This document shows positions 1-53,298 of a DNA stretch of 53,298 nucleotides, in pieces; position 1 is the first letter of the stretch; the number at the start of each line of letters is the position of its first letter. The notes below the pieces were generated by a model, which saw only the letters and a list, made by a program, of their open reading frames with translations, did no database searches and was not told where the DNA came from. A program made the translations under genes and the position numbers. Source of the stretch: a virus; IMG/VR virus record IMGVR_UViG_3300042452_001204, positions 1-53,298 of that record. One strand, 5' to 3'.

Positions 1-198
1 CATATTACAAATTATGACAGAGCATTTTTATTTGAAACGCAATTACAAGATTGCGCAAATTGGCTTGGAATTACAGTGCCATTGCCACATTTGGATGCTA
101 GTGAAAATAAACCCGTTTTAACAACAGAACAAGAAAATAGAGTTCGTGAAATATATGCAACAGATATTGAGTTGTGGGAATCATTGATGAATACATAA
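1..198 (+). CDS. C-terminal fragment of a sulfotransferase-like protein (5' end outside window)
   Basis: An open frame runs from the first base to a TAA at 196-198 and gives 65 residues with no start, so the gene is cut by the left edge. The last third (LTTEQENRVREIYATDIELW, then ESLMNT) resembles the usual end of sulfotransferase-family proteins, where a 'hydrophobic-x-Tyr-x-x-Asp' helix closes the fold. The PAPS-binding P-loop would lie upstream and cannot be seen. The call rests only on this C-terminal pattern. A glycosyltransferase end is an alternative. The next gene starts about 180 bases later behind its own leader. Confidence 0.35.
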   Translation, partial: HITNYDRAFLFETQLQDCANWLGITVPLPHLDASENKPVLTTEQENRVREIYATDIELWESLMNT

Positions 199-376
199 TT
201 TATGAGTCAAAAATTATTAATAATTGACATGGGAAAATACAATGATTATGATAGAGTATTTTTATGATATAAAGCAAAATATATTCGATCAAGCTTTAAA
301 AACCGTAAAATTTAATAGATAATAATAAAAATCCGTATGGTGTATTATTATATAGTATTTATTTTTGGAGAAAATC
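199..376 (+). other. Non-coding leader between the left-edge gene and the holin-like gene
   Basis: This is one of the longer gaps in the window. It contains a 21-codon frame at 202-267 (starting MSQKLLIIDMG) with no ribosome-binding site upstream. Its end (YDRVFL) echoes YDRAFLFE at the start of the left-edge fragment, so it may be a decayed duplicate rather than a gene. The rest is very AT-rich and includes the TATGGTGTAT motif at 336-345. A ribosome-binding site GGAG lies at 367-370, just before the next ATG. Confidence 0.35.
336..345 (+). promoter_or_regulatory. Candidate phage promoter or regulatory motif TATGGTGTAT (copy 1)
   Basis: The decamer TATGGTGTAT lies 31 bases before the ATG at 377 and is followed by an AT-rich stretch with TATATAG. 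Identical decamers occur at 3256-3265 and 16315-16324, each in a gap just upstream of a gene run on the same strand. The repetition and placement suggest a promoter element read by a phage-modified or phage-encoded transcription factor. No known consensus is claimed. Confidence 0.45.
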
Positions 377-721
377 ATGATCAAGCCCGGATATCGCACA
401 AGTGAGTTCTGGTTTACACTCGTTAGTTTTATTTTTAGTGGATTATATCTAACTGGTATCATTAATGATCATACTAATAAAGAAGAACTTATTAGTGTTG
501 TTAGTCATGCTGTAGAAAGTTGTATTCTAATTGGTGGTCAATTTGTAATATTATATAAGTATATTAATAGTAGAAAAAATATTAAAGCTGAAATCAAACC
601 AGAAGTTGTCAATACCCCACCAGTTGTTAATGAGGAGACAAAAGATGATAAACCAAGAAAGTCCAGAAACACCAAAAAGCCAAGAACTAATACTAAACGA
701 AGTAGAAAAACTGATAAGTAG
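377..721 (+). CDS. Putative holin-like small membrane protein
   Basis: This 114-residue protein begins MIKPGYRTSEFWFTLVSF. It has two hydrophobic helices (about residues 8-28 and 42-60) joined by a short polar loop, then a long basic tail rich in Lys, Arg, Pro and Thr. The 'TSEFW.T...' opening followed by two membrane helices and a charged tail is common in phage proteins annotated as holins. The ATG at 377 was chosen because GGAG lies at 367-370; an in-frame TTG at 365 would swallow that site. The gene overlaps the next one by 77 bases in another frame. It opens a run of membrane proteins that also holds a peptidase, which fits a lysis role. The evidence is topology and context only, and a generic membrane protein is possible. 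Confidence 0.5.
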   Translation: MIKPGYRTSEFWFTLVSFIFSGLYLTGIINDHTNKEELISVVSHAVESCILIGGQFVILYKYINSRKNIKAEIKPEVVNTPPVVNEETKDDKPRKSRNTKKPRTNTKRSRKTDK

Positions 722-1073
722 AACAAAAGAATCATTTAAGGATGTTAAAAGATTCGCAATAGATCAAGCATGGAAAATTTTACAGCTAGCAATAGCTAGC
801 ATTATTCAAATTATAGAAATAATAGGAAATGATTTAAGTAGTCCAGATAAAAAAGCTCTTGCTATGAGCATGATTAGTAAATTCTACGATAGCTTATTTT
901 TAGCAGTTGACATTCCTGTTGTACCTCACATAATAGAAGGGTACATTCATTCTTATGTTAAAAGTTTTCTTATGATTTTGGTCAGTTCAACAATTGATAG
1001 TATGGTTAAAATCTTTAGAGAAGCGGGCGTTTTTAAACCAAAGTTAACAGTTCAAAACAATTATTTAGTCTGA
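645..1073 (+). CDS. Hypothetical helical, membrane-associating protein
   Basis: A 142-residue protein starting MINQESPETPK. The ATG at 645 has GAGGA at 632-636 and is preferred over an upstream in-frame candidate at 606. It lies inside the 3' part of the holin-like gene, in a different frame. After an acidic/basic N-terminal helix (about residues 10-40) there are long hydrophobic or amphipathic helices (about 45-60 and 85-125) without clear charged anchors, so it may lie along or within a membrane. No family is recognised. Overlap with the holin-like gene suggests coupled translation and a shared function. It might be a holin partner or antiholin, but that is inference from position only. Confidence 0.55.
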   Translation: MINQESPETPKSQELILNEVEKLISRTKESFKDVKRFAIDQAWKILQLAIASIIQIIEIIGNDLSSPDKKALAMSMISKFYDSLFLAVDIPVVPHIIEGYIHSYVKSFLMILVSSTIDSMVKIFREAGVFKPKLTVQNNYLV

Positions 1074-1086
1074 AAGGACGAATCTT

Positions 1087-1443
1087 ATGAATTATGCCGA
1101 AAGTTTTCAAGAATTTAGTAGTCGATTATCAACAACGGATTTAATGGTTTACGGCGGAGCCGCTTTAGTATTATTTGTATTGTTCAAGGATAAATTAACT
1201 CCATTAAAAGATCTAATAATTAATACTTACAATAGTGTTATGAATAAGGTAAAAAACGACACTGTAACATCTACACCTGTAACTACAGTTAAAACTAATG
1301 ATAATGATTTTCTCAAACTAATTAGTAGTTGGAAAAATACTAGAGATTTAGCAGAAAAAATGGGATGTCCAAAAGCTGTTGAAGTTTTAGATGGCGCATT
1401 CCCATATCTCAGTCCTAATGTTTGTCATCAGGAGAACAAATGA
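1087..1443 (+). CDS. Hypothetical single-span membrane protein
   Basis: A 118-residue protein with one clear transmembrane helix at about residues 21-36 (VYGGAALVLFVLF). It is followed by basic residues, a Thr/Val-rich linker and a C-terminal soluble segment with two cysteines (MGCPKAVEVLDG and PNVCHQ). The ribosome-binding site is AAAGGA at about 1072-1077. The stop overlaps the start of the next gene (ATGA). It shares its layout of a short N-terminal part, one membrane span, a linker and a small soluble domain with the next protein, so the two may act together at the inner membrane. No known family is recognised. Confidence 0.6.
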   Translation: MNYAESFQEFSSRLSTTDLMVYGGAALVLFVLFKDKLTPLKDLIINTYNSVMNKVKNDTVTSTPVTTVKTNDNDFLKLISSWKNTRDLAEKMGCPKAVEVLDGAFPYLSPNVCHQENK

Positions 1444-1943
1444 ATACTAAAAATACCACTAATATAATAGTTCTAGTTATTGGAGGACTATTACTAGCGT
1501 ATGGATTACTTGGACCAGTTATTAAAAATAATCTATCCACCAACCCAGTAAATAATGTTCCATCAGTATTAGCTCCGTTGGATCCATCATTAAAAGATAA
1601 TTGTGAAAAAGTAACTGAAATTCTAAAATCCGGAAGTTCTGATCGATCAGTAGATGGCGTTAAATTAAGTAGTTTATTCTCTGACTTGGCAAGACTAATA
1701 GAATTAGATGGTGAAAATGAAGTAATTAAAAATACTGATGAAATTAGAGAAGCTAATAAAATAGCTGGAGCTTTTTATAATTTGGATCTTAAAGGTAAAT
1801 ATCCTGATCTAACACAGGCAGCTACTTATGTTGTTGTACAGCATATCGGAGACGATAATGTAGCCCTAGATCCTGAACTTAGGAAAAAAGCCGTAGAAGC
1901 TTTTAATGGTTTAGCATGGGCTTTTTATGAGGGTAGTAAATAA
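1440..1943 (+). CDS. Hypothetical membrane-anchored protein with external domain
   Basis: A 167-residue protein starting at the ATG at 1440, which overlaps the upstream stop (ATGA) and has GGAGAA just before it. Residues about 8-25 (IIVLVIGGLLLAYGLLGP) form one N-terminal membrane anchor. The remaining 140 residues are soluble and helical, containing a Cys (DNCEKV) and a mixed-charge region up to the C-terminal FNGLAWAFYEGSK. The next gene, a papain-like peptidase, starts within its stop codon, so the two are translationally coupled. It may anchor or regulate that peptidase at the membrane, but this is inferred only from gene order. Confidence 0.6.
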   Translation: MNTKNTTNIIVLVIGGLLLAYGLLGPVIKNNLSTNPVNNVPSVLAPLDPSLKDNCEKVTEILKSGSSDRSVDGVKLSSLFSDLARLIELDGENEVIKNTDEIREANKIAGAFYNLDLKGKYPDLTQAATYVVVQHIGDDNVALDPELRKKAVEAFNGLAWAFYEGSK

Positions 1944-2872
1944 TGGCAAGACTATCTCCTGAACAATTACTAAAACTATACAAAGATGGATTTCAGGGAT
2001 GTCTTTGGGAAGGTCATATATTCGAAAATCTTTTAGAAAATTCTAAGTATGGTTATTTTGGAGACGGAGCCAAAAAAATTGTTGGAACTGGTAAAGGTAA
2101 ACTATCTACTCCATACAAAAGTGTTTTGAAGTTTGATAAGAATCCTTATAATGAGCGCCAGGTTACAGGGGACTGTGTAAGCCACTCTACTAGAAATGCT
2201 GTAGACGTATCTCGTGCTGTAGAAATAGATATAGATAAACATAAAGAAAGTTGGATAGCAAGAGGCGCAACAGAAGCAATATACGGAGCAAGAGGTCATG
2301 GTGGACAAGGAATGAGTTGTTCTAGAGCAGCACAATTTGTCAGCCAATATGGTGGTGTCTTAGTTAGAAAAAACTATCCCGGAGTTGTGGACCTTACCAA
2401 ATATCAAGGCATGTTGGGTGCCGGATGGGGTGGTCGTAGTTTGCCAGACAAAGTTATAGACCTTGCAAATGATCATCAAGTTAAAACTGTTAGCTTAGTA
2501 AGAACGATAGAAGAAGCCAGAGACGCTCTGGCTAACGGTTATGGAATTAGTGTTTGTAGTAGTTATGGTTTTAGTAGTCGAAGAGATAGTAAGGGTTTTG
2601 CTAAACCGCAAGGCTCTTGGGCTCATGCTATGGCATGGATTGCTTGTGATGATACTGGTAGTGAACCAGCTTTTTTGGTTCAGAATAGTTGGGGAAAATG
2701 GAATGATGGCGGTCATCCATCATGGGGTCCGATTCCTGATGGATCATTTTTAATAAAAGCAGATGTTGCTGCTGGTATGTTAAAAGGCAACGCAGCATAC
2801 GCTTTTAGCGACTTTGATGGATTTCCATTACAAAAATTACCAGACTATGGTTTTGATTATTTAAAATCTTAG
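1943..2872 (+). CDS. Papain-like (C1 fold) cysteine peptidase
   Basis: This 309-residue protein shows the ordered active-site signatures of the papain superfamily: a Cys in VTGDCVSHS (about residue 78), a His in SWAHAMAWIA (about 229), and an Asn in FLVQNSWGKWNDG (about 249). Gln-Asn-Ser-Trp-Gly is the classic block around the catalytic Asn. There is no signal peptide or propeptide-like region, and the first 60 residues may bind a partner. The start overlaps the stop of the membrane-anchored protein upstream. The enzyme could act on the host envelope during lysis, on a virion precursor, or on an adhesin. The substrate cannot be read from sequence. It is clearly a peptidase fold with all three key residues present, so activity is likely. 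Confidence 0.8.
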   Translation: MARLSPEQLLKLYKDGFQGCLWEGHIFENLLENSKYGYFGDGAKKIVGTGKGKLSTPYKSVLKFDKNPYNERQVTGDCVSHSTRNAVDVSRAVEIDIDKHKESWIARGATEAIYGARGHGGQGMSCSRAAQFVSQYGGVLVRKNYPGVVDLTKYQGMLGAGWGGRSLPDKVIDLANDHQVKTVSLVRTIEEARDALANGYGISVCSSYGFSSRRDSKGFAKPQGSWAHAMAWIACDDTGSEPAFLVQNSWGKWNDGGHPSWGPIPDGSFLIKADVAAGMLKGNAAYAFSDFDGFPLQKLPDYGFDYLKS

Positions 2873-2881
2873 GAATACACA

Positions 2882-3208
2882 ATGAGTTTACCTAATTTAA
2901 CTAAAGTTCCATCATTAGGGCTGAATCTACCGCCTCTTCCGCCTTATCAAAAATGGGCATATAATAGAGATACAAATAGTTTAGTTCTTATAGAATTTGT
3001 ATACGAAAAGATTAATCAGGAATTGCAAACACAAAATATATTATCCAAAGAATCAGAAGACTCTATAAGCTTATTAACAACTACTTTACAACAATCTTCT
3101 TTATTAATAAATAGTCAATTACAAATTTTAGAAAACAGAATGAATGTTTTGGAAACGTTAGTAAATTCTATAGTTCCGCCAACAGTAACAACAACAGGCA
3201 CTATCTAA
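2882..3208 (+). CDS. Hypothetical coiled-coil protein
   Basis: A 108-residue protein. The first third is rich in Pro and Leu (LGLNLPPLPPYQKWAYN). Residues about 35-95 form an unbroken helical, heptad-like region rich in Leu, Ile, Gln and Glu, and the C-terminus is a Thr-rich tail (PPTVTTTGTI). GGAA at 2872-2875 may serve as ribosome-binding site. Such short helical proteins between a peptidase and adhesins can be trimeric stalk or chaperone pieces. No family is recognised. It is the last gene before the leader with the second TATGGTGTAT motif. Confidence 0.55.
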   Translation: MSLPNLTKVPSLGLNLPPLPPYQKWAYNRDTNSLVLIEFVYEKINQELQTQNILSKESEDSISLLTTTLQQSSLLINSQLQILENRMNVLETLVNSIVPPTVTTTGTI

Positions 3209-3255
3209 TATTTGATATTTAAGTTAGCAAATCTGTTTTGAATATCAACAAGATA

Positions 3256-3265
3256 TATGGTGTAT
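3256..3265 (+). promoter_or_regulatory. Candidate phage promoter or regulatory motif TATGGTGTAT (copy 2)
   Basis: An identical decamer to those at 336 and 16315, 28 bases before the ATG at 3294. The gap 3209-3293 also holds an AT-rich inverted repeat (TTGATATT at 3212-3219 against AATATCAA at 3241-3248), which might be a weak terminator for the genes upstream. As with copy 1, an ATTATAT stretch follows about 4 bases downstream. Confidence 0.45.
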
Positions 3266-3293
3266 AACCATTATATCGTACTGGAGTTTATAT

Positions 3294-3461
3294 ATGAAAT
3301 TTCTTGATAAATTAGCCTTAAATAGATTAATATCAATAATATTAAACTTTATTTTATCTATCATTAAGATAATTGCACCAAAAGATAATAATCCAGCACC
3401 TCCAGTGCCCAAACCTCCTTTAAAAAGACGACCATGGTTTCCTAGAGGTAAAAATGAATAA
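3294..3461 (+). CDS. Small membrane protein with proline-rich tail (55 aa)
   Basis: A 55-residue frame with ATG at 3294 and TAA at 3459-3461, preceded by GGAG at 3283-3286. The N-terminus MKFLDKLALN is amphipathic. Residues about 11-27 are hydrophobic (RLISIILNFILSIIKIIA) and the tail is Pro- and Arg-rich (PAPPVPKPPLKRRPWFP). Its stop overlaps the start of the next gene by 8 bases. The membrane segment plus Pro-rich tail and the nested partner recall spanin gene pairs, but the partner lacks a lipobox, so this is only a possibility. It follows directly after the second TATGGTGTAT motif. Confidence 0.5.
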   Translation: MKFLDKLALNRLISIILNFILSIIKIIAPKDNNPAPPVPKPPLKRRPWFPRGKNE

Positions 3462-3693
3462 ATTAATTTTGCCACTTTTATTTATCTCTTTATTTTTTAC
3501 TTCTCATAGATATGACGGATCGTCCCGTGCTCCTGTTATAATATCCGGAGCTATTGTTAAAAATATGGGAAATGAACCAATTAAAAAATATAAAAGAAAA
3601 GAATGTCCTGTTTGCAAAGGAAGTGGACAATATTTAAGTGGAGATGGTATAAAAATGGTCGATTGCGGATACTGCATTCCTGATAAAAAATAA
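3454..3693 (+). CDS. Small secreted or membrane protein with DnaJ-like zinc motif
   Basis: A 79-residue protein. Residues 1-16 (MNKLILPLLFISLFFT) form a signal peptide or anchor with no lipobox Cys. The C-terminal half carries CPVCKGSGQY and then CGYC, a C-x-x-C-x-G-x-G ... C-x-x-C arrangement like one DnaJ-type zinc-finger unit. It probably binds one zinc or forms disulfides outside the membrane. The start lies inside the end of the preceding small membrane protein gene, so translation is probably coupled. The role is unknown. Confidence 0.6.
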   Translation: MNKLILPLLFISLFFTSHRYDGSSRAPVIISGAIVKNMGNEPIKKYKRKECPVCKGSGQYLSGDGIKMVDCGYCIPDKK

Positions 3694-3714
3694 AGAATCT
3701 GAGGAGATAAGATA

Positions 3715-4104
3715 ATGACTATTGATCCTAAGTTAGAAAATTTAGCACAAAAAATTCTTACTAAAGCAAATATAAAAAATGAAAACTATGGATTTGATCC
3801 TATTACTATTATTATAGTTATAGGAGTTATACTGAGTCTAATTCGCGTTATTCAGGAATGTCGTAGTAAACGTAGAAAAAATGATAAAATGAGTGAAGCT
3901 TTGGACTTAAGACATACTATAGTTAATTTAACTATTAAAGATAGTTGGTTAAATAATTATAGATTAAATAAAATATTAAAACAACATTTGAGTAAAAAAC
4001 AATATCAGCAATACGGAGTTAGTTTAAGAAATGCCATCATGGAAGTTGGTAAGAATCTTGATGATACAGAATCTTTAACACTTCTGGAGGCAACCAATGT
4101 TTAG
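3715..4104 (+). CDS. Hypothetical single-span membrane protein
   Basis: A 129-residue protein with a good ribosome-binding site (GAGGAG at 3701-3706). A hydrophobic helix at about residues 30-43 (PITIIIVIGVILSLI) is followed by a very basic segment (CRSKRRKNDK), which predicts a cytoplasmic C-terminal domain. The last 80 residues look helical and contain a Lys/Gln-rich stretch. It overlaps the next gene by 8 bases. No family is recognised. Position between secreted-type proteins and a GlsB-like membrane protein suggests a role in the same envelope module. Confidence 0.6.
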   Translation: MTIDPKLENLAQKILTKANIKNENYGFDPITIIIVIGVILSLIRVIQECRSKRRKNDKMSEALDLRHTIVNLTIKDSWLNNYRLNKILKQHLSKKQYQQYGVSLRNAIMEVGKNLDDTESLTLLEATNV

Positions 4105-4345
4105 TCTTTTAGTATGGGTGATTTATGGTTTGTTTGTTGGCTCATTAGCCAAAGCTATTGTTCCGCTTAACCTACGTCTTGGATTTTTTCAAACAGTAGC
4201 ATTAGGAGTAGCTGGGTCTTATATGGGCGGAGCTATTCTATATCTTCTTGGTACATATGATAGTCTCAGCCCATCCGGTATTTTTATGGGTGTTACCGGA
4301 GGCATACTTAGCCTAATGTTATATAATAAACTTATTAACAAATAA
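4097..4345 (+). CDS. GlsB/YeaQ/YmgE-like small membrane protein
   Basis: An 82-residue, nearly all-hydrophobic protein with three helices. The opening VWVIYGLFVGSLAKAIVP and the central glycine-rich helix (LGVAGSYMGGAILYL) match the pattern of the 'transglycosylase-associated' GlsB/YeaQ/YmgE family, small stress-linked inner-membrane proteins found in bacteria and sometimes phages. Its function in that family is poorly known. A GGAGG at about 4085-4089 precedes the ATG. It closes the membrane-protein run that began at 377 and lies just before the first giant adhesin gene. Confidence 0.55.
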   Translation: MFSLLVWVIYGLFVGSLAKAIVPLNLRLGFFQTVALGVAGSYMGGAILYLLGTYDSLSPSGIFMGVTGGILSLMLYNKLINK

Positions 4346-4359
4346 TAAATGGAAAATGA

Positions 4360-7300
4360 ATGTCAACTCCTCCAATTTATTCTATCTTAGGAAACTGTAA
4401 TAGCGCTAATTATAGTAAGAACGGAAATGCTTCCTCGGATTGGAATAATGAAAATGGTAATGTTACCAGCGTTGGCAGCAATGGTAATGATAGTTTTTTT
4501 GGCACTTATGATCAAAACGGTAATGTTTATGAAATTATAGACTATCAACCATCGTCATTTTTTATTCAGTTATATGGAGGTAGTTATTCTTCTTTAACAG
4601 CAAATGATTCTATTGATAGTTCTTTAAGTTTAAGAAGAGACGATGTTGGATTTAGAGTATGCGCTAATAGTGGAACAACAACAGCGTTTGATTCTATTAC
4701 AGTTTCTGGTACAGGCAATAATAACGATACTAATGGAATTGGTCAAGTAAATTACAATTATAAAATTGGTAAATTTACTATTACAAATACTCAATATGTA
4801 GAATTTTTAAACGCTGTTGCTAATAGTGGATCGCCCGCATTAATACAAACTAGTGTTTGGCCTTTTCAACGACTAATGCAGGATTCTAATCGTGGAGGAA
4901 TAATAGTAAACGGCTTTAGCCCAAATATGTCTTATTCTGTAAAAACGAATTTTGCAGATAAACCAGTTAATTACGTTACTTGGTATAATGCGGCTAGATA
5001 TATTAATTGGTTACATAACGGAAAACCAAATTCGTCTACTTTATCATTAAATTCTACAGAAAATGGTGTTTATTATCTTAATTTTGAAAATAATGTTACA
5101 ACTATACCAACCATAATAAATAATAAAAATACATATTGGCTACCAGATAGAAATGAATGGTATAAAGCGGCCTACTATACATTAGATAAAAATGGCTCAG
5201 GTTCCGGATATTGGTTATATGCTACGCAATATGATACTGCTCCAGATTCAATTGTTTCTAATAGTAGTGGCGTTGCCAACAATACAGTAACAACACCGGA
5301 CATTTGTATTAGCCCAACACCTACCCCCAGCGTTACTCCTACTTATTCTCCTACTCCTTCTTTAACGGCTAGTCCTACTCTTACTCCAACTAAAACAGCA
5401 ACAAGCACCCCAACAGTCACATCTTCTGTAACAACCACTCCAACACTAACACCAACCAAAACGCCAACAGCCACCATAACTCAAACAAGAACACCTAATT
5501 TAACTGTTAGTCCAACAAAAACACCTACACGTACTCCAACAAGGACACCAAGTTTAACACCATCAACAACAGAAACACGTACTCCAACACCTACAGTTAC
5601 CAGTTCTTCGACGGTAACCCCTACTCCGAGTAAGAGTCTTTGCTCTTCTATAACAGTTGGAGAACTAATTTATAATCCTATTTATACTAATGAAAATATT
5701 AGAATAATTTATAAAGGTTTTACATTTGAATCCTTTATTAACAATAGACAATTACTAGTCAATGGCGGTCAATTAGGAAATGCCGATATAAATATTGGAC
5801 TACAAGAAATTCCTAATGCTAGTCAAACCCCAACTCCTACATTAACGCCAACCAATACTAGTACTCCAACCATCACACCAACAAATACTTCCACAACTAC
5901 TAGTACTCCAACTGTTAGCCCAACACAAACAAACACAGCTTCTGTAACACCAACTAATTCTATTACTCCAACAGTTACAATTACTTCAACAGCGACACCG
6001 ACACCTAGTATAACCGCAAGTCAAACTCCAACACCGTCTATAACGCCAACACTTACACCAACAACAACAGTTACAAATACAGTAACATCAACAGCAACTC
6101 CCACTGTAACTAGCTCAAACACAACAACTCCAACTAATACTCCAACTAACACAGCAACTCCTACAAACACACCAACATTTACTCCATCTTCAACAACAAC
6201 TCCTACTGTTACTCCAACAGTGACAGTAACCCCAACACCACTAGCATTTGCTCCATTATCAAATAGTATAAATTATGCTAATTCCGGTAATTGGAATGGA
6301 TCTGTTTCTGGTAATCTAACAACGGTAGGAACAAATGGAGGTCCAAGTTTTTATGGAACATATGATCAAAATGGAAATATTTCTGAAATAGCTTTAAGTG
6401 TTGTTAATAATACTGATTTAATTTTCAGTATCGGTGGTAATTTTGAAACTGCAACAGGAGATCTAAGATTATTAGAAAATATAAATGAAAATACTTTGGA
6501 TAAAAATATAGGTTTTAGAATTGTTACCACAGGCAATCCTCTTAACTTGCCTTATTTCATAGATATTGTTGATAGTGGAAATAGTGCAGATACTAATGGG
6601 GTTGGATCTGTTAATTATAATTATAAGATAAGTCAATATACAATAACTAACTGTGATTATATACAATTCTTAAATGCTGTTTCTACACAGAGCGATACTA
6701 ATGATACTTATAATGTTCAAATGTCTGGCGATCCATATGGTGGTATTATAAGAAGCACAGGATCAGCACCATATACTTATACTTTAAAAACTAATTTTGA
6801 TAATAAACCAATTAATTTTCTTAATATAAAAAGCATGATGAGATATTGTAATTGGTTACATAATGGTAAACCAATAGGAATACAAGATTTCAGTACAACA
6901 GAAGAAGGTGCATATATATTAGATCCGATTGGTATAACTCCACAAGTAAGTTTAATTGCAAGCAATGGTGCAAAATATACACTACCAACATTAAACGAAT
7001 GGTATAAAGCTGCTTATTATAATCCAAGAAAAAATGGATGGGGTAATGGCGGATATTGGACCTATGCTACACAAAGTGATAGTTTACCAGATAGAATTTG
7101 CTCTAGCGCTAGTGGAGATGGTAGATTAATTATCAGTAATGTTTGTTCAAACACAGAAGGTAATTCTTCTACTATCCTTTGTACGTTTACCCCTACTCCA
7201 AGCGTAACTCCTACCAATACCCCAACAACAACAATTACTAGAACCCCTACTAATACTCCTACTAATACTCCTAGTCTAACTCGAACAATAACTCCGACAA

Positions 7301-9390
7301 CAACCCTATCTCTAACACCAACATCTACTTTAACTCCAACACAAACTATAACAAATACACCAACATCAACTATTGGCGGTACTCCAACAGTAACTCCTAC
7401 ATTAACATCAACTCCTACGAATACTCCTTCTGTAACTGTTAGTCCGACATCAAGTGCTACGCCAACAATCACACCAACTACTACTACAACTCCAACAACA
7501 ACAATTATTGTAACTCCAACAACAACCCCAACGGTTACTCCTACAGAAACTCCAACCGTTACTCCAACAACAACCCCAACAGTTACTCCCACAACAACGA
7601 TTACTCCAACTGTTACTATAACACAAACACCAACAACAACTCCAACCGTTACTCCAACAGAAACTCCAACCCTTACTCCTACAGAAACGCCAACTGTTAC
7701 ACCGACGCTCACCTCTACACCAACAGAAACACCAACACCAACAGTAACACCGACACCAACAGCTACAGAGGGTTTAACACCAACTCCTACCCCATCTGTA
7801 ACAGAAACCCCAACAGTTACTCCAACAGAAACACCAACAACAACCCCAACAGTTACTCCAACAGAAACACCAACAACAACCCCAACAGTTACTCCAACAG
7901 AAACACCAACAACAACCCCAACAGTTACTCCCACAGAAACCCCAACCGTTACTCCGACAACAACCCCAACTGTTACTCCCACAACAACGATTACTCCAAC
8001 TGTTACTATAACACAAACATCAACAACAACACCAACAACCACGCCAACAATTACACAAACCATTACTCCTTCTTCGACACCAATAGCCGGATGGATTCAA
8101 AGAGGTGTAGATATTGATGGCGAGGCAGCTAATGATTACAGTGGAAGTAGTGTTGCTATGAATAATGATGGTACCGTAGTAGCAATAGGAGCATATAGCA
8201 ACGATGGAAATGGAACAGACAGTGGACATACTAGAATATATGCTTGGAACGGAACCTCTTGGATTCAAAGAGGAAATGATATTGATGGTGAAGCAGCTTT
8301 TGATACAAGTGGATACAGTGTTAGTCTCAATAATGATGGAGATATAGTAGCAATCGGAGCAAATGGAAATAATGGTAACGGGACCGATAGCGGAAGCGTA
8401 AGAGTATATGTTTGGAATGGTTCAGTATGGACTCAACGAGGAAGTGATATTGATGGAGAAGCAACCAATGATGCTAGTGGTATTAGCGTTTCTTTAAATA
8501 GCGACGGCACCGTACTAGCAATAGGAGCGTCTTTAAATGATGGTAATGGAACCGATAGCGGTCATGTACGAGTATATAATTGGAATGGTTCAGCATGGAC
8601 ACAACGAGGAAGCGATATTGATGGAGAAGCGGCAAGTGATTATAGTGGACAAAGCGTTAGCTTAAATGATAATGGAGATATATTAGCTATTGGAGCATAT
8701 GGTAATGATAGTAATGGAAATAATAGCGGTCATGTACGAGTATATTCTTGGAATGGCTCAGTATGGACTCAAAGAGGAAACGATATTGATGGTGAATCAG
8801 CTAACGATGCTAGTGGTTTTAATATTAGTATTAATAGTGATGGTACTATACTAGCGATAGGAGCAGGTGGAAATAGCGATAATGGAACAGCTAGCGGCCA
8901 TACCAGAGTGTATGTTTGGAATGGTACTTCTTGGGTTCAAAGAGGAAGCGATATTGATGGAGTAGCAGCAAATGATAATAGTGGTCTTAGTGTATCATTA
9001 AATAATGATGGTAGCATATTAGCTATTGGATCGCCATATAATGACACAAACGGTACCAATAGTGGACATGTACGAGTATATTCTTGGAATGGTAGTTCTT
9101 GGACGCAAGTTGGCGATAATATTAATGGAGAAACATCTTTAAATTATAGTGGAATTAGTGTTCATCTTAATGGAGATGGTACAATATTAACTATCGGAGC
9201 CTCTGGTAATAGTGATAATGGAGCTAGTAGTGGTAGTGTACGAGTATATAGATTAATTGGTATCTCTTTTACGCCCACGCCAACAAAAACCTTAACACCC
9301 ACACCAACTAAAACACCAACAACAACACCAACAGTAACTCCTTCAAAAACAGCATATTATTCAGGCCAACAATATAATTTTATTCCATAA
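4360..9390 (+). CDS. Giant adhesin-like protein with permuted SUMF1/FGE-like domains, Thr-Pro linkers and a seven-blade propeller
   Basis: A 1676-residue protein, probably a tail fibre or host-attachment protein. Residues 5-103 resemble the C-terminal half of SUMF1/FGE-type (C-type lectin fold) domains ([12 protein letters not shown], then VGFRVC). Residues 110-315 resemble the N-terminal half ([37 protein letters not shown]). The same order recurs at about 627-727 and 728-940. Between and after them are Thr-Pro-rich linkers (about 318-427, 489-627, 942-1242) and a small unknown domain (about 427-487). Residues 1245-1636 are seven 56-residue repeats (IDGEA, SG.SVS, DG..LAIGA, SGHVRVY.WNGS) consistent with an FG-GAP-like seven-blade propeller. 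No signal peptide is seen. The order of FGE halves is opposite to the usual one. The next gene has the same linker style. Sulfatase-activating function is not expected; the fold more likely binds ligand. Confidence 0.75.
5308..5637 (+). repeat. Thr-Pro low-complexity linker 1
   Basis: About 110 codons dominated by Thr and Pro in T-P-T / T-P-S steps with irregular spacing. It separates the first SUMF1-like pair from a small unknown domain. Codons for Pro and Thr vary (mostly CCA/CCT, ACA/ACT), so it is an old, diverged low-complexity segment. Such linkers are usually extended and, in secreted proteins, often glycosylated. Confidence 0.8.
5824..6240 (+). repeat. Thr-Pro low-complexity linker 2
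   Basis: About 139 codons of Thr, Pro and Ser between the small domain and the second SUMF1-like pair. It has the same composition as linkers 1 and 3 but no long exact DNA repeat that I could see. Confidence 0.8.
7531..8036 (+). repeat. Tandem and spaced DNA repeats inside Thr-Pro linker 3
   Basis: Linker 3 (about 7186-8085) contains recent DNA-level repeats. A 116-base block at 7531-7646 recurs almost unchanged at 7921-8036, a shift of exactly 390 bases. Between them, a 36-base unit encoding [12 protein letters not shown] is present in three near-identical tandem copies (7810-7845, 7846-7881, 7882-7917) followed by a diverging fourth. All units are multiples of three, so length changes keep the frame open. 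The high identity points to recent slippage or recombination. Confidence 0.8.
8092..9267 (+). repeat. Seven 168-base repeats encoding propeller blades
   Basis: Seven consecutive 56-codon units, each beginning with W.Q(R/V)G.(D/N)I(D/N)G and containing SG....N.DG....IG....(N)..SG..RVY. The first six are closely similar and the seventh is the most diverged, as expected for a closing blade. Each ends with WNG(S/T) except the last. The count of seven matches one complete propeller. Confidence 0.8.
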
Positions 9391-9402
9391 AGATAACATA
9401 AT

Positions 9403-11679
9403 ATGAATATTAATAAATCTATTATAGAATGTTGTCCATTTATACCAACAGCACAGCCTACTCCTAGTCCGACCTTAACACCAAGCGCCACTATTACTCC
9501 AACAGTAACACCTACTCCTACGGAAACACCACCGGTAACACCCACTAATACAATAACTCCAAGTGCCACAGTCACAATACCTCCGACTCCTACTAATACT
9601 CCGACTCCATCATTCACTCCGGCCGAAACACCCTCTCCCACAGTAACTCCGACTCCATCTCCAACAATACCATTAGGAATCGCTCCTAATGACTACATTC
9701 TAATATTTATTGATGAATCTAATAATTGGCAATGTAAACAAGGATCAAATGATCCTGGATGCTCCAATCCAGGAGGTTACGTTGATTGGGCCGGACCTCC
9801 ATCAACAATAGGATGGGCAGGCTATAATCTATATTCCACATGCACATCATGGGACTCGTGTTCATTAAACCCAACAGAATATAAAGAAAGAGATGGAACA
9901 GCATACAGAACCACCGATTTTGCTCAAGGGGGAGTATCTGGCAGTTGGGAAAAAGATATTGCTGCAATTAATACAATATCTTCATCTATCGATTTTAATA
10001 AAATTGTTGTATTCCATTCAATATGCAGAAGACTTGTAACGTTTTCTGGTGGTGGTATGAATTTAACTATTGAAAGTTGCTTGCCGGAGCCGTTGTTTCC
10101 TGTTGCTCCACAAGGATCATATACTCCTAGTTTATGTCCGATTAGACCGCGTAATTTTATATGGTCCCCTAGAACAATAAATACTGGAACCCGTGGATGC
10201 CAAGACGCTTTCAATAATCAATTTCTTACTAAAACATGGATAGAAACACATTCTATAAATGATAGAAATAGATGGGAAACTTTACCTCCAAATGGAGCTC
10301 GTATTTTTATATTTATAGACGACTCAGGTAGCTTAGGTCAGTATGGAAATAATGTAGAAGAACCTATTGATGAGCTAATAGCTGCTTATCCACAATATAA
10401 TTTTATTAAGCTTAAATGTGATAATGAAAGATTTTTAAGATGGATATATAATGTTACGGTAAAGAATACTGATATTTGTATAAGATCAGGTGGTAATCCT
10501 CCAGTTTCTCCTCCACCACCGCCTCCGCCACCTCCACCACCGCCGCCTCCGCCACCCGTACAACCACCTATTCCTACTCCACCAGCACAAACTTTTGTAA
10601 ATAGAATGTGGGCAAATGTTTCTATGACATCAGACGGATCAATAATAGTAGCATCTGTTCAGAATACTACTTCCACTAATACTGACAGTGTTTTTACGAG
10701 TTTAGATTATGGAAATAATTGGACACTAAATCGTAGTGGAATAGATGTTAGAGCAATATTAATATACGATAGAGATAAAAGAATATTTGCTGCCCCAGAC
10801 GATGGTGTAATAGTTAAAAGCGAACAACCGCCTACTTTTGGTAGTTGGGCAGGTTTATTCGTTATGACAAGATCATACGATAATGTTTCATTAGGATCAT
10901 CTAGGCCATGGCGAGCAATATCGTGTTCTACTGATGGACTAAAATTATGTGCTGGAGATGCTCAGAGTGGATTCTTTGTAAGCAATGACGGAGGTGCCTC
11001 TTGGAAAGCTCCAGATGGTAATAATTTTGTACCAAGACAATTTAGTGATTTATCTTGTTCTAGTGATGGAAGCATAGTAGCAGCATCAGCATCAAGCTCT
11101 ACAACATCAGCTGCTGGTGGCGTTTTTGTTAGCAATAACGGCGGATGGGCCACTGATCGTGGTATAGTTCTATCTCCTTGGAGCGCAAGAGAAAGTTGGA
11201 GTCTTAAATTAAGAGATGACGATGTGAGAATTATTAGGGGGCCAAATATTGTACGTCGTTTTGAGAGCACAGCAGTATCTAGTAATGGTACTAATATGGT
11301 TGCAGTAAGCAATATTGGTTCCGTATTTACAAGCAATGATACTGGAAACACTTGGACATTCAGATATAATAATTTCCAAAAATGGGAAAAAGTAGCTATA
11401 TCTCACGACGGCACCAAAATGGTAGCAGTCGCATCTCAAAGGTTCGCGAGCGGAGCAGTTACTTCAGCAAATTCTGAGTATATTTATACAAGTCATGATG
11501 GTGGTATTAATTGGGTTCAAAGAGGTCCACAAAAACAATGGAGAAGTATTGCTATGTCAGCCGACGGTTCTATTATGGTAGCAGTTGCTGGCCCAGGAAC
11601 ATCAATTAATAATACTTTCGCATACGATGGTATTTATAGAAGCACAGATAGCGGAGTTACTTGGACAAGAGTATTCTAG
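9403..11679 (+). CDS. Second adhesin-like protein: Thr-Pro linker, novel domain, poly-Pro linker and Asp-box repeats
   Basis: A 758-residue protein directly after the giant adhesin. Residues about 14-90 are a Thr-Pro linker. Residues about 92-365 form a Cys-containing domain that may contain a von Willebrand A-like strand and loop (IFIFIDDSGSLGQYG, about 302-316), where D-x-S-G-S resembles a MIDAS metal site. A run of about 16 prolines (about 374-390) leads to residues 395-758, with repeated 'S.DG...VA' strands and Asp-box motifs (SLDYGNNW, SNDGGASW, SNDTGNTW, SHDGGINW, STDSGVTW), typical of BNR/sialidase-type propellers. No sialidase catalytic set was recognised. It is probably a fibre or receptor-binding protein working with its neighbour. 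The ribosome-binding site is weak. Confidence 0.65.
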   Translation: MNINKSIIECCPFIPTAQPTPSPTLTPSATITPTVTPTPTETPPVTPTNTITPSATVTIPPTPTNTPTPSFTPAETPSPTVTPTPSPTIPLGIAPNDYILIFIDESNNWQCKQGSNDPGCSNPGGYVDWAGPPSTIGWAGYNLYSTCTSWDSCSLNPTEYKERDGTAYRTTDFAQGGVSGSWEKDIAAINTISSSIDFNKIVVFHSICRRLVTFSGGGMNLTIESCLPEPLFPVAPQGSYTPSLCPIRPRNFIWSPRTINTGTRGCQDAFNNQFLTKTWIETHSINDRNRWETLPPNGARIFIFIDDSGSLGQYGNNVEEPIDELIAAYPQYNFIKLKCDNERFLRWIYNVTVKNTDICIRSGGNPPVSPPPPPPPPPPPPPPPPVQPPIPTPPAQTFVNRMWANVSMTSDGSIIVASVQNTTSTNTDSVFTSLDYGNNWTLNRSGIDVRAILIYDRDKRIFAAPDDGVIVKSEQPPTFGSWAGLFVMTRSYDNVSLGSSRPWRAISCSTDGLKLCAGDAQSGFFVSNDGGASWKAPDGNNFVPRQFSDLSCSSDGSIVAASASSSTTSAAGGVFVSNNGGWATDRGIVLSPWSARESWSLKLRDDDVRIIRGPNIVRRFESTAVSSNGTNMVAVSNIGSVFTSNDTGNTWTFRYNNFQKWEKVAISHDGTKMVAVASQRFASGAVTSANSEYIYTSHDGGINWVQRGPQKQWRSIAMSADGSIMVAVAGPGTSINNTFAYDGIYRSTDSGVTWTRVF

Positions 11680-11685
11680 GACAAT

Positions 11686-12651
11686 ATGAAAGACTCTTTG
11701 GCAATAATATTGCATCTATATCATATTGATTTATGGCAAGAATTTAAAGAATTATTAATTCCATTTAGAAATGAATTTAAATTATATCTATGTTTGTGCG
11801 AAGATAATGGTGAACAAACAGAAATAATAAAATCAGCTAAAAACTTATTTGATACAGATATATCATTCCATAAAAATTATGGAGCTGATATAGCATCTTT
11901 TTTAAGAACTCTAGAAAATATAAAAGAATCATATTTCATTAAGATACACACTAAAAAAAGTTTACTTGGACAGTATAATCAAATTAAATGGCGACATATT
12001 CTTTTACATGATTTTTTTAGTAATACAAATATTTTTGAATCTAATTATAAACAAATATTAACTAATCCTGATTGTGGGATGATAGGTAATAAATATTTAT
12101 TATCTACAGATAGCGAAAATTATCATTCTCACAAGATAAAAGAGCTATGTAATATATTAAAAATAAACTACGATAATATTACTAATTATTCTTTTTTTGG
12201 CGGCAATATGTTTATGAGTAAAACACATTTATTCAAAAAACATTTTTTGCCGTATCAAGATATCTTACAATACTTATTATCTAAAGAACTTAATAAAGTA
12301 ATAGAAAAACACACCGGAACATATTCACATTCTCTAGAAAGACTGTTTGGTTATATTGTGTCTCTAAATAATTTAAATTTTTACTATGTTAAACATGCTA
12401 CAATAATTATTCCCAATAACAAAGCACCAAATGGAAAATTTAATCTAATAAAATTATACAACAATGATTGTTATCTACAAGAAGATTTAAATGTATATGG
12501 ACAAATTATCGATTTTGATGAAAATGAATTTTCAATAGAGTGGTATCATATGGAACCAAAACCAATTCAAAAATATACCCTCATAAACAAAAACACAGCT
12601 GTTCAAAAAAATCTTGACACGCCACGAGAAAAGGATATAATACATGAATGA
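11686..12651 (+). CDS. RgpF-like (rhamnan synthesis F) glycan protein
   Basis: A 321-residue protein whose N-terminal two thirds follow the RgpF family: LAIILHLYHIDLWQEF at the start, then KNYGADIASFLRTL (about 64-77), YFIKIHTKKSLLG (about 84-96), KWRHILLHDFF (about 102-112) and GMIGN. RgpF-type proteins act in assembly of rhamnose-rich surface polysaccharides and are found beside glycosyltransferases. In a phage, such a protein could glycosylate virion proteins such as the Thr-rich adhesins just upstream, or alter host surface glycans. The last 60 residues are low in similarity to what I know. The gene overlaps the dCMP deaminase start by 4 bases. Confidence 0.65.
   Translation: MKDSLAIILHLYHIDLWQEFKELLIPFRNEFKLYLCLCEDNGEQTEIIKSAKNLFDTDISFHKNYGADIASFLRTLENIKESYFIKIHTKKSLLGQYNQIKWRHILLHDFFSNTNIFESNYKQILTNPDCGMIGNKYLLSTDSENYHSHKIKELCNILKINYDNITNYSFFGGNMFMSKTHLFKKHFLPYQDILQYLLSKELNKVIEKHTGTYSHSLERLFGYIVSLNNLNFYYVKHATIIIPNNKAPNGKFNLIKLYNNDCYLQEDLNVYGQIIDFDENEFSIEWYHMEPKPIQKYTLINKNTAVQKNLDTPREKDIIHE
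12614..12641 (+). promoter_or_regulatory. Sigma-70-type promoter with perfect hexamers (possibly leaderless)
   Basis: TTGACA at 12614-12619 and TATAAT at 12636-12641, 16 bases apart, both exact consensus. It lies inside the 3' end of the RgpF-like gene. Transcription starting about 7 bases downstream would begin at the ATG of the dCMP deaminase (12648), giving a leaderless or nearly leaderless mRNA. The overlapping AAGGA (12631-12635) could instead serve as ribosome-binding site on read-through transcripts. It may head the nucleotide-metabolism genes. Confidence 0.5.
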
Positions 12652-13130
12652 CACAATCAAAAACAAGACCGTCGTGGACCGATTATTTTCTTGGATTAGC
12701 CAAAGTGGTTTCCCAAAGAAGCCACGATGTTCATACACAGCATGGATGTATTATAACTGATAAGCAAAACCGCATTCTTGGCGTTGGATATAATGGATTT
12801 CCTAAAGGACTGGACGATAGTGAATTACCATTAACAAGACCAGAAAAATATCATTGGATGGTACACAGCGAAAGAAATGCTCTGGCTAATTGCGTTGTTA
12901 GACCAGACGGCGGCACAGCCTATGTTACTGGTCAATGTTGTAATGATTGTATTATAGCTCTATACCAAGAGGGTATAGATACAGTTTATATGATAGATAA
13001 TCATGGAACAGTTTTATTCGACGATGATGCAAAAAATAGATTTGACATTTTTATTAGAATGAGTGGTATGAAAATTTTCTATATAGATCCAAATCTTGAG
13101 TGGCTGAGACAACTAAATGGTGTAATATGA
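12648..13130 (+). CDS. dCMP (deoxycytidylate) deaminase
   Basis: A 160-residue zinc-dependent deaminase. HSERNA (about residues 75-80) gives the zinc His and catalytic Glu, and GQCCNDC (about 97-103) gives the two zinc cysteines; the usual Pro before the C-x-x-C is replaced by Cys. The N-terminal SWTDYFLGLAKVVSQRS and GVGYNGFPKG are typical of dCMP deaminases, which convert dCMP to dUMP for dTTP synthesis. It precedes ribonucleotide reductase and serves the same precursor pathway. No thymidylate synthase is seen in this window. Confidence 0.85.
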   Translation: MTQSKTRPSWTDYFLGLAKVVSQRSHDVHTQHGCIITDKQNRILGVGYNGFPKGLDDSELPLTRPEKYHWMVHSERNALANCVVRPDGGTAYVTGQCCNDCIIALYQEGIDTVYMIDNHGTVLFDDDAKNRFDIFIRMSGMKIFYIDPNLEWLRQLNGVI

Positions 13131-13279
13131 TGGTTACCCTATTTTATATTTTATCTACCATATATTTCATACAACTATATCTAATAGAAAACTTTAATCC
13201 TATCGGTAAAGAATTTACAATCTTAACCATATTAGGTTTAGCTGCTATTTTAGTAAAAAAAGAAAGAAAACCATTATGA
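13127..13279 (+). CDS. Small two-helix membrane protein between dCMP deaminase and NrdB
   Basis: A 50-codon frame starting at ATGATG (13127/13130), overlapping the deaminase stop, and ending in TGA at 13277-13279, which overlaps the nrdB start (ATGA). The product has two hydrophobic segments (about residues 3-20, VTLFYILSTIYFIQLYL, and 32-43, ILTILGLAAILV) and a basic end (KKERKPL). The exact overlaps on both sides argue that it is translated. The function is unknown. Confidence 0.5.
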   Translation: MMVTLFYILSTIYFIQLYLIENFNPIGKEFTILTILGLAAILVKKERKPL

Positions 13280-14247
13280 TATTCGACGAACAAATTTCCA
13301 GAAAACCCGACAATTATCCTTGGACCCAAGATTTTATAGAGGCTATGCATAATGGATTTTGGACTCATCGCGAATTTAATTTTAGTAGCGATATTCAAGA
13401 TTTTAGAGTTAATTTAACAGAACAACAAAAACAAATTATTATCAGAGCATTATCAACTATTGGTCAATTAGAAATTAGCGTAAAAAAGTTTTGGGCCAAA
13501 CTTGGCGATAATCTACCACATCCTTCTCTTAATGATTTGGGCTATACAATGGCTCATGTGGAAGTTATTCACGGCGATGCGTACGAAAGGCTTCTAGAAG
13601 TTCTAGGTATAGATGATAATTTTGAAAAAATCCTAGAATTAGATATTATTAAAGGCAGAGTCAATTATCTCCGCAAACATTTACATAAATTTCATCAAGA
13701 CAATAAAAAACAATTTATTTACTCTCTTATTCTATTTACTTTGTTTGTTGAGAATATAGCATTATTTTCTCAATTTTATACTATTAGTTATTTTGGTAGA
13801 TTCTTGAATTTACTTAAAGACACAAATAAACAAGTTGAATATACTAGTAGAGAAGAGAATTTACATGCTATGATAGGTATAAAGATAATAAACACTATCA
13901 AGCAAGAATATCCAGAGCTATTTGATAAAGAATTAGAAGATAAGATTATTCATGAATCTAAGGAAGCAGTCAGATATGAATGCGAAATAATTGATTGGAT
14001 TGTTAATGGTTACGGAGAAGAAAATCTAAATTCTGATCTTCTTAAAGAGTTTATTAAAAACAGACTAAATGAATCATTAGATCAAATAGGATACGAACCG
14101 GTATTTGATATTGATCAAAAATTGTTATCAAAAACATTGTGGTTTGACGAACAGATTCTTGGTAACAATATGACCGATTTCTTTCATTCTCGCCCCGTAG
14201 AATACTCTAAGAAAGCCCTATCGTTCGATATAGAGGCTTTGTTTTAA
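13276..14247 (+). CDS. nrdB: Ribonucleotide reductase class I, beta subunit (R2)
   Basis: A 323-residue R2 protein that houses the diiron-tyrosyl radical cofactor. Key residues are visible: Asp in FNFSSDIQDF (about 38-40), EVIHGDAY (about 96-103) with Glu, His three later and radical Tyr seven later, Glu in FVENIALF, and REENLH with the second Glu..His pair. Length is slightly below that of E. coli R2 (376). It works with the alpha subunit encoded next to convert ribonucleotides to deoxyribonucleotides in the cytoplasm. The ATG overlaps the stop of the upstream small membrane protein gene. Confidence 0.92.
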   Translation: MIFDEQISRKPDNYPWTQDFIEAMHNGFWTHREFNFSSDIQDFRVNLTEQQKQIIIRALSTIGQLEISVKKFWAKLGDNLPHPSLNDLGYTMAHVEVIHGDAYERLLEVLGIDDNFEKILELDIIKGRVNYLRKHLHKFHQDNKKQFIYSLILFTLFVENIALFSQFYTISYFGRFLNLLKDTNKQVEYTSREENLHAMIGIKIINTIKQEYPELFDKELEDKIIHESKEAVRYECEIIDWIVNGYGEENLNSDLLKEFIKNRLNESLDQIGYEPVFDIDQKLLSKTLWFDEQILGNNMTDFFHSRPVEYSKKALSFDIEALF

Positions 14248-14276
14248 TCATTATTAATGGTTTTATAGGACTTTAA

Positions 14277-15929
14277 ATGACAACGCAACCGTACTATTGG
14301 CTTAATTCACATAGTCGTTTATTCTTAGAAAGAGGATATCTTGAACAAGGTGTTTCTCCAGAAGATAGAATAAAAAATATATCCCAAAATGCTGAGAGAT
14401 TATTAGACATCTCAGGCTTTGCGGAAAAATTCGAACATTATATGAGTTTAGGATATTACTCATTGTCCACGCCTGTTTGGACCAATTATGGTAATTCCAG
14501 AGGACTACCGGTTAGTTGCTTTAATTCCCATATTAGTGATAGAATGGATAGTATCCTATATAAAGTTGCGGAAGTTGGTATGATGAGCAAATTAGGAGGC
14601 GGCACCAGTGGTTACTTTGGTGAATTAAGATCACGCGGGGCGAGTATTAGTGTTGGTGGAGAAAGTAGCGGCCCAGTTCACTTCATGGAGTTGTTTGATA
14701 AAGTAGCAGATGTGATTAGTCAAGGATCAGCACGAAGAGGAAGTTTTGCAGCGTATTTGCCAGTAGAGCATCCTGATATAGAAGAGTTTTTACAAATTCG
14801 TAATGAAGGCCATCCTATTCAAAATATGAGTATTGGCGTTACCATCACTGATGAATGGATGAATAGTATGGTCGAAGGAGACAAACATAAAAGAAAAATT
14901 TGGGCCAAAATTATTCAAAAACGATTTGAGAGTGGATACCCATACATATTCTTTTATGATACTGTAAATAATAATGCTCCACAAGCTTATAAAGACAAGA
15001 ATATAAAAATAAATAGTAGTAATCTATGTTCAGAAATTAGTTTAGCATCAGACGAAAATAATAGTTTTGTTTGTGTTCTAAGCTCGCTTAATCTGCTTCA
15101 TTGGGATGAAATTATACAAACAGACGCAATCGAAACTCTTATTTACTTTTTAGATAGTGTTAACCAAGAGTTTATAAATAAAACAGAAAATATTCGTTTC
15201 ATGAAGAGCGCTAGAAACTTTGCCTTAAATCATAGAGCATTAGGTATGGGAGTATTAGGATGGCATTCGTATCTTCAAAGCAAAATGATAAGCTTTGAAA
15301 GTATGCAAGCTAAACTAATTAATGCTAATATGTGGCAAACCATTAGAGAACGATCAGACAAGGCATCAAGAGAATTAGCAGAAAAATTCGGAGAGGCTCC
15401 TATTCTCGAAGGATATGGTTGTAGAAACGTCACAACATTAGCTATCGCTCCTACAACTAGTAGTAGTTTTATATTAGGACAAGTTAGTCCTAGTATAGAA
15501 CCATTGAATAGTAATTATTTTGTGAAGAATTTAGCAAAAGGGAAGTTCACATATAAAAATCCTCATCTAAAAGAAACTCTCAAAAAATATAATAAAAACG
15601 ATGAGACAGTTTGGAAGAGTATACTAGTCAAAGGAGGCTCTGTTCAACATCTAAAATTCTTATCAGATAATGAAAAAGAAGTATTTAAAACATTTGGTGA
15701 AATTAGTCAGAAAGAGATTATTATTCAAGCATCTCAAAGACAAAAATATATAGATCAATCTCAATCTTTAAATCTAATGATTGGGCCAGACATACCACCA
15801 AAACAAGTAAGCGATCTTCTTATAGAAGGATGGAAATTAGGAATCAAAACTTTTTATTATCAACGAAGTGCTAATCCAGCACAAGAACTAGCGCGTAATA
15901 TTTTAGCTTGTACAAACTGTGAATCTTAA
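14277..15929 (+). CDS. nrdA: Ribonucleotide reductase class I, alpha subunit (R1), short form
   Basis: A 550-residue catalytic subunit. Recognisable sites are GLPVSCFN (active-site Cys), SNLCSEIS (Asn, radical Cys, Glu), SFVCVLSSLNL (second redox Cys), KTFYYQRS (radical-transfer Tyr pair) and a C-terminal CTNC that can reduce the active site. It starts at the core fold and lacks the N-terminal ATP-cone allosteric domain of E. coli NrdA (761 residues), so dATP feedback through that domain should be absent. The gene order nrdB-nrdA is the reverse of the common one. A GGA at 14268-14270 precedes the ATG. Confidence 0.93.
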   Translation: MTTQPYYWLNSHSRLFLERGYLEQGVSPEDRIKNISQNAERLLDISGFAEKFEHYMSLGYYSLSTPVWTNYGNSRGLPVSCFNSHISDRMDSILYKVAEVGMMSKLGGGTSGYFGELRSRGASISVGGESSGPVHFMELFDKVADVISQGSARRGSFAAYLPVEHPDIEEFLQIRNEGHPIQNMSIGVTITDEWMNSMVEGDKHKRKIWAKIIQKRFESGYPYIFFYDTVNNNAPQAYKDKNIKINSSNLCSEISLASDENNSFVCVLSSLNLLHWDEIIQTDAIETLIYFLDSVNQEFINKTENIRFMKSARNFALNHRALGMGVLGWHSYLQSKMISFESMQAKLINANMWQTIRERSDKASRELAEKFGEAPILEGYGCRNVTTLAIAPTTSSSFILGQVSPSIEPLNSNYFVKNLAKGKFTYKNPHLKETLKKYNKNDETVWKSILVKGGSVQHLKFLSDNEKEVFKTFGEISQKEIIIQASQRQKYIDQSQSLNLMIGPDIPPKQVSDLLIEGWKLGIKTFYYQRSANPAQELARNILACTNCES

Positions 15930-15946
15930 TATAAAGGATATTAAAT

Positions 15947-16312
15947 ATGGGTAATGTGTTTGAAGACCAAACCAAGTTTATGGTAGCCTGTGATCAAACA
16001 GTATGCGAGTGGAATCAATCTCAATTTGATATGTATTACACCCTTATACAAGAAGAAGTTTCGGAGCTTAAAGAGGCCATAAACAACACAGATAGAGTAG
16101 AAATATTAGATGCTTTAATAGATATTATTGTGGTTACAGCAGGAGCTATAAATAGCACTGGTAGTAATGCTCAAGGAGCATGGGACGAAGTAATGAAAAC
16201 TAATTTTGCTAAAGTAGATCCTATTACAGGAAAAGTAAAAAAGAGAGAAGATGGCAAAGTATTAAAACCAGAAGGATGGAAAGCGCCTAATCTTAAGTCG
16301 TTTGTAATATAA
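15947..16312 (+). CDS. MazG/HisE-like nucleotide pyrophosphohydrolase
   Basis: A 121-residue all-alpha protein of the MazG-like superfamily. It shows the E-E-x-x-E motif in LIQEEVSELKEAI (about residues 36-48), followed by EILDALIDIIVV (about 56-67), whose E-x-x-D pattern gives the second metal site. The C-terminal part (MKTNFAKVDPITGKVKKREDGKVLKPEGWKAP) is the extension common in phage members. Such enzymes hydrolyse (d)NTPs or ppGpp-type nucleotides and may tune the nucleotide pool. AAGGA at 15935-15939 is a good ribosome-binding site. It belongs to the precursor block with nrdAB. Confidence 0.8.
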   Translation: MGNVFEDQTKFMVACDQTVCEWNQSQFDMYYTLIQEEVSELKEAINNTDRVEILDALIDIIVVTAGAINSTGSNAQGAWDEVMKTNFAKVDPITGKVKKREDGKVLKPEGWKAPNLKSFVI

Positions 16313-16314
16313 TA

Positions 16315-16324
16315 TATGGTGTAT
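16315..16324 (+). promoter_or_regulatory. Candidate phage promoter or regulatory motif TATGGTGTAT (copy 3)
   Basis: The third identical copy of the decamer, in the 56-base gap between the MazG-like and PhoH-like genes, 45 bases before the TTG start at 16369. It is followed by AT-rich sequence. Placement at the head of the PhoH-HNH-recombination gene run supports a promoter role. Confidence 0.45.
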
Positions 16325-16368
16325 ATTAATATGTCATTATTAATATAACTTATTATAAAGGGCATAAC

Positions 16369-17106
16369 TTGAGAAAGAAAAAAAATGGTAGCACTAGAAA
16401 AGAAAAAATTATTGATCTCACAAATTCGCCCCTTAATCAAGATAATACAAGACTATCATCTAGGAATAGATTAAAACCAAGAACAGAAAATCAAAAAGAA
16501 TATATACGATCTATTATAGAAAACACTATTACTTTTTGTCAAGGCAGTGCTGGTAGTGGTAAAACTCACTGTGCTGTTGGTTTGGCATTGGAGCATTTAT
16601 TAGAAGATAAAATTAAAAAAATCATTATAACAAGACCTGTTGTTGAAGCAGGAGAAAAAATAGGTTATCTTCCAGGTAAATATGAAGAAAAATTATTTCC
16701 TTATCTATTACCTATAGAAGATGAGATAAATTATTTTATTGGTCCAGCATTGAACGCAACCCTTAAATTAAATAATAAGATAGAAATTGTGCCTTTAGGA
16801 TTTATGAGAGGAAGAAATTTTCATGATTGTTTCATAGTAGCAGACGAATGCCAAAATGCTTCCTATGAACAATTAAAAATGCTATTGACAAGAATTGGTC
16901 AAAACAGTAAAATGGTATTAACTGGAGATGTTTCGCAATCAGATCTTGCTAGACATTTACAGGGTGGTTTTTATGAAATGATAAAAAATCTATCAGATGT
17001 AGACGGTATAGGTATTTCTACACTAACCGATAATGATATTATTCGTAATCCTATAATAGCAAAAATTTTAGCAAAATTAGACAATTATGAACAAGGCAGA
17101 AAATAG
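16369..17106 (+). CDS. PhoH-like ATPase
   Basis: A 245-residue P-loop ATPase. Walker A is GSAGSGKT (about residues 58-65), then IIITRPVVEAGEKIGYLPG (the PhoH-typical 'RP.v.aGe.lGyLPG' block, about 82-100), Walker B FIVADECQNAS (about 158-168) and the sensor LTGDVSQSDL. PhoH proteins are common phage genes, related to the ATPase core of SF1 helicases; their role is uncertain. The frame starts at TTG 16369 after AAAGGG (16357-16362). An ATG at 16385 is out of frame, so TTG is the best start. It overlaps the HNH gene by 20 bases. Confidence 0.9.
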   Translation: MRKKKNGSTRKEKIIDLTNSPLNQDNTRLSSRNRLKPRTENQKEYIRSIIENTITFCQGSAGSGKTHCAVGLALEHLLEDKIKKIIITRPVVEAGEKIGYLPGKYEEKLFPYLLPIEDEINYFIGPALNATLKLNNKIEIVPLGFMRGRNFHDCFIVADECQNASYEQLKMLLTRIGQNSKMVLTGDVSQSDLARHLQGGFYEMIKNLSDVDGIGISTLTDNDIIRNPIIAKILAKLDNYEQGRK

Positions 17107-17674
17107 TAAGTGCTTATTATTGAATGCTGACTATTCACCTTTAAGAATTATTAGTTGGCAAAAAGCTATTGTATGGTCTATTAAATATGAAAATAGTCCA
17201 ACATTTAAAATAGAAATACTCGAATATTATAAAGATAAATTTATTCAGGGTACTAATAATAAACAATTTAAAGTACCATTGGTTGCTAAAACCGTAAGAT
17301 TTTTTAATATCTACAATAGATCACTAAAGTTTTCTAGACAAAATCTATTTATTAGAGATAATCATACTTGTCAATATTGTGGTTTAAGATTTAATCATAA
17401 TGAATTGACTTATGATCATGTTATTCCAAAAAGCCAATTCTATCCAGATAAAAAAGATGCTACAAATTGGCTAAATATAACAACCGCTTGTGTCAAATGC
17501 AATAGAAAAAAATCTAATAAAACTCCGGAACAAGCAAACATGAAATTACTAAATATCCCCAAAAAACCATTTTATGAGCCAAGATACTTGCCTTTAGCGA
17601 AGGAGTTACATACTATATATGGTAGTAGCTCAGATCAAAAAGAATGGATAAAATATATAGATGGCTATTTTTAA
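17087..17674 (+). CDS. HNH endonuclease
   Basis: A 195-residue protein. Residues 90-145 form an HNH/McrA-type module: LFIRDNHTCQYCGLRFNHNE with a zinc C-x-x-C, LTYDHVIPKS with the catalytic His, then TACVKCNRKKSNKTPEQA with the second zinc pair and the Asn-like position. The N-terminal CLLLNADYSPLRIISWQKAIV is the usual opening of this stand-alone HNH family. It may be a free-standing homing nuclease or a DNA-processing enzyme. It overlaps both neighbours (20 and 14 bases). Confidence 0.85.
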   Translation: MNKAENSKCLLLNADYSPLRIISWQKAIVWSIKYENSPTFKIEILEYYKDKFIQGTNNKQFKVPLVAKTVRFFNIYNRSLKFSRQNLFIRDNHTCQYCGLRFNHNELTYDHVIPKSQFYPDKKDATNWLNITTACVKCNRKKSNKTPEQANMKLLNIPKKPFYEPRYLPLAKELHTIYGSSSDQKEWIKYIDGYF

Positions 17675-18068
17675 TACAAAACAACTAGATAATAGTAATG
17701 ATAAATTTTATTGTTTGTCTGGATCCGAAGATTATGTAGATCAGGATGGATATCCAAGACTATATGATGAGCATATGAACGATGCTGTAGCAAAAGTTGT
17801 CTTTACTAAAAGACCAAAACATTTTGAAGACAGTAATAAATCATATGGTCGTTATTATATCAAACTAGATCCCAACTCTAAGATATTTAATCCGAAAAAG
17901 ATTCTATCTCCCATAGAAGAAAAAAATTCTTTATCTTTTATCAATTTAGTATGTAAAACAGAATGGATATTTAGAGAGGTTACGCCGCAAGTATTTCAAA
18001 AATACATAACTTTTTTAAAGACAAAAAACATATCCTGGTTAAAAGATGCTCAAAGAGATTTGAAATAA
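17661..18068 (+). CDS. Hypothetical protein, paralogue of the protein at 18792-19178
   Basis: A 135-residue protein with no family I recognise. It aligns along its length with the product of 18792-19178: FYC near the start, a D/N-x-x-G-x-x-R turn, DEH/EEN, YYIKLDPNSKIFNP against YHIKVSNNNQLFNP, a following 'SLSFINLV/SYSFLDNV' strand, and the ending FLKTKNISWLKDAQRDL against FLSTGNNAWLNRAERER. The shared pattern implies a compact alpha/beta domain duplicated in this region. Function unknown. The start overlaps the HNH gene by 14 bases and the stop overlaps the next start (TAATG). Confidence 0.6.
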   Translation: MAIFNTKQLDNSNDKFYCLSGSEDYVDQDGYPRLYDEHMNDAVAKVVFTKRPKHFEDSNKSYGRYYIKLDPNSKIFNPKKILSPIEEKNSLSFINLVCKTEWIFREVTPQVFQKYITFLKTKNISWLKDAQRDLK

Positions 18069-18409
18069 TGCCAACGTATACTTATTGTTGTAATCAGTGC
18101 AATAAAAAATTTGAGCTATTTTTTTATATCAAAGACTATAATCCGACACCAGTTTGTCTTTTTTGCTACGCTAAAGATACTGCAAGAAGCTATCATGATG
18201 ATATAGGTTCCATACAAGGATCAGTTATAAAACATGATAGCGAATTAAAAACTGTTGGCGATCTAGCAAATAGAAATAGAGATAAGATGAGCAATGATCA
18301 AAAGCAAGAGCTATATAATAAGCACAATGCCTATAAAGATCAATCGGTTAAACCATTACCAAAAGGAATGAGCAGAATACCGAAAGGAATTAAACCTAAA
18401 TGGACATAA
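18068..18409 (+). CDS. FmdB-like zinc-ribbon protein
   Basis: A 113-residue protein. Residues 1-38 form a zinc ribbon starting MPTYTYCCNQCNKKFELFF, with the second pair CLFCYAKD. This matches the FmdB/CxxC regulatory-type ribbon often found in small phage proteins. The remainder is polar and helical with a Pro-rich basic end (KPLPKGMSRIPKGIKPKW). It probably binds nucleic acid or a protein partner, and the exact role is unknown. Confidence 0.65.
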   Translation: MPTYTYCCNQCNKKFELFFYIKDYNPTPVCLFCYAKDTARSYHDDIGSIQGSVIKHDSELKTVGDLANRNRDKMSNDQKQELYNKHNAYKDQSVKPLPKGMSRIPKGIKPKWT

Positions 18410-18415
18410 TAGTAT

Positions 18416-18799
18416 ATGGAACAAGATAATATTAAAAGTATTTTACCAGAATGGTCGCCTGAAAATGAGACCTTCATTAAGAGTCAGGTAGAACAACTCA
18501 ATAAAGATCATAATATCGATCTATCTGATTATGACTATATCTTCAAAGACATGTATGAAATTAAGAAACAAACTGATGCAAAACACGAGATATTTATTAG
18601 TATAACAGCAAATATTTTGGAACATGATCCGAAGTCATCATTGCCACAATCAAAAGCTATATGTAATAATAATTACTATATTCCTGTGCCTTCTGGCAAT
18701 AGTCATGATGATTATTTGAAATTATTTTTTGACTATATAGAAAATTGTATGGGTCTTGCTGCCAATAACGCTCAATCTAAGGAAAATAAAGATGGATAA
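18416..18799 (+). CDS. Hypothetical acidic protein
   Basis: A 127-residue soluble protein rich in Asp, Lys and Asn, predicted mostly helical, with no motif I recognise. It sits between the zinc-ribbon gene and the second paralogue, and its stop overlaps the start of the latter by 8 bases. The weak ribosome-binding region suggests it relies on translational coupling. Confidence 0.5.
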   Translation: MEQDNIKSILPEWSPENETFIKSQVEQLNKDHNIDLSDYDYIFKDMYEIKKQTDAKHEIFISITANILEHDPKSSLPQSKAICNNNYYIPVPSGNSHDDYLKLFFDYIENCMGLAANNAQSKENKDG

Positions 18800-19178
18800 G
18801 AATTTTATATTTAGTCCCAGTGCTCATACGTCTAATAATTCTCAATCCAATAAATATTTTTATTGTCATGCTAATCATGCAGAATTCGTGGATAATGAAG
18901 GAAATGGTAGAACGCATGAAGAAAATACCAAAACGCTTGCCAAGATTATAGAAAAAAATAATCATATGTCTTATCATATTAAAGTATCTAATAATAATCA
19001 GTTATTCAATCCTCTATCAAAGTTTGATACTGAAAAAAGCTATAGTTTTTTGGATAATGTTGTTAGACCAACAGACAAGTTTATTTCTGTTAATAGTCTT
19101 GTATTCTCATATTACTTAAAATTTTTATCAACAGGCAACAACGCTTGGCTCAATAGAGCAGAAAGGGAAAGATTATAA
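18792..19178 (+). CDS. Hypothetical protein, paralogue of the protein at 17661-18068
   Basis: A 128-residue protein starting MDKNFIFSPSAH. The ATG at 18792 has AAGGA at 18779-18783 and is preferred over an in-frame upstream start at 18756. It shares the pattern described for the protein at 17661 (FYC, DNEGNGR, EEN, IKV, LFNP, KFLSTGNNAWL). Retention of both copies three genes apart suggests each has a role, perhaps as subunits of a small complex. It overlaps the next start (TAATG). Confidence 0.6.
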   Translation: MDKNFIFSPSAHTSNNSQSNKYFYCHANHAEFVDNEGNGRTHEENTKTLAKIIEKNNHMSYHIKVSNNNQLFNPLSKFDTEKSYSFLDNVVRPTDKFISVNSLVFSYYLKFLSTGNNAWLNRAERERL

Positions 19179-19486
19179 TGAGTAAATTATCAAAAAGTAG
19201 TATCTATGCTATTAAATATTTATTTAGTCAAGGATTGAATGCTGAACAGATATCATCGGAGATCAACCTGTCTGTCGATAATATTCAAAGTATTATAGAA
19301 TCAGAAAATTTAATTAAACAACCTCCAACAGCTAAAGACCTTATGATAAACCAAACAGCTGTTAAAAGAACAAATAGTGTCGCTATTATGACCAAGGAAG
19401 CTTCTATGATGAATGATCATGATAGAATCAAATTTGCATCTCAAAAAAGTTCCACAGAGCACATATTTAGACCATTTAGTAAATGA
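19178..19486 (+). CDS. Hypothetical small protein with helix-turn-helix-like N-terminus
   Basis: A 102-residue protein. Residues about 8-40 (IYAIKYLFSQGLNAEQIS, then EINLSVDNIQSII) have the spacing of a helix-turn-helix of the kind that reads short DNA sites (recognition helix LSVDNIQSIIES). The C-terminal half is polar with a conserved-looking ending (EHIFRPFSK). It may be a small DNA-binding regulator. The call is based on pattern alone. It overlaps both neighbours by a few bases. Confidence 0.5.
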   Translation: MSKLSKSSIYAIKYLFSQGLNAEQISSEINLSVDNIQSIIESENLIKQPPTAKDLMINQTAVKRTNSVAIMTKEASMMNDHDRIKFASQKSSTEHIFRPFSK

Positions 19487-19902
19487 AATTCATATCTCGT
19501 TATTCTAATAATAAAGAAGTGTCTGCCGCTCAATATATCGTAGAACTAATCTGTGAAAAAAAAGCAAAATTTGACAAAAAGGATTTACATTATAGATTTT
19601 GGGTTAACAAGGAATGGTCTGCATACTATAGAAATCAAATAGCAACAGCAAACAAATTGGTAAAAAAGTATAATCCTTTGGCTATAGTCAAGGCTTTACA
19701 AGATGATAAAACAGCAAATACATATTCGTTGCGAGCGCCTTTTCTTATTCCTATAATAGAACACTACGAGAAACTTATAGATTCACAGAATAAAGATTTT
19801 TCCAAAACTATAGATAGATCTTTGAATAAAAAACACAAAACAAACATTAGTAAAACCAAAAATATACTTTCAATTTTAGAGGACATAGACAATGAGTCTT
19901 AA
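19483..19902 (+). CDS. Hypothetical basic protein upstream of recombinase
   Basis: A 139-residue protein, basic overall (many Lys and Arg), with a predicted helical core (YRNQIATANKLVKKY and LIPIIEHYEKLID) and a Lys-rich C-terminus. No family is recognised. The end overlaps the recombinase start by 11 bases, so it is probably co-translated with it. A role as accessory protein in recombination or replication is inferred from that coupling only. Confidence 0.5.
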   Translation: MKFISRYSNNKEVSAAQYIVELICEKKAKFDKKDLHYRFWVNKEWSAYYRNQIATANKLVKKYNPLAIVKALQDDKTANTYSLRAPFLIPIIEHYEKLIDSQNKDFSKTIDRSLNKKHKTNISKTKNILSILEDIDNES

Positions 19903-20905
19903 AGAAGATATAATAAAAAATTTTGGAGATGATATTATACTATCCGGTAACTCGCTAGTAGAAAAAAAGATACTGACTATCCCAATTAGTCCAGCCCTAG
20001 ATATAGTTCTAGGTGGCGGTATACCGGAAGGTAGTTTCGTAATATTTACTGGACAACCAAAATGTGGAAAAACGTTATCTTCGTTGGATTTTGCTACCAC
20101 AGCACAAAAACCAGAATATCAAGGAGATCTAAAGAGTCCTAGAGAAGTGTACTATCTAAACATCGAAGGTAGATTAAAACAAAGAGATCTATTAGGTATC
20201 AAAGGATTGGACTTAACTCGATTTCATATCATAGGATCTCAACAAGGAAAAATTTTACACGCTGAAGAATATTTACAAATAGCTGAGAGAATCATCAATG
20301 AGATTCCCGGGTCGATAGTTATCATAGATTCCTATTCTGCATTATGTACAGAAGCAGAAATTACTAGCGATATGGATAAAATGCAAAGAGCAGACGGAGC
20401 AAAACTATTAGCTAAATTCTGTAGAAAAGTTTCTAACGTTATTCCTGTTAATAAAAATATCGTAATTGGTATTACTCATTTAATGGGCAACCCAACAGGA
20501 TATGGAGCGGAATTTAAGGAGAAAAGCGGACAAGGTATCGCCTATCAAACCGATATTAAATTACGAGCAAAAAGTTCTAAACCATGGTCTTTAGGAGCAG
20601 ATGATACACAGATAGGTCAAGAGGTTGAGTGGCAAGTTATTTGTTCTGCTCTTGGGCCTCCAGGTGGAGTAGCAAAAAGCTTTATCCGATATAACGAAGG
20701 CATAGATAAACTCACGGAGCTTGTTAATTTGGCCTCAGACGTCGGAGTTATAAATAAAGGCGGGGCATGGTATACAGTTAAAACAGCCAAAGAAAACCAT
20801 AAATTTCAGGGAGCAGAAAAAGTACGACTATTTCTAATGGAAAATCCGGATATTGCTAAAGAAGTTGAAAGTTCTATTAAAAGTATATTAGGTATCACAA
20901 AGTGA
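19892..20905 (+). CDS. RecA/UvsX-type recombinase
   Basis: A 337-residue strand-exchange protein. Walker A is GQPKCGKT (about residues 54-61). The Glu in YYLNIEGRL occupies the catalytic Glu position, SIVIIDSYSALC is Walker B, and IVIGITHLMGN corresponds to the motif before loop L2. SGQGIAYQTDIKLRAK then matches the RecA/UvsX core pattern. It binds ssDNA and carries out homologous pairing, repair and recombination-dependent replication. The N-terminal oligomerisation helix is short. Neighbours are a Vsr-like nuclease gene (TGATG overlap) and a possible UvsY-like gene, as in T4-like recombination modules. Confidence 0.88.
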   Translation: MSLKEDIIKNFGDDIILSGNSLVEKKILTIPISPALDIVLGGGIPEGSFVIFTGQPKCGKTLSSLDFATTAQKPEYQGDLKSPREVYYLNIEGRLKQRDLLGIKGLDLTRFHIIGSQQGKILHAEEYLQIAERIINEIPGSIVIIDSYSALCTEAEITSDMDKMQRADGAKLLAKFCRKVSNVIPVNKNIVIGITHLMGNPTGYGAEFKEKSGQGIAYQTDIKLRAKSSKPWSLGADDTQIGQEVEWQVICSALGPPGGVAKSFIRYNEGIDKLTELVNLASDVGVINKGGAWYTVKTAKENHKFQGAEKVRLFLMENPDIAKEVESSIKSILGITK

Positions 20906-21315
20906 TGGATGTTGTGAATTTAGATGGCGATATAGTATCTTGGCACTTGACTGGACACATCGCCAAAGGTAGAATAGCACATAAGTCGTCGTATCATCTA
21001 CTTGCCAGGGGTCTATTGATAGACTTATTTCCTACACTACAAATTCTTGAAGAAGTATCAATACCCTTAAAAAGAAATGAAACCTTATATTTGGATTTTT
21101 ATATACCGTTATCAAAATTATGTATCGAAGTTCATGGTGAACAACACTATAAATTTATACCATTCTATCACGGAAATATAATGAGTTTTTTGAAAGCTCA
21201 AAAAAAAGATAGAGAAAAAAAGGAATGGTGCGACAATAATAATATTCGTTATATAGAATTGCCTTATAATGAAAATCAAGAGCAATGGATAAATAGAATA
21301 AATCATGAACAATAA
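20905..21315 (+). CDS. Vsr/EDxHD-like nuclease
   Basis: A 136-residue protein starting at the ATG that overlaps the recombinase stop (TGATG). The core LYLDFYIPLSKLCIEVHGEQHY (broken by position: Asp about 65, Glu about 77, His about 82) has the pattern of PD-(D/E)XK/Vsr-fold nucleases: a metal-binding Asp, a second acidic residue, then His. The ending (DREKKEWCDNNNIRYIEL) is the usual helix-strand of that fold. Similar proteins are free-standing phage nucleases or intron-borne homing enzymes, one of which is known inside a phage recA intron. It may process recombination intermediates or be selfish. Confidence 0.7.
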   Translation: MDVVNLDGDIVSWHLTGHIAKGRIAHKSSYHLLARGLLIDLFPTLQILEEVSIPLKRNETLYLDFYIPLSKLCIEVHGEQHYKFIPFYHGNIMSFLKAQKKDREKKEWCDNNNIRYIELPYNENQEQWINRINHEQ

Positions 21316-21796
21316 AACATCAAAAGAAGAATTACAATATTGGGATAAGATATTAGATGAGTATGAAACATCTATTGGATTATCGGAATATTCTGCATCC
21401 GTAATATCTTCACAAGAGATCAATACCTATACATCAATGAGTAGAGATGAAATAGAGAAGCTTAATCCTGAAGATTGTGCTCAAATATCTTATAGACTAT
21501 CTCAATTTGCTTTTTATTTACAGCGTAGTTTAAATAGAGAACTTGCTAGATATAATTGGGCAGAAGAAAGTATCAAAGAAGTGATTGCTGACGAAATAAA
21601 TAACTATAAAGGATATGGATATATAGAGAAATCTATACAAGCTATAAAACATAACGAAAAAGCCACAGGACTTAATAGTATTAGAAAATACGCAAAACAA
21701 CGTAGTGATAGATTACAATACTTAGCCAATAGTATAAAAAATCTATCTGATATTATGTTATCTATTCAAAAGAGTAAAACTAAACATGGATCCTAA
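21305..21796 (+). CDS. Hypothetical helical protein, possible UvsY-like recombination mediator
   Basis: A 163-residue, almost fully helical protein. Residues 60-163 have long helices with many Lys, Arg and Tyr (LARYNWAEESIKEVIADE, KYAKQRSDRLQYLANSIK). Size, helical content and location two genes after the RecA/UvsX-like gene resemble T4 UvsY, which loads UvsX onto SSB-covered DNA. Sequence identity cannot be shown by eye, so this is a hypothesis. It overlaps both neighbours by 11 bases. Confidence 0.4.
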   Translation: MNNKTSKEELQYWDKILDEYETSIGLSEYSASVISSQEINTYTSMSRDEIEKLNPEDCAQISYRLSQFAFYLQRSLNRELARYNWAEESIKEVIADEINNYKGYGYIEKSIQAIKHNEKATGLNSIRKYAKQRSDRLQYLANSIKNLSDIMLSIQKSKTKHGS

Positions 21797-22217
21797 AGAC
21801 TTATTAAATAATCCTGATCAGATAAAAAATCTAATTTCTTTATTACAAGCTATGCTGCCTAACGAAGAAAAACAAGAACAAAAACCAACTAAAGCAAAAT
21901 CAAAAAGTAAAAAAGAGACGGAAGCTTCAACAGAAGAGCCTTCTTTCAATAGTAAAATTAAAACGAAGAATAAAAGGACATCGCAAGTGTCCTCTGTTAA
22001 TAAATTTGAAAAAATGATGGAATTCAATATGCATAAAGATGATAAGCTAATAGATGAAAAATTAGCAAAACATCCGCCGGTTGCACGAACAAGAGAATAC
22101 GAACCAATATCTGTGAAGTGCAGAGTTTGTGGAAAAACAGAGAATATAAATCCAGCTCTTGTGCATGACAGTCCTTCGCGCTATAAATGTAATAACTGTT
22201 CGACAAACGCTGGGTGA
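21786..22217 (+). CDS. Hypothetical protein with C-terminal zinc ribbon
   Basis: A 143-residue protein. Residues 1-30 form a helix (LLNNPDQIKNLISLLQAML), 30-85 are a Lys/Glu/Ser-rich disordered linker, and 105-140 carry a zinc ribbon with VKCRVCGK and YKCNNCST. The layout is one expected of a small DNA-binding or replisome adaptor. It lies between recombination genes and the helicase, so a role in loading or regulating the helicase is possible but unsupported by homology. Confidence 0.55.
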   Translation: MDPKDLLNNPDQIKNLISLLQAMLPNEEKQEQKPTKAKSKSKKETEASTEEPSFNSKIKTKNKRTSQVSSVNKFEKMMEFNMHKDDKLIDEKLAKHPPVARTREYEPISVKCRVCGKTENINPALVHDSPSRYKCNNCSTNAG

Positions 22218-22223
22218 GATGAA

Positions 22224-23690
22224 ATGATACTTTGTGATCCTGCCGCAGAGAGAGCGGTATTGTCTGGTATATGTAAATATGGTGAAAATGCATATTTAGA
22301 TATTGCCGATATTGTACAGCCATCGACATTTACTGTTGATAGTAATGCTATGATTTTTCAGGTTATAAAAGAAATCTGTGAGAAAGATCATAGTCCATCT
22401 ATAGATATAGCATCGATATTATCAACTTCCCAATCATTAAATTTTAGTCATATTCTATCTCAAAAGAATGAGACACAACATTTAAAAGCTATTATTGATT
22501 TTCCTGTTAATCTTGAAAACGTGAGAAAGTTTGCTGCAAAAATACGCAAACTACAAATCGCTAGACTTTTAAGGGAACAACTGGAAAATGCTAAAGAAAA
22601 ATTACTAGATATTAGTGGCAATGAGCCAATATCATCTATTATAGGACTAGCAGAAGATAGTATATTTAACTTTTCAACTCTATTAAATGATACAGATAAT
22701 AATCCTGTTTGTGTTGCTAATATAGTCGATGATTATATCAATAATATTAAAGAAAATCCAATCGATCAAGTCGGTATATCGACAGGGTTTCACGTTTATG
22801 ATAACGCTATAGGGGGTGGTTTACGAAAAGGATCCGTTAGTATCATAGCAGCAAGACCAAAAACCGGTAAAACGCTTCTGGCAGATAATATAGGGTTACA
22901 CATAGCTAAGAATGTAAAAATTCCTGTATTGAATATGGATACAGAAATGAGTACTGATGATCATTTAAATAGATTATTGGCTATGATGACAGAAATAGAA
23001 ATTAATGATATAGAAACTGGGAAAGCTTTTGAATCACCGGATAAGAATACCAGATTAGTTGGTGCTCAACAAGAATTAAAAAACGCTAAACTTTACTATA
23101 AATCAATAGCTGGTAAACCATTTGAAGAGCAATTGGCTATAATGAGACGATGGTTAGTAAAGGAGGTTGGATTGCATCCAGACGGCACAGCAAAAGATTG
23201 TGTTATAGTTTACGATTATCTAAAACTTATGGATAGTCAAGGAATTAGTCAAGATCTTAAAGAATACCAAGTTCTAGGCTTTATGATGACTAGTTTGCAT
23301 AATTTTGCTGTCAGATATAAAGTTCCGATTCTTGGATTTATTCAATTAAATAGAGATGGAATAACAAAAGAAACAACAGATACTGCTAGCGGATCAGATA
23401 GAATTATATGGCTATGTAGTAATTTTACAATCTTCAAAAGAAAAAGCGATGAAGAAATTGCAGAAGATGGCCCAAATAATGGTAATAGAAAACTTGTTCC
23501 TATTATTAGTAGACATGGTGGTGGTTTAGATGATAATGATTATATTAATTGTCATATGAAGGGCTGGTGCGCAAAAATTGAAGAAGGTAAGACTAGATTG
23601 GAATTAGTAAATAATAATACTAACACAGATAAAGGATTTATTGTTAATGACGAGAACAATGATGACGATCAAGAAATCCCGTTCATATAA
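22224..23690 (+). CDS. DnaB-like replicative helicase
   Basis: A 488-residue hexameric helicase. Residues 1-110 resemble the DnaB N-terminal helical domain (AAERAVLSGICKYG at the start). The RecA-like core has a leader GISTGFHVYDNAIGGGL (about 184-200), Walker A ARPKTGKT (about 210-217), the catalytic Glu in NMDTEMS, Walker B CVIVYDYLKLM (about 328-338) and the Gln in ILGFIQLNRDG (about 371-381). It unwinds the fork ahead of the polymerase and partners the primase encoded next, whose start overlaps its 3' end by 44 bases. The C-terminus is acidic. Confidence 0.88.
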   Translation: MILCDPAAERAVLSGICKYGENAYLDIADIVQPSTFTVDSNAMIFQVIKEICEKDHSPSIDIASILSTSQSLNFSHILSQKNETQHLKAIIDFPVNLENVRKFAAKIRKLQIARLLREQLENAKEKLLDISGNEPISSIIGLAEDSIFNFSTLLNDTDNNPVCVANIVDDYINNIKENPIDQVGISTGFHVYDNAIGGGLRKGSVSIIAARPKTGKTLLADNIGLHIAKNVKIPVLNMDTEMSTDDHLNRLLAMMTEIEINDIETGKAFESPDKNTRLVGAQQELKNAKLYYKSIAGKPFEEQLAIMRRWLVKEVGLHPDGTAKDCVIVYDYLKLMDSQGISQDLKEYQVLGFMMTSLHNFAVRYKVPILGFIQLNRDGITKETTDTASGSDRIIWLCSNFTIFKRKSDEEIAEDGPNNGNRKLVPIISRHGGGLDDNDYINCHMKGWCAKIEEGKTRLELVNNNTNTDKGFIVNDENNDDDQEIPFI

Positions 23691-24816
23691 TCAGCAACAA
23701 CTAAAAGTATTGTCCGATTATTTATGCGAAGATATAGATAATCTATTAGATAGTCTAAATATCACAGACTATAAAATATTTGATCGTATGATTGCCATGA
23801 GATGTCCTATACACGGAGGAGATAACAACTCTGCGTGTAACTTATATTATAAAGGGGACTCATACAGGGGAAACTGGAAGTGTCGTACTCATCAATGCGA
23901 AGAAACATTCAAAGGATCTATCATTGGTTTTATTAGAGGCTGTTTGTCTAAACAAAATGGATGGACAGGACCAGGAGATTCGACAGTATCTTTTAATGAT
24001 GCTGTTGAATATGCAATAAAGTTTAGTAAGAAAAATCCTGATAATATTAAAGTCAATAAAAAAGAGGTTGAAAAAAATAATTTTGTTAATGTTATCAATC
24101 ATATACAGTCTGATATAAGACTAAAAGATGAATCACCAAAGGTGTCAAGAGCCACTATTATTAAAAATCTAGATATTCCATCACAATACTTTTTGGATAG
24201 AGGATTTTCAAGAGATATATTAATCAAATATGATGTTGGAGAATGCACCAGTCGTGAAAAAGAAATGTTCCAAAGGGCAGTTGTTCCTGTTTATGACGAT
24301 TCTCACTCACATATGGTAGGATGTTCTGGAAGAAGTCTGTTCGACTCCTGCGAAAAATGTAAGGGCTATCATAGTTTAGACGCATTATGTCCAAAAGATG
24401 ACTATTTATGGCAATACTCTAAATGGAAGCATAATAAGGGATTTAAGACTCAAGAATATCTATATAATTTATGGTATGCGAAAGACTATATACAACAAAG
24501 TAAAAGTATAATTCTTGTAGAAAGTCCCGGCAATGTATGGAGACTTGAAGAGGCAGGAATACATAATAGCGTAGCCCTATTCGGATCTGTGCTACAAGAC
24601 AAACAAAAACTATTATTGGATATATCCGGGGCTATGAGTATATATATGTTAATGGATAATGATGAAGCTGGCAAAAAAGCATCAGAAAAAATTTATGATA
24701 AATGTTCGAAAACATATAATGTCTATAAAATAGATATTGATCATCCTGATGTTGCCGAGATGACCGTCTCAGAAGTAAAAGAAATTATTTCACCACAAAT
24801 ACGAGATAAGTACTAA
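23647..24816 (+). CDS. DnaG-like primase
   Basis: A 389-residue primase. A CHC2-type zinc module lies at about residues 52-92: CPIHGGDNN, then WKCRTHQCEETFKG. The TOPRIM domain is marked by ILVESPGNVWRLEEAG (about 289-304), VALFGS and LMDNDEAGKKA (about 332-342). The middle (about 170-280) includes another Cys cluster (CEKCKGYH). It lays RNA primers and should work with the helicase upstream. An in-frame TTG lies at 23641, but the ATG at 23647 has AAAGG at 23631-23635. The protein is shorter than DnaG (about 580) because it lacks the C-terminal helicase-binding domain. It ends with a TAATG overlap. Confidence 0.85.
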   Translation: MTRTMMTIKKSRSYNQQQLKVLSDYLCEDIDNLLDSLNITDYKIFDRMIAMRCPIHGGDNNSACNLYYKGDSYRGNWKCRTHQCEETFKGSIIGFIRGCLSKQNGWTGPGDSTVSFNDAVEYAIKFSKKNPDNIKVNKKEVEKNNFVNVINHIQSDIRLKDESPKVSRATIIKNLDIPSQYFLDRGFSRDILIKYDVGECTSREKEMFQRAVVPVYDDSHSHMVGCSGRSLFDSCEKCKGYHSLDALCPKDDYLWQYSKWKHNKGFKTQEYLYNLWYAKDYIQQSKSIILVESPGNVWRLEEAGIHNSVALFGSVLQDKQKLLLDISGAMSIYMLMDNDEAGKKASEKIYDKCSKTYNVYKIDIDHPDVAEMTVSEVKEIISPQIRDKY

Positions 24817-25409
24817 TGAATACCAAAATTATAGCATTTTCTGGACGTAAACAGTCTGGCAAAACTATTTGTTCAGAATTTTTAAAAGGATTATTATTAT
24901 CTAATGGATATTCTGATGTTGAAATATATAACTTTGCAGACCCATTGAAAGAAGACATATGCATGAACATGTTTGGATTATCATATGCTCAGTGTTATGG
25001 CGAAGATCATAATAAGAATGAACTAGTTGATGCCTATTGGGAAGATAAGCAACTAACAGCACGAGATTTAATGCAATTAATAGGCACGGACTTATTTAGA
25101 AAATTAAATAATAATATTTGGGTAAATGCTCTTATCAATAAAATTAAAAAGAGTAAACTTCAAGTTGTTATAGTTTCTGATTGTAGATTTCCTAATGAAA
25201 TAGAAGCTATAAAAAATAATGGAGGAATAGTATTTCGACTAAATAGAAATCCACACAAATCAGAACATATTAGCGAATCAATATTGGATGCTTGCAGATA
25301 TGATTGGAATAATTTTAATGCTATCATTAATAATGAACATATGACAGTTAGAGAGCAATATGATAAACTTAAAAAACTTATGTTACATTTTAATGTACTA
25401 CCACAATAA
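24816..25409 (+). CDS. Deoxynucleoside monophosphate kinase (T4 gp1-like)
   Basis: A 197-residue P-loop kinase. IIAFSGRKQSGKT (residues 5-17) is Walker A. The region FADPLKEDICMNMFGLSYAQ and LTARDLMQLIGTDLFR (about 76-91) is typical of phage dNMP kinases, as is VVIVSDCRFPNEIEAI (about 112-127), which resembles the 'DvRf.nE' block. It converts dNMPs, possibly including modified ones, to dNDPs. The T4 relative phosphorylates hydroxymethyl-dCMP, but no modification enzyme for dCMP is visible here. Confidence 0.82.
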   Translation: MNTKIIAFSGRKQSGKTICSEFLKGLLLSNGYSDVEIYNFADPLKEDICMNMFGLSYAQCYGEDHNKNELVDAYWEDKQLTARDLMQLIGTDLFRKLNNNIWVNALINKIKKSKLQVVIVSDCRFPNEIEAIKNNGGIVFRLNRNPHKSEHISESILDACRYDWNNFNAIINNEHMTVREQYDKLKKLMLHFNVLPQ

Positions 25410-25418
25410 TAGGATATC

Positions 25419-27407
25419 ATGATTATAACTTATTTCCGTAGTTCGTCTTATAATGCCCATTCTATGTGCGAACAACAATATTTTTTTGAATATGTACTAG
25501 GATGGAGGGGCCCAAGTGGACAAAAGGCGGATAAAGGAACAATAGTCCATAAAGTTTTAGAAATTCTTGCCATGATCAAACAAGGTCAGCAAGATAAATT
25601 ATCTCATATAAATGATGACGAATTCTTAGGTCTTATAGATATAAATGACTATAGTCTTAATACCATAATAGAAAAAGTATACAAGCATTATAGTACCGCT
25701 AATAGTCATCATACTTGGACTCTAAAAGATTATAAGGACTGCTATAATTGGGTTTACAAGGCTATAGAATTTAATGGCGGTATGTTTGATCCTAGAAATC
25801 GCACCATTCTTAGACCAGAACAACACTTTGATTTGGTAATAGAAAAACCATGGGCTAAATACGAGTATAATATTAATAATCAAAAACTAGATGGATATTT
25901 GGGCTTAAAAGGCACTATAGATCTTATAACTTTGGCTAATGATAATACTATTGAGGTCATAGATTGGAAAGGATTGCCATTAGATACAAAATTACCTACT
26001 CTTGACGGATGGACAACAATTGCAGATATAAATGTGGGATGTAATGTCTTTGATCAATACGGTAATATATGTCGCGTTGTTGGAAAATCAAAAGTCAAAA
26101 CAAAAAAATGTTTCAGAGTAACTTTTGATGACAAAACATCGGTAATTTGTGACGATGAGCATTTATGGAAATTATCTAATGGTGAAACGGTATCTATACA
26201 GGATCTAGTTATTGGCGATACTATTAATGTGACAAAACCATTAAAATGTAATGAACAATCCCTACCAATAGATCCTTATCTATTAGGAGTCTGGTTAGGA
26301 GACGGAAGAAATAGAGGCTGCGAGATTAGTGGCAATGATACTGAAATTTTTGAAGAAATACAAGCAAGAGGTTATGAGCTAGGAAAAATTCAAAATGATA
26401 AAAGATCAAAAAATAAGACAGTATCGATCCTAAATGTGACAAAAATACTAAAATCTTTAAATCTATTGAATAATAAACATATACCAAAAATTTATTTGAG
26501 AGCATCTTTTCAACAAAGGCTAGACTTACTAAGGGGTTTGATGGATACAGACGGAAATGTAAATCCAATTAGAAAACAAACTGTGTTTACTTCTTGTAAT
26601 AAAAAACTATCCGACGATGTTAAAGACCTACTTTTAACCCTTGGGCAAAGACCGAATCAAGCGTGTATTAAAAGAGATACAAATTACAAAAAAAACGTAA
26701 TCATATATCCTATTTCGTTTCGTCCAATTGACATTAATCCTTTTCTATTGAGCAGGAAAAAAGAACTTGTGGATGTAAATTGGGGATCTGGAAGATCTAG
26801 GGTTAGACGAGTTTCTAAAATAGAAGAATCGATTATACAAAAAACTCAATGCATTTCCGTAGACAGTCCAGACAATACTTATCTGTGTACAGAAAATTAT
26901 ATTCCAACACATAATACTGGACGAAGACTAGATTGGGCAACAGGACAAGAAAAAACACAAGAAAAATTAGAAAAAGATCCTCAACTCAAAATCTATCATT
27001 ATGCTATTAAAAAACTGTATCCTCATATAGAGAATGTTATTTTTTCCATATATTTTATTAATGATGGTGGTCCTTTTTCTATGGTTTTTCATGATAGCGA
27101 TCTTGCCGATACTGAAAATATGTTACGTCAAAAATTTGAAATCATTAAACAAACTAAACGACCACGATTGAATAAAAGTTGGATGTGTAATAAATTATGT
27201 CATTTTGGTAAGACTACATTTGCTAATACTAATATTGAGCCATTGAAAGAGTATAGGGATGGACAAATATGTCAAAAAGATTCGATCATGACAAAATGTG
27301 AACAAGTGAAGCACGACCTTGAACTTTACGGGATCGATGCTACAATGAGTATGTACAAGCACCCGAATCATTCTTTTGGATCCTACAAAGCACCCGGAAC
27401 CGTATGA
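25419..27407 (+). CDS. Cas4/RecB-like PD-(D/E)XK nuclease interrupted by an intein
   Basis: A 662-residue precursor. After removal of residues 185-499 the host protein is 347 residues. It opens YFRSSSYNAHSMCEQQYFF with a conserved Cys, then GTIVHKVLEIL (His). The active site is GTIDLI (Asp, about 165) and IEVIDWK (Asp and Lys, about 178-184), which resumes after the intein as TGRRLDWATGQEK. Three or four C-terminal cysteines (MCNKLC, ICQK, KCEQ) together with the N-terminal Cys could hold an iron-sulfur cluster, as in Cas4/AddB-type exonucleases. It is likely a DNA end-processing or recombination nuclease. The intein splits the catalytic motif immediately after the Lys, so the unspliced protein should be inactive. 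It overlaps the polymerase gene (ATGA). Confidence 0.85.
   Translation: MIITYFRSSSYNAHSMCEQQYFFEYVLGWRGPSGQKADKGTIVHKVLEILAMIKQGQQDKLSHINDDEFLGLIDINDYSLNTIIEKVYKHYSTANSHHTWTLKDYKDCYNWVYKAIEFNGGMFDPRNRTILRPEQHFDLVIEKPWAKYEYNINNQKLDGYLGLKGTIDLITLANDNTIEVIDWKGLPLDTKLPTLDGWTTIADINVGCNVFDQYGNICRVVGKSKVKTKKCFRVTFDDKTSVICDDEHLWKLSNGETVSIQDLVIGDTINVTKPLKCNEQSLPIDPYLLGVWLGDGRNRGCEISGNDTEIFEEIQARGYELGKIQNDKRSKNKTVSILNVTKILKSLNLLNNKHIPKIYLRASFQQRLDLLRGLMDTDGNVNPIRKQTVFTSCNKKLSDDVKDLLLTLGQRPNQACIKRDTNYKKNVIIYPISFRPIDINPFLLSRKKELVDVNWGSGRSRVRRVSKIEESIIQKTQCISVDSPDNTYLCTENYIPTHNTGRRLDWATGQEKTQEKLEKDPQLKIYHYAIKKLYPHIENVIFSIYFINDGGPFSMVFHDSDLADTENMLRQKFEIIKQTKRPRLNKSWMCNKLCHFGKTTFANTNIEPLKEYRDGQICQKDSIMTKCEQVKHDLELYGIDATMSMYKHPNHSFGSYKAPGTV
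25971..26915 (+). mobile_element. Intein with class-3 features and LAGLIDADG homing endonuclease
   Basis: A 315-codon insertion (precursor residues 185-499). It begins GLPLDTKLPTLDGWTT with Gly in place of the usual Cys/Ser, and ends YIPTHN followed by Thr of the host protein. Splicing blocks are visible: block B DDEHLWKL (His 248, Trp 250), block F TQCISVDSPDNTYL (Cys 478), block G PTHN (Thr 497, Asn 499). The Trp/Cys/Thr set is the signature of class 3 inteins, which use the block F Cys instead of residue 1. Between them are the two endonuclease motifs LLGVWLGDGR (about 288-297) and LRGLMDTDGN (about 371-380). Splicing and homing both appear intact. Confidence 0.88.
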
Positions 27408-29272
27408 CTTATTCAGTACTACATTGTCATTCTCATTTTTCATTATTGGATGGCTTAAATAGACCAGAGCAAATTGCCACCAGATGTGCCAAACTGGGCA
27501 TAAAATCATGCGCCTTAACAGATCATGGTAATATTGCTGGATCGGTACAGTTTTATCAGAAAATGAGATCTAAGAATATTAAACCTATTCTTGGATGCGA
27601 ATTATATATTTGTGAAGATGATCCATCAATACAAACAAAAGAGAATGCTTCCTTGTCGCATTTTCTCGTACTTGCTAAAAATTTAAAAGGCTGGAAAACA
27701 CTCATCAAAATAGTCTCGGAATCAAATAGGCCAGATTATTTTTACCATAAGCCAAGACTAAGTATCAAAAAATTATCAGAATTACTAGATGGTAACATAA
27801 TAGGTGTTTGTGGTCATTTGGGATCGACCCTATCGGATATTATCTTAAAAGATCAGGATAATAGTATTTCTAATGGTCTTTCTTTTATAGACAATATGAA
27901 AACTATATTCGGTGATAATAATTTTTATTTGGAAACACAATTATTCGATAAAGACTATCTAAAAGAACAAGTCTATTTAACAGAAACGATTAGGCGACTA
28001 TCCGAATTAAGTAAAATTAAGGCAGTATCTACTCCCGATGCTCATTATTGCGAACAAGACGACGCTATAGACCAAAGGATTCTTCTTTGCAATAATTTAA
28101 AAACAACACTATCTGATATTAATACTAAATTAATTAATAATCAAAGTATTCCTATGGAGTGCTTCTTTAAAAGTGATAAATATTATATCCTATCTCCAGA
28201 AGAGATGACGAACCTACATAGTCCACAGGAAATAGAAAATACAATTTTTGTCGATAGCTTAATAGAAGAGTTCGACATCTTATCTGCTCCAAAATTGCCT
28301 AATTTTGATTGTCCAGAAAACTATGATCCTGATGAATTTTTAAGGGAATTGTGTAGAGTTGGATGGAAAAATAAAATCATTCCAAATATTCCAAAGGATG
28401 ATCATCAAGTTTATGTAGATAGAATAAAATATGAGTTAGATATATTACAAGGTGCTAGTTTATCTAGTTATTTTTTAATTGTGCAAGATATAGTCAACCA
28501 TGTTAGACATAATAACTGGCTACCTGGACCGGGCAGAGGAAGTGGGGCTGGGTGTCTGGTTTCTTACCTTGTTGGTATCACAGATATTGATCCCATGAAA
28601 TATGATTTATTATTCGAAAGATTTTATAATGCTGGTAGAAATACTAAAGATAGAATCTCTATGCCAGATATTGATATAGATATTCCAATCGATAAACGCG
28701 AACAAGTATTAGAATACATAAAAAATAAATATGGACACAGTAAAGTATCTCAAATGATTACTTTTAATACTATGAAAGGTAGAGGGGCACTAAAAGACGT
28801 ATTGCGAGTATATGGTAATATTAGTTTCGAAGAGATGAATACTATTACTAAGTTTATTCCTGACGAAGCTAAGATAGCGGACGAGCTTCAAGAAATGAAA
28901 GAAGATACTGGAGAAGCATCTATTATCAGATGGGCTCTAGAAAATAATACGGATAAACTAAAAGAATGGTGCTATATATCTGAAGAGGACGGGACTTTAT
29001 CTGGGCCTCTATCTAAAAGATTTGAACAGGCAATAAGATTGGAGGGAACAAAATCTAATCAAAGCAAACATGCTGCTGGTGTAATAATAGGTACTCAAGA
29101 CCTTGCGTCTTTATGCCCGATGGTCTATGATAACAGAAATGATCAGCTTATCGCTGGCATGGAGATGAACGATCTAGAGAGTTTGGGTCTAATAAAATTT
29201 GACATATTGGGTATCGCATATTTGGATAAAATTATGTCAGTATCAGAATATTTAAAACACGGAGAACTATAA
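27404..29272 (+). CDS. dnaE: DNA polymerase III alpha subunit, N-terminal part (PHP and palm)
   Basis: A 622-residue protein matching the first half of DnaE. The PHP domain starts HCHSHFSLLDG (about 7-17), with ALTDHGN, GCELYI and PDAHY further on. The polymerase palm has GPGRGSGAGCLVSYLVG (about 371-387), PDIDIDIP (about 421-428, two catalytic Asp) and GLIKFDILGIAYL (Asp about 600, the third catalytic residue). The protein stops 22 residues later, before the fingers. The missing part is encoded at 30151-31764, beyond a small gene and an exonuclease gene. Together the two parts (about 1160 residues) equal full DnaE length. Confidence 0.9.
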   Translation: MTYSVLHCHSHFSLLDGLNRPEQIATRCAKLGIKSCALTDHGNIAGSVQFYQKMRSKNIKPILGCELYICEDDPSIQTKENASLSHFLVLAKNLKGWKTLIKIVSESNRPDYFYHKPRLSIKKLSELLDGNIIGVCGHLGSTLSDIILKDQDNSISNGLSFIDNMKTIFGDNNFYLETQLFDKDYLKEQVYLTETIRRLSELSKIKAVSTPDAHYCEQDDAIDQRILLCNNLKTTLSDINTKLINNQSIPMECFFKSDKYYILSPEEMTNLHSPQEIENTIFVDSLIEEFDILSAPKLPNFDCPENYDPDEFLRELCRVGWKNKIIPNIPKDDHQVYVDRIKYELDILQGASLSSYFLIVQDIVNHVRHNNWLPGPGRGSGAGCLVSYLVGITDIDPMKYDLLFERFYNAGRNTKDRISMPDIDIDIPIDKREQVLEYIKNKYGHSKVSQMITFNTMKGRGALKDVLRVYGNISFEEMNTITKFIPDEAKIADELQEMKEDTGEASIIRWALENNTDKLKEWCYISEEDGTLSGPLSKRFEQAIRLEGTKSNQSKHAAGVIIGTQDLASLCPMVYDNRNDQLIAGMEMNDLESLGLIKFDILGIAYLDKIMSVSEYLKHGEL

Positions 29273-29455
29273 ATGCTAACAAAAACTTTAGATCAAGTTG
29301 CTGCTGGCGAAATATTCAAGGTTAATAATATTAACTATGTCAAAATCGCCGAGGTTCGTGTCAGTTGTTGCAGAACCGTGAACTGTCACGTTCTAGAAGA
29401 TAGTAATCAAAGGACTTTTTTCCCAGGAAACACAGTTGTGGAGACTAATGGCTAA
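29273..29455 (+). CDS. Small hypothetical protein inside the split polymerase locus
   Basis: A 60-residue protein whose ATG follows the polymerase stop immediately (TAAATG). Pattern: AAGEIFKVNNINYVKIAEVRV, then two Cys (SCCRTVNC) and TFFPGNTVVE. The alternating strands and the 'G..F.v....Y.k' start resemble small SH3-like barrel proteins common in phages. No function is known. It overlaps the start of the exonuclease gene by 8 bases. (The first quoted pattern spans about residues 10-30.). Confidence 0.55.
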   Translation: MLTKTLDQVAAGEIFKVNNINYVKIAEVRVSCCRTVNCHVLEDSNQRTFFPGNTVVETNG

Positions 29456-30149
29456 TTTACAAAAAATTTGTGTATTCGATTTAGAAACGGACGGGGCTAA
29501 TCCCGATATTTGTAGCCCCGTTCAAATCGCTGCTGTTATTATCGATCCTTATAAATTAGAAATAATCAAAGATTCAGAATTTAATATCAATCTAAAGCCC
29601 CAAGCAATACAAGATAATCCAGAATATATATATGATGATTCAGATGTTCTGGATTTTCATGCCAAAGTTAGAGGATGTGATAAAACAAAAATCTTAGAAG
29701 ATTGGAGATCTTTCCAGAAACAAGACAGTGGATGGAAAATGTTTGTATCATATTTGGAAAAATATCATATAAGATCTGATAAAAAATCTTGCTTTACAGC
29801 TCCTATTGCTGCTGGCTATAATATTAATAGATTCGATCTAAGAATTATAGATAGATTAAGCATAAAATATAATAATGTCAATAAGGAGGGACGAACATCT
29901 CTATTTTATCCACGAGATGTTATTGACTTAATGAACGTTATTTTTTATTGGTTTGAAGGTAATAATGAGCTTAAAAACTATACACTTGATAATGTTAGAG
30001 AATATTTAGGATTAGGAAATAGTGGCTCTCATGATGCTCTAAATGATGTTAGGGCAACAGCTGATATTTTGATAAGGTTTATGAAATTACATAGAAATTT
30101 ATCGAATAAGGTAAAATTCAGAAACGCCTTTGCTCTTGCAAAAAATTGA
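29448..30149 (+). CDS. DnaQ-like 3'-5' exonuclease (proofreading type)
   Basis: A 233-residue exonuclease with all three Exo motifs: VFDLETDGANPD (about 9-20, Exo I with Asp and Glu), AGYNINRFDLRII (about 121-133, Exo II) and SHDALNDVRATADIL (about 190-204, Exo III-epsilon with His and Asp). The ATG at 29448 has GGAG at 29440-29443 and is preferred over an in-frame TTG at 29436. It is longer than the E. coli epsilon core and has an extended middle. Lying between the two halves of the polymerase alpha chain, it is very likely its proofreading partner. Confidence 0.88.
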   Translation: MANLQKICVFDLETDGANPDICSPVQIAAVIIDPYKLEIIKDSEFNINLKPQAIQDNPEYIYDDSDVLDFHAKVRGCDKTKILEDWRSFQKQDSGWKMFVSYLEKYHIRSDKKSCFTAPIAAGYNINRFDLRIIDRLSIKYNNVNKEGRTSLFYPRDVIDLMNVIFYWFEGNNELKNYTLDNVREYLGLGNSGSHDALNDVRATADILIRFMKLHRNLSNKVKFRNAFALAKN

Positions 30150-30150
30150 A

Positions 30151-31764
30151 ATGACTCAATATTTTACTTTTGATTGTGGATGTAAGTTCAAGGTTTTGGA
30201 ATATACCTCAGAAGGAATTCCAAAAATAGAATTTACAGGTAAGTTGAGCGATCTTAATCTTGATTGTTCAAAAACATGGTCTATGATCGGAGATGGTAAT
30301 ACCAAGGGTGTATTTCAACTAGAATCAAGGTTAGGTTCTAGTATGGCTAAAAAATTAAAACCAGAGAATATAGAACAACTATCTGCCCTAATTAGTATTA
30401 TGAGGCCAGGATCTTTGGAAGCTTATAGAGATGGTAAAAGTATTAGTCATCATTATATAGACAAAAAGAATGGTCAAGAAAGCTTAGACTATTTTCACCC
30501 ATCCCTTGAGCCATCATTAAAATCAACCTATGGAGAGATGATATATCAAGAACAGGCCATGCAAATCGCGCAAGCGGTGGCTGGTTTTGATCTACAAGAG
30601 GCAGATATGCTGCGTAAAGCAATTGGCAAAAAGAAGCCAGAAGAAATGGCTAAGATCAGGGTAAAGTTTAAGGATGGTGCTAAAAAACTGAATATAGTCA
30701 ACGACGAAGAAATAGACGAAATATTTAGTTGGATTGAAAAAAGTCAAAGATATTCTTTTAACAAAAGCCACGCTGTGTCATATGCTATGAATGCATATTC
30801 TTCGGCTTATGCAAAAGCTCATTTTGCTAAAGTATTTTTTGCATCATACCTTAAATTTGCAAAAGATAAAATGGATCCTCAAAAAGAAATAAAAGAACTA
30901 ATACGTAATGCAACAGAAATGGATGTGATTGTATGTGTTCCTGATGTAAGAAAGCTTAATAAGCATTTTACTATTAGCGATGATAAAATATATTTTGGTC
31001 TTACCGATATTAAGGGTGTCGGTTATTCTGTTTATGATAAATTATTAACTATTATTAAAGACTTAGATATAAATAATATATCTTGGAATACATGTTTAGT
31101 TAAAGTTTTAACAAAAATTAATTCCACAGCAGCTAAAGCATTAATATCATGTGGCGCTTTAGATCATCATAATATCACCCGTACAAAAATGTTATTTGAA
31201 TACGATATAATATCTGAATTAACTTCTAGAGAATTAGATCTATTAGACTTGGAAAAGTCGTCTATTGCACAATCTTTACATGGTTTATTGACACAAAATA
31301 AAATTAATATTAAGCGAAAAAGTAGCATACAAAATCTTATCAATTTATATAACAATCCGCCATATTCATTAGATGATAAAATAGAATGGCTATCTGATAC
31401 AGAAAATGCTTTATTAGGGGCCTCTATAACTTGTTTTAAGATAGATTCTTATGATATTAGTATGACAAATTGTGATTGTAAAGCTTTCAAGACTACCAAC
31501 GCATCAAAAAATATTATTTTAGCAGGAGAAATTAGTTCCATCAACTTTGTCAAAACAAAAAACGGCAAAAATCCTGGGGCTGAAATGGCCTTTGTCACAA
31601 TAGAGGATCAATTTGCATCACTAGACTCAGTAATATTATTTCCTGAGCAATTATCAAAATATCGTAACTATCTATTCGATGGTAATGTACTAATATTCTT
31701 AGGTAATAAAAGTTCTAAAAAAGATTCTTTTATAGTGGAGAAATGTTTTATACCAAGATCTTGA
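30151..31764 (+). CDS. dnaE: DNA polymerase III alpha subunit, C-terminal part (fingers, HhH and OB)
   Basis: A 537-residue protein matching the second half of DnaE. It begins with about 30 residues of its own (MTQYFTFDCGCKFKV), then NTKGVFQLESRLG, which is the fingers start in DnaE (TGVFQLES). MIYQEQAMQIAQAVAGF, ADMLRKAIGKK and FNKSHAVSYAMNAY are standard alpha-subunit blocks. IYFGLTDIKGVGYSV is the helix-hairpin-helix region and the end (about 440-537, ILAGEISSINFVKTKNGK) is the OB fold. The ATG at 30151 was chosen; an in-frame TTG at 30130 would overlap the exonuclease. It must assemble with the N-terminal part. Confidence 0.88.
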   Translation: MTQYFTFDCGCKFKVLEYTSEGIPKIEFTGKLSDLNLDCSKTWSMIGDGNTKGVFQLESRLGSSMAKKLKPENIEQLSALISIMRPGSLEAYRDGKSISHHYIDKKNGQESLDYFHPSLEPSLKSTYGEMIYQEQAMQIAQAVAGFDLQEADMLRKAIGKKKPEEMAKIRVKFKDGAKKLNIVNDEEIDEIFSWIEKSQRYSFNKSHAVSYAMNAYSSAYAKAHFAKVFFASYLKFAKDKMDPQKEIKELIRNATEMDVIVCVPDVRKLNKHFTISDDKIYFGLTDIKGVGYSVYDKLLTIIKDLDINNISWNTCLVKVLTKINSTAAKALISCGALDHHNITRTKMLFEYDIISELTSRELDLLDLEKSSIAQSLHGLLTQNKINIKRKSSIQNLINLYNNPPYSLDDKIEWLSDTENALLGASITCFKIDSYDISMTNCDCKAFKTTNASKNIILAGEISSINFVKTKNGKNPGAEMAFVTIEDQFASLDSVILFPEQLSKYRNYLFDGNVLIFLGNKSSKKDSFIVEKCFIPRS

Positions 31765-31788
31765 CAATCGACGCCGTCTTGGTATAAT
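31761..31788 (+). promoter_or_regulatory. Consensus sigma-70 promoter for SSB
   Basis: TTGACA at 31761-31766 (overlapping the polymerase stop) and TATAAT at 31783-31788, spaced 16 bases, both perfect. Predicted start near 31795 gives a leader of about 33 bases with TAGGAG at 31815-31820 before the SSB ATG. This is the clearest host-type promoter in the window. Confidence 0.75.
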
Positions 31789-31827
31789 ATGTATAGTTGT
31801 GGCGTTTTTAACTTTAGGAGTTTGATT

Positions 31828-32196
31828 ATGAATATCACTTTGTTGAAGGGTAATTTAGCACGAGATCCGGAACTACGCGTTGTTAATCCTAATGGAAAGC
31901 AAACAAGCGTTGTCAACTTTACTATTGCTGTTAACAGAGATTATGTTAAGGCTAATGGAGAAAAAGACAGGATCACATCTTTTATTAACTGCGAGGCATG
32001 GGATAGCGGCGCCGAAACTATTGCTGAGTCCTTGAAGAAGGGCGACTTGGTGATGGTTGAAGGCTCCTTAAGAAATGACACATGGGAAAAAGATGGTGTT
32101 AAGCATAGTAGTCTAAAGGTTAGAGTTAATAACTTTTCTAAGATTACCAAGTTGAGCAGAATTAAGTCGGAAGAGTCCGAAACTGTTGCTTTCTGA
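31828..32196 (+). CDS. ssb: Single-stranded DNA-binding protein
   Basis: A 122-residue OB-fold SSB. MNITLLKGNLARDPELRVV, FTIAVNRDYVKANGEKD, FINCEAWDSGAETIAESLKKGD and VMVEGSLRNDTW are family-typical. The ATG at 31828 follows TAGGAG at 31815-31820; an in-frame ATG at 31789 lies in the predicted promoter and transcription start. The end is short (SEESETVAF), acidic with a terminal Phe but lacks the full bacterial DDDIPF tip, so contacts with host partners may differ. It has its own promoter and a hairpin downstream, consistent with separate strong expression. Confidence 0.93.
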   Translation: MNITLLKGNLARDPELRVVNPNGKQTSVVNFTIAVNRDYVKANGEKDRITSFINCEAWDSGAETIAESLKKGDLVMVEGSLRNDTWEKDGVKHSSLKVRVNNFSKITKLSRIKSEESETVAF

Positions 32197-32213
32197 AACC
32201 AAATAGGAAATAT

Positions 32214-32250
32214 ATAGAATATTGGGGGTGAAATATCCCCCTTATTCTAT
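32214..32250 (+). terminator. Strong hairpin after ssb, possible terminator or translational control element
   Basis: Left arm ATAGAATA (32214-32221) and GGGGG (32224-32228), loop TGAAATAT, right arm CCCCC (32237-32241) and TATTCTAT (32243-32250). Five G-C and eight mostly A-T pairs. No long U-run follows, only TATAT, so termination may be partial. The ATG of the next gene (32256) lies 6 bases past the stem, and no free ribosome-binding site is seen there. Confidence 0.6.
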
Positions 32251-32255
32251 TATAT

Positions 32256-33902
32256 ATGGAAAAATCTAAACTAAAGATATTGATGTGTTCCGAAGCAAGT
32301 TTTATTAATTCTGGCTTTGGAAAATATGCATATGAAATTTTATCTAGATGGCATAAAACAAATAAGTATATAGTTGCAGAGTTTGCTTCTTATGGTATGG
32401 TTAATGATCCAAGAGATAAGAACATAGATTGGATATATTATGCCAATGCTGTTAGAGATAGTGATCCTAGATATAAAGAGTATATGTCTAGAACAGATAA
32501 TCAGTTTGGTCGATGGAGATTTGAAAAAGTATTATTAGATTTTAAACCAGATGTTGTTGTTGATGTTAGAGATTTTTGGATGACAGGATATCAATCCATA
32601 TCCCCATTACGAAGTTATTTTCATCATATTTTGATGCCAACTGTAGATTCAGCACCACAACAAGAAGAATGGATCGATATATTTTTATCTACAGATGCCA
32701 TCTTTACATATAGCGATTGGGGGGCAAAAGTTCTAAAAGAACAAACAAACAATAAAATAAAATATATCAGCACAACAAGTCCAGGGGTCAATCTCGATAT
32801 CTTTAATATAAAAGATACAAAGTCTTTACGACGCCAATTTGGTATACCGGAGGATGCTTTTATTTTTGGGTCCGTAATGAGAAATCAAAAACGCAAGCTA
32901 ATCCCTGAGCTGTTTAATTCGTTGCGTAAGATATTATCCATACTTGAATCAGAGCAATCTAAACAAAAGATCTATCTATATTTACATACCACATATCCAG
33001 ATATGGGATGGGATATACCAGAATTATTAAGTCAATATAATATAGCAAATAATGTTATATTCACTTATTTATGTAAAAATTGTCAAAATATAGAGCCTTC
33101 TGTTTTTAGTGGTGCTCAAAAAATTTGTAATAAATGTTTGAACAAAAGCTCTCAATTTCCATCTGTGTCGAATGGAGTCTCTGATACTCAATTAAGCGAC
33201 ATATATAACATATTCGATATATATGTTCAATATGCTATTTGCGAAGGATTTGGTATGCCTCAAGTAGAAGCAGGCGCTTGCGGTATACCAATAGCCACAG
33301 TTAATTATAGTGCTATGGTAGATATTATAGAGAAATTGAATGCTTATAAAATTAATGTCAAAAGCTATTTCAAAGAAATAGAAACTAAAGCTATAAGAGT
33401 ATATCCAGATAATGATGATCTTATTAAGATTATTATAGAATATATGAACATGCCATTTCCAATTAGAAACAAAAAAAGATTAGAAACTAGACAACTTACA
33501 GAGAAATTTTATAATTGGGATAATATTACTAAATTATGGGAAAATTATTTTGATCAATTAGAATTTAGAGCAAACTGGTTATCTCCATTAGGTCAATTAC
33601 AAAAACCACCAAAACCAAAAGATAATAAAGAAAATATTATTCAAATTATTAATATGTGTAATGATTATCTTAAAAACGCAGATTTATTATCATCATCTAA
33701 ATTTTTAAGTATGTTACAGAGTGCTGATTATGGATTCACATATGCTTCTCCAACACAAATATCTAACTATTCAATAGATAATGTATACGATTATGTTAAT
33801 ACGATGATTGATAATAATAATAGGTCCGAAGAAGCAAGAGCTAATACTCAATTTATTGAAGAAGACTTTGTGCAATATGCACATTTAAAGAGTAACACAT
33901 GA
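32256..33902 (+). CDS. Glycosyltransferase, GT-B type (group 1)
   Basis: A 548-residue protein. The N-terminal Rossmann half starts KILMCSEASFINSGFGKYA (residues 7-25). The C-terminal half has FIFGSVMRNQKRKLIPEL and CEGFGMPQVEAGACGIPI (about 329-346), the E-x-G / E signature of group 1 glycosyltransferases. Between them is an unusual zinc-ribbon-like insert (CKNCQN and CNKCLN, about 271-295). It transfers a sugar from a nucleotide donor; the acceptor is unknown. It opens an eight-gene overlapping cluster. The start lies just after a hairpin; a later ATG at 32282 (MCSEASF) would remove the first strand. Confidence 0.8.
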   Translation: MEKSKLKILMCSEASFINSGFGKYAYEILSRWHKTNKYIVAEFASYGMVNDPRDKNIDWIYYANAVRDSDPRYKEYMSRTDNQFGRWRFEKVLLDFKPDVVVDVRDFWMTGYQSISPLRSYFHHILMPTVDSAPQQEEWIDIFLSTDAIFTYSDWGAKVLKEQTNNKIKYISTTSPGVNLDIFNIKDTKSLRRQFGIPEDAFIFGSVMRNQKRKLIPELFNSLRKILSILESEQSKQKIYLYLHTTYPDMGWDIPELLSQYNIANNVIFTYLCKNCQNIEPSVFSGAQKICNKCLNKSSQFPSVSNGVSDTQLSDIYNIFDIYVQYAICEGFGMPQVEAGACGIPIATVNYSAMVDIIEKLNAYKINVKSYFKEIETKAIRVYPDNDDLIKIIIEYMNMPFPIRNKKRLETRQLTEKFYNWDNITKLWENYFDQLEFRANWLSPLGQLQKPPKPKDNKENIIQIINMCNDYLKNADLLSSSKFLSMLQSADYGFTYASPTQISNYSIDNVYDYVNTMIDNNNRSEEARANTQFIEEDFVQYAHLKSNT

Positions 33903-34861
33903 ATATTTTATATATAGGACCGTATAGATTAGCTAATAATGCGGGTTTAGAATCAACTAATCTGCTATATAATCTTATGGAACTTGGTCATAATATTACA
34001 GCTAGATCCGTATTCGATGGAACAAATCCTATTAAGGATAAAGAAATAATATCCGTGTTTGAAAATATAGAGCAAAATAAATATTCTAAATTTGATTTAC
34101 TTATTCAGCATCTACCTATCTCAAGAATTGTAAAAACTTCAAAAATCAAGAATAATATCTACTGGCCGATACTAGACAATACGGGATTGTCTCCAATTGA
34201 AAAAAAGAAATGTGAATTAATAAGTCAAGATGGACTGCTAATATATAGCACAAATTCCGATAAAACTATTTTGGGTACTTGTAATATATCTAATTTGATG
34301 AAACTAAATTATATAATTAATGATAAGCTATTATCCAAAAATTCTAGTATATTTAATTTTGGTATCTATAATAGACATAAAAAATATTATACAATTGTCG
34401 ATGCGACTATGGAATACACTATACAAAATCTGATTATTAATTTTGTGACAAAATTTCAGAACAAAGACTATTGTTTGGTAGTATTCTTACCAAATACGAC
34501 TCAAAACTTATTAGATCAGTATCAGAAATATATAAAAGAGATATATACAATATTTGATATTAATTTTTCTATCAATAAAATTCTCATTGTGCCGATAGAC
34601 CATAATGTAGATGCTCTAGTATCGGCGCATAAAACAGGAGATATCTATATTTCCTTAAAAGATAATATACAGACTATCTTATCGTCTAGTCTTGGTAAAA
34701 ATATTATTTATTATAAATCAGAACCAATACTATCATACGAAAAAAATAATCTTAAAAAATATGGAACTATAGAATATAAAGAAAAATTAGACTTGGATCA
34801 ACCAAGTATAATAAAAAATATCGATAACCTAAAAGAGATTATAGGAAGATATGCTCAATAA
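33899..34861 (+). CDS. Glycosyltransferase-like protein, degenerate GT-B
   Basis: A 320-residue protein. The opening NILYIGPYRLANNAGLEST (about 2-20) is a GT-B Rossmann start. The rest keeps a general two-domain layout (FNFGIYNRHKKYYTI as the domain 2 start, IVPIDHNVDALVSAHKTGDIYISL near the donor site) but lacks the clear E-x-x-G-x-x-x-x-E motif. (The last pattern covers about residues 231-254.) It may be a regulatory or inactive partner of the GT encoded upstream, or a divergent enzyme. ATGA overlap with the upstream gene. Confidence 0.5.
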   Translation: MNILYIGPYRLANNAGLESTNLLYNLMELGHNITARSVFDGTNPIKDKEIISVFENIEQNKYSKFDLLIQHLPISRIVKTSKIKNNIYWPILDNTGLSPIEKKKCELISQDGLLIYSTNSDKTILGTCNISNLMKLNYIINDKLLSKNSSIFNFGIYNRHKKYYTIVDATMEYTIQNLIINFVTKFQNKDYCLVVFLPNTTQNLLDQYQKYIKEIYTIFDINFSINKILIVPIDHNVDALVSAHKTGDIYISLKDNIQTILSSSLGKNIIYYKSEPILSYEKNNLKKYGTIEYKEKLDLDQPSIIKNIDNLKEIIGRYAQ

Positions 34862-35708
34862 TATAGCTACCAGTAATATCATTAGTAGTATTTTTAGTAA
34901 AAATACGCTATTATATAATGGTAAAAAAGATTTATTTTTAACCACTTTATTACAGTGCGAGTCAATTAATATTATAGATTCGCCATCTCAACCATTTTCT
35001 ATTTTACTCTCTGATAATCCGATAGATTATTCACAAACATCTATAAAAAATAGCTTAATGTATCATGTTAATAGTTTAATATTATTTCATAAAGAACCAC
35101 CACAAGCTCTTAAAAAAGAAGATAAAGCAATTCTTGACAAAAAATTAAAGAATTCTTACAGACTGTTTTTCTCAAAAGATATAGAGAAATCTTGGGGTTT
35201 AGCAACTATAGAAAAAAATATAAATATTGAATATGGAGTCATAAGAATAGATGAAAAAGATAAAAATAAAAATGTATGCGTAGTTAATCTTAATAAAGAT
35301 AATGGTATACAAAATTTATATCAACATATTAAAAATACTATTATCGATTGTGATCTAATAGATGCGCATACTGATGGTGATGAAGTATTAAAGATATTAT
35401 CACAATATAAAATATGTATTATTCCACACGATACATATGATGCATTATTAGCTGCTTCTTTCGGAGGACTGGTTTATACATCATCAAGTCAGATAGACAA
35501 ATCCATAAGCAATATAGCATATATAAAAGACTACAATACTATTAATGATCGGTTAAAAAACGATTTGAACCAATGGGATAATATAAATAGTTTATTAAAA
35601 CAAAATCAGTCATACATACATGATAAATACAATATAGACAAATTCTATAGCGAATTTAATAATATCTGTACTTCTATTTCTAGAAAAGCATTTACATATG
35701 AAACGTAA
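34851..35708 (+). CDS. Glycosyltransferase-like hypothetical protein
   Basis: A 285-residue protein with no clear motif. The region ILSQYKICIIPHDTYDALL and AASFGGLVYTSS (about residues 180-211) resembles the donor-binding end of GT-B enzymes (E..A.G.PV), but the acidic residues are missing. It overlaps the genes on both sides by 11 bases. Its partner status within the glycosyltransferase cluster is inferred from order and this pattern. Confidence 0.4.
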   Translation: MLNNIATSNIISSIFSKNTLLYNGKKDLFLTTLLQCESINIIDSPSQPFSILLSDNPIDYSQTSIKNSLMYHVNSLILFHKEPPQALKKEDKAILDKKLKNSYRLFFSKDIEKSWGLATIEKNINIEYGVIRIDEKDKNKNVCVVNLNKDNGIQNLYQHIKNTIIDCDLIDAHTDGDEVLKILSQYKICIIPHDTYDALLAASFGGLVYTSSSQIDKSISNIAYIKDYNTINDRLKNDLNQWDNINSLLKQNQSYIHDKYNIDKFYSEFNNICTSISRKAFTYET

Positions 35709-36105
35709 TCTAATTATAACAGTCGATTCTTCTATTAAACAAGATGGTTTTGTGCATATTAATCAAATATCTTCGATCATTAATTATTCCTGTGACTCTA
35801 TCATTCTAGACTGTTTAGAATATCTGCAAGAAAAAGATCATGCCGTAGTATTTAATGTTCTACTAGAAAAATTAAGACCAACTGGCAGATTGGTTGTCTC
35901 GATAAGTAATGCTAAAGATATAGCCAATAATTTTGTTAATGCAACAATATCATCCGGTGACTTTTTAAGATTTTTTATTAACAAACAGAGCCTATTAAGT
36001 ATCGAATCTATATATACTTTTATTGATTTCAAACATTATGATATTTTAACACTAGATACCGATGACACATCTATAACTATAGTAATAGAAAGAAAAAATA
36101 TATGA
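35698..36105 (+). CDS. Truncated methyltransferase-like protein
   Basis: A 135-residue protein. The stretch SIILDCLEYLQEKDHAVVF and LLEKLRPTGRLVVSISN (about residues 37-71) matches the 'vLEHv.d....l.e..R.LkPgG.l.isvpN' region of class I SAM methyltransferases. The N-terminal SAM-binding motif (G-x-G-x-G) is absent, so it may be inactive or depend on a partner. It lies in the overlapping glycosyltransferase cluster. Confidence 0.45.
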   Translation: MKRNLIITVDSSIKQDGFVHINQISSIINYSCDSIILDCLEYLQEKDHAVVFNVLLEKLRPTGRLVVSISNAKDIANNFVNATISSGDFLRFFINKQSLLSIESIYTFIDFKHYDILTLDTDDTSITIVIERKNI

Positions 36106-36827
36106 GCAATACCATATGCGAAAAATGTCTTTTTGCTCAGAATATTTCTAATCCTATGCCTTGTTCTTTTAGTATACCAAGTCTTATAAAAGATATCCAT
36201 AATATTGTAGAAAAAAATAATTATTTTGTTATTAATAACTACACATGTAGATATGGTTTTAGTAAAAATATTTATCAAGAAAATATCGATAAGTTTAATG
36301 ATACAGATATGATGGAGTATGTTAAGCAACAAAATATTGTCAAATATTCCTTGGCTCTTATTACTAGTAATATAACATTTAAAGATACTATAGAAAACTT
36401 AAACGCTTTATCGATCAAACCGGAATATATCACTATTATTTGTTATGGCAACGGCTACGACATACACGAGATGCTGCAACAAAAATTACCAAAATTCATA
36501 AAATATAAAGTTCATTCTTTTCTTGAGAATATTCCTTCTCCAAAAGCATTACATGTTGCTCTAGAAACAAATAAAAACAAGACAGGAAATCTACTTTGGA
36601 TTCTAGATGATGAAAGTATTGCTTATGTCTCCAAGTACGATAGTATACAGAATATTAACTATATGATAAATGTTGAGCAAAAATCTGCTCACTATTATAG
36701 ATGTAATAAAATTGATTCTAGTTTTAATGGTATTTTTATTAATACAGATAATTATTGGGCTCTTTCAAAAACACAAGACTACACAATAGAAAATAATCAA
36801 AATACTTTAGTTATAAACTATGATTGA
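36102..36827 (+). CDS. Cys-rich protein with possible GT-A-like fold
   Basis: A 241-residue protein. The N-terminal region CEKCLFAQNISNPMPCSF plus NNYTCRYGFS (about residues 6-50) is a conserved-looking four-Cys cluster, probably a metal site. The rest contains ALITSNITFKDTIENLNAL and ITIICYGNGYDI (about 81-120), which resembles a glycosyltransferase A start, and GNLLWILDDES (about 158-168) with an acidic DD like a D-x-D variant. Similar Cys-start proteins are seen beside phage glycosyltransferases. Its role is inferred. Confidence 0.4.
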   Translation: MSNTICEKCLFAQNISNPMPCSFSIPSLIKDIHNIVEKNNYFVINNYTCRYGFSKNIYQENIDKFNDTDMMEYVKQQNIVKYSLALITSNITFKDTIENLNALSIKPEYITIICYGNGYDIHEMLQQKLPKFIKYKVHSFLENIPSPKALHVALETNKNKTGNLLWILDDESIAYVSKYDSIQNINYMINVEQKSAHYYRCNKIDSSFNGIFINTDNYWALSKTQDYTIENNQNTLVINYD

Positions 36828-37488
36828 TATTCTTATTATTACTCCAGAAATTACAAAAGGCATGAAGTCTGTTGGCTCAAAGTGTTTATTACCATTAAGA
36901 AAAAATCTAAGCGTTATTGAGTATCAAATAGCGCAAGCGCAAAAAATAACAAAACAATCGCATATAACCATTAATATAGGGTTCGATTCTGAAAAAATTA
37001 TATCCAAATTATATCGATATAGAACAATCAGATATTTAGTAAATCATGACTATAACAATACGAATCAAGCTAAAAATCTATTATTATATATAGATCAATA
37101 TAAACCTAAAAATTTATTAATTTTGAGTAGTGGATTATTATTAAAAGAAAATACAATAGAAAAGACTCATCTTCAAGCAGAATGTAAAATATTTATGTTA
37201 CATAAACATAAAAACAATTTTTCTATAGGATCTTCTATGTCTAAAAATTTAGAGTATTTATTTTTTGATATGGATGAACCATGGACAGAGATTGTATATT
37301 TGAATGAAGATGCGATTAATATTCTATCTACTTGCGATAGAAATATATTTAAACAAATGTATCTTTTCGAAGTAATAAATTTTTTACTAAGTAAAAATAT
37401 AAAGTTCACAAAAGTTTATATTAATAAAGGCAGTATTATGAAAATTAATAACTATAAAGATCTTGATAAAGCGAAAGTATTTATATGA
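36820..37488 (+). CDS. Nucleotidyltransferase-like protein (sugar- or choline-phosphate type)
   Basis: A 222-residue protein. The start IDILIITPEITKGMKSVGSK and CLLPLRKNLSVIEYQIAQA resemble a nucleotidyltransferase ('IILAAG.G.R....PK.l..l....li.'), but the Gly-rich loop is degraded. VNHDYNNTNQAKNLLLYI (about residues 72-89) matches the 'N..Y..tNn..SL' block of LicC-type enzymes. The active site looks incomplete. It may prepare an activated precursor for the cluster or be a relic. (First pattern: residues 2-21.). Confidence 0.45.
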   Translation: MIDILIITPEITKGMKSVGSKCLLPLRKNLSVIEYQIAQAQKITKQSHITINIGFDSEKIISKLYRYRTIRYLVNHDYNNTNQAKNLLLYIDQYKPKNLLILSSGLLLKENTIEKTHLQAECKIFMLHKHKNNFSIGSSMSKNLEYLFFDMDEPWTEIVYLNEDAINILSTCDRNIFKQMYLFEVINFLLSKNIKFTKVYINKGSIMKINNYKDLDKAKVFI

Positions 37489-38204
37489 CAACAAAAATAG
37501 TTGTACAGAAATTAAATGATAAATTTATTAATAATATTGAATTATCAACAACTCCATTTTGTAATAAAAAAGTATTGAATATAACAGGATATCTATATAG
37601 GATATATTATATAGAAAAATTTACCCATATAATATTTGCAGCTTCATTATTAGATAATGAAATTAATCAATTCATTGATGAGTTTGGTACTACAGTAAAT
37701 ATCTTTATTTATAATGACACAACAAAATATATTGAACACCATCCTAATCTTAAAGGAGTTATTCAGAAAACAAAGACTGATTCAAAAAATAAAATTATCA
37801 CTATACCTAAATTAGTTAATAATGAAATTTATTATAGCGATAACTCTATACCTAAATATGATAGCATAGTTTGCTTTTTAGACAATATAGAATCTTTACC
37901 AGAAGCTTTAAATAATTATCTTTATCCACAATCTATATTATCTATTAAATTATTTAATAATAGCTCTATAATACATCCTCAAAATTTAGGACTTCTTTTT
38001 GAATATGATAAGGCAAGGATTCTTAAACAAAACAAATATTATTTGGCATTAACAGACGACTACGTTCCAGAAGCATGGGCTTGTGGAGCATTAGCGCTAG
38101 ATATTGACGATCTGAATTCATTAACACCAAGTAAATATAAACATACAAAAAGTTTTCAGTCTTATTCTAATTTTTTAAAGGTATTAATCAGTGATAAAAA
38201 ATAA
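37485..38204 (+). CDS. Hypothetical protein with GT-like C-terminal motif
   Basis: A 239-residue protein. Most of it is unrecognised. Residues about 192-205 (DYVPEAWACGALAL) resemble the 'PEA.A.G.p.l' donor-site loop of GT-B enzymes. It overlaps the upstream gene (ATGA) and the downstream GTG-start gene by 14 bases. It is probably part of the same glycan pathway or complex. Confidence 0.4.
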   Translation: MTTKIVVQKLNDKFINNIELSTTPFCNKKVLNITGYLYRIYYIEKFTHIIFAASLLDNEINQFIDEFGTTVNIFIYNDTTKYIEHHPNLKGVIQKTKTDSKNKIITIPKLVNNEIYYSDNSIPKYDSIVCFLDNIESLPEALNNYLYPQSILSIKLFNNSSIIHPQNLGLLFEYDKARILKQNKYYLALTDDYVPEAWACGALALDIDDLNSLTPSKYKHTKSFQSYSNFLKVLISDKK

Positions 38205-38649
38205 TATAGGATTTATGCTTATAAATATAGAAAATGATCAACACCATGATTCTATGCTACAAAATATTAGAAAATTGATAGATGCTAATCCATATAAAAA
38301 TATTGTTATATTTAATAGTATTTGTAATAAAATTACTACTTATAATATCCCTATCTTGCATCTGAGTCACGCTAAATTTTTTGAGGGCGACTTATGGCTA
38401 TTTGATTTAACTAGTGTTATTATTAGTAAGAACTTCACCAATCTTAATAAAAAAATACTATATTGTAATGACATGCCGTGGTTAAAAAATAGAACTAATA
38501 TATATAACGAATGGCTAAAGATTTACGATTCTGATCTAGATTTTGTAACTACCAATCAATATTTGTATGATATATACAGTATATGTTGGAAAAAACCATT
38601 AGATATTATGGAGAATTTCGATTATGAAAAAATACAACACATCGTATGA
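38191..38649 (+). CDS. Hypothetical protein at the end of the glycosyltransferase cluster
   Basis: A 152-residue protein starting at GTG (38191). Motifs are weak: an N-terminal strand-helix (IGFMLINIENDQHHD), a middle 'ILYCNDMPWLKNR', and an end 'SICWKKPLDIMENFDYEKI' like a short glycosyltransferase N-domain. It overlaps the nuclease gene that follows by 26 bases, the longest overlap in the cluster. Function unknown. Confidence 0.4.
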   Translation: MIKNNIGFMLINIENDQHHDSMLQNIRKLIDANPYKNIVIFNSICNKITTYNIPILHLSHAKFFEGDLWLFDLTSVIISKNFTNLNKKILYCNDMPWLKNRTNIYNEWLKIYDSDLDFVTTNQYLYDIYSICWKKPLDIMENFDYEKIQHIV

Positions 38650-39436
38650 CCAACTATCTGATCAAGATAAAAAAGATCTAATATTATCTTTATATTCATC
38701 AGAAGGTAAGAGCTTTGCTGATATAGCTACTATGTACGATACTTATGCTAATAGAATAAGACGAGACGCTAAAAAATATAATATAAAAATCAGAGATAAA
38801 AGCGAAGCTCAAAAAAATGCATTAAAAACTGGCAAACACTCTCATCCAACAAAAGGCAAAGAAAGATCAGAGGACACAAAACAAAAAATAGGGATGGGAG
38901 TATTAAACGCATGGGAAAATCTCGAAGACAACGAAATACAAAAAAGAAAGCTTAAAGCTAAACAAAATTGGGAAAATTTAGACGATAACACAAAAGAAAA
39001 CATACTTAAATCTGCTAATATGGCAGTAAGAACCACCAGCAAGGTAGGATCAAAATTAGAAAAATATCTACATAAAAGACTATTAAGTGATGGTTATAAA
39101 GTAGAGTTTCATAAAGAGCAAACACTGGTAAACACAAGGTTGCAAATTGACCTGTTCGTTCCTAGTATAAATCTAGCTATAGAAGTGGATGGTCCATCTC
39201 ACTTCACTCCTGTGTGGGGCCAAGAATCTTTAAAAAGAAATAAAAACTACGATAATAAAAAAGAAGGATTAATCATTGGTAAAGGATGGAACTTATTGAG
39301 AATTATACAAACTAAAGATTATTCTGATGCTCGTGCGTTTTTGATCTATGATCAAATACTACAGATTATAAAAACAAATCATTCTGATCTCATTTCTGGA
39401 CAACAGAAATTTATTATAAAGGATACCAATGGCTAA
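38624..39436 (+). CDS. NUMOD3-bearing Vsr/EDxHD-like nuclease (free-standing homing type)
   Basis: A 270-residue protein. Residues about 10-52 include a helix-turn-helix (SFADIATMYDTYANRIRRDA). Residues 65-130 contain repeated NUMOD3-like DNA-contact segments (HSHPTKGKERSEDTKQKI, NAWENLED, QNWENLDD). The catalytic domain is at about 140-250, with KVGSKLEKYLHKRL (Glu), LQIDLFVPSINLAIEVDG and SHF (Asp, Glu/Asp, His), then WNLLRIIQTKD. NUMOD3 plus a Vsr-type core is the layout of phage homing endonucleases. It is not inside a visible intron, so it may home between phages as a free-standing gene. Confidence 0.75.
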   Translation: MKKYNTSYDQLSDQDKKDLILSLYSSEGKSFADIATMYDTYANRIRRDAKKYNIKIRDKSEAQKNALKTGKHSHPTKGKERSEDTKQKIGMGVLNAWENLEDNEIQKRKLKAKQNWENLDDNTKENILKSANMAVRTTSKVGSKLEKYLHKRLLSDGYKVEFHKEQTLVNTRLQIDLFVPSINLAIEVDGPSHFTPVWGQESLKRNKNYDNKKEGLIIGKGWNLLRIIQTKDYSDARAFLIYDQILQIIKTNHSDLISGQQKFIIKDTNG

Positions 39437-40148
39437 AAAAGATAAAAATGAAGTTGCTGAAGATAATATTGTTGAAAAGAAAATTCCAACAATTGCTGAT
39501 TTAGACTGGACAGATTATGTTCTAGGGCTTTTATCTGACGATGAAAAGATTAGTGGCAATCCAACAACGGATGGTTTAAGGCGTATTTTTGAAACTGTTT
39601 TAAACTGTAGATTAATATCATCAACAAGTTTGGTTGTTCAATCTCCTAGTCCGGAAAATGAAAAAAGAGCAACGGTTATACACTCACTATCATACTGTTT
39701 AAATCCAACCCTTCAGGACTCAAACGGTTTAAATATTGTGTCTGTGGATGGCTCTGCGGACGTATACTGGGGTAACTGTGACAAGGTTTATAGGAATCAC
39801 CCGGTTGCTGTTGCAGAAACAAGGGCCGAGGGCAGAGCATTGCGCAGAGCATTAAGATTGCGCAAAGTAGTAGCGGCAGAAGAACTGTCCAAAGAAATCG
39901 AAGATCATCCTGATCAAAATAGTGTTAATAAAATTAGTAATCAACAAATTAATTTTATAGATGTTTTAGCTCAAAGACTAAATATTAATGTGACTAAACT
40001 ATTAGAAGAAAATAGTATAAAAACAGATAATATTTATAACTTGACTCATGAATCAGCCGTTGATATAATAAGATTATTGTCCAAGTACCAACAAAATATG
40101 GACAGTATTGCTGAAACTATATTAGGCTACTCAAACGAATGGAAGTAA
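39429..40148 (+). CDS. Possible single-strand annealing (Rad52-like) protein
   Basis: A 239-residue protein. Residues 20-130 form a mixed alpha/beta domain ending in HPVAVAETRAEGRALRRAL (about 121-139), similar in place to the 'A...A.TRA..RALR.AL' helix of Rad52/DdrA-like annealing proteins. The C-terminal 80 residues are helical and may form a small DNA-binding domain (ISNQQINFIDVLAQRLN). Adjacency to a zinc-ribbon gene and distance from recA support a recombination role. The assignment is tentative. Confidence 0.4.
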   Translation: MAKKDKNEVAEDNIVEKKIPTIADLDWTDYVLGLLSDDEKISGNPTTDGLRRIFETVLNCRLISSTSLVVQSPSPENEKRATVIHSLSYCLNPTLQDSNGLNIVSVDGSADVYWGNCDKVYRNHPVAVAETRAEGRALRRALRLRKVVAAEELSKEIEDHPDQNSVNKISNQQINFIDVLAQRLNINVTKLLEENSIKTDNIYNLTHESAVDIIRLLSKYQQNMDSIAETILGYSNEWK

Positions 40149-40151
40149 TTT

Positions 40152-40475
40152 ATGAAAGTTTTATATAAAGCTAATGATAAGCTACAATTTGAACTTGAGG
40201 CTAGTGGACAAAAAGAGATTTTTAAAGAACTGGCACTGATACAGGAAATTTTTAGTGAGTCCAAATGCGGCATGTGTGGTAGTACAAATCTTAAATTTGT
40301 GGTAAGAAATGTTGATGGAAATGATTACTACGAACTAAGATGTGCTGATTGTGGCGCTGTTCTAGCTTTTGGTCAACACAAAAAGGGTGGCACATTATTT
40401 CCAAAGCGTAAAGATGATAATGGAAATTATTTACCACATAATGGTTGGCATAAATGGACAAAAGATAAAGAATAG
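40152..40475 (+). CDS. Zinc-ribbon protein, phage ssDNA-binding type
   Basis: A 107-residue protein. An N-terminal helical region (ELALIQEIFSESK) leads to a zinc ribbon: CGMCGSTN (about 39-46) and RCADCGAVLAFGQHKKGG (about 63-80), ending LFPKRKDDNG. The pattern C-x-x-C, about 20 residues, C-x-x-C, then 'G....GG.LFPKRK' is common in phage proteins beside annealing proteins. It probably contacts nucleic acid. Its TAG (40473-40475) abuts the stop of the reverse-strand gene with no gap. Confidence 0.6.
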   Translation: MKVLYKANDKLQFELEASGQKEIFKELALIQEIFSESKCGMCGSTNLKFVVRNVDGNDYYELRCADCGAVLAFGQHKKGGTLFPKRKDDNGNYLPHNGWHKWTKDKE

Positions 40476-40838
40476 TTACCATTTATTCACTGGGCATTTT
40501 TCGCTATCCCAGCTTAATTTGCTAATATAATTTCGTGTTCTATTTATTGGACAGCCACACTGTAAACAGGATTGATTTTTAAAGAATTCGCAGCTCTCGC
40601 ATATTTTAAATCTTCTCTCTATTTCTTCATCTTTGGCTAACACAAAATTATTTTTAGCATGAGCGACCAAGCTTTTAGAGAAGTTTTTAATTTTTGTGCC
40701 AAATCCTGGCTCTTCTGATCTAATATCCATATAAGAACATGGAAAAATCGGTGGATTATTATCTTCAACAGTGATCTCTAGTCCACATTTTGAGCATTTG
40801 TAAGTGTTATCTCTTATGCTTATAAACTCACAAAACAT
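40476..40838 (-). CDS. Zinc-binding protein (DUF6171-like pattern)
   Basis: A 120-residue protein on the reverse strand. The N-terminus has CSKCGLEITVED and later PCSYMD. The C-terminus has CESCEFFKNQSCLQCGCPI and ends SEKCPVNKW. The sequence of Cys pairs and the final 'KCP..KW' follows the DUF6171 pattern of small phage and bacterial proteins. It is the last gene of the reverse-strand block, two bases after the giant gene. The role is unknown; a zinc-stabilised head or tail accessory is possible. Confidence 0.65.
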   Translation of the reverse strand: MFCEFISIRDNTYKCSKCGLEITVEDNNPPIFPCSYMDIRSEEPGFGTKIKNFSKSLVAHAKNNFVLAKDEEIERRFKICESCEFFKNQSCLQCGCPINRTRNYISKLSWDSEKCPVNKW

Positions 40839-40840
40839 AA

Positions 40841-43800
40841 TTATTTTTCTCTCGGTGGTGGTGTATTCGTAAAAAATTCATATGGTATCATTTCCCATAG
40901 AAACTGACTTTTTAATATGGTGCCTTTATTTTCTATTCGATCTATTGATCCATAAAATGTTCTATACATCATCTCATTCATTAGTTGAAAAAACAATGGG
41001 GTTGTTGATGGTACTAATTTAGTATCTTCTATTTCCATACATTTCCAATAATAAATATTATTATTTAATATAGGCTGAAAAGACGAACCACTAACAGATC
41101 CCGCTTCTACTATCTCGTATGGATCCAAAATATCGCTAATTTGATTTCTTTTACCCGGTCTAAATAAACCAGTTGGACCATATCTATACACAGTACTGTA
41201 GATATCTAGTCCGCGTAATTGTCTAGGTATTTTTCTAAATTTTATTTTTAGATTATTTACATTATCTAAATTGCATACATTATATATTTTCATTGATTGA
41301 CCAGCTCTAATACCTCCCAATGTTAATAGTCCAAAACCATCAACAGATTTTTGAGGAACAGAAGCCCCTATTGTTTCTCCTGGTGGAGGCAAACTAGAAA
41401 CAAAATTACCATCATCTGGTGGCGGTGGAGAAGGATCATCCGGATCACCACCTCCTACTCCACCAGGTAAATTGCCTATATCCAACACATCAGCATCCTG
41501 AGTACTATTGGTTTTGTCTGCCTTGTTATCTTTTATTTCTAATGGGCTTAGTAATACATCATATGTTTCTATTGCTGTTACCATAATTTCTTTATAACTA
41601 TTTATGGTATCCATTCCAGCAGCATTGCCATTGATATGATAATTTCTTTTTATCGTAACTTCTTCCCATTTTATAGGTAATCCTGCTGCTGTTGCTTTTT
41701 TTTCTAAATTAGTTTTATTTTTATTAACTATATTTTCTCCAATAGTATATTTATATGTTTCATATGGCCCACTTCTAAATCCACTAGTACTACCTTTGCT
41801 GTAATTTATACCATCAGGATCATCTTCTTCGTTTTCCAATATGGATCCTCGTTTATGATTACAAATATTATTTATTGCTAATTGAGGCATTCCATATATT
41901 CCTTGTATATAATTTGCTGGTCTACAAACATATGTTATGCTTTTCAAAACTTTCGGTCTTAGCTCTTCCGCTATACTACAGCCTTGATGAGGATCCAAAT
42001 TTATCCAGTAATTATCATTATCGTATTCGTACTCTATCTGAAAAGCTAAAAGAGATAATCTATCAAAAGGTCTGAATGTTTTAATTTTAGCTAAAATTTG
42101 AGGCTTAATACCATGTCTAGTTCGTTCAAAATCTCTAGTAATAGATACAATATCTTCTTTCAATATAGTATTTTCTTTAAATGTTGTAATATCATCAACC
42201 ACAACGGATTCTAATACTGTAATAGATTCAATATTTTCACGAGCAATCTTTCCGGAGATAATAGATGTTTTATTTTTTATTGTTATTCTTGCTTTTTGAT
42301 AATCGCTAGTTTCGTTTAATAGTTTTAGAATATCATTTCTTTCTTGATAAAAAACTCTAAGAGCTAATTCAGAGATTTTTTTATTAGAGTTATATTCTGT
42401 TAAAGATTCATAGTGTCTATAAATATAGGATAAATTATAACTTTCAATGACTTTATTTGTGGCAACAATAGTATTTACGCCTATGTTTGATTCTACCTCT
42501 AAATTTACATTAGTATTTTCTAATAAATTAAGCCTTGTTATTAAATTTTGAAAAACTTCATTACTTATAGGATCTCCATTAATATCTGTCGCTTCAATTG
42601 GCGGCTTCTCTTCATAATCATTTTCTATTGATATATAACCACTAGGGTACGGAACCATCGAAGAATCTCTAAAATTATTATTTCTTATATATGTTAAATG
42701 AATATTATTAAAATCAACATTATTAAACGAAAAATATTTAGAATTACTTAATAAATTATCTAAAGTTGTTGAGTTTGCTGGATTATTTACTATATATTTA
42801 CTATTATTATCAACAACAGTAATAACATCATTCAGTTTATGGGGATAGGCTACAGAAGCACCTACATATTTTAAAGAATTAATTTGTTCACTTTGTTCTT
42901 TAGTAAAAAACATTTTATTATACAATAATCTATCTGATTTATGATTATTAAACATGTTACCAATTTTTTCAATATTATTGTACATAGGTATTTGAGATAG
43001 GATATTTTTATTTATTGTGTAAGACCCATCTCCATATGAACCATAACTATTTGTTGTATTATATACTTCCGGGTGCGGCCTATTTAATGATTCTTTTTCA
43101 AAAGCATACATGTTCACAGGATTATTCTTTAAGTCTGTAGAGGACGATAATCCAAATACTACAATTACATTATTATCAGGACTAATAAAGTCTGCTTTAT
43201 CCATATCTAATCTATCTACTTTTAATATAGTATACGGTTTTTTATCTTTATAAATTAGTGCTTTACCTAATATTTTGGTAGTATATTTTGGAGTAGTATC
43301 CGCTGGTGCAACAGGTTGATCGGGCTGTGTCGATGTGGGTGTTACGGACGGGGTTTCTCCTGTTGGTCCATCAATAAGATTAACATCTATAATTGCATCT
43401 GGAGCAATATTTTGACCACTAACTTGAACAATATCCTTAAAAGTAAATATCTCAAATGGTACAGTTCCGTCTATCATTATTAATTTTTTTTGATTAATAT
43501 CTGAATACAGATTTTTAAAAATGCTATATTCGGTATCAGGTAAATCATTATATAAAACATGATTACGTGTTATATAATCTGATTTCTCACATAATATCGA
43601 AGGTTTTTGTGCTAAAGATACCCATTTACCAGTAGTCGGAACAAAATAGAGACCATCAACACAAACATTAGAGCTATCTGTAGATGAGAATCTTACATCC
43701 ACAATATCATCCGTATGATACGATATATTATTATAAGTCAATGGGCCGCTAACAGCATTAAACTCTGTGCAGCCTATGGTTAATTCTTTGATAGACTTTT

Positions 43801-46800
43801 CCTCTAGTAAATCTTTGATATTTTCAACTACTTTAACAGAAAATCTGGATAATTCTGGCAGCGTATCCTTATTTAATCTGATATAGTTATATTTTTTATA
43901 TGGCAATATAGGACTATTAGCGTATTTAAAAATAGAGGCTTCTGCTTTATACCAAAAAATATTATCTTTTGAAAAATTAATTAGTATTTTTTCTGGACTA
44001 CCAAAAGGATATCGTTTGTAATCTTGATGATAAATATCATTAGCTATGGCTTGTCTAAAATCTTGAGCTCTTTGAGCATTAAAATAATTAACAATTTGTC
44101 CTACGGCTATAGACATAGCAATGTCGCCTCCTCCAAGACCCGCCATAATTCCTCCTAAACCACCAGCCCCACCAAGACCAACAGCTCCCGTATATGCGTA
44201 TGTTGCAGCTAAAATAGCCAGCCATGGAAATTCTACGCCAGGAATACCCTTAATATTTCCAATGAGTTCCGGATCTGATGCTTCACAAATTGTATTATCT
44301 TGAAAAAATATATTAGGAGCATTAATATTTACAAATGGCATCATATGCTTATAGTTTTTTAAGTTTGCCATAAAACCATACCCACCATACTGGGGTGGCT
44401 TACCGTACTCTATAAGAGATAATGCTTCATTATTTCCATATGAATTTAATGATGACAAGATTGGAGCCGTTGGTTTTTTAGTATCTCCAAAATGTAACAA
44501 CAGCTCCCAACTACATAATGAACTATATAAACTACTAGAATTAATTTTATTAGTAAAATCATAAATATTTGTATATAATTGAGAATTAATAGTATTATCA
44601 TTAGGCAACATATCATCATGTTCATCATATAATGTTATAGCGCAAGTAAAAAATGTGACATCGTTTTTATTAGGCCCTTTTGTTCCCTTAATCCCAGCAC
44701 CACCTCTTGGTGGACAACGCACAGTAGAATCAAACATTGGTTTACCAGCATATTTACTAAATGTATTATTGGTAATGTTAAGCTTATTAGCCGTAACCGC
44801 ATTATGATAAATATTTACTTCTTGATCACTATATCCAAATGGACAAATAGATGGTTTTATAATATCATCAGTGTTAATAATATTTTGATAATTAGCAGCA
44901 ACATATCCTGAACTATTATTATAGTTATGATCGTTTACAACATTATATTTATTGGCATGGTCAGAGAATTTTAAACTAAGATTAAAACTATGATTCTGAA
45001 TATATTCTTGATTTAAAAGATATAAGTGAGGATTCGATGTTGGTTCTTTATATGGAACAGAGATTCCAGCAACAGATGTTTTTGTAAATCTTGTATTCAT
45101 ATTAGATAAGCTATATAAATATTGAGTTAAATCAGAATTATTAATATTTATTGGATTAAGAGGCCAGTCTTGTGGAGCTGCCAAGCTATCAAAATCTGAT
45201 TGTATTGTTTGATCTATAAATATTGATCCTCCAGCAATTGGTGATTTATATCTTTCACCGCCACCAATTCTATATAGTTCATCTAGACATGGTTTAGAAT
45301 CAAATACTATACTTAAATCTTTTGTGTTAACATAGTTTAGAAAATTTAGTTTAACTTCTATATCTTTAATAGAAAAATTCAATACTCTAGGATTTCTAAA
45401 GCCTTTCCATGTTCCGGTTGGATTTGGTAAGTTTTCATAATAGTTTGCTGGTTGCTCTCCATTATCTTTAATACAATTTGGATTGGATCTTCTGGCCTTA
45501 CTCATATATTTGACTATATCTTCTGGTATAGGCCCTGGAGGATATCTTGGTCCAGAAACTGGGAAAAGATATTTAAACCTATTATTTTCTGAATCACTAA
45601 TGAAACCAAATTCATCCATGAAGGGTGAAAAATTATCGTAAGATCTAGCTTCGTATCTTTTTGGATCTCCTCCTCTTAATATTCTATATCCATGATCATA
45701 GGCTTTTCCATTTGCGCTAGGTATATCTTGATCGCCGTATTCTCTATGGATTTGATTAAGCCAAACCCAGTGAGGAGGACTATCGGATCTACACGGTGTT
45801 GTTCCGCCACATTGTATGCTTTCTTGAATCCACTGAGCGCCTTCTGCTATTCCTATCTCTATTGATGATTTAAATTGTATTGGAATAATAAAAAGATTAT
45901 TTCCGCTATATATATAGCTATCATTCTGAATATTGTTTATACTAGGGCCGCTAAAACTATAAGACTCTCTAGCTCCAACATTGAATTTTAAAACACTAGA
46001 TAGATTCTCTATGCCGCTATGTAATGGACTATCATAAGATATCCATCCGCTTTGAGGATGAAAAACACCCTTTTTAAAATCGATATATTTATCAGAATTA
46101 TCCGGTATAATATCCTCAAAACAATATTTAAAGCCCTCTGCAAAATAAGGAGGATCCAATGATGGTTTGTCAGATTTATAATTTAATGGCTTTCCTGTGA
46201 TAGCCGGAAACACAGTTCCAGGATCCGGATGATTAGGAATACTTATTCCTATATTATTAATTATTTCATTATCCCAGCCACCATATGATTTTATTTTTGG
46301 TGAAAAATCGGTACTAAAAGTCTCATTATTTTCCTTATCAAGTGCTCCACCCCAAGATCTATAATGATAAGTATTATTTTCCCATCCATCTAGAGTAGAA
46401 CCCTTTCCTCTTATCCAGTTTCCTCTTGATCCGTATAGATCTGTTGAATATAAACTAAAACAATTAGCGCATTTTGGATCAGAATGGTGTCTTATATGTT
46501 CAAGTTTTATTTTATCTAACCTATATTGAATATTAGCATCAGAAAAATATCTTAATATAATATTAGAAGATTGATCATACTTATAGGATGAGTCCGCTTT
46601 GCCATCTTTTATAGGTCCTCCATAGTAATCTTCTAAATAGTATAGCGTATTGTTAATTAATTTTTCTGGCCGACTCTTTAGAACTTTAATATCTGATGTC
46701 ATGGCTATAGGTAAAGCTAATCCTCTACCATGTATTGCTATACTATTTATAATTGGAGTATGAACTCTTAAATTTTTAGAATTTAATATAATATCATGTT

Positions 46801-49021
46801 TTTCTCTATCTATAATATATTCTATATCTGCTGGATCCGGTTTAATCGGAGGCGGAGGTTTTCCTATTCCTCCCGGCCCCGTTGACGGAAAAGAAGTTGA
46901 TATTGGTGACAAATATCGTCCTCTAACATCTTTAGGAAAAAATTGATTGGGAGTATTGTTTAGATCGGGGCTCATTAGACCAACAAGACTAGTAACATAA
47001 AATGTTTTAATCTTAACAAATGTGCCGTATGGAGTTATAATCGTGCATTTTATTTGATACCTTCCTGTAGAATATGGAGCAACATAAACTTCTGGCCCAT
47101 GAGACAATGATTCAAAGCCAACAACTTGTCCAGTATAATCTTTTATAGTTTGTTGAACCTGAGATGTATCAGAAAATAATTGTGGGCCACCTTTAGTAGA
47201 TATAGATAAAATAATATCATTAATAAATAATACTGGTGGTCCACTAACTTTTTCCCATTTACACACAAAATCTTTTCTGACTAATATATCAGAAGGATTA
47301 TTCTCATCCTCTGCTGTTTTATAAGAATCTATATCCAGAGTTTCTGGTAAAACTCTTAATAGAATTAGATCCGATAGATTACTAGTGTAGTTTAATCCTA
47401 GCACCGATCCATCTTTATATTTAAAAACGCATGTATTTGGACTATTGTCATTTTTAATGTTATTGTATTCTGGTAAACTTGGATCATTAGTAGATTTAGC
47501 AAGAACTAGGTTGATTTTATTGATTTTTTCATTATATTTAATAATTGGTCTAGCAGAATCCCATAGCATCAGGTCTGATCTGGGAATAATATTTGCTGGT
47601 ACTTTAGGATTTTGTTTAAACTTTAAACCAATTCTTGATTTTGTTTCAGCATAATTTGTATCTATACTTAGATCGCCAACCTCTATGCTTTGATTAGTAT
47701 ATAATATAGCATTTTTTACTTCGGACTTGACAATATATTCACCAAACTGATCTACTCTAACATTCGCTCCGTATTCTAATGGTTTATTAGATGTTACAAC
47801 CCCTTCTGCTCCTAGTATAAGTTTAGATCCATATTTTTGTACTAATTTTTGTTTTAATCCTACTGTGTTATATATAATATTATTATTTAAATTTCTAGTA
47901 TTATCATCATTATCGGTAGAACTTAGCTTACTGAAATATGAACTTATTTTATTAAGACATTCTATCGTAGACTGTAAATGACCAATGCCTGTTGATACAT
48001 AGTTATTATTTATGAAAATATTTACGAACTCCATTACTTCTTTAGTATATAATCTACTAATACTAAATTCATCTATAAATGGACTGGTAGCAATATATTT
48101 AGATAAATTTTTATAGCTTCTTGCTGTATGTGTTTGTCTATAAGATTCTCTTCTCTTTAGATCAAATGTTAATTTATGATATATAGCATTATATGCTTGA
48201 TATAAAGATGGCGAGCAAAAAGAACGAGGAGCAATGCCAGGAAATTGTGCCATATATTCATCAAAATTTATATAATAACTATATACATCGCCATCTGGAA
48301 TCCATAAAAGATATTTGCTTTGTCCTATAACTATGTCGCTATATGTGCTTACGCTACTTGATGTAGAAACACCCATACGATTTTCTTCAACAAAAATATC
48401 ACTATCTAAAAATAATGCATTATTACCAATAGTAGATAATTTAACATAATTATTTTTGCTGTCTCCATAATTAAATTCTATATATTCGCTATTTATAAAC
48501 TTGCTAGATGTTTTATTTGGATCGTTAGTTTCATATAGAGTTTCTTCATCAATTTTAACGAATGATCTTGATGTGTTAAAAAGCTTAACTCTTGCATTAT
48601 TTGGAAACTCAGATAATTTTTTACCAGTTTTGGACGGAACGATTCTTTTAAACCAGCACATTAGACCATGTACTGGAAAATAAGATATATTTTGTCTATT
48701 TAGAGTCCAATCTGTTGACATATATCCATTTGTTTTCCAAAAATTAAACTTTGGATTAATAATCTTTAAGAAATTTTGTATACCTAAAATATTATTTTCA
48801 TTATTATATCCTGAAACATATCCTTTATCTAACAATAGGGTGTTGTCGATAGTACTATTATCTTTAGTTATAAAAAGAGGGGTCCATACATTATCCGCAG
48901 CTTCAGTGGTGCTGATCAGATTATTTAGAATATCGTTCCTCACACTAGCAGCATTAATACTGTTTTTTTGATCTATCAAATCTTCTAAAAAGGTTTTATC
49001 GTATATAATACAATTATTCAT
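40841..49021 (-). CDS. Giant putative virion structural protein (2726 aa)
   Basis: One uninterrupted frame of 2726 codons, the longest gene here. Most of it is Asn-, Tyr- and Pro-rich beta-type sequence with no family I recognise. Visible parts: a PKD-like stretch at about residues 575-675 (WEKVSGPPVLFIN, GRYQIKCTIITPYG), a Pro-rich linker near 720, a glycine-rich hydrophobic segment at about 1585-1640 (GAVGLGGAGGLGGIMAGL), a Thr-Pro stretch near 1890 and a poly-Pro/Asp linker near 2530. No signal peptide. The composition and size fit a baseplate, tail-fibre or appendage protein. Its ATG overlaps the upstream stop (ATGA). Confidence 0.6.
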   Translation of the reverse strand: MNNCIIYDKTFLEDLIDQKNSINAASVRNDILNNLISTTEAADNVWTPLFITKDNSTIDNTLLLDKGYVSGYNNENNILGIQNFLKIINPKFNFWKTNGYMSTDWTLNRQNISYFPVHGLMCWFKRIVPSKTGKKLSEFPNNARVKLFNTSRSFVKIDEETLYETNDPNKTSSKFINSEYIEFNYGDSKNNYVKLSTIGNNALFLDSDIFVEENRMGVSTSSSVSTYSDIVIGQSKYLLWIPDGDVYSYYINFDEYMAQFPGIAPRSFCSPSLYQAYNAIYHKLTFDLKRRESYRQTHTARSYKNLSKYIATSPFIDEFSISRLYTKEVMEFVNIFINNNYVSTGIGHLQSTIECLNKISSYFSKLSSTDNDDNTRNLNNNIIYNTVGLKQKLVQKYGSKLILGAEGVVTSNKPLEYGANVRVDQFGEYIVKSEVKNAILYTNQSIEVGDLSIDTNYAETKSRIGLKFKQNPKVPANIIPRSDLMLWDSARPIIKYNEKINKINLVLAKSTNDPSLPEYNNIKNDNSPNTCVFKYKDGSVLGLNYTSNLSDLILLRVLPETLDIDSYKTAEDENNPSDILVRKDFVCKWEKVSGPPVLFINDIILSISTKGGPQLFSDTSQVQQTIKDYTGQVVGFESLSHGPEVYVAPYSTGRYQIKCTIITPYGTFVKIKTFYVTSLVGLMSPDLNNTPNQFFPKDVRGRYLSPISTSFPSTGPGGIGKPPPPIKPDPADIEYIIDREKHDIILNSKNLRVHTPIINSIAIHGRGLALPIAMTSDIKVLKSRPEKLINNTLYYLEDYYGGPIKDGKADSSYKYDQSSNIILRYFSDANIQYRLDKIKLEHIRHHSDPKCANCFSLYSTDLYGSRGNWIRGKGSTLDGWENNTYHYRSWGGALDKENNETFSTDFSPKIKSYGGWDNEIINNIGISIPNHPDPGTVFPAITGKPLNYKSDKPSLDPPYFAEGFKYCFEDIIPDNSDKYIDFKKGVFHPQSGWISYDSPLHSGIENLSSVLKFNVGARESYSFSGPSINNIQNDSYIYSGNNLFIIPIQFKSSIEIGIAEGAQWIQESIQCGGTTPCRSDSPPHWVWLNQIHREYGDQDIPSANGKAYDHGYRILRGGDPKRYEARSYDNFSPFMDEFGFISDSENNRFKYLFPVSGPRYPPGPIPEDIVKYMSKARRSNPNCIKDNGEQPANYYENLPNPTGTWKGFRNPRVLNFSIKDIEVKLNFLNYVNTKDLSIVFDSKPCLDELYRIGGGERYKSPIAGGSIFIDQTIQSDFDSLAAPQDWPLNPININNSDLTQYLYSLSNMNTRFTKTSVAGISVPYKEPTSNPHLYLLNQEYIQNHSFNLSLKFSDHANKYNVVNDHNYNNSSGYVAANYQNIINTDDIIKPSICPFGYSDQEVNIYHNAVTANKLNITNNTFSKYAGKPMFDSTVRCPPRGGAGIKGTKGPNKNDVTFFTCAITLYDEHDDMLPNDNTINSQLYTNIYDFTNKINSSSLYSSLCSWELLLHFGDTKKPTAPILSSLNSYGNNEALSLIEYGKPPQYGGYGFMANLKNYKHMMPFVNINAPNIFFQDNTICEASDPELIGNIKGIPGVEFPWLAILAATYAYTGAVGLGGAGGLGGIMAGLGGGDIAMSIAVGQIVNYFNAQRAQDFRQAIANDIYHQDYKRYPFGSPEKILINFSKDNIFWYKAEASIFKYANSPILPYKKYNYIRLNKDTLPELSRFSVKVVENIKDLLEEKSIKELTIGCTEFNAVSGPLTYNNISYHTDDIVDVRFSSTDSSNVCVDGLYFVPTTGKWVSLAQKPSILCEKSDYITRNHVLYNDLPDTEYSIFKNLYSDINQKKLIMIDGTVPFEIFTFKDIVQVSGQNIAPDAIIDVNLIDGPTGETPSVTPTSTQPDQPVAPADTTPKYTTKILGKALIYKDKKPYTILKVDRLDMDKADFISPDNNVIVVFGLSSSTDLKNNPVNMYAFEKESLNRPHPEVYNTTNSYGSYGDGSYTINKNILSQIPMYNNIEKIGNMFNNHKSDRLLYNKMFFTKEQSEQINSLKYVGASVAYPHKLNDVITVVDNNSKYIVNNPANSTTLDNLLSNSKYFSFNNVDFNNIHLTYIRNNNFRDSSMVPYPSGYISIENDYEEKPPIEATDINGDPISNEVFQNLITRLNLLENTNVNLEVESNIGVNTIVATNKVIESYNLSYIYRHYESLTEYNSNKKISELALRVFYQERNDILKLLNETSDYQKARITIKNKTSIISGKIARENIESITVLESVVVDDITTFKENTILKEDIVSITRDFERTRHGIKPQILAKIKTFRPFDRLSLLAFQIEYEYDNDNYWINLDPHQGCSIAEELRPKVLKSITYVCRPANYIQGIYGMPQLAINNICNHKRGSILENEEDDPDGINYSKGSTSGFRSGPYETYKYTIGENIVNKNKTNLEKKATAAGLPIKWEEVTIKRNYHINGNAAGMDTINSYKEIMVTAIETYDVLLSPLEIKDNKADKTNSTQDADVLDIGNLPGGVGGGDPDDPSPPPPDDGNFVSSLPPPGETIGASVPQKSVDGFGLLTLGGIRAGQSMKIYNVCNLDNVNNLKIKFRKIPRQLRGLDIYSTVYRYGPTGLFRPGKRNQISDILDPYEIVEAGSVSGSSFQPILNNNIYYWKCMEIEDTKLVPSTTPLFFQLMNEMMYRTFYGSIDRIENKGTILKSQFLWEMIPYEFFTNTPPPREK

Positions 49022-52000
49022 ACTTTAGTTGCCGATAATGTCCATTTTCCATTAATAAATATAAAAATACCTTTACTTCCAGCAGAGGCCGATAGTTCCA
49101 AAGGATTATCAAAATTTACTACAAGTAAAGGAACTGATGCTGATCTTCGTCCTTGAATATGATGCAGCCTAACGCTTGCAGAATTTCCAGACCCTATTGT
49201 TCCTATAGCCATTACTGATGGTTTGCTCAAAGGTTCATAAAATCCACTTAATCTATCGTATCTACACAACAGTTTAGTTCCTTTTGGAGCAGTATATCCT
49301 GTTTTGTCTACTACATATACTAATCTTCTATATCCATTTTGCAATGGTTCTTTATTATATTCTATATCATCTATAAATGCTCTAGTAGAATATGTGCTAT
49401 CATAATCGTCTTCTTTAATCATATCGCTTTCTAGTGTTACATAAACATTCCTATACGGACATTTATTATCTGTTTTATTTGCTAAAAATTCTTGTAAAGA
49501 GGCTTGATCTGTTTTATTAGTAACTATAAATGGTGGCAAAATTTCTTCTTTGCATCCTCCTCCACTAGCGTCCCACACTCTTCTTTGCGAATCCCATCTT
49601 AAATCTATTGGGCCAACAGGCCATAAGTCTGGTTTTTGAGCCCAATTACGATAAAAATATTTGGATTTAGTACTTTTTTTAGTCCATTTACCAGTTCCTT
49701 CGCCGATCCCTGTTCCCGAGCCAGACCATGTATATGCTTGTGTGATAATATCGCCTAAAGGAGTTATTCCATATTGTGATGATGATGGGAGTAATGCTCC
49801 GGGTGCTTCTAAATTATTTTTACCAAAATTTTTATCACCAGTTGTATCAACCAGTCTGAATCTTAAAACTAGACCATTATCATCAATATGATATGGCATA
49901 TCATGAGCGTTCGGCGCAGGATATCCTTCTGTATCAAATCCCCAAGAGTGTAGCATTAGCGGTCCTCGCAAAGCCATAAATCTTTGATTATTTAGTATAA
50001 ATACATTATCTGTTGCTTGTTTATCCATATCATATCTATAATAGTCTTTATTAATATTATCTTTTCTAATATTATTATAGAGCACAAAATTATTACCATT
50101 CGTTTGAGGATTGTCTCCTCTGCCAATAGCCATTATGGAGTGTCTACAAATATCATCTGGTAAAGCATAAGGATTCCTAAATTCGCCACTTGGTACCACT
50201 ATGGGATTTAAACTATATAAATTAACATCTGGTAATGATGTTTTTTTAGTTGGGTCTTTATCATTCTTTTTGATATCTAATTTAGCCTTGGAGCATACGG
50301 AGCATGGTATTCTTAAAGGCGTAGACAATTCTGTACCATCTAAATTATAGATTAAGGTCTCTCTAGTATTAAGACACTTAGGACATGCTAAATCATATGT
50401 AAAATTATTATAAGATAGTTTTAAGTTTTGTTCACCACCAAAAAATGTTCCACTACCACTAACCAAAGTACTTAAAGGATAGGTTCCATTTTGTTTAGTT
50501 GGATAAAAAGAAACAGGTGACAATATTCCATCAAGACTCATAGCGGATTTAGAAGAATAGTCTTCAAATAATTCTGATCCAATTTCATCTCCAGTAATAA
50601 TACCTGCCCAATGATGATTTCGTATACTATAATAAACGCCAGAATAAAAAGCTTTATTTTGATCAGTACCATATGATGCATAATCCGAATATCTTAATGA
50701 TTGTTCTCCATTATTATTTGTTATATTCCAAGCATCCGTAAATTTAACTCTATCTAAATGTTGTTGAGCTTGACTGATAATTAACTCAACCGGACTTGTG
50801 CCGTAAAATCTAGTACGTCTATCATCAACCTTGTAAGCTTCTCTTGAAGATCTTGCTTTAGCTAATATATCAAGTCTTTCTAGTAGAGCTTTATTTGATA
50901 ATCTTTTATTGATTGTGTTAATTTGTTGATTAATTTTACTAATATTATTATTTAGTGTTCTTGCTTTATCTGTTAATTCTTTATTAAATAATCCTGTTTT
51001 AGGATTATATGTTTGAAAACTATAACTAGTTTTTATACCATCGTTGGAGGTTTGAATACTAATATTACTAATAACCGGAAATCCATAATCATTAGAACTA
51101 TTAACTACTATACTAGTATATCTTAAAGTAGAATTTAGATTAGCATCATAAAATATAGAATTTTTTGAAGATATACCATATAATGTATTGTCAAAAGTAG
51201 AATTTCTATTTACTCCTAATATATTAGGATTGAATGATCCGCCTATACCAAATATTGGTGGACCAACTATTGAGACTCTTCCGTTCTCAAGAACAGACTG
51301 ATAGTTAACATCATATGCTATATTAAAATTAACAACATTTTCTAAAAATCTTATACCTCCATATTTCCATGGAACATAGTCGCTATTTTGTTCTACTTTA
51401 ATATTTCCAAATAAATTATCAGATATATTAGGATTAAGCATAATCGAAGGATCATTGGCCCATGGGCCGTAAACTCTATTGTTGCTCTTTATTGGTATGC
51501 CAGCAAAAAGTGGGGTTGCCATCCTTGGTTTAATAACATCATGTTTGGTTGCTTGATTGCTAGAGGCCCCTTTGACAACTATAAAATCTTGACTGATTAC
51601 AGGTAATCTATATTGTTCTAAATAATCTATATAAAAACGAAATTCTTGCATTTCTTCTTCTGAATATTCATATCTATTTTGATTTTTCTTTGATTTACCC
51701 TTTTCTTTTGGCTCTCTTTCTTCAGCATCGTCCGCTTCTTTCTTGGCCTGTTTAACAATACCAAGATTAGCTAATATAGCTAAATCTTCTTCGGCAACAT
51801 TAGCAATCACAGTTAATGATGGATCAGCAGTATAGCTATTACTTATGCTCATAACCTCTATACCTGGACTCTCAACAATAGCTCTACAGTCTGTAAGATT
51901 AATAGGATTAAGAAATACTAATTGCGAACATTGTGCAGAAATATATAACTTTGCTCCTGGAACAAATCGATCATAAGGATCATAGTTATTATTTTTTCTA

Positions 52001-52287
52001 ATTAAAATAAAATCTTCATCTGTTAATGTATTAATATTTACAGACGGTTGTAGTAATGGACAAAAACTATCCTCTTCATCTTCACTAACTGGTATAACTA
52101 CATTATTATCAATTCTTTGACCAGTATCTGCTGTCGATGTTTTTTCCCAAGCCTGAATCCTACTCTTATCTGCGTCACTAACTCTATCTTCCTTCAGTGC
52201 TGTTACTAATTCATCTTTAGCTTCCTGTAGTTCTTTTTCAGCTTTACTAAGTTCTTCTTTTAATTCTGCTATAGTTTGTTCTGCCAT
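49018..52287 (-). CDS. Large putative virion structural protein with zinc ribbon (1089 aa)
   Basis: A 1089-residue protein. Residues 1-50 are a coiled coil (IAELKEELSKAEKELQEAK). Residues about 430-480 form a second coiled coil (LNNNISKINQQINTINKRL). Residues about 632-668 are a zinc ribbon (CPKCLNTRETL and PCSVCSKAK). The rest is beta-rich and Asn/Ser/Tyr-rich like its downstream neighbour. An acidic/basic charged segment lies near 180-205. It probably forms part of a tail or baseplate complex with the 2726-residue protein, with which it is translationally coupled. No family was recognised. Confidence 0.6.
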   Translation of the reverse strand: MAEQTIAELKEELSKAEKELQEAKDELVTALKEDRVSDADKSRIQAWEKTSTADTGQRIDNNVVIPVSEDEEDSFCPLLQPSVNINTLTDEDFILIRKNNNYDPYDRFVPGAKLYISAQCSQLVFLNPINLTDCRAIVESPGIEVMSISNSYTADPSLTVIANVAEEDLAILANLGIVKQAKKEADDAEEREPKEKGKSKKNQNRYEYSEEEMQEFRFYIDYLEQYRLPVISQDFIVVKGASSNQATKHDVIKPRMATPLFAGIPIKSNNRVYGPWANDPSIMLNPNISDNLFGNIKVEQNSDYVPWKYGGIRFLENVVNFNIAYDVNYQSVLENGRVSIVGPPIFGIGGSFNPNILGVNRNSTFDNTLYGISSKNSIFYDANLNSTLRYTSIVVNSSNDYGFPVISNISIQTSNDGIKTSYSFQTYNPKTGLFNKELTDKARTLNNNISKINQQINTINKRLSNKALLERLDILAKARSSREAYKVDDRRTRFYGTSPVELIISQAQQHLDRVKFTDAWNITNNNGEQSLRYSDYASYGTDQNKAFYSGVYYSIRNHHWAGIITGDEIGSELFEDYSSKSAMSLDGILSPVSFYPTKQNGTYPLSTLVSGSGTFFGGEQNLKLSYNNFTYDLACPKCLNTRETLIYNLDGTELSTPLRIPCSVCSKAKLDIKKNDKDPTKKTSLPDVNLYSLNPIVVPSGEFRNPYALPDDICRHSIMAIGRGDNPQTNGNNFVLYNNIRKDNINKDYYRYDMDKQATDNVFILNNQRFMALRGPLMLHSWGFDTEGYPAPNAHDMPYHIDDNGLVLRFRLVDTTGDKNFGKNNLEAPGALLPSSSQYGITPLGDIITQAYTWSGSGTGIGEGTGKWTKKSTKSKYFYRNWAQKPDLWPVGPIDLRWDSQRRVWDASGGGCKEEILPPFIVTNKTDQASLQEFLANKTDNKCPYRNVYVTLESDMIKEDDYDSTYSTRAFIDDIEYNKEPLQNGYRRLVYVVDKTGYTAPKGTKLLCRYDRLSGFYEPLSKPSVMAIGTIGSGNSASVRLHHIQGRRSASVPLLVVNFDNPLELSASAGSKGIFIFINGKWTLSATKV

Positions 52288-52292
52288 AGTTA

Positions 52293-53298
52293 TTATTCTT
52301 TTGGTTTTTTAGCATCTTCTGGTTTTGGTTGATTCTTTTTATTTATTGCATCATTTAAAGAACGAATTTTATATTTAAGATTATCAATTTTTCCTTGTAA
52401 ATCACGAACTGTTGGATCTGATGCATAATTACTTCTATCGATAGCATTAGTTTTGGTGCGTTTTGTTATGATTGCTTTTTTTGTATTATTATCTAATTTA
52501 GCCCACGAACACGTAACATCATCAATATTTGGACTAACATTGTATCCTAGAATAGGTCCCAACAAACCATCATCATTTCTAAGGGCGTGCCAATAATTAT
52601 CGCCAAAAACAAAACTATCATCAATATAATTGCCTGGCTCTTCCCAGCCACCATCCGCTATTTCAAAATTATATCTTATATTTTGACTACCATGATAAAC
52701 AAAAAATGATGACGTTGTGCCAGGAATAGCTATATCTATATAAGCTGTATCTTTATAAGCATATACGTCTGGCATTTTAACCATATATTGTTTACCATAG
52801 TATTTACTAGCTATAGTTTGAATAAAACCATGAATAAGTTGTAAATCTTTAATAAAATTATGATTAAGATATAAATCCCAATTCATTTGCATTTTAGAAT
52901 GCAAAGCATTTCTTGGCTCGGCCATATGCCCATCTTCTGCTATACTAGGACTAGATAAGTTAGTACCAGCTCCTCCCATACCACCACCCAGATTAACTGT
53001 GGATATTGGCTCACCAGGCAATGGTGGCGGTTTTGCTTCCAAAAAGATATTTTTAGCCTTATAAGCATTTACTAACATAACAAAAAGATCAGGCTTACTA
53101 AAATAAGATTTACCTAAACAATATGTCAAATATTCATCAAATCCAGAGCATCTTAACTCTGTTTCTTTAATTGTAAATCCAGCGGATTTATATTCAAGAG
53201 TTCTTACAACATTTCTATCACTTTCTGCTGCTGGAGTTGAACTACTGTCTGATGATCCGGAACCATCGTCTGATGATCCGGAACCATCGTCTGATGAT
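52293..53298 (-). CDS. Putative virion structural protein, 5' end outside window
   Basis: The reverse-strand frame is open from the right edge, so the gene starts outside the window. About 334 codons are present. An in-frame TTG at 53129 could be mistaken for a start, but the frame continues through LEYKSAGFTIKETELRCSG and a Ser-Asp-Gly repeat to the edge. The middle (about 53100-52480) has Tyr/Trp-rich sequence (WDLYLNHNFIKDLQLIHGF, FFVYHGSQNIRYNFEI). The end is a Lys-rich coiled coil (LQGKIDNLKYKIRSLNDAI). It is followed by the 1089-residue gene after 5 bases. Context suggests a tail or baseplate component. Confidence 0.55.
   Translation of the reverse strand, partial: SSDDGSGSSDDGSGSSDSSSTPAAESDRNVVRTLEYKSAGFTIKETELRCSGFDEYLTYCLGKSYFSKPDLFVMLVNAYKAKNIFLEAKPPPLPGEPISTVNLGGGMGGAGTNLSSPSIAEDGHMAEPRNALHSKMQMNWDLYLNHNFIKDLQLIHGFIQTIASKYYGKQYMVKMPDVYAYKDTAYIDIAIPGTTSSFFVYHGSQNIRYNFEIADGGWEEPGNYIDDSFVFGDNYWHALRNDDGLLGPILGYNVSPNIDDVTCSWAKLDNNTKKAIITKRTKTNAIDRSNYASDPTVRDLQGKIDNLKYKIRSLNDAINKKNQPKPEDAKKPKE
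53248..53298 (-). repeat. 21-base tandem repeat encoding a Ser-Asp-Gly linker
   Basis: On the + strand the unit TCTGATGATCCGGAACCATCG occurs at 53248-53268 and 53269-53289, with a third partial copy (53290-53298) running off the edge. In the reverse-strand gene it encodes a seven-residue S-S-D-D-G-S-G type unit. This is a flexible acidic linker; copy number may vary. Confidence 0.8.

Follow-up and report, generated by a model that had tools for sequence, protein, structure and literature searches.

A class 3 intein beginning with glycine at the D-x-K lysine of a Cas4/RecB-like nuclease gene in uncultured phages

Class 3 inteins are characterized by a signature of Trp at B:12, Cys at F:4 and Thr at G:5 (WCT), accompanied by His at B:10 and a terminal His-Asn, as given in PMC5222942 and PMC3196547. 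Forty class 3 inteins were described by Kelley et al. 2016 (PMC5050341) from the Cas4/RecB-like exonuclease of C1 mycobacteriophages, where they reside at the PD-(D/E)XK motif of a gene product formerly annotated as HNH endonuclease. The combination of a class 3 intein with this nuclease site is therefore not new (PMC5050341). In the present analysis, this known phage intein site is extended to a group of uncultured phages; new are (i) a clade of inteins with Gly as residue 1 (Gly1) at the nuclease site, (ii) the patchy presence of the intein on the host-gene tree, and (iii) a conversion-like tract around the insertion site. No description of the Gly1 clade was found in searches of an open-licence library that omits most subscription papers. 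The locus studied here very probably represents a mobile class 3 intein that interrupts a phage Cas4/RecB-like nuclease at the bond joining Lys184, in the catalytic D-x-K motif, to Thr+1.

The window, i.e., the whole stretch of 53,298 bases analyzed (IMG/VR record IMGVR_UViG_3300042452_001204), harbours the interrupted nuclease gene as one continuous reading frame (Table 1). The insert corresponds to precursor residues 185-499, comprises exactly 315 codons and is flanked by IEVIDWK and TGRRLDW; its removal from the 662-aa frame yields a predicted spliced product of 347 aa. The GC content of the insert (32.2 %) is close to that of the exteins (32.1 and 33.3 %), so that composition provides no hint of recent arrival. 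A search of the 53,298-base record for a second intein copy retrieved only the self-match. Rfam yielded no match in the window nor in two further loci (L183 and L184); a permissive Rfam scan of L183 (3350-4650) gave a single snoRNA match at chance level (E 3.6).

Table 1 Features of the intein-bearing nuclease gene and its flanks (positions refer to the window)
Feature	Position	Strand	Remarks
Precursor ORF, Cas4/RecB-like PD-(D/E)XK nuclease with intein inside	25419..27407	+	662 codons + stop; PDDEXK_1 1e-12 (host part), LAGLIDADG_3 9.4e-7
N-extein, 184 aa, ending ...TIEVIDWK (D-x-K of nuclease motif; -1 = Lys184); includes conserved Cys17	25419..25970	+	
Proposed co-conversion tract: intein + flanks from -37 to +13	25934..26928	+	intein-plus alleles including the window differ from empty L041 at 13/50 flanking positions
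Class 3 intein, 315 aa, Gly1 to Asn315	25971..26915	+	
Block B, His64-Leu65-Trp66 (HLW; His = B:10, Trp = W of WCT, B:12)	26160..26168	+	H64 and W66 invariant in 42 aligned inteins
LAGLIDADG motif 1, LLGVWLGDG, intein residues 104-112	26280..26306	+	acidic residue Asp111
LAGLIDADG motif 2, LLRGLMDTDG, intein residues 186-195	26526..26555	+	acidic residue Asp194
Block F, Cys294 (TQCISVDSPD), C of WCT (F:4), predicted initiating nucleophile	26850..26852	+	invariant in 42 aligned inteins
Block G, Thr313-His314-Asn315 (PTHN; T of WCT, penultimate His, cyclising Asn)	26907..26915	+	invariant in 42 aligned inteins
C-extein, 163 aa, starting Thr+1-Gly; Cys at spliced positions 275, 279, 303 and 312	26916..27404	+	275, 279 and 312 near-invariant

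Scanning of viral contigs with the precursor, keeping the best 80 of 332 confirmed stretches, yielded 78 loci (L numbers in the following). The insert is present at the identical junction in 34 of them and exactly absent from 43, while one (L044) ends before the site. D-[WY]-K precedes the bond in all 77 loci that reach it (34 with and 43 without insert). All 34 insert-bearing loci read DWK before the bond (marked by a slash in the following) and Gly1 after it; two of their contigs (L028, L036) end inside the insert, and the +1 residue of the 32 with the C-junction present is Thr (31) or Ser (1). The empty junctions read DWK/TG (37), DYK/SG (3), DYK/TG (2) and DWK/SG (1). These 43 uninterrupted homologues are 71-98 % identical in the best segment, with L041 sharing 98.3 % identity over 240 residues with the extein of the window and L042 and L043 sharing 92 %. 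Thus, the homologues without insert fix the predicted junction and demonstrate that the nuclease family exists without it. An earlier note, prepared from the DNA letters alone, had placed 315 foreign residues directly after the catalytic Lys of the nuclease, between the above flanks and with Gly in first position; its coordinates fit the frame exactly, and alignment to the uninterrupted nucleases (D[WY]K/[TS]G) bears out both the junction and the leading Gly.

The same note had assigned the insert to class 3 from its Trp/Cys/Thr set, and this assignment holds at the levels of sequence and modelled structure. His64, Trp66, Cys294, Thr313, His314 and Asn315 are invariant in 42/42 aligned inteins (window plus 41 viral-contig loci) and likewise in a set of 23 that also covers annotated phages; HxW, the block F Cys and THN are present in 80/80 further class 3 loci (the best 80 of 589 confirmed relatives). 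The best PDB sequence match of the insert is the class 3 DnaB intein of M. smegmatis (6bs8; 2e-14). A search with the AlphaFold model of the intein (pLDDT 95.2) by means of Foldseek retrieved PI-SceI over HINT and endonuclease parts (E 1.4e-19); the HINT part also matched two class 3 DnaB inteins, 6bs8 and 6rix, with target TM values reaching 0.92. The predicted structure has the HINT fold of class 3 inteins, and by sequence and fold the insert is a class 3 intein.

Gly1 agrees with this class, which needs no Cys1 or Ser1 nucleophile and whose residue 1 is usually non-nucleophilic. Among the 80 further class 3 loci, which rank best out of 589 relatives confirmed among at least 600 candidates and therefore lean towards the window query, residue 1 is A in 44, P in 14, G in 9, C in 4, R in 3, L and D in 2 each, and M and Q in 1 each, with starts extrapolated by up to 4 residues for tblastn alignments beginning at residue 2, 4 or 5 of the query. 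Lys occupies position -1 in 60/80 of these loci, and +1 is T (55), S (23) or C (2). By junction type, they divide into GK (Walker A-like; 38), [DE]xK (8), other Lys (14) and no Lys at -1 (20); GK/T or GK/S sites account for close to half of the class 3 relatives sampled. One of the eight [DE]xK loci, L168 (EGK), could be counted as a GK site too. Gly1 coincides with a [DE]xK junction in seven loci (L093-L099), and the remaining two Gly1 inteins (L118, L145) lie in terminases. In case of phage Traft412, a pattern search for Gly1 gave no match, and this phage was left out of the counts. Gly1 as an anomaly was rejected, since residue 1 varies widely among class 3 relatives; given this variation and the occurrence of Gly1 mostly at [DE]xK junctions, Gly1 mostly marks the nuclease-site lineage and is no mechanistic oddity.

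The insert scanned alone matches LAGLIDADG_3 (PF14528; 2.4e-7), and both LAGLIDADG motifs retain their acidic residues (Asp111, Asp194) and are intact, as had been claimed. The endonuclease parts of L037 (264 aa) and L039 (239 aa) are shortened, with broken motifs. For the endonuclease domain, dN/dS amounts to 0.085 (window-L023), 0.084 (window-L025), 0.145 (L023-L024), 0.149 (L024-L025) and 0.11 (window-L038), values that are rough because dS is high in these five comparisons and saturated in four others. Ratios of 0.33-0.35 were obtained among very close alleles (few changes) and 0.29 for the window versus the decayed L037. Purifying selection thus seems to act on the endonuclease domain.

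In the extein tree (52 rows; 17 with intein, 35 empty), the distribution of the intein requires 6 changes, 5 of which are forced by starred branches; over bootstrap trees, 6-8 changes are needed versus a mean of about 14.5 after shuffling. The bootstrap of this tree was not settled and some of its branches are long; it omits L001-L006 (too far), L028, L036 and L044 (truncated), L035 (short), L085 (= window) and identical rows. Intein-bearing L024 and empty L067 are sisters (100/99), and empty L041 is grouped with five alleles carrying the intein in a starred set of 6 rows. Such close relatives with and without insert suggest that the intein spread recently in this group.

The flanks of the insertion site carry a further trace. 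L012 (with intein) and L041 (empty) differ at 13/50 positions from -37 to +13 and at 19/1619 elsewhere (hypergeometric p 7e-13). As the tract was delimited only after inspection of the data, a fairer control is provided by 10,000 random placements, which gave a maximum of 8 differences in any 50 bp. L014, L020, L021 and L029 show the same 13 differences to L041 (p 2e-12 to 4e-10), the test covering five of the nine intein-plus alleles (L013, L018, L019 and the window were omitted); L018 is without the difference at -37. Upstream of -60, L012 differs from L041, a single contig ending 169 bp past the site, at 31/3492 positions. In case of the window, 481/3492 ungapped upstream positions differ from L041, as do 20/169 downstream, of which 16/139 lie beyond +30; for L013 and L019 the upstream differences are 480 and 2171 of 3492 ungapped positions. 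Because the window differs from L041 further out too, the clean contrast applies to some of its intein-plus relatives and not to its own haplotype.

Judged from these alignments, the tract resembles what co-conversion during recent homing would leave behind, and the intein-plus haplotype looks derived, because the sister empties L042 and L043 mostly share the state of L041 (8 and 9 of the 13 tract positions, respectively, versus 3 each with the intein-plus state). The tract differences could instead stem from removal of the intein through recombination with an intein-free allele, or from recoding of an empty allele against the endonuclease. Most of them are indeed silent third-position changes, as in a recoded target site (three residues change: D-E, N-K and R-K), and a donor matching the converted flank was not found among the sampled alleles (best outside the clade 74/90). 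Loss or recoding is nevertheless unlikely in view of the states of both sister empties and of C at -13 and C at +13, which are limited to the window and L012 and occur in 0/9 other alleles tabulated. Gain by homing is the preferred reading; as no sampled donor matched the converted flank, the choice of gain over loss rests on the two sister alleles.

The host protein was proposed to be a Cas4/RecB-like PD-(D/E)XK nuclease, in agreement with the profile and fold matches obtained. Pfam PDDEXK_1 matches the host part of the precursor (Table 1) and uninterrupted L042 (3.8e-17), and a PADLOC Cas4 profile matches L042 at 5.3e-10. The NCBIfam profile for CRISPR Cas4 (TIGR00372; cut-off 65 bits) scored 27 bits with the interrupted host and 34, 36.1 and 31.1 bits with uninterrupted L042, L043 and L057; CRISPR Cas4 proper was therefore rejected, the scores being below the NCBIfam cut-off with or without interruption, even though PADLOC Cas4 profiles do match L042. 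With the model of L042 (pLDDT 76; weak at residues 266-284), Foldseek retrieved the Argonaute-associated Cas4-family protein ACE1 (1.2e-6) and, more weakly, AdnAB/AddAB nucleases, and VIA-align gave Z values of 13.2 (AdnA nuclease), 11.5 (ACE1), 10.2 (Dna2), 9.2 (RecE) and 8.1 (Cas4).

Nucleases with an Fe-S cluster of the Cas4/AddB type contribute one N-terminal and three C-terminal Cys to the cluster. In the 78 loci (spliced numbering), Cys17 and Cys108 are present in 78/78, Cys275, Cys279 and Cys312 in 70/78 (the rest being gaps, except one I and one L), and Cys303 in 58/78. Possibly, an Fe-S cluster is built from both exteins. The gene is preceded by a primase and a dNMP kinase gene and followed by a DnaE polymerase gene, with a UvsX-like recombinase and a DnaB-like helicase encoded further upstream; given these neighbours, a role of the host gene in replication or recombination is likely. 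Scanning of bacterial genomes for the host gene retrieved 4 loci, all in metagenome-assembled genomes and from four different groups, and therefore no host was inferred.

A dead or cleavage-only intein, leaving the nuclease gene inactivated in these phages, would have a counterpart in the Arthrobacter pseudo-intein Arth_1007, at least one class 3 look-alike being inactive according to PMC3196547. By the same account (PMC3196547), Arth_1007 is devoid of Cys F:4 and His B:10, both of which are kept in the window intein, and the exteins of intein-bearing alleles are under purifying selection (dN/dS for window versus L023: 0.115 in the N-extein, 0.204 in the C-extein), rendering an inactive intein improbable. 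That the insert is an ordinary accessory domain of the nuclease and no splicing element would agree with the frame being open throughout, so that unspliced protein would be made, and is hardly credible, since 43 homologues are cleanly without it at one bond inside D-x-K-T-G, none of the splicing residues varies among the 42 aligned inteins, and identity between the window and L001-L004 amounts to 41-45 % for the intein versus only 20-28 % for the exteins (global alignment). This difference in identity, together with the lack of a named phage homologue of the spliced extein at 1e-3 (tblastn, phage records), indicates that the insert has its own history.

For the class 3 intein, we infer splicing, cutting by the endonuclease, activity of the nuclease and dependence of this activity on splicing. 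Judged from its studied class 3 homologues, the reaction would start with an attack of Cys294, set by His64, Trp66 and Thr313, on the Lys184-Gly1 bond; Thr+1 would then receive the N-extein as an ester, cyclisation of Asn315 would release the intein, and an O-N acyl shift would restore the DWKTG motif in the 347-residue nuclease. Before splicing, this motif would be split over separate segments, as would Cys17 and the C-terminal Cys, which may bind one Fe-S cluster. The excised 315-residue protein would be a homing endonuclease predicted to cut intein-free alleles in co-infecting phages, and repair would copy the intein, plus a few tens of flanking bases, into the cut allele.

The allele series, in which the intein seems to have moved recently, is the most valuable aspect of the locus and amounts to a particularly clean natural experiment: it combines intein-plus and intein-minus alleles that are almost the same over about 3.7 kb, a short conversion-like tract, empty sisters and two decaying endonucleases. 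With these natural substrates, tests could address how a class 3 intein homes, how long its co-conversion tracts are and which targets it recognizes. Moreover, placement in the active site would provide a tight on/off assay for splicing, if nuclease activity depends on it. The host is probably a phage recombination or resection nuclease; more speculatively, splicing would then free an endonuclease and a break-processing enzyme together and in equal numbers, which could favour homing.

Among inteins of known structure, the DnaB-1 inteins of M. smegmatis and M. chimaera (6bs8, 6rix) share class, HINT fold and WCT active site with the window intein; they differ in consisting of chains of 139 and 145 residues without endonuclease and in residing in the DnaB helicase. 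PI-SceI (yeast VMA intein), the best Foldseek match, has the same HINT plus LAGLIDADG architecture; it differs from the window intein in belonging to class 1 and in residing in an unrelated host protein, and shares 15 % identity with it.

At the nuclease site, comparison is possible with Bixzunavirus McWolfish gp211 (L086) and Myrnavirus ScoobyDoobyDoo gp195 (L087), both annotated as HNH endonuclease. We take Bixzunavirus and Myrnavirus to be clusters C1 and C2. Their junctions read VELK/SLACSTP (L086) and VEFK/ALAVDTP (L087), and both inteins end PTHN/TQNS; insertion after the ExK lysine and before Thr+1 means the same bond as for the window intein. They agree with the latter in class 3 type, LAGLIDADG domain and, by Kelley's account (PMC5050341), Cas4/RecB-like host, and they differ in residue 1 (by alignment Ser and Ala, not Gly) and in sharing only 30-31 % intein identity with it. 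In an intein tree of 52 rows (52 of the 101 rows of a larger tree), the 17 Gly1 inteins of the nuclease site are monophyletic (99/90; recovered in 100 % of bootstrap trees), and L086/L087 group outside them with a terminase intein (98/95); in the 101-row tree, 24/24 nuclease-site Gly1 inteins fall into one clade (SH-aLRT 99). Forcing all 19 nuclease-site inteins together costs 14.9 log units (p-AU 0.18). The trees suggest two invasions of the K/T site, and one common clade is also compatible with the AU test.

The Gly1 clade comprises inteins from phages of Mycobacterium, Streptomyces and Pseudomonas, one phage from human faeces, and IMG/VR contigs. Nuclease-site placement was based on a DxK/T, DxK/C (L097) or ExK/T junction for those loci in which Pfam did not reach PDDEXK_1 (L095-L099, L004, L002, L086 and L087), supplemented by the depositor's note in case of L002 and by Kelley's account in case of L086/L087. 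Phages Zeeculate (L001, Mycobacterium), Frankenweenie (L002, Streptomyces) and Rollin (L003, Pseudomonas) carry inteins which, like that of the window, possess Gly1, WCT and THN, follow D-x-K and precede Thr, fall into the same clade and are 42-45 % identical to it. Their genes are annotated as RecB-like exonuclease (L001), exonuclease with the note 'Cas4 exonuclease and intron' (L002) and hypothetical protein (L003); different from the window are the exteins (20-28 % identity by global alignment) and the hosts. One may tentatively speculate, at rather long odds, that the Gly1 inteins represent a class 3 lineage of their own, which arrived at the catalytic K/T bond independently of the C1 inteins, perhaps by an ectopic jump from Walker A-like GK/T or GK/S sites, and then spread through phages whose hosts are unrelated, with the joint release of endonuclease and nuclease coupling homing to break processing.

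The DnaE-type polymerase of the window is encoded by two genes separated by a DnaQ-like exonuclease gene, and the same order of ORFs with similar sizes is found in L184, a stretch from a distant relative. In three of the six relatives' records searched (those of the related viral-contig loci L017, L018 and L021), the DnaE N-half has an interruption of ~1.1 kb adjoining the PDIDID motif, near RIS|MPDID; the N-half of the window is uninterrupted at this site. The sole interrupted copy read (L183, a stretch of a relative's record) contains a 283-aa LAGLIDADG ORF within the interruption. An Rfam search of the interruption yielded no intron match; it may represent an intron, a split gene or another element.

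Coordinates of the polymerase genes, the interruption and the likely free-standing endonuclease gene
Feature	Location	Strand	Remark
DnaE N-half	window 27404-29272		PHP + DNA_pol3_alpha domain
DnaQ-like exonuclease gene	window 29436-30149		between both DnaE parts
DnaE second gene	window 30130-31764		finger domain + HHH
DnaE interruption	L183 (G002:C1:25000-33500) 3390-4540		compared with window 27404-29272
Putative HNH/homing-type endonuclease gene, free-standing	window 38624-39436	+	PHROG 559, 1.1e-13

The last-listed gene, with a NUMOD3 score slightly below the cut-off, likely encodes a free-standing HNH/homing-type endonuclease. Elsewhere in the window, GC skew falls to -0.36 at 6001-8000, within a 1676-aa ORF (4360-9390) the opposite strand of which holds a 333-aa open frame (7062-8063). 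For the 2726-aa ORF at 40841-49021 (-), no Pfam match was found at E 0.01.

Two related viral-contig loci possess shortened inteins of 264 aa (L037:3559-4350) and 239 aa (L039:3556-4272) with broken LAGLIDADG motifs and retained splicing residues; their endonuclease is in decay. Outside the nuclease-site clade, i.e., Gly1 class 3 inteins at the K|T bond of Cas4/RecB-like nucleases, class 3 inteins with Gly1 also occur in two terminase genes (L145:1811-2854 and L118:2501-3484).
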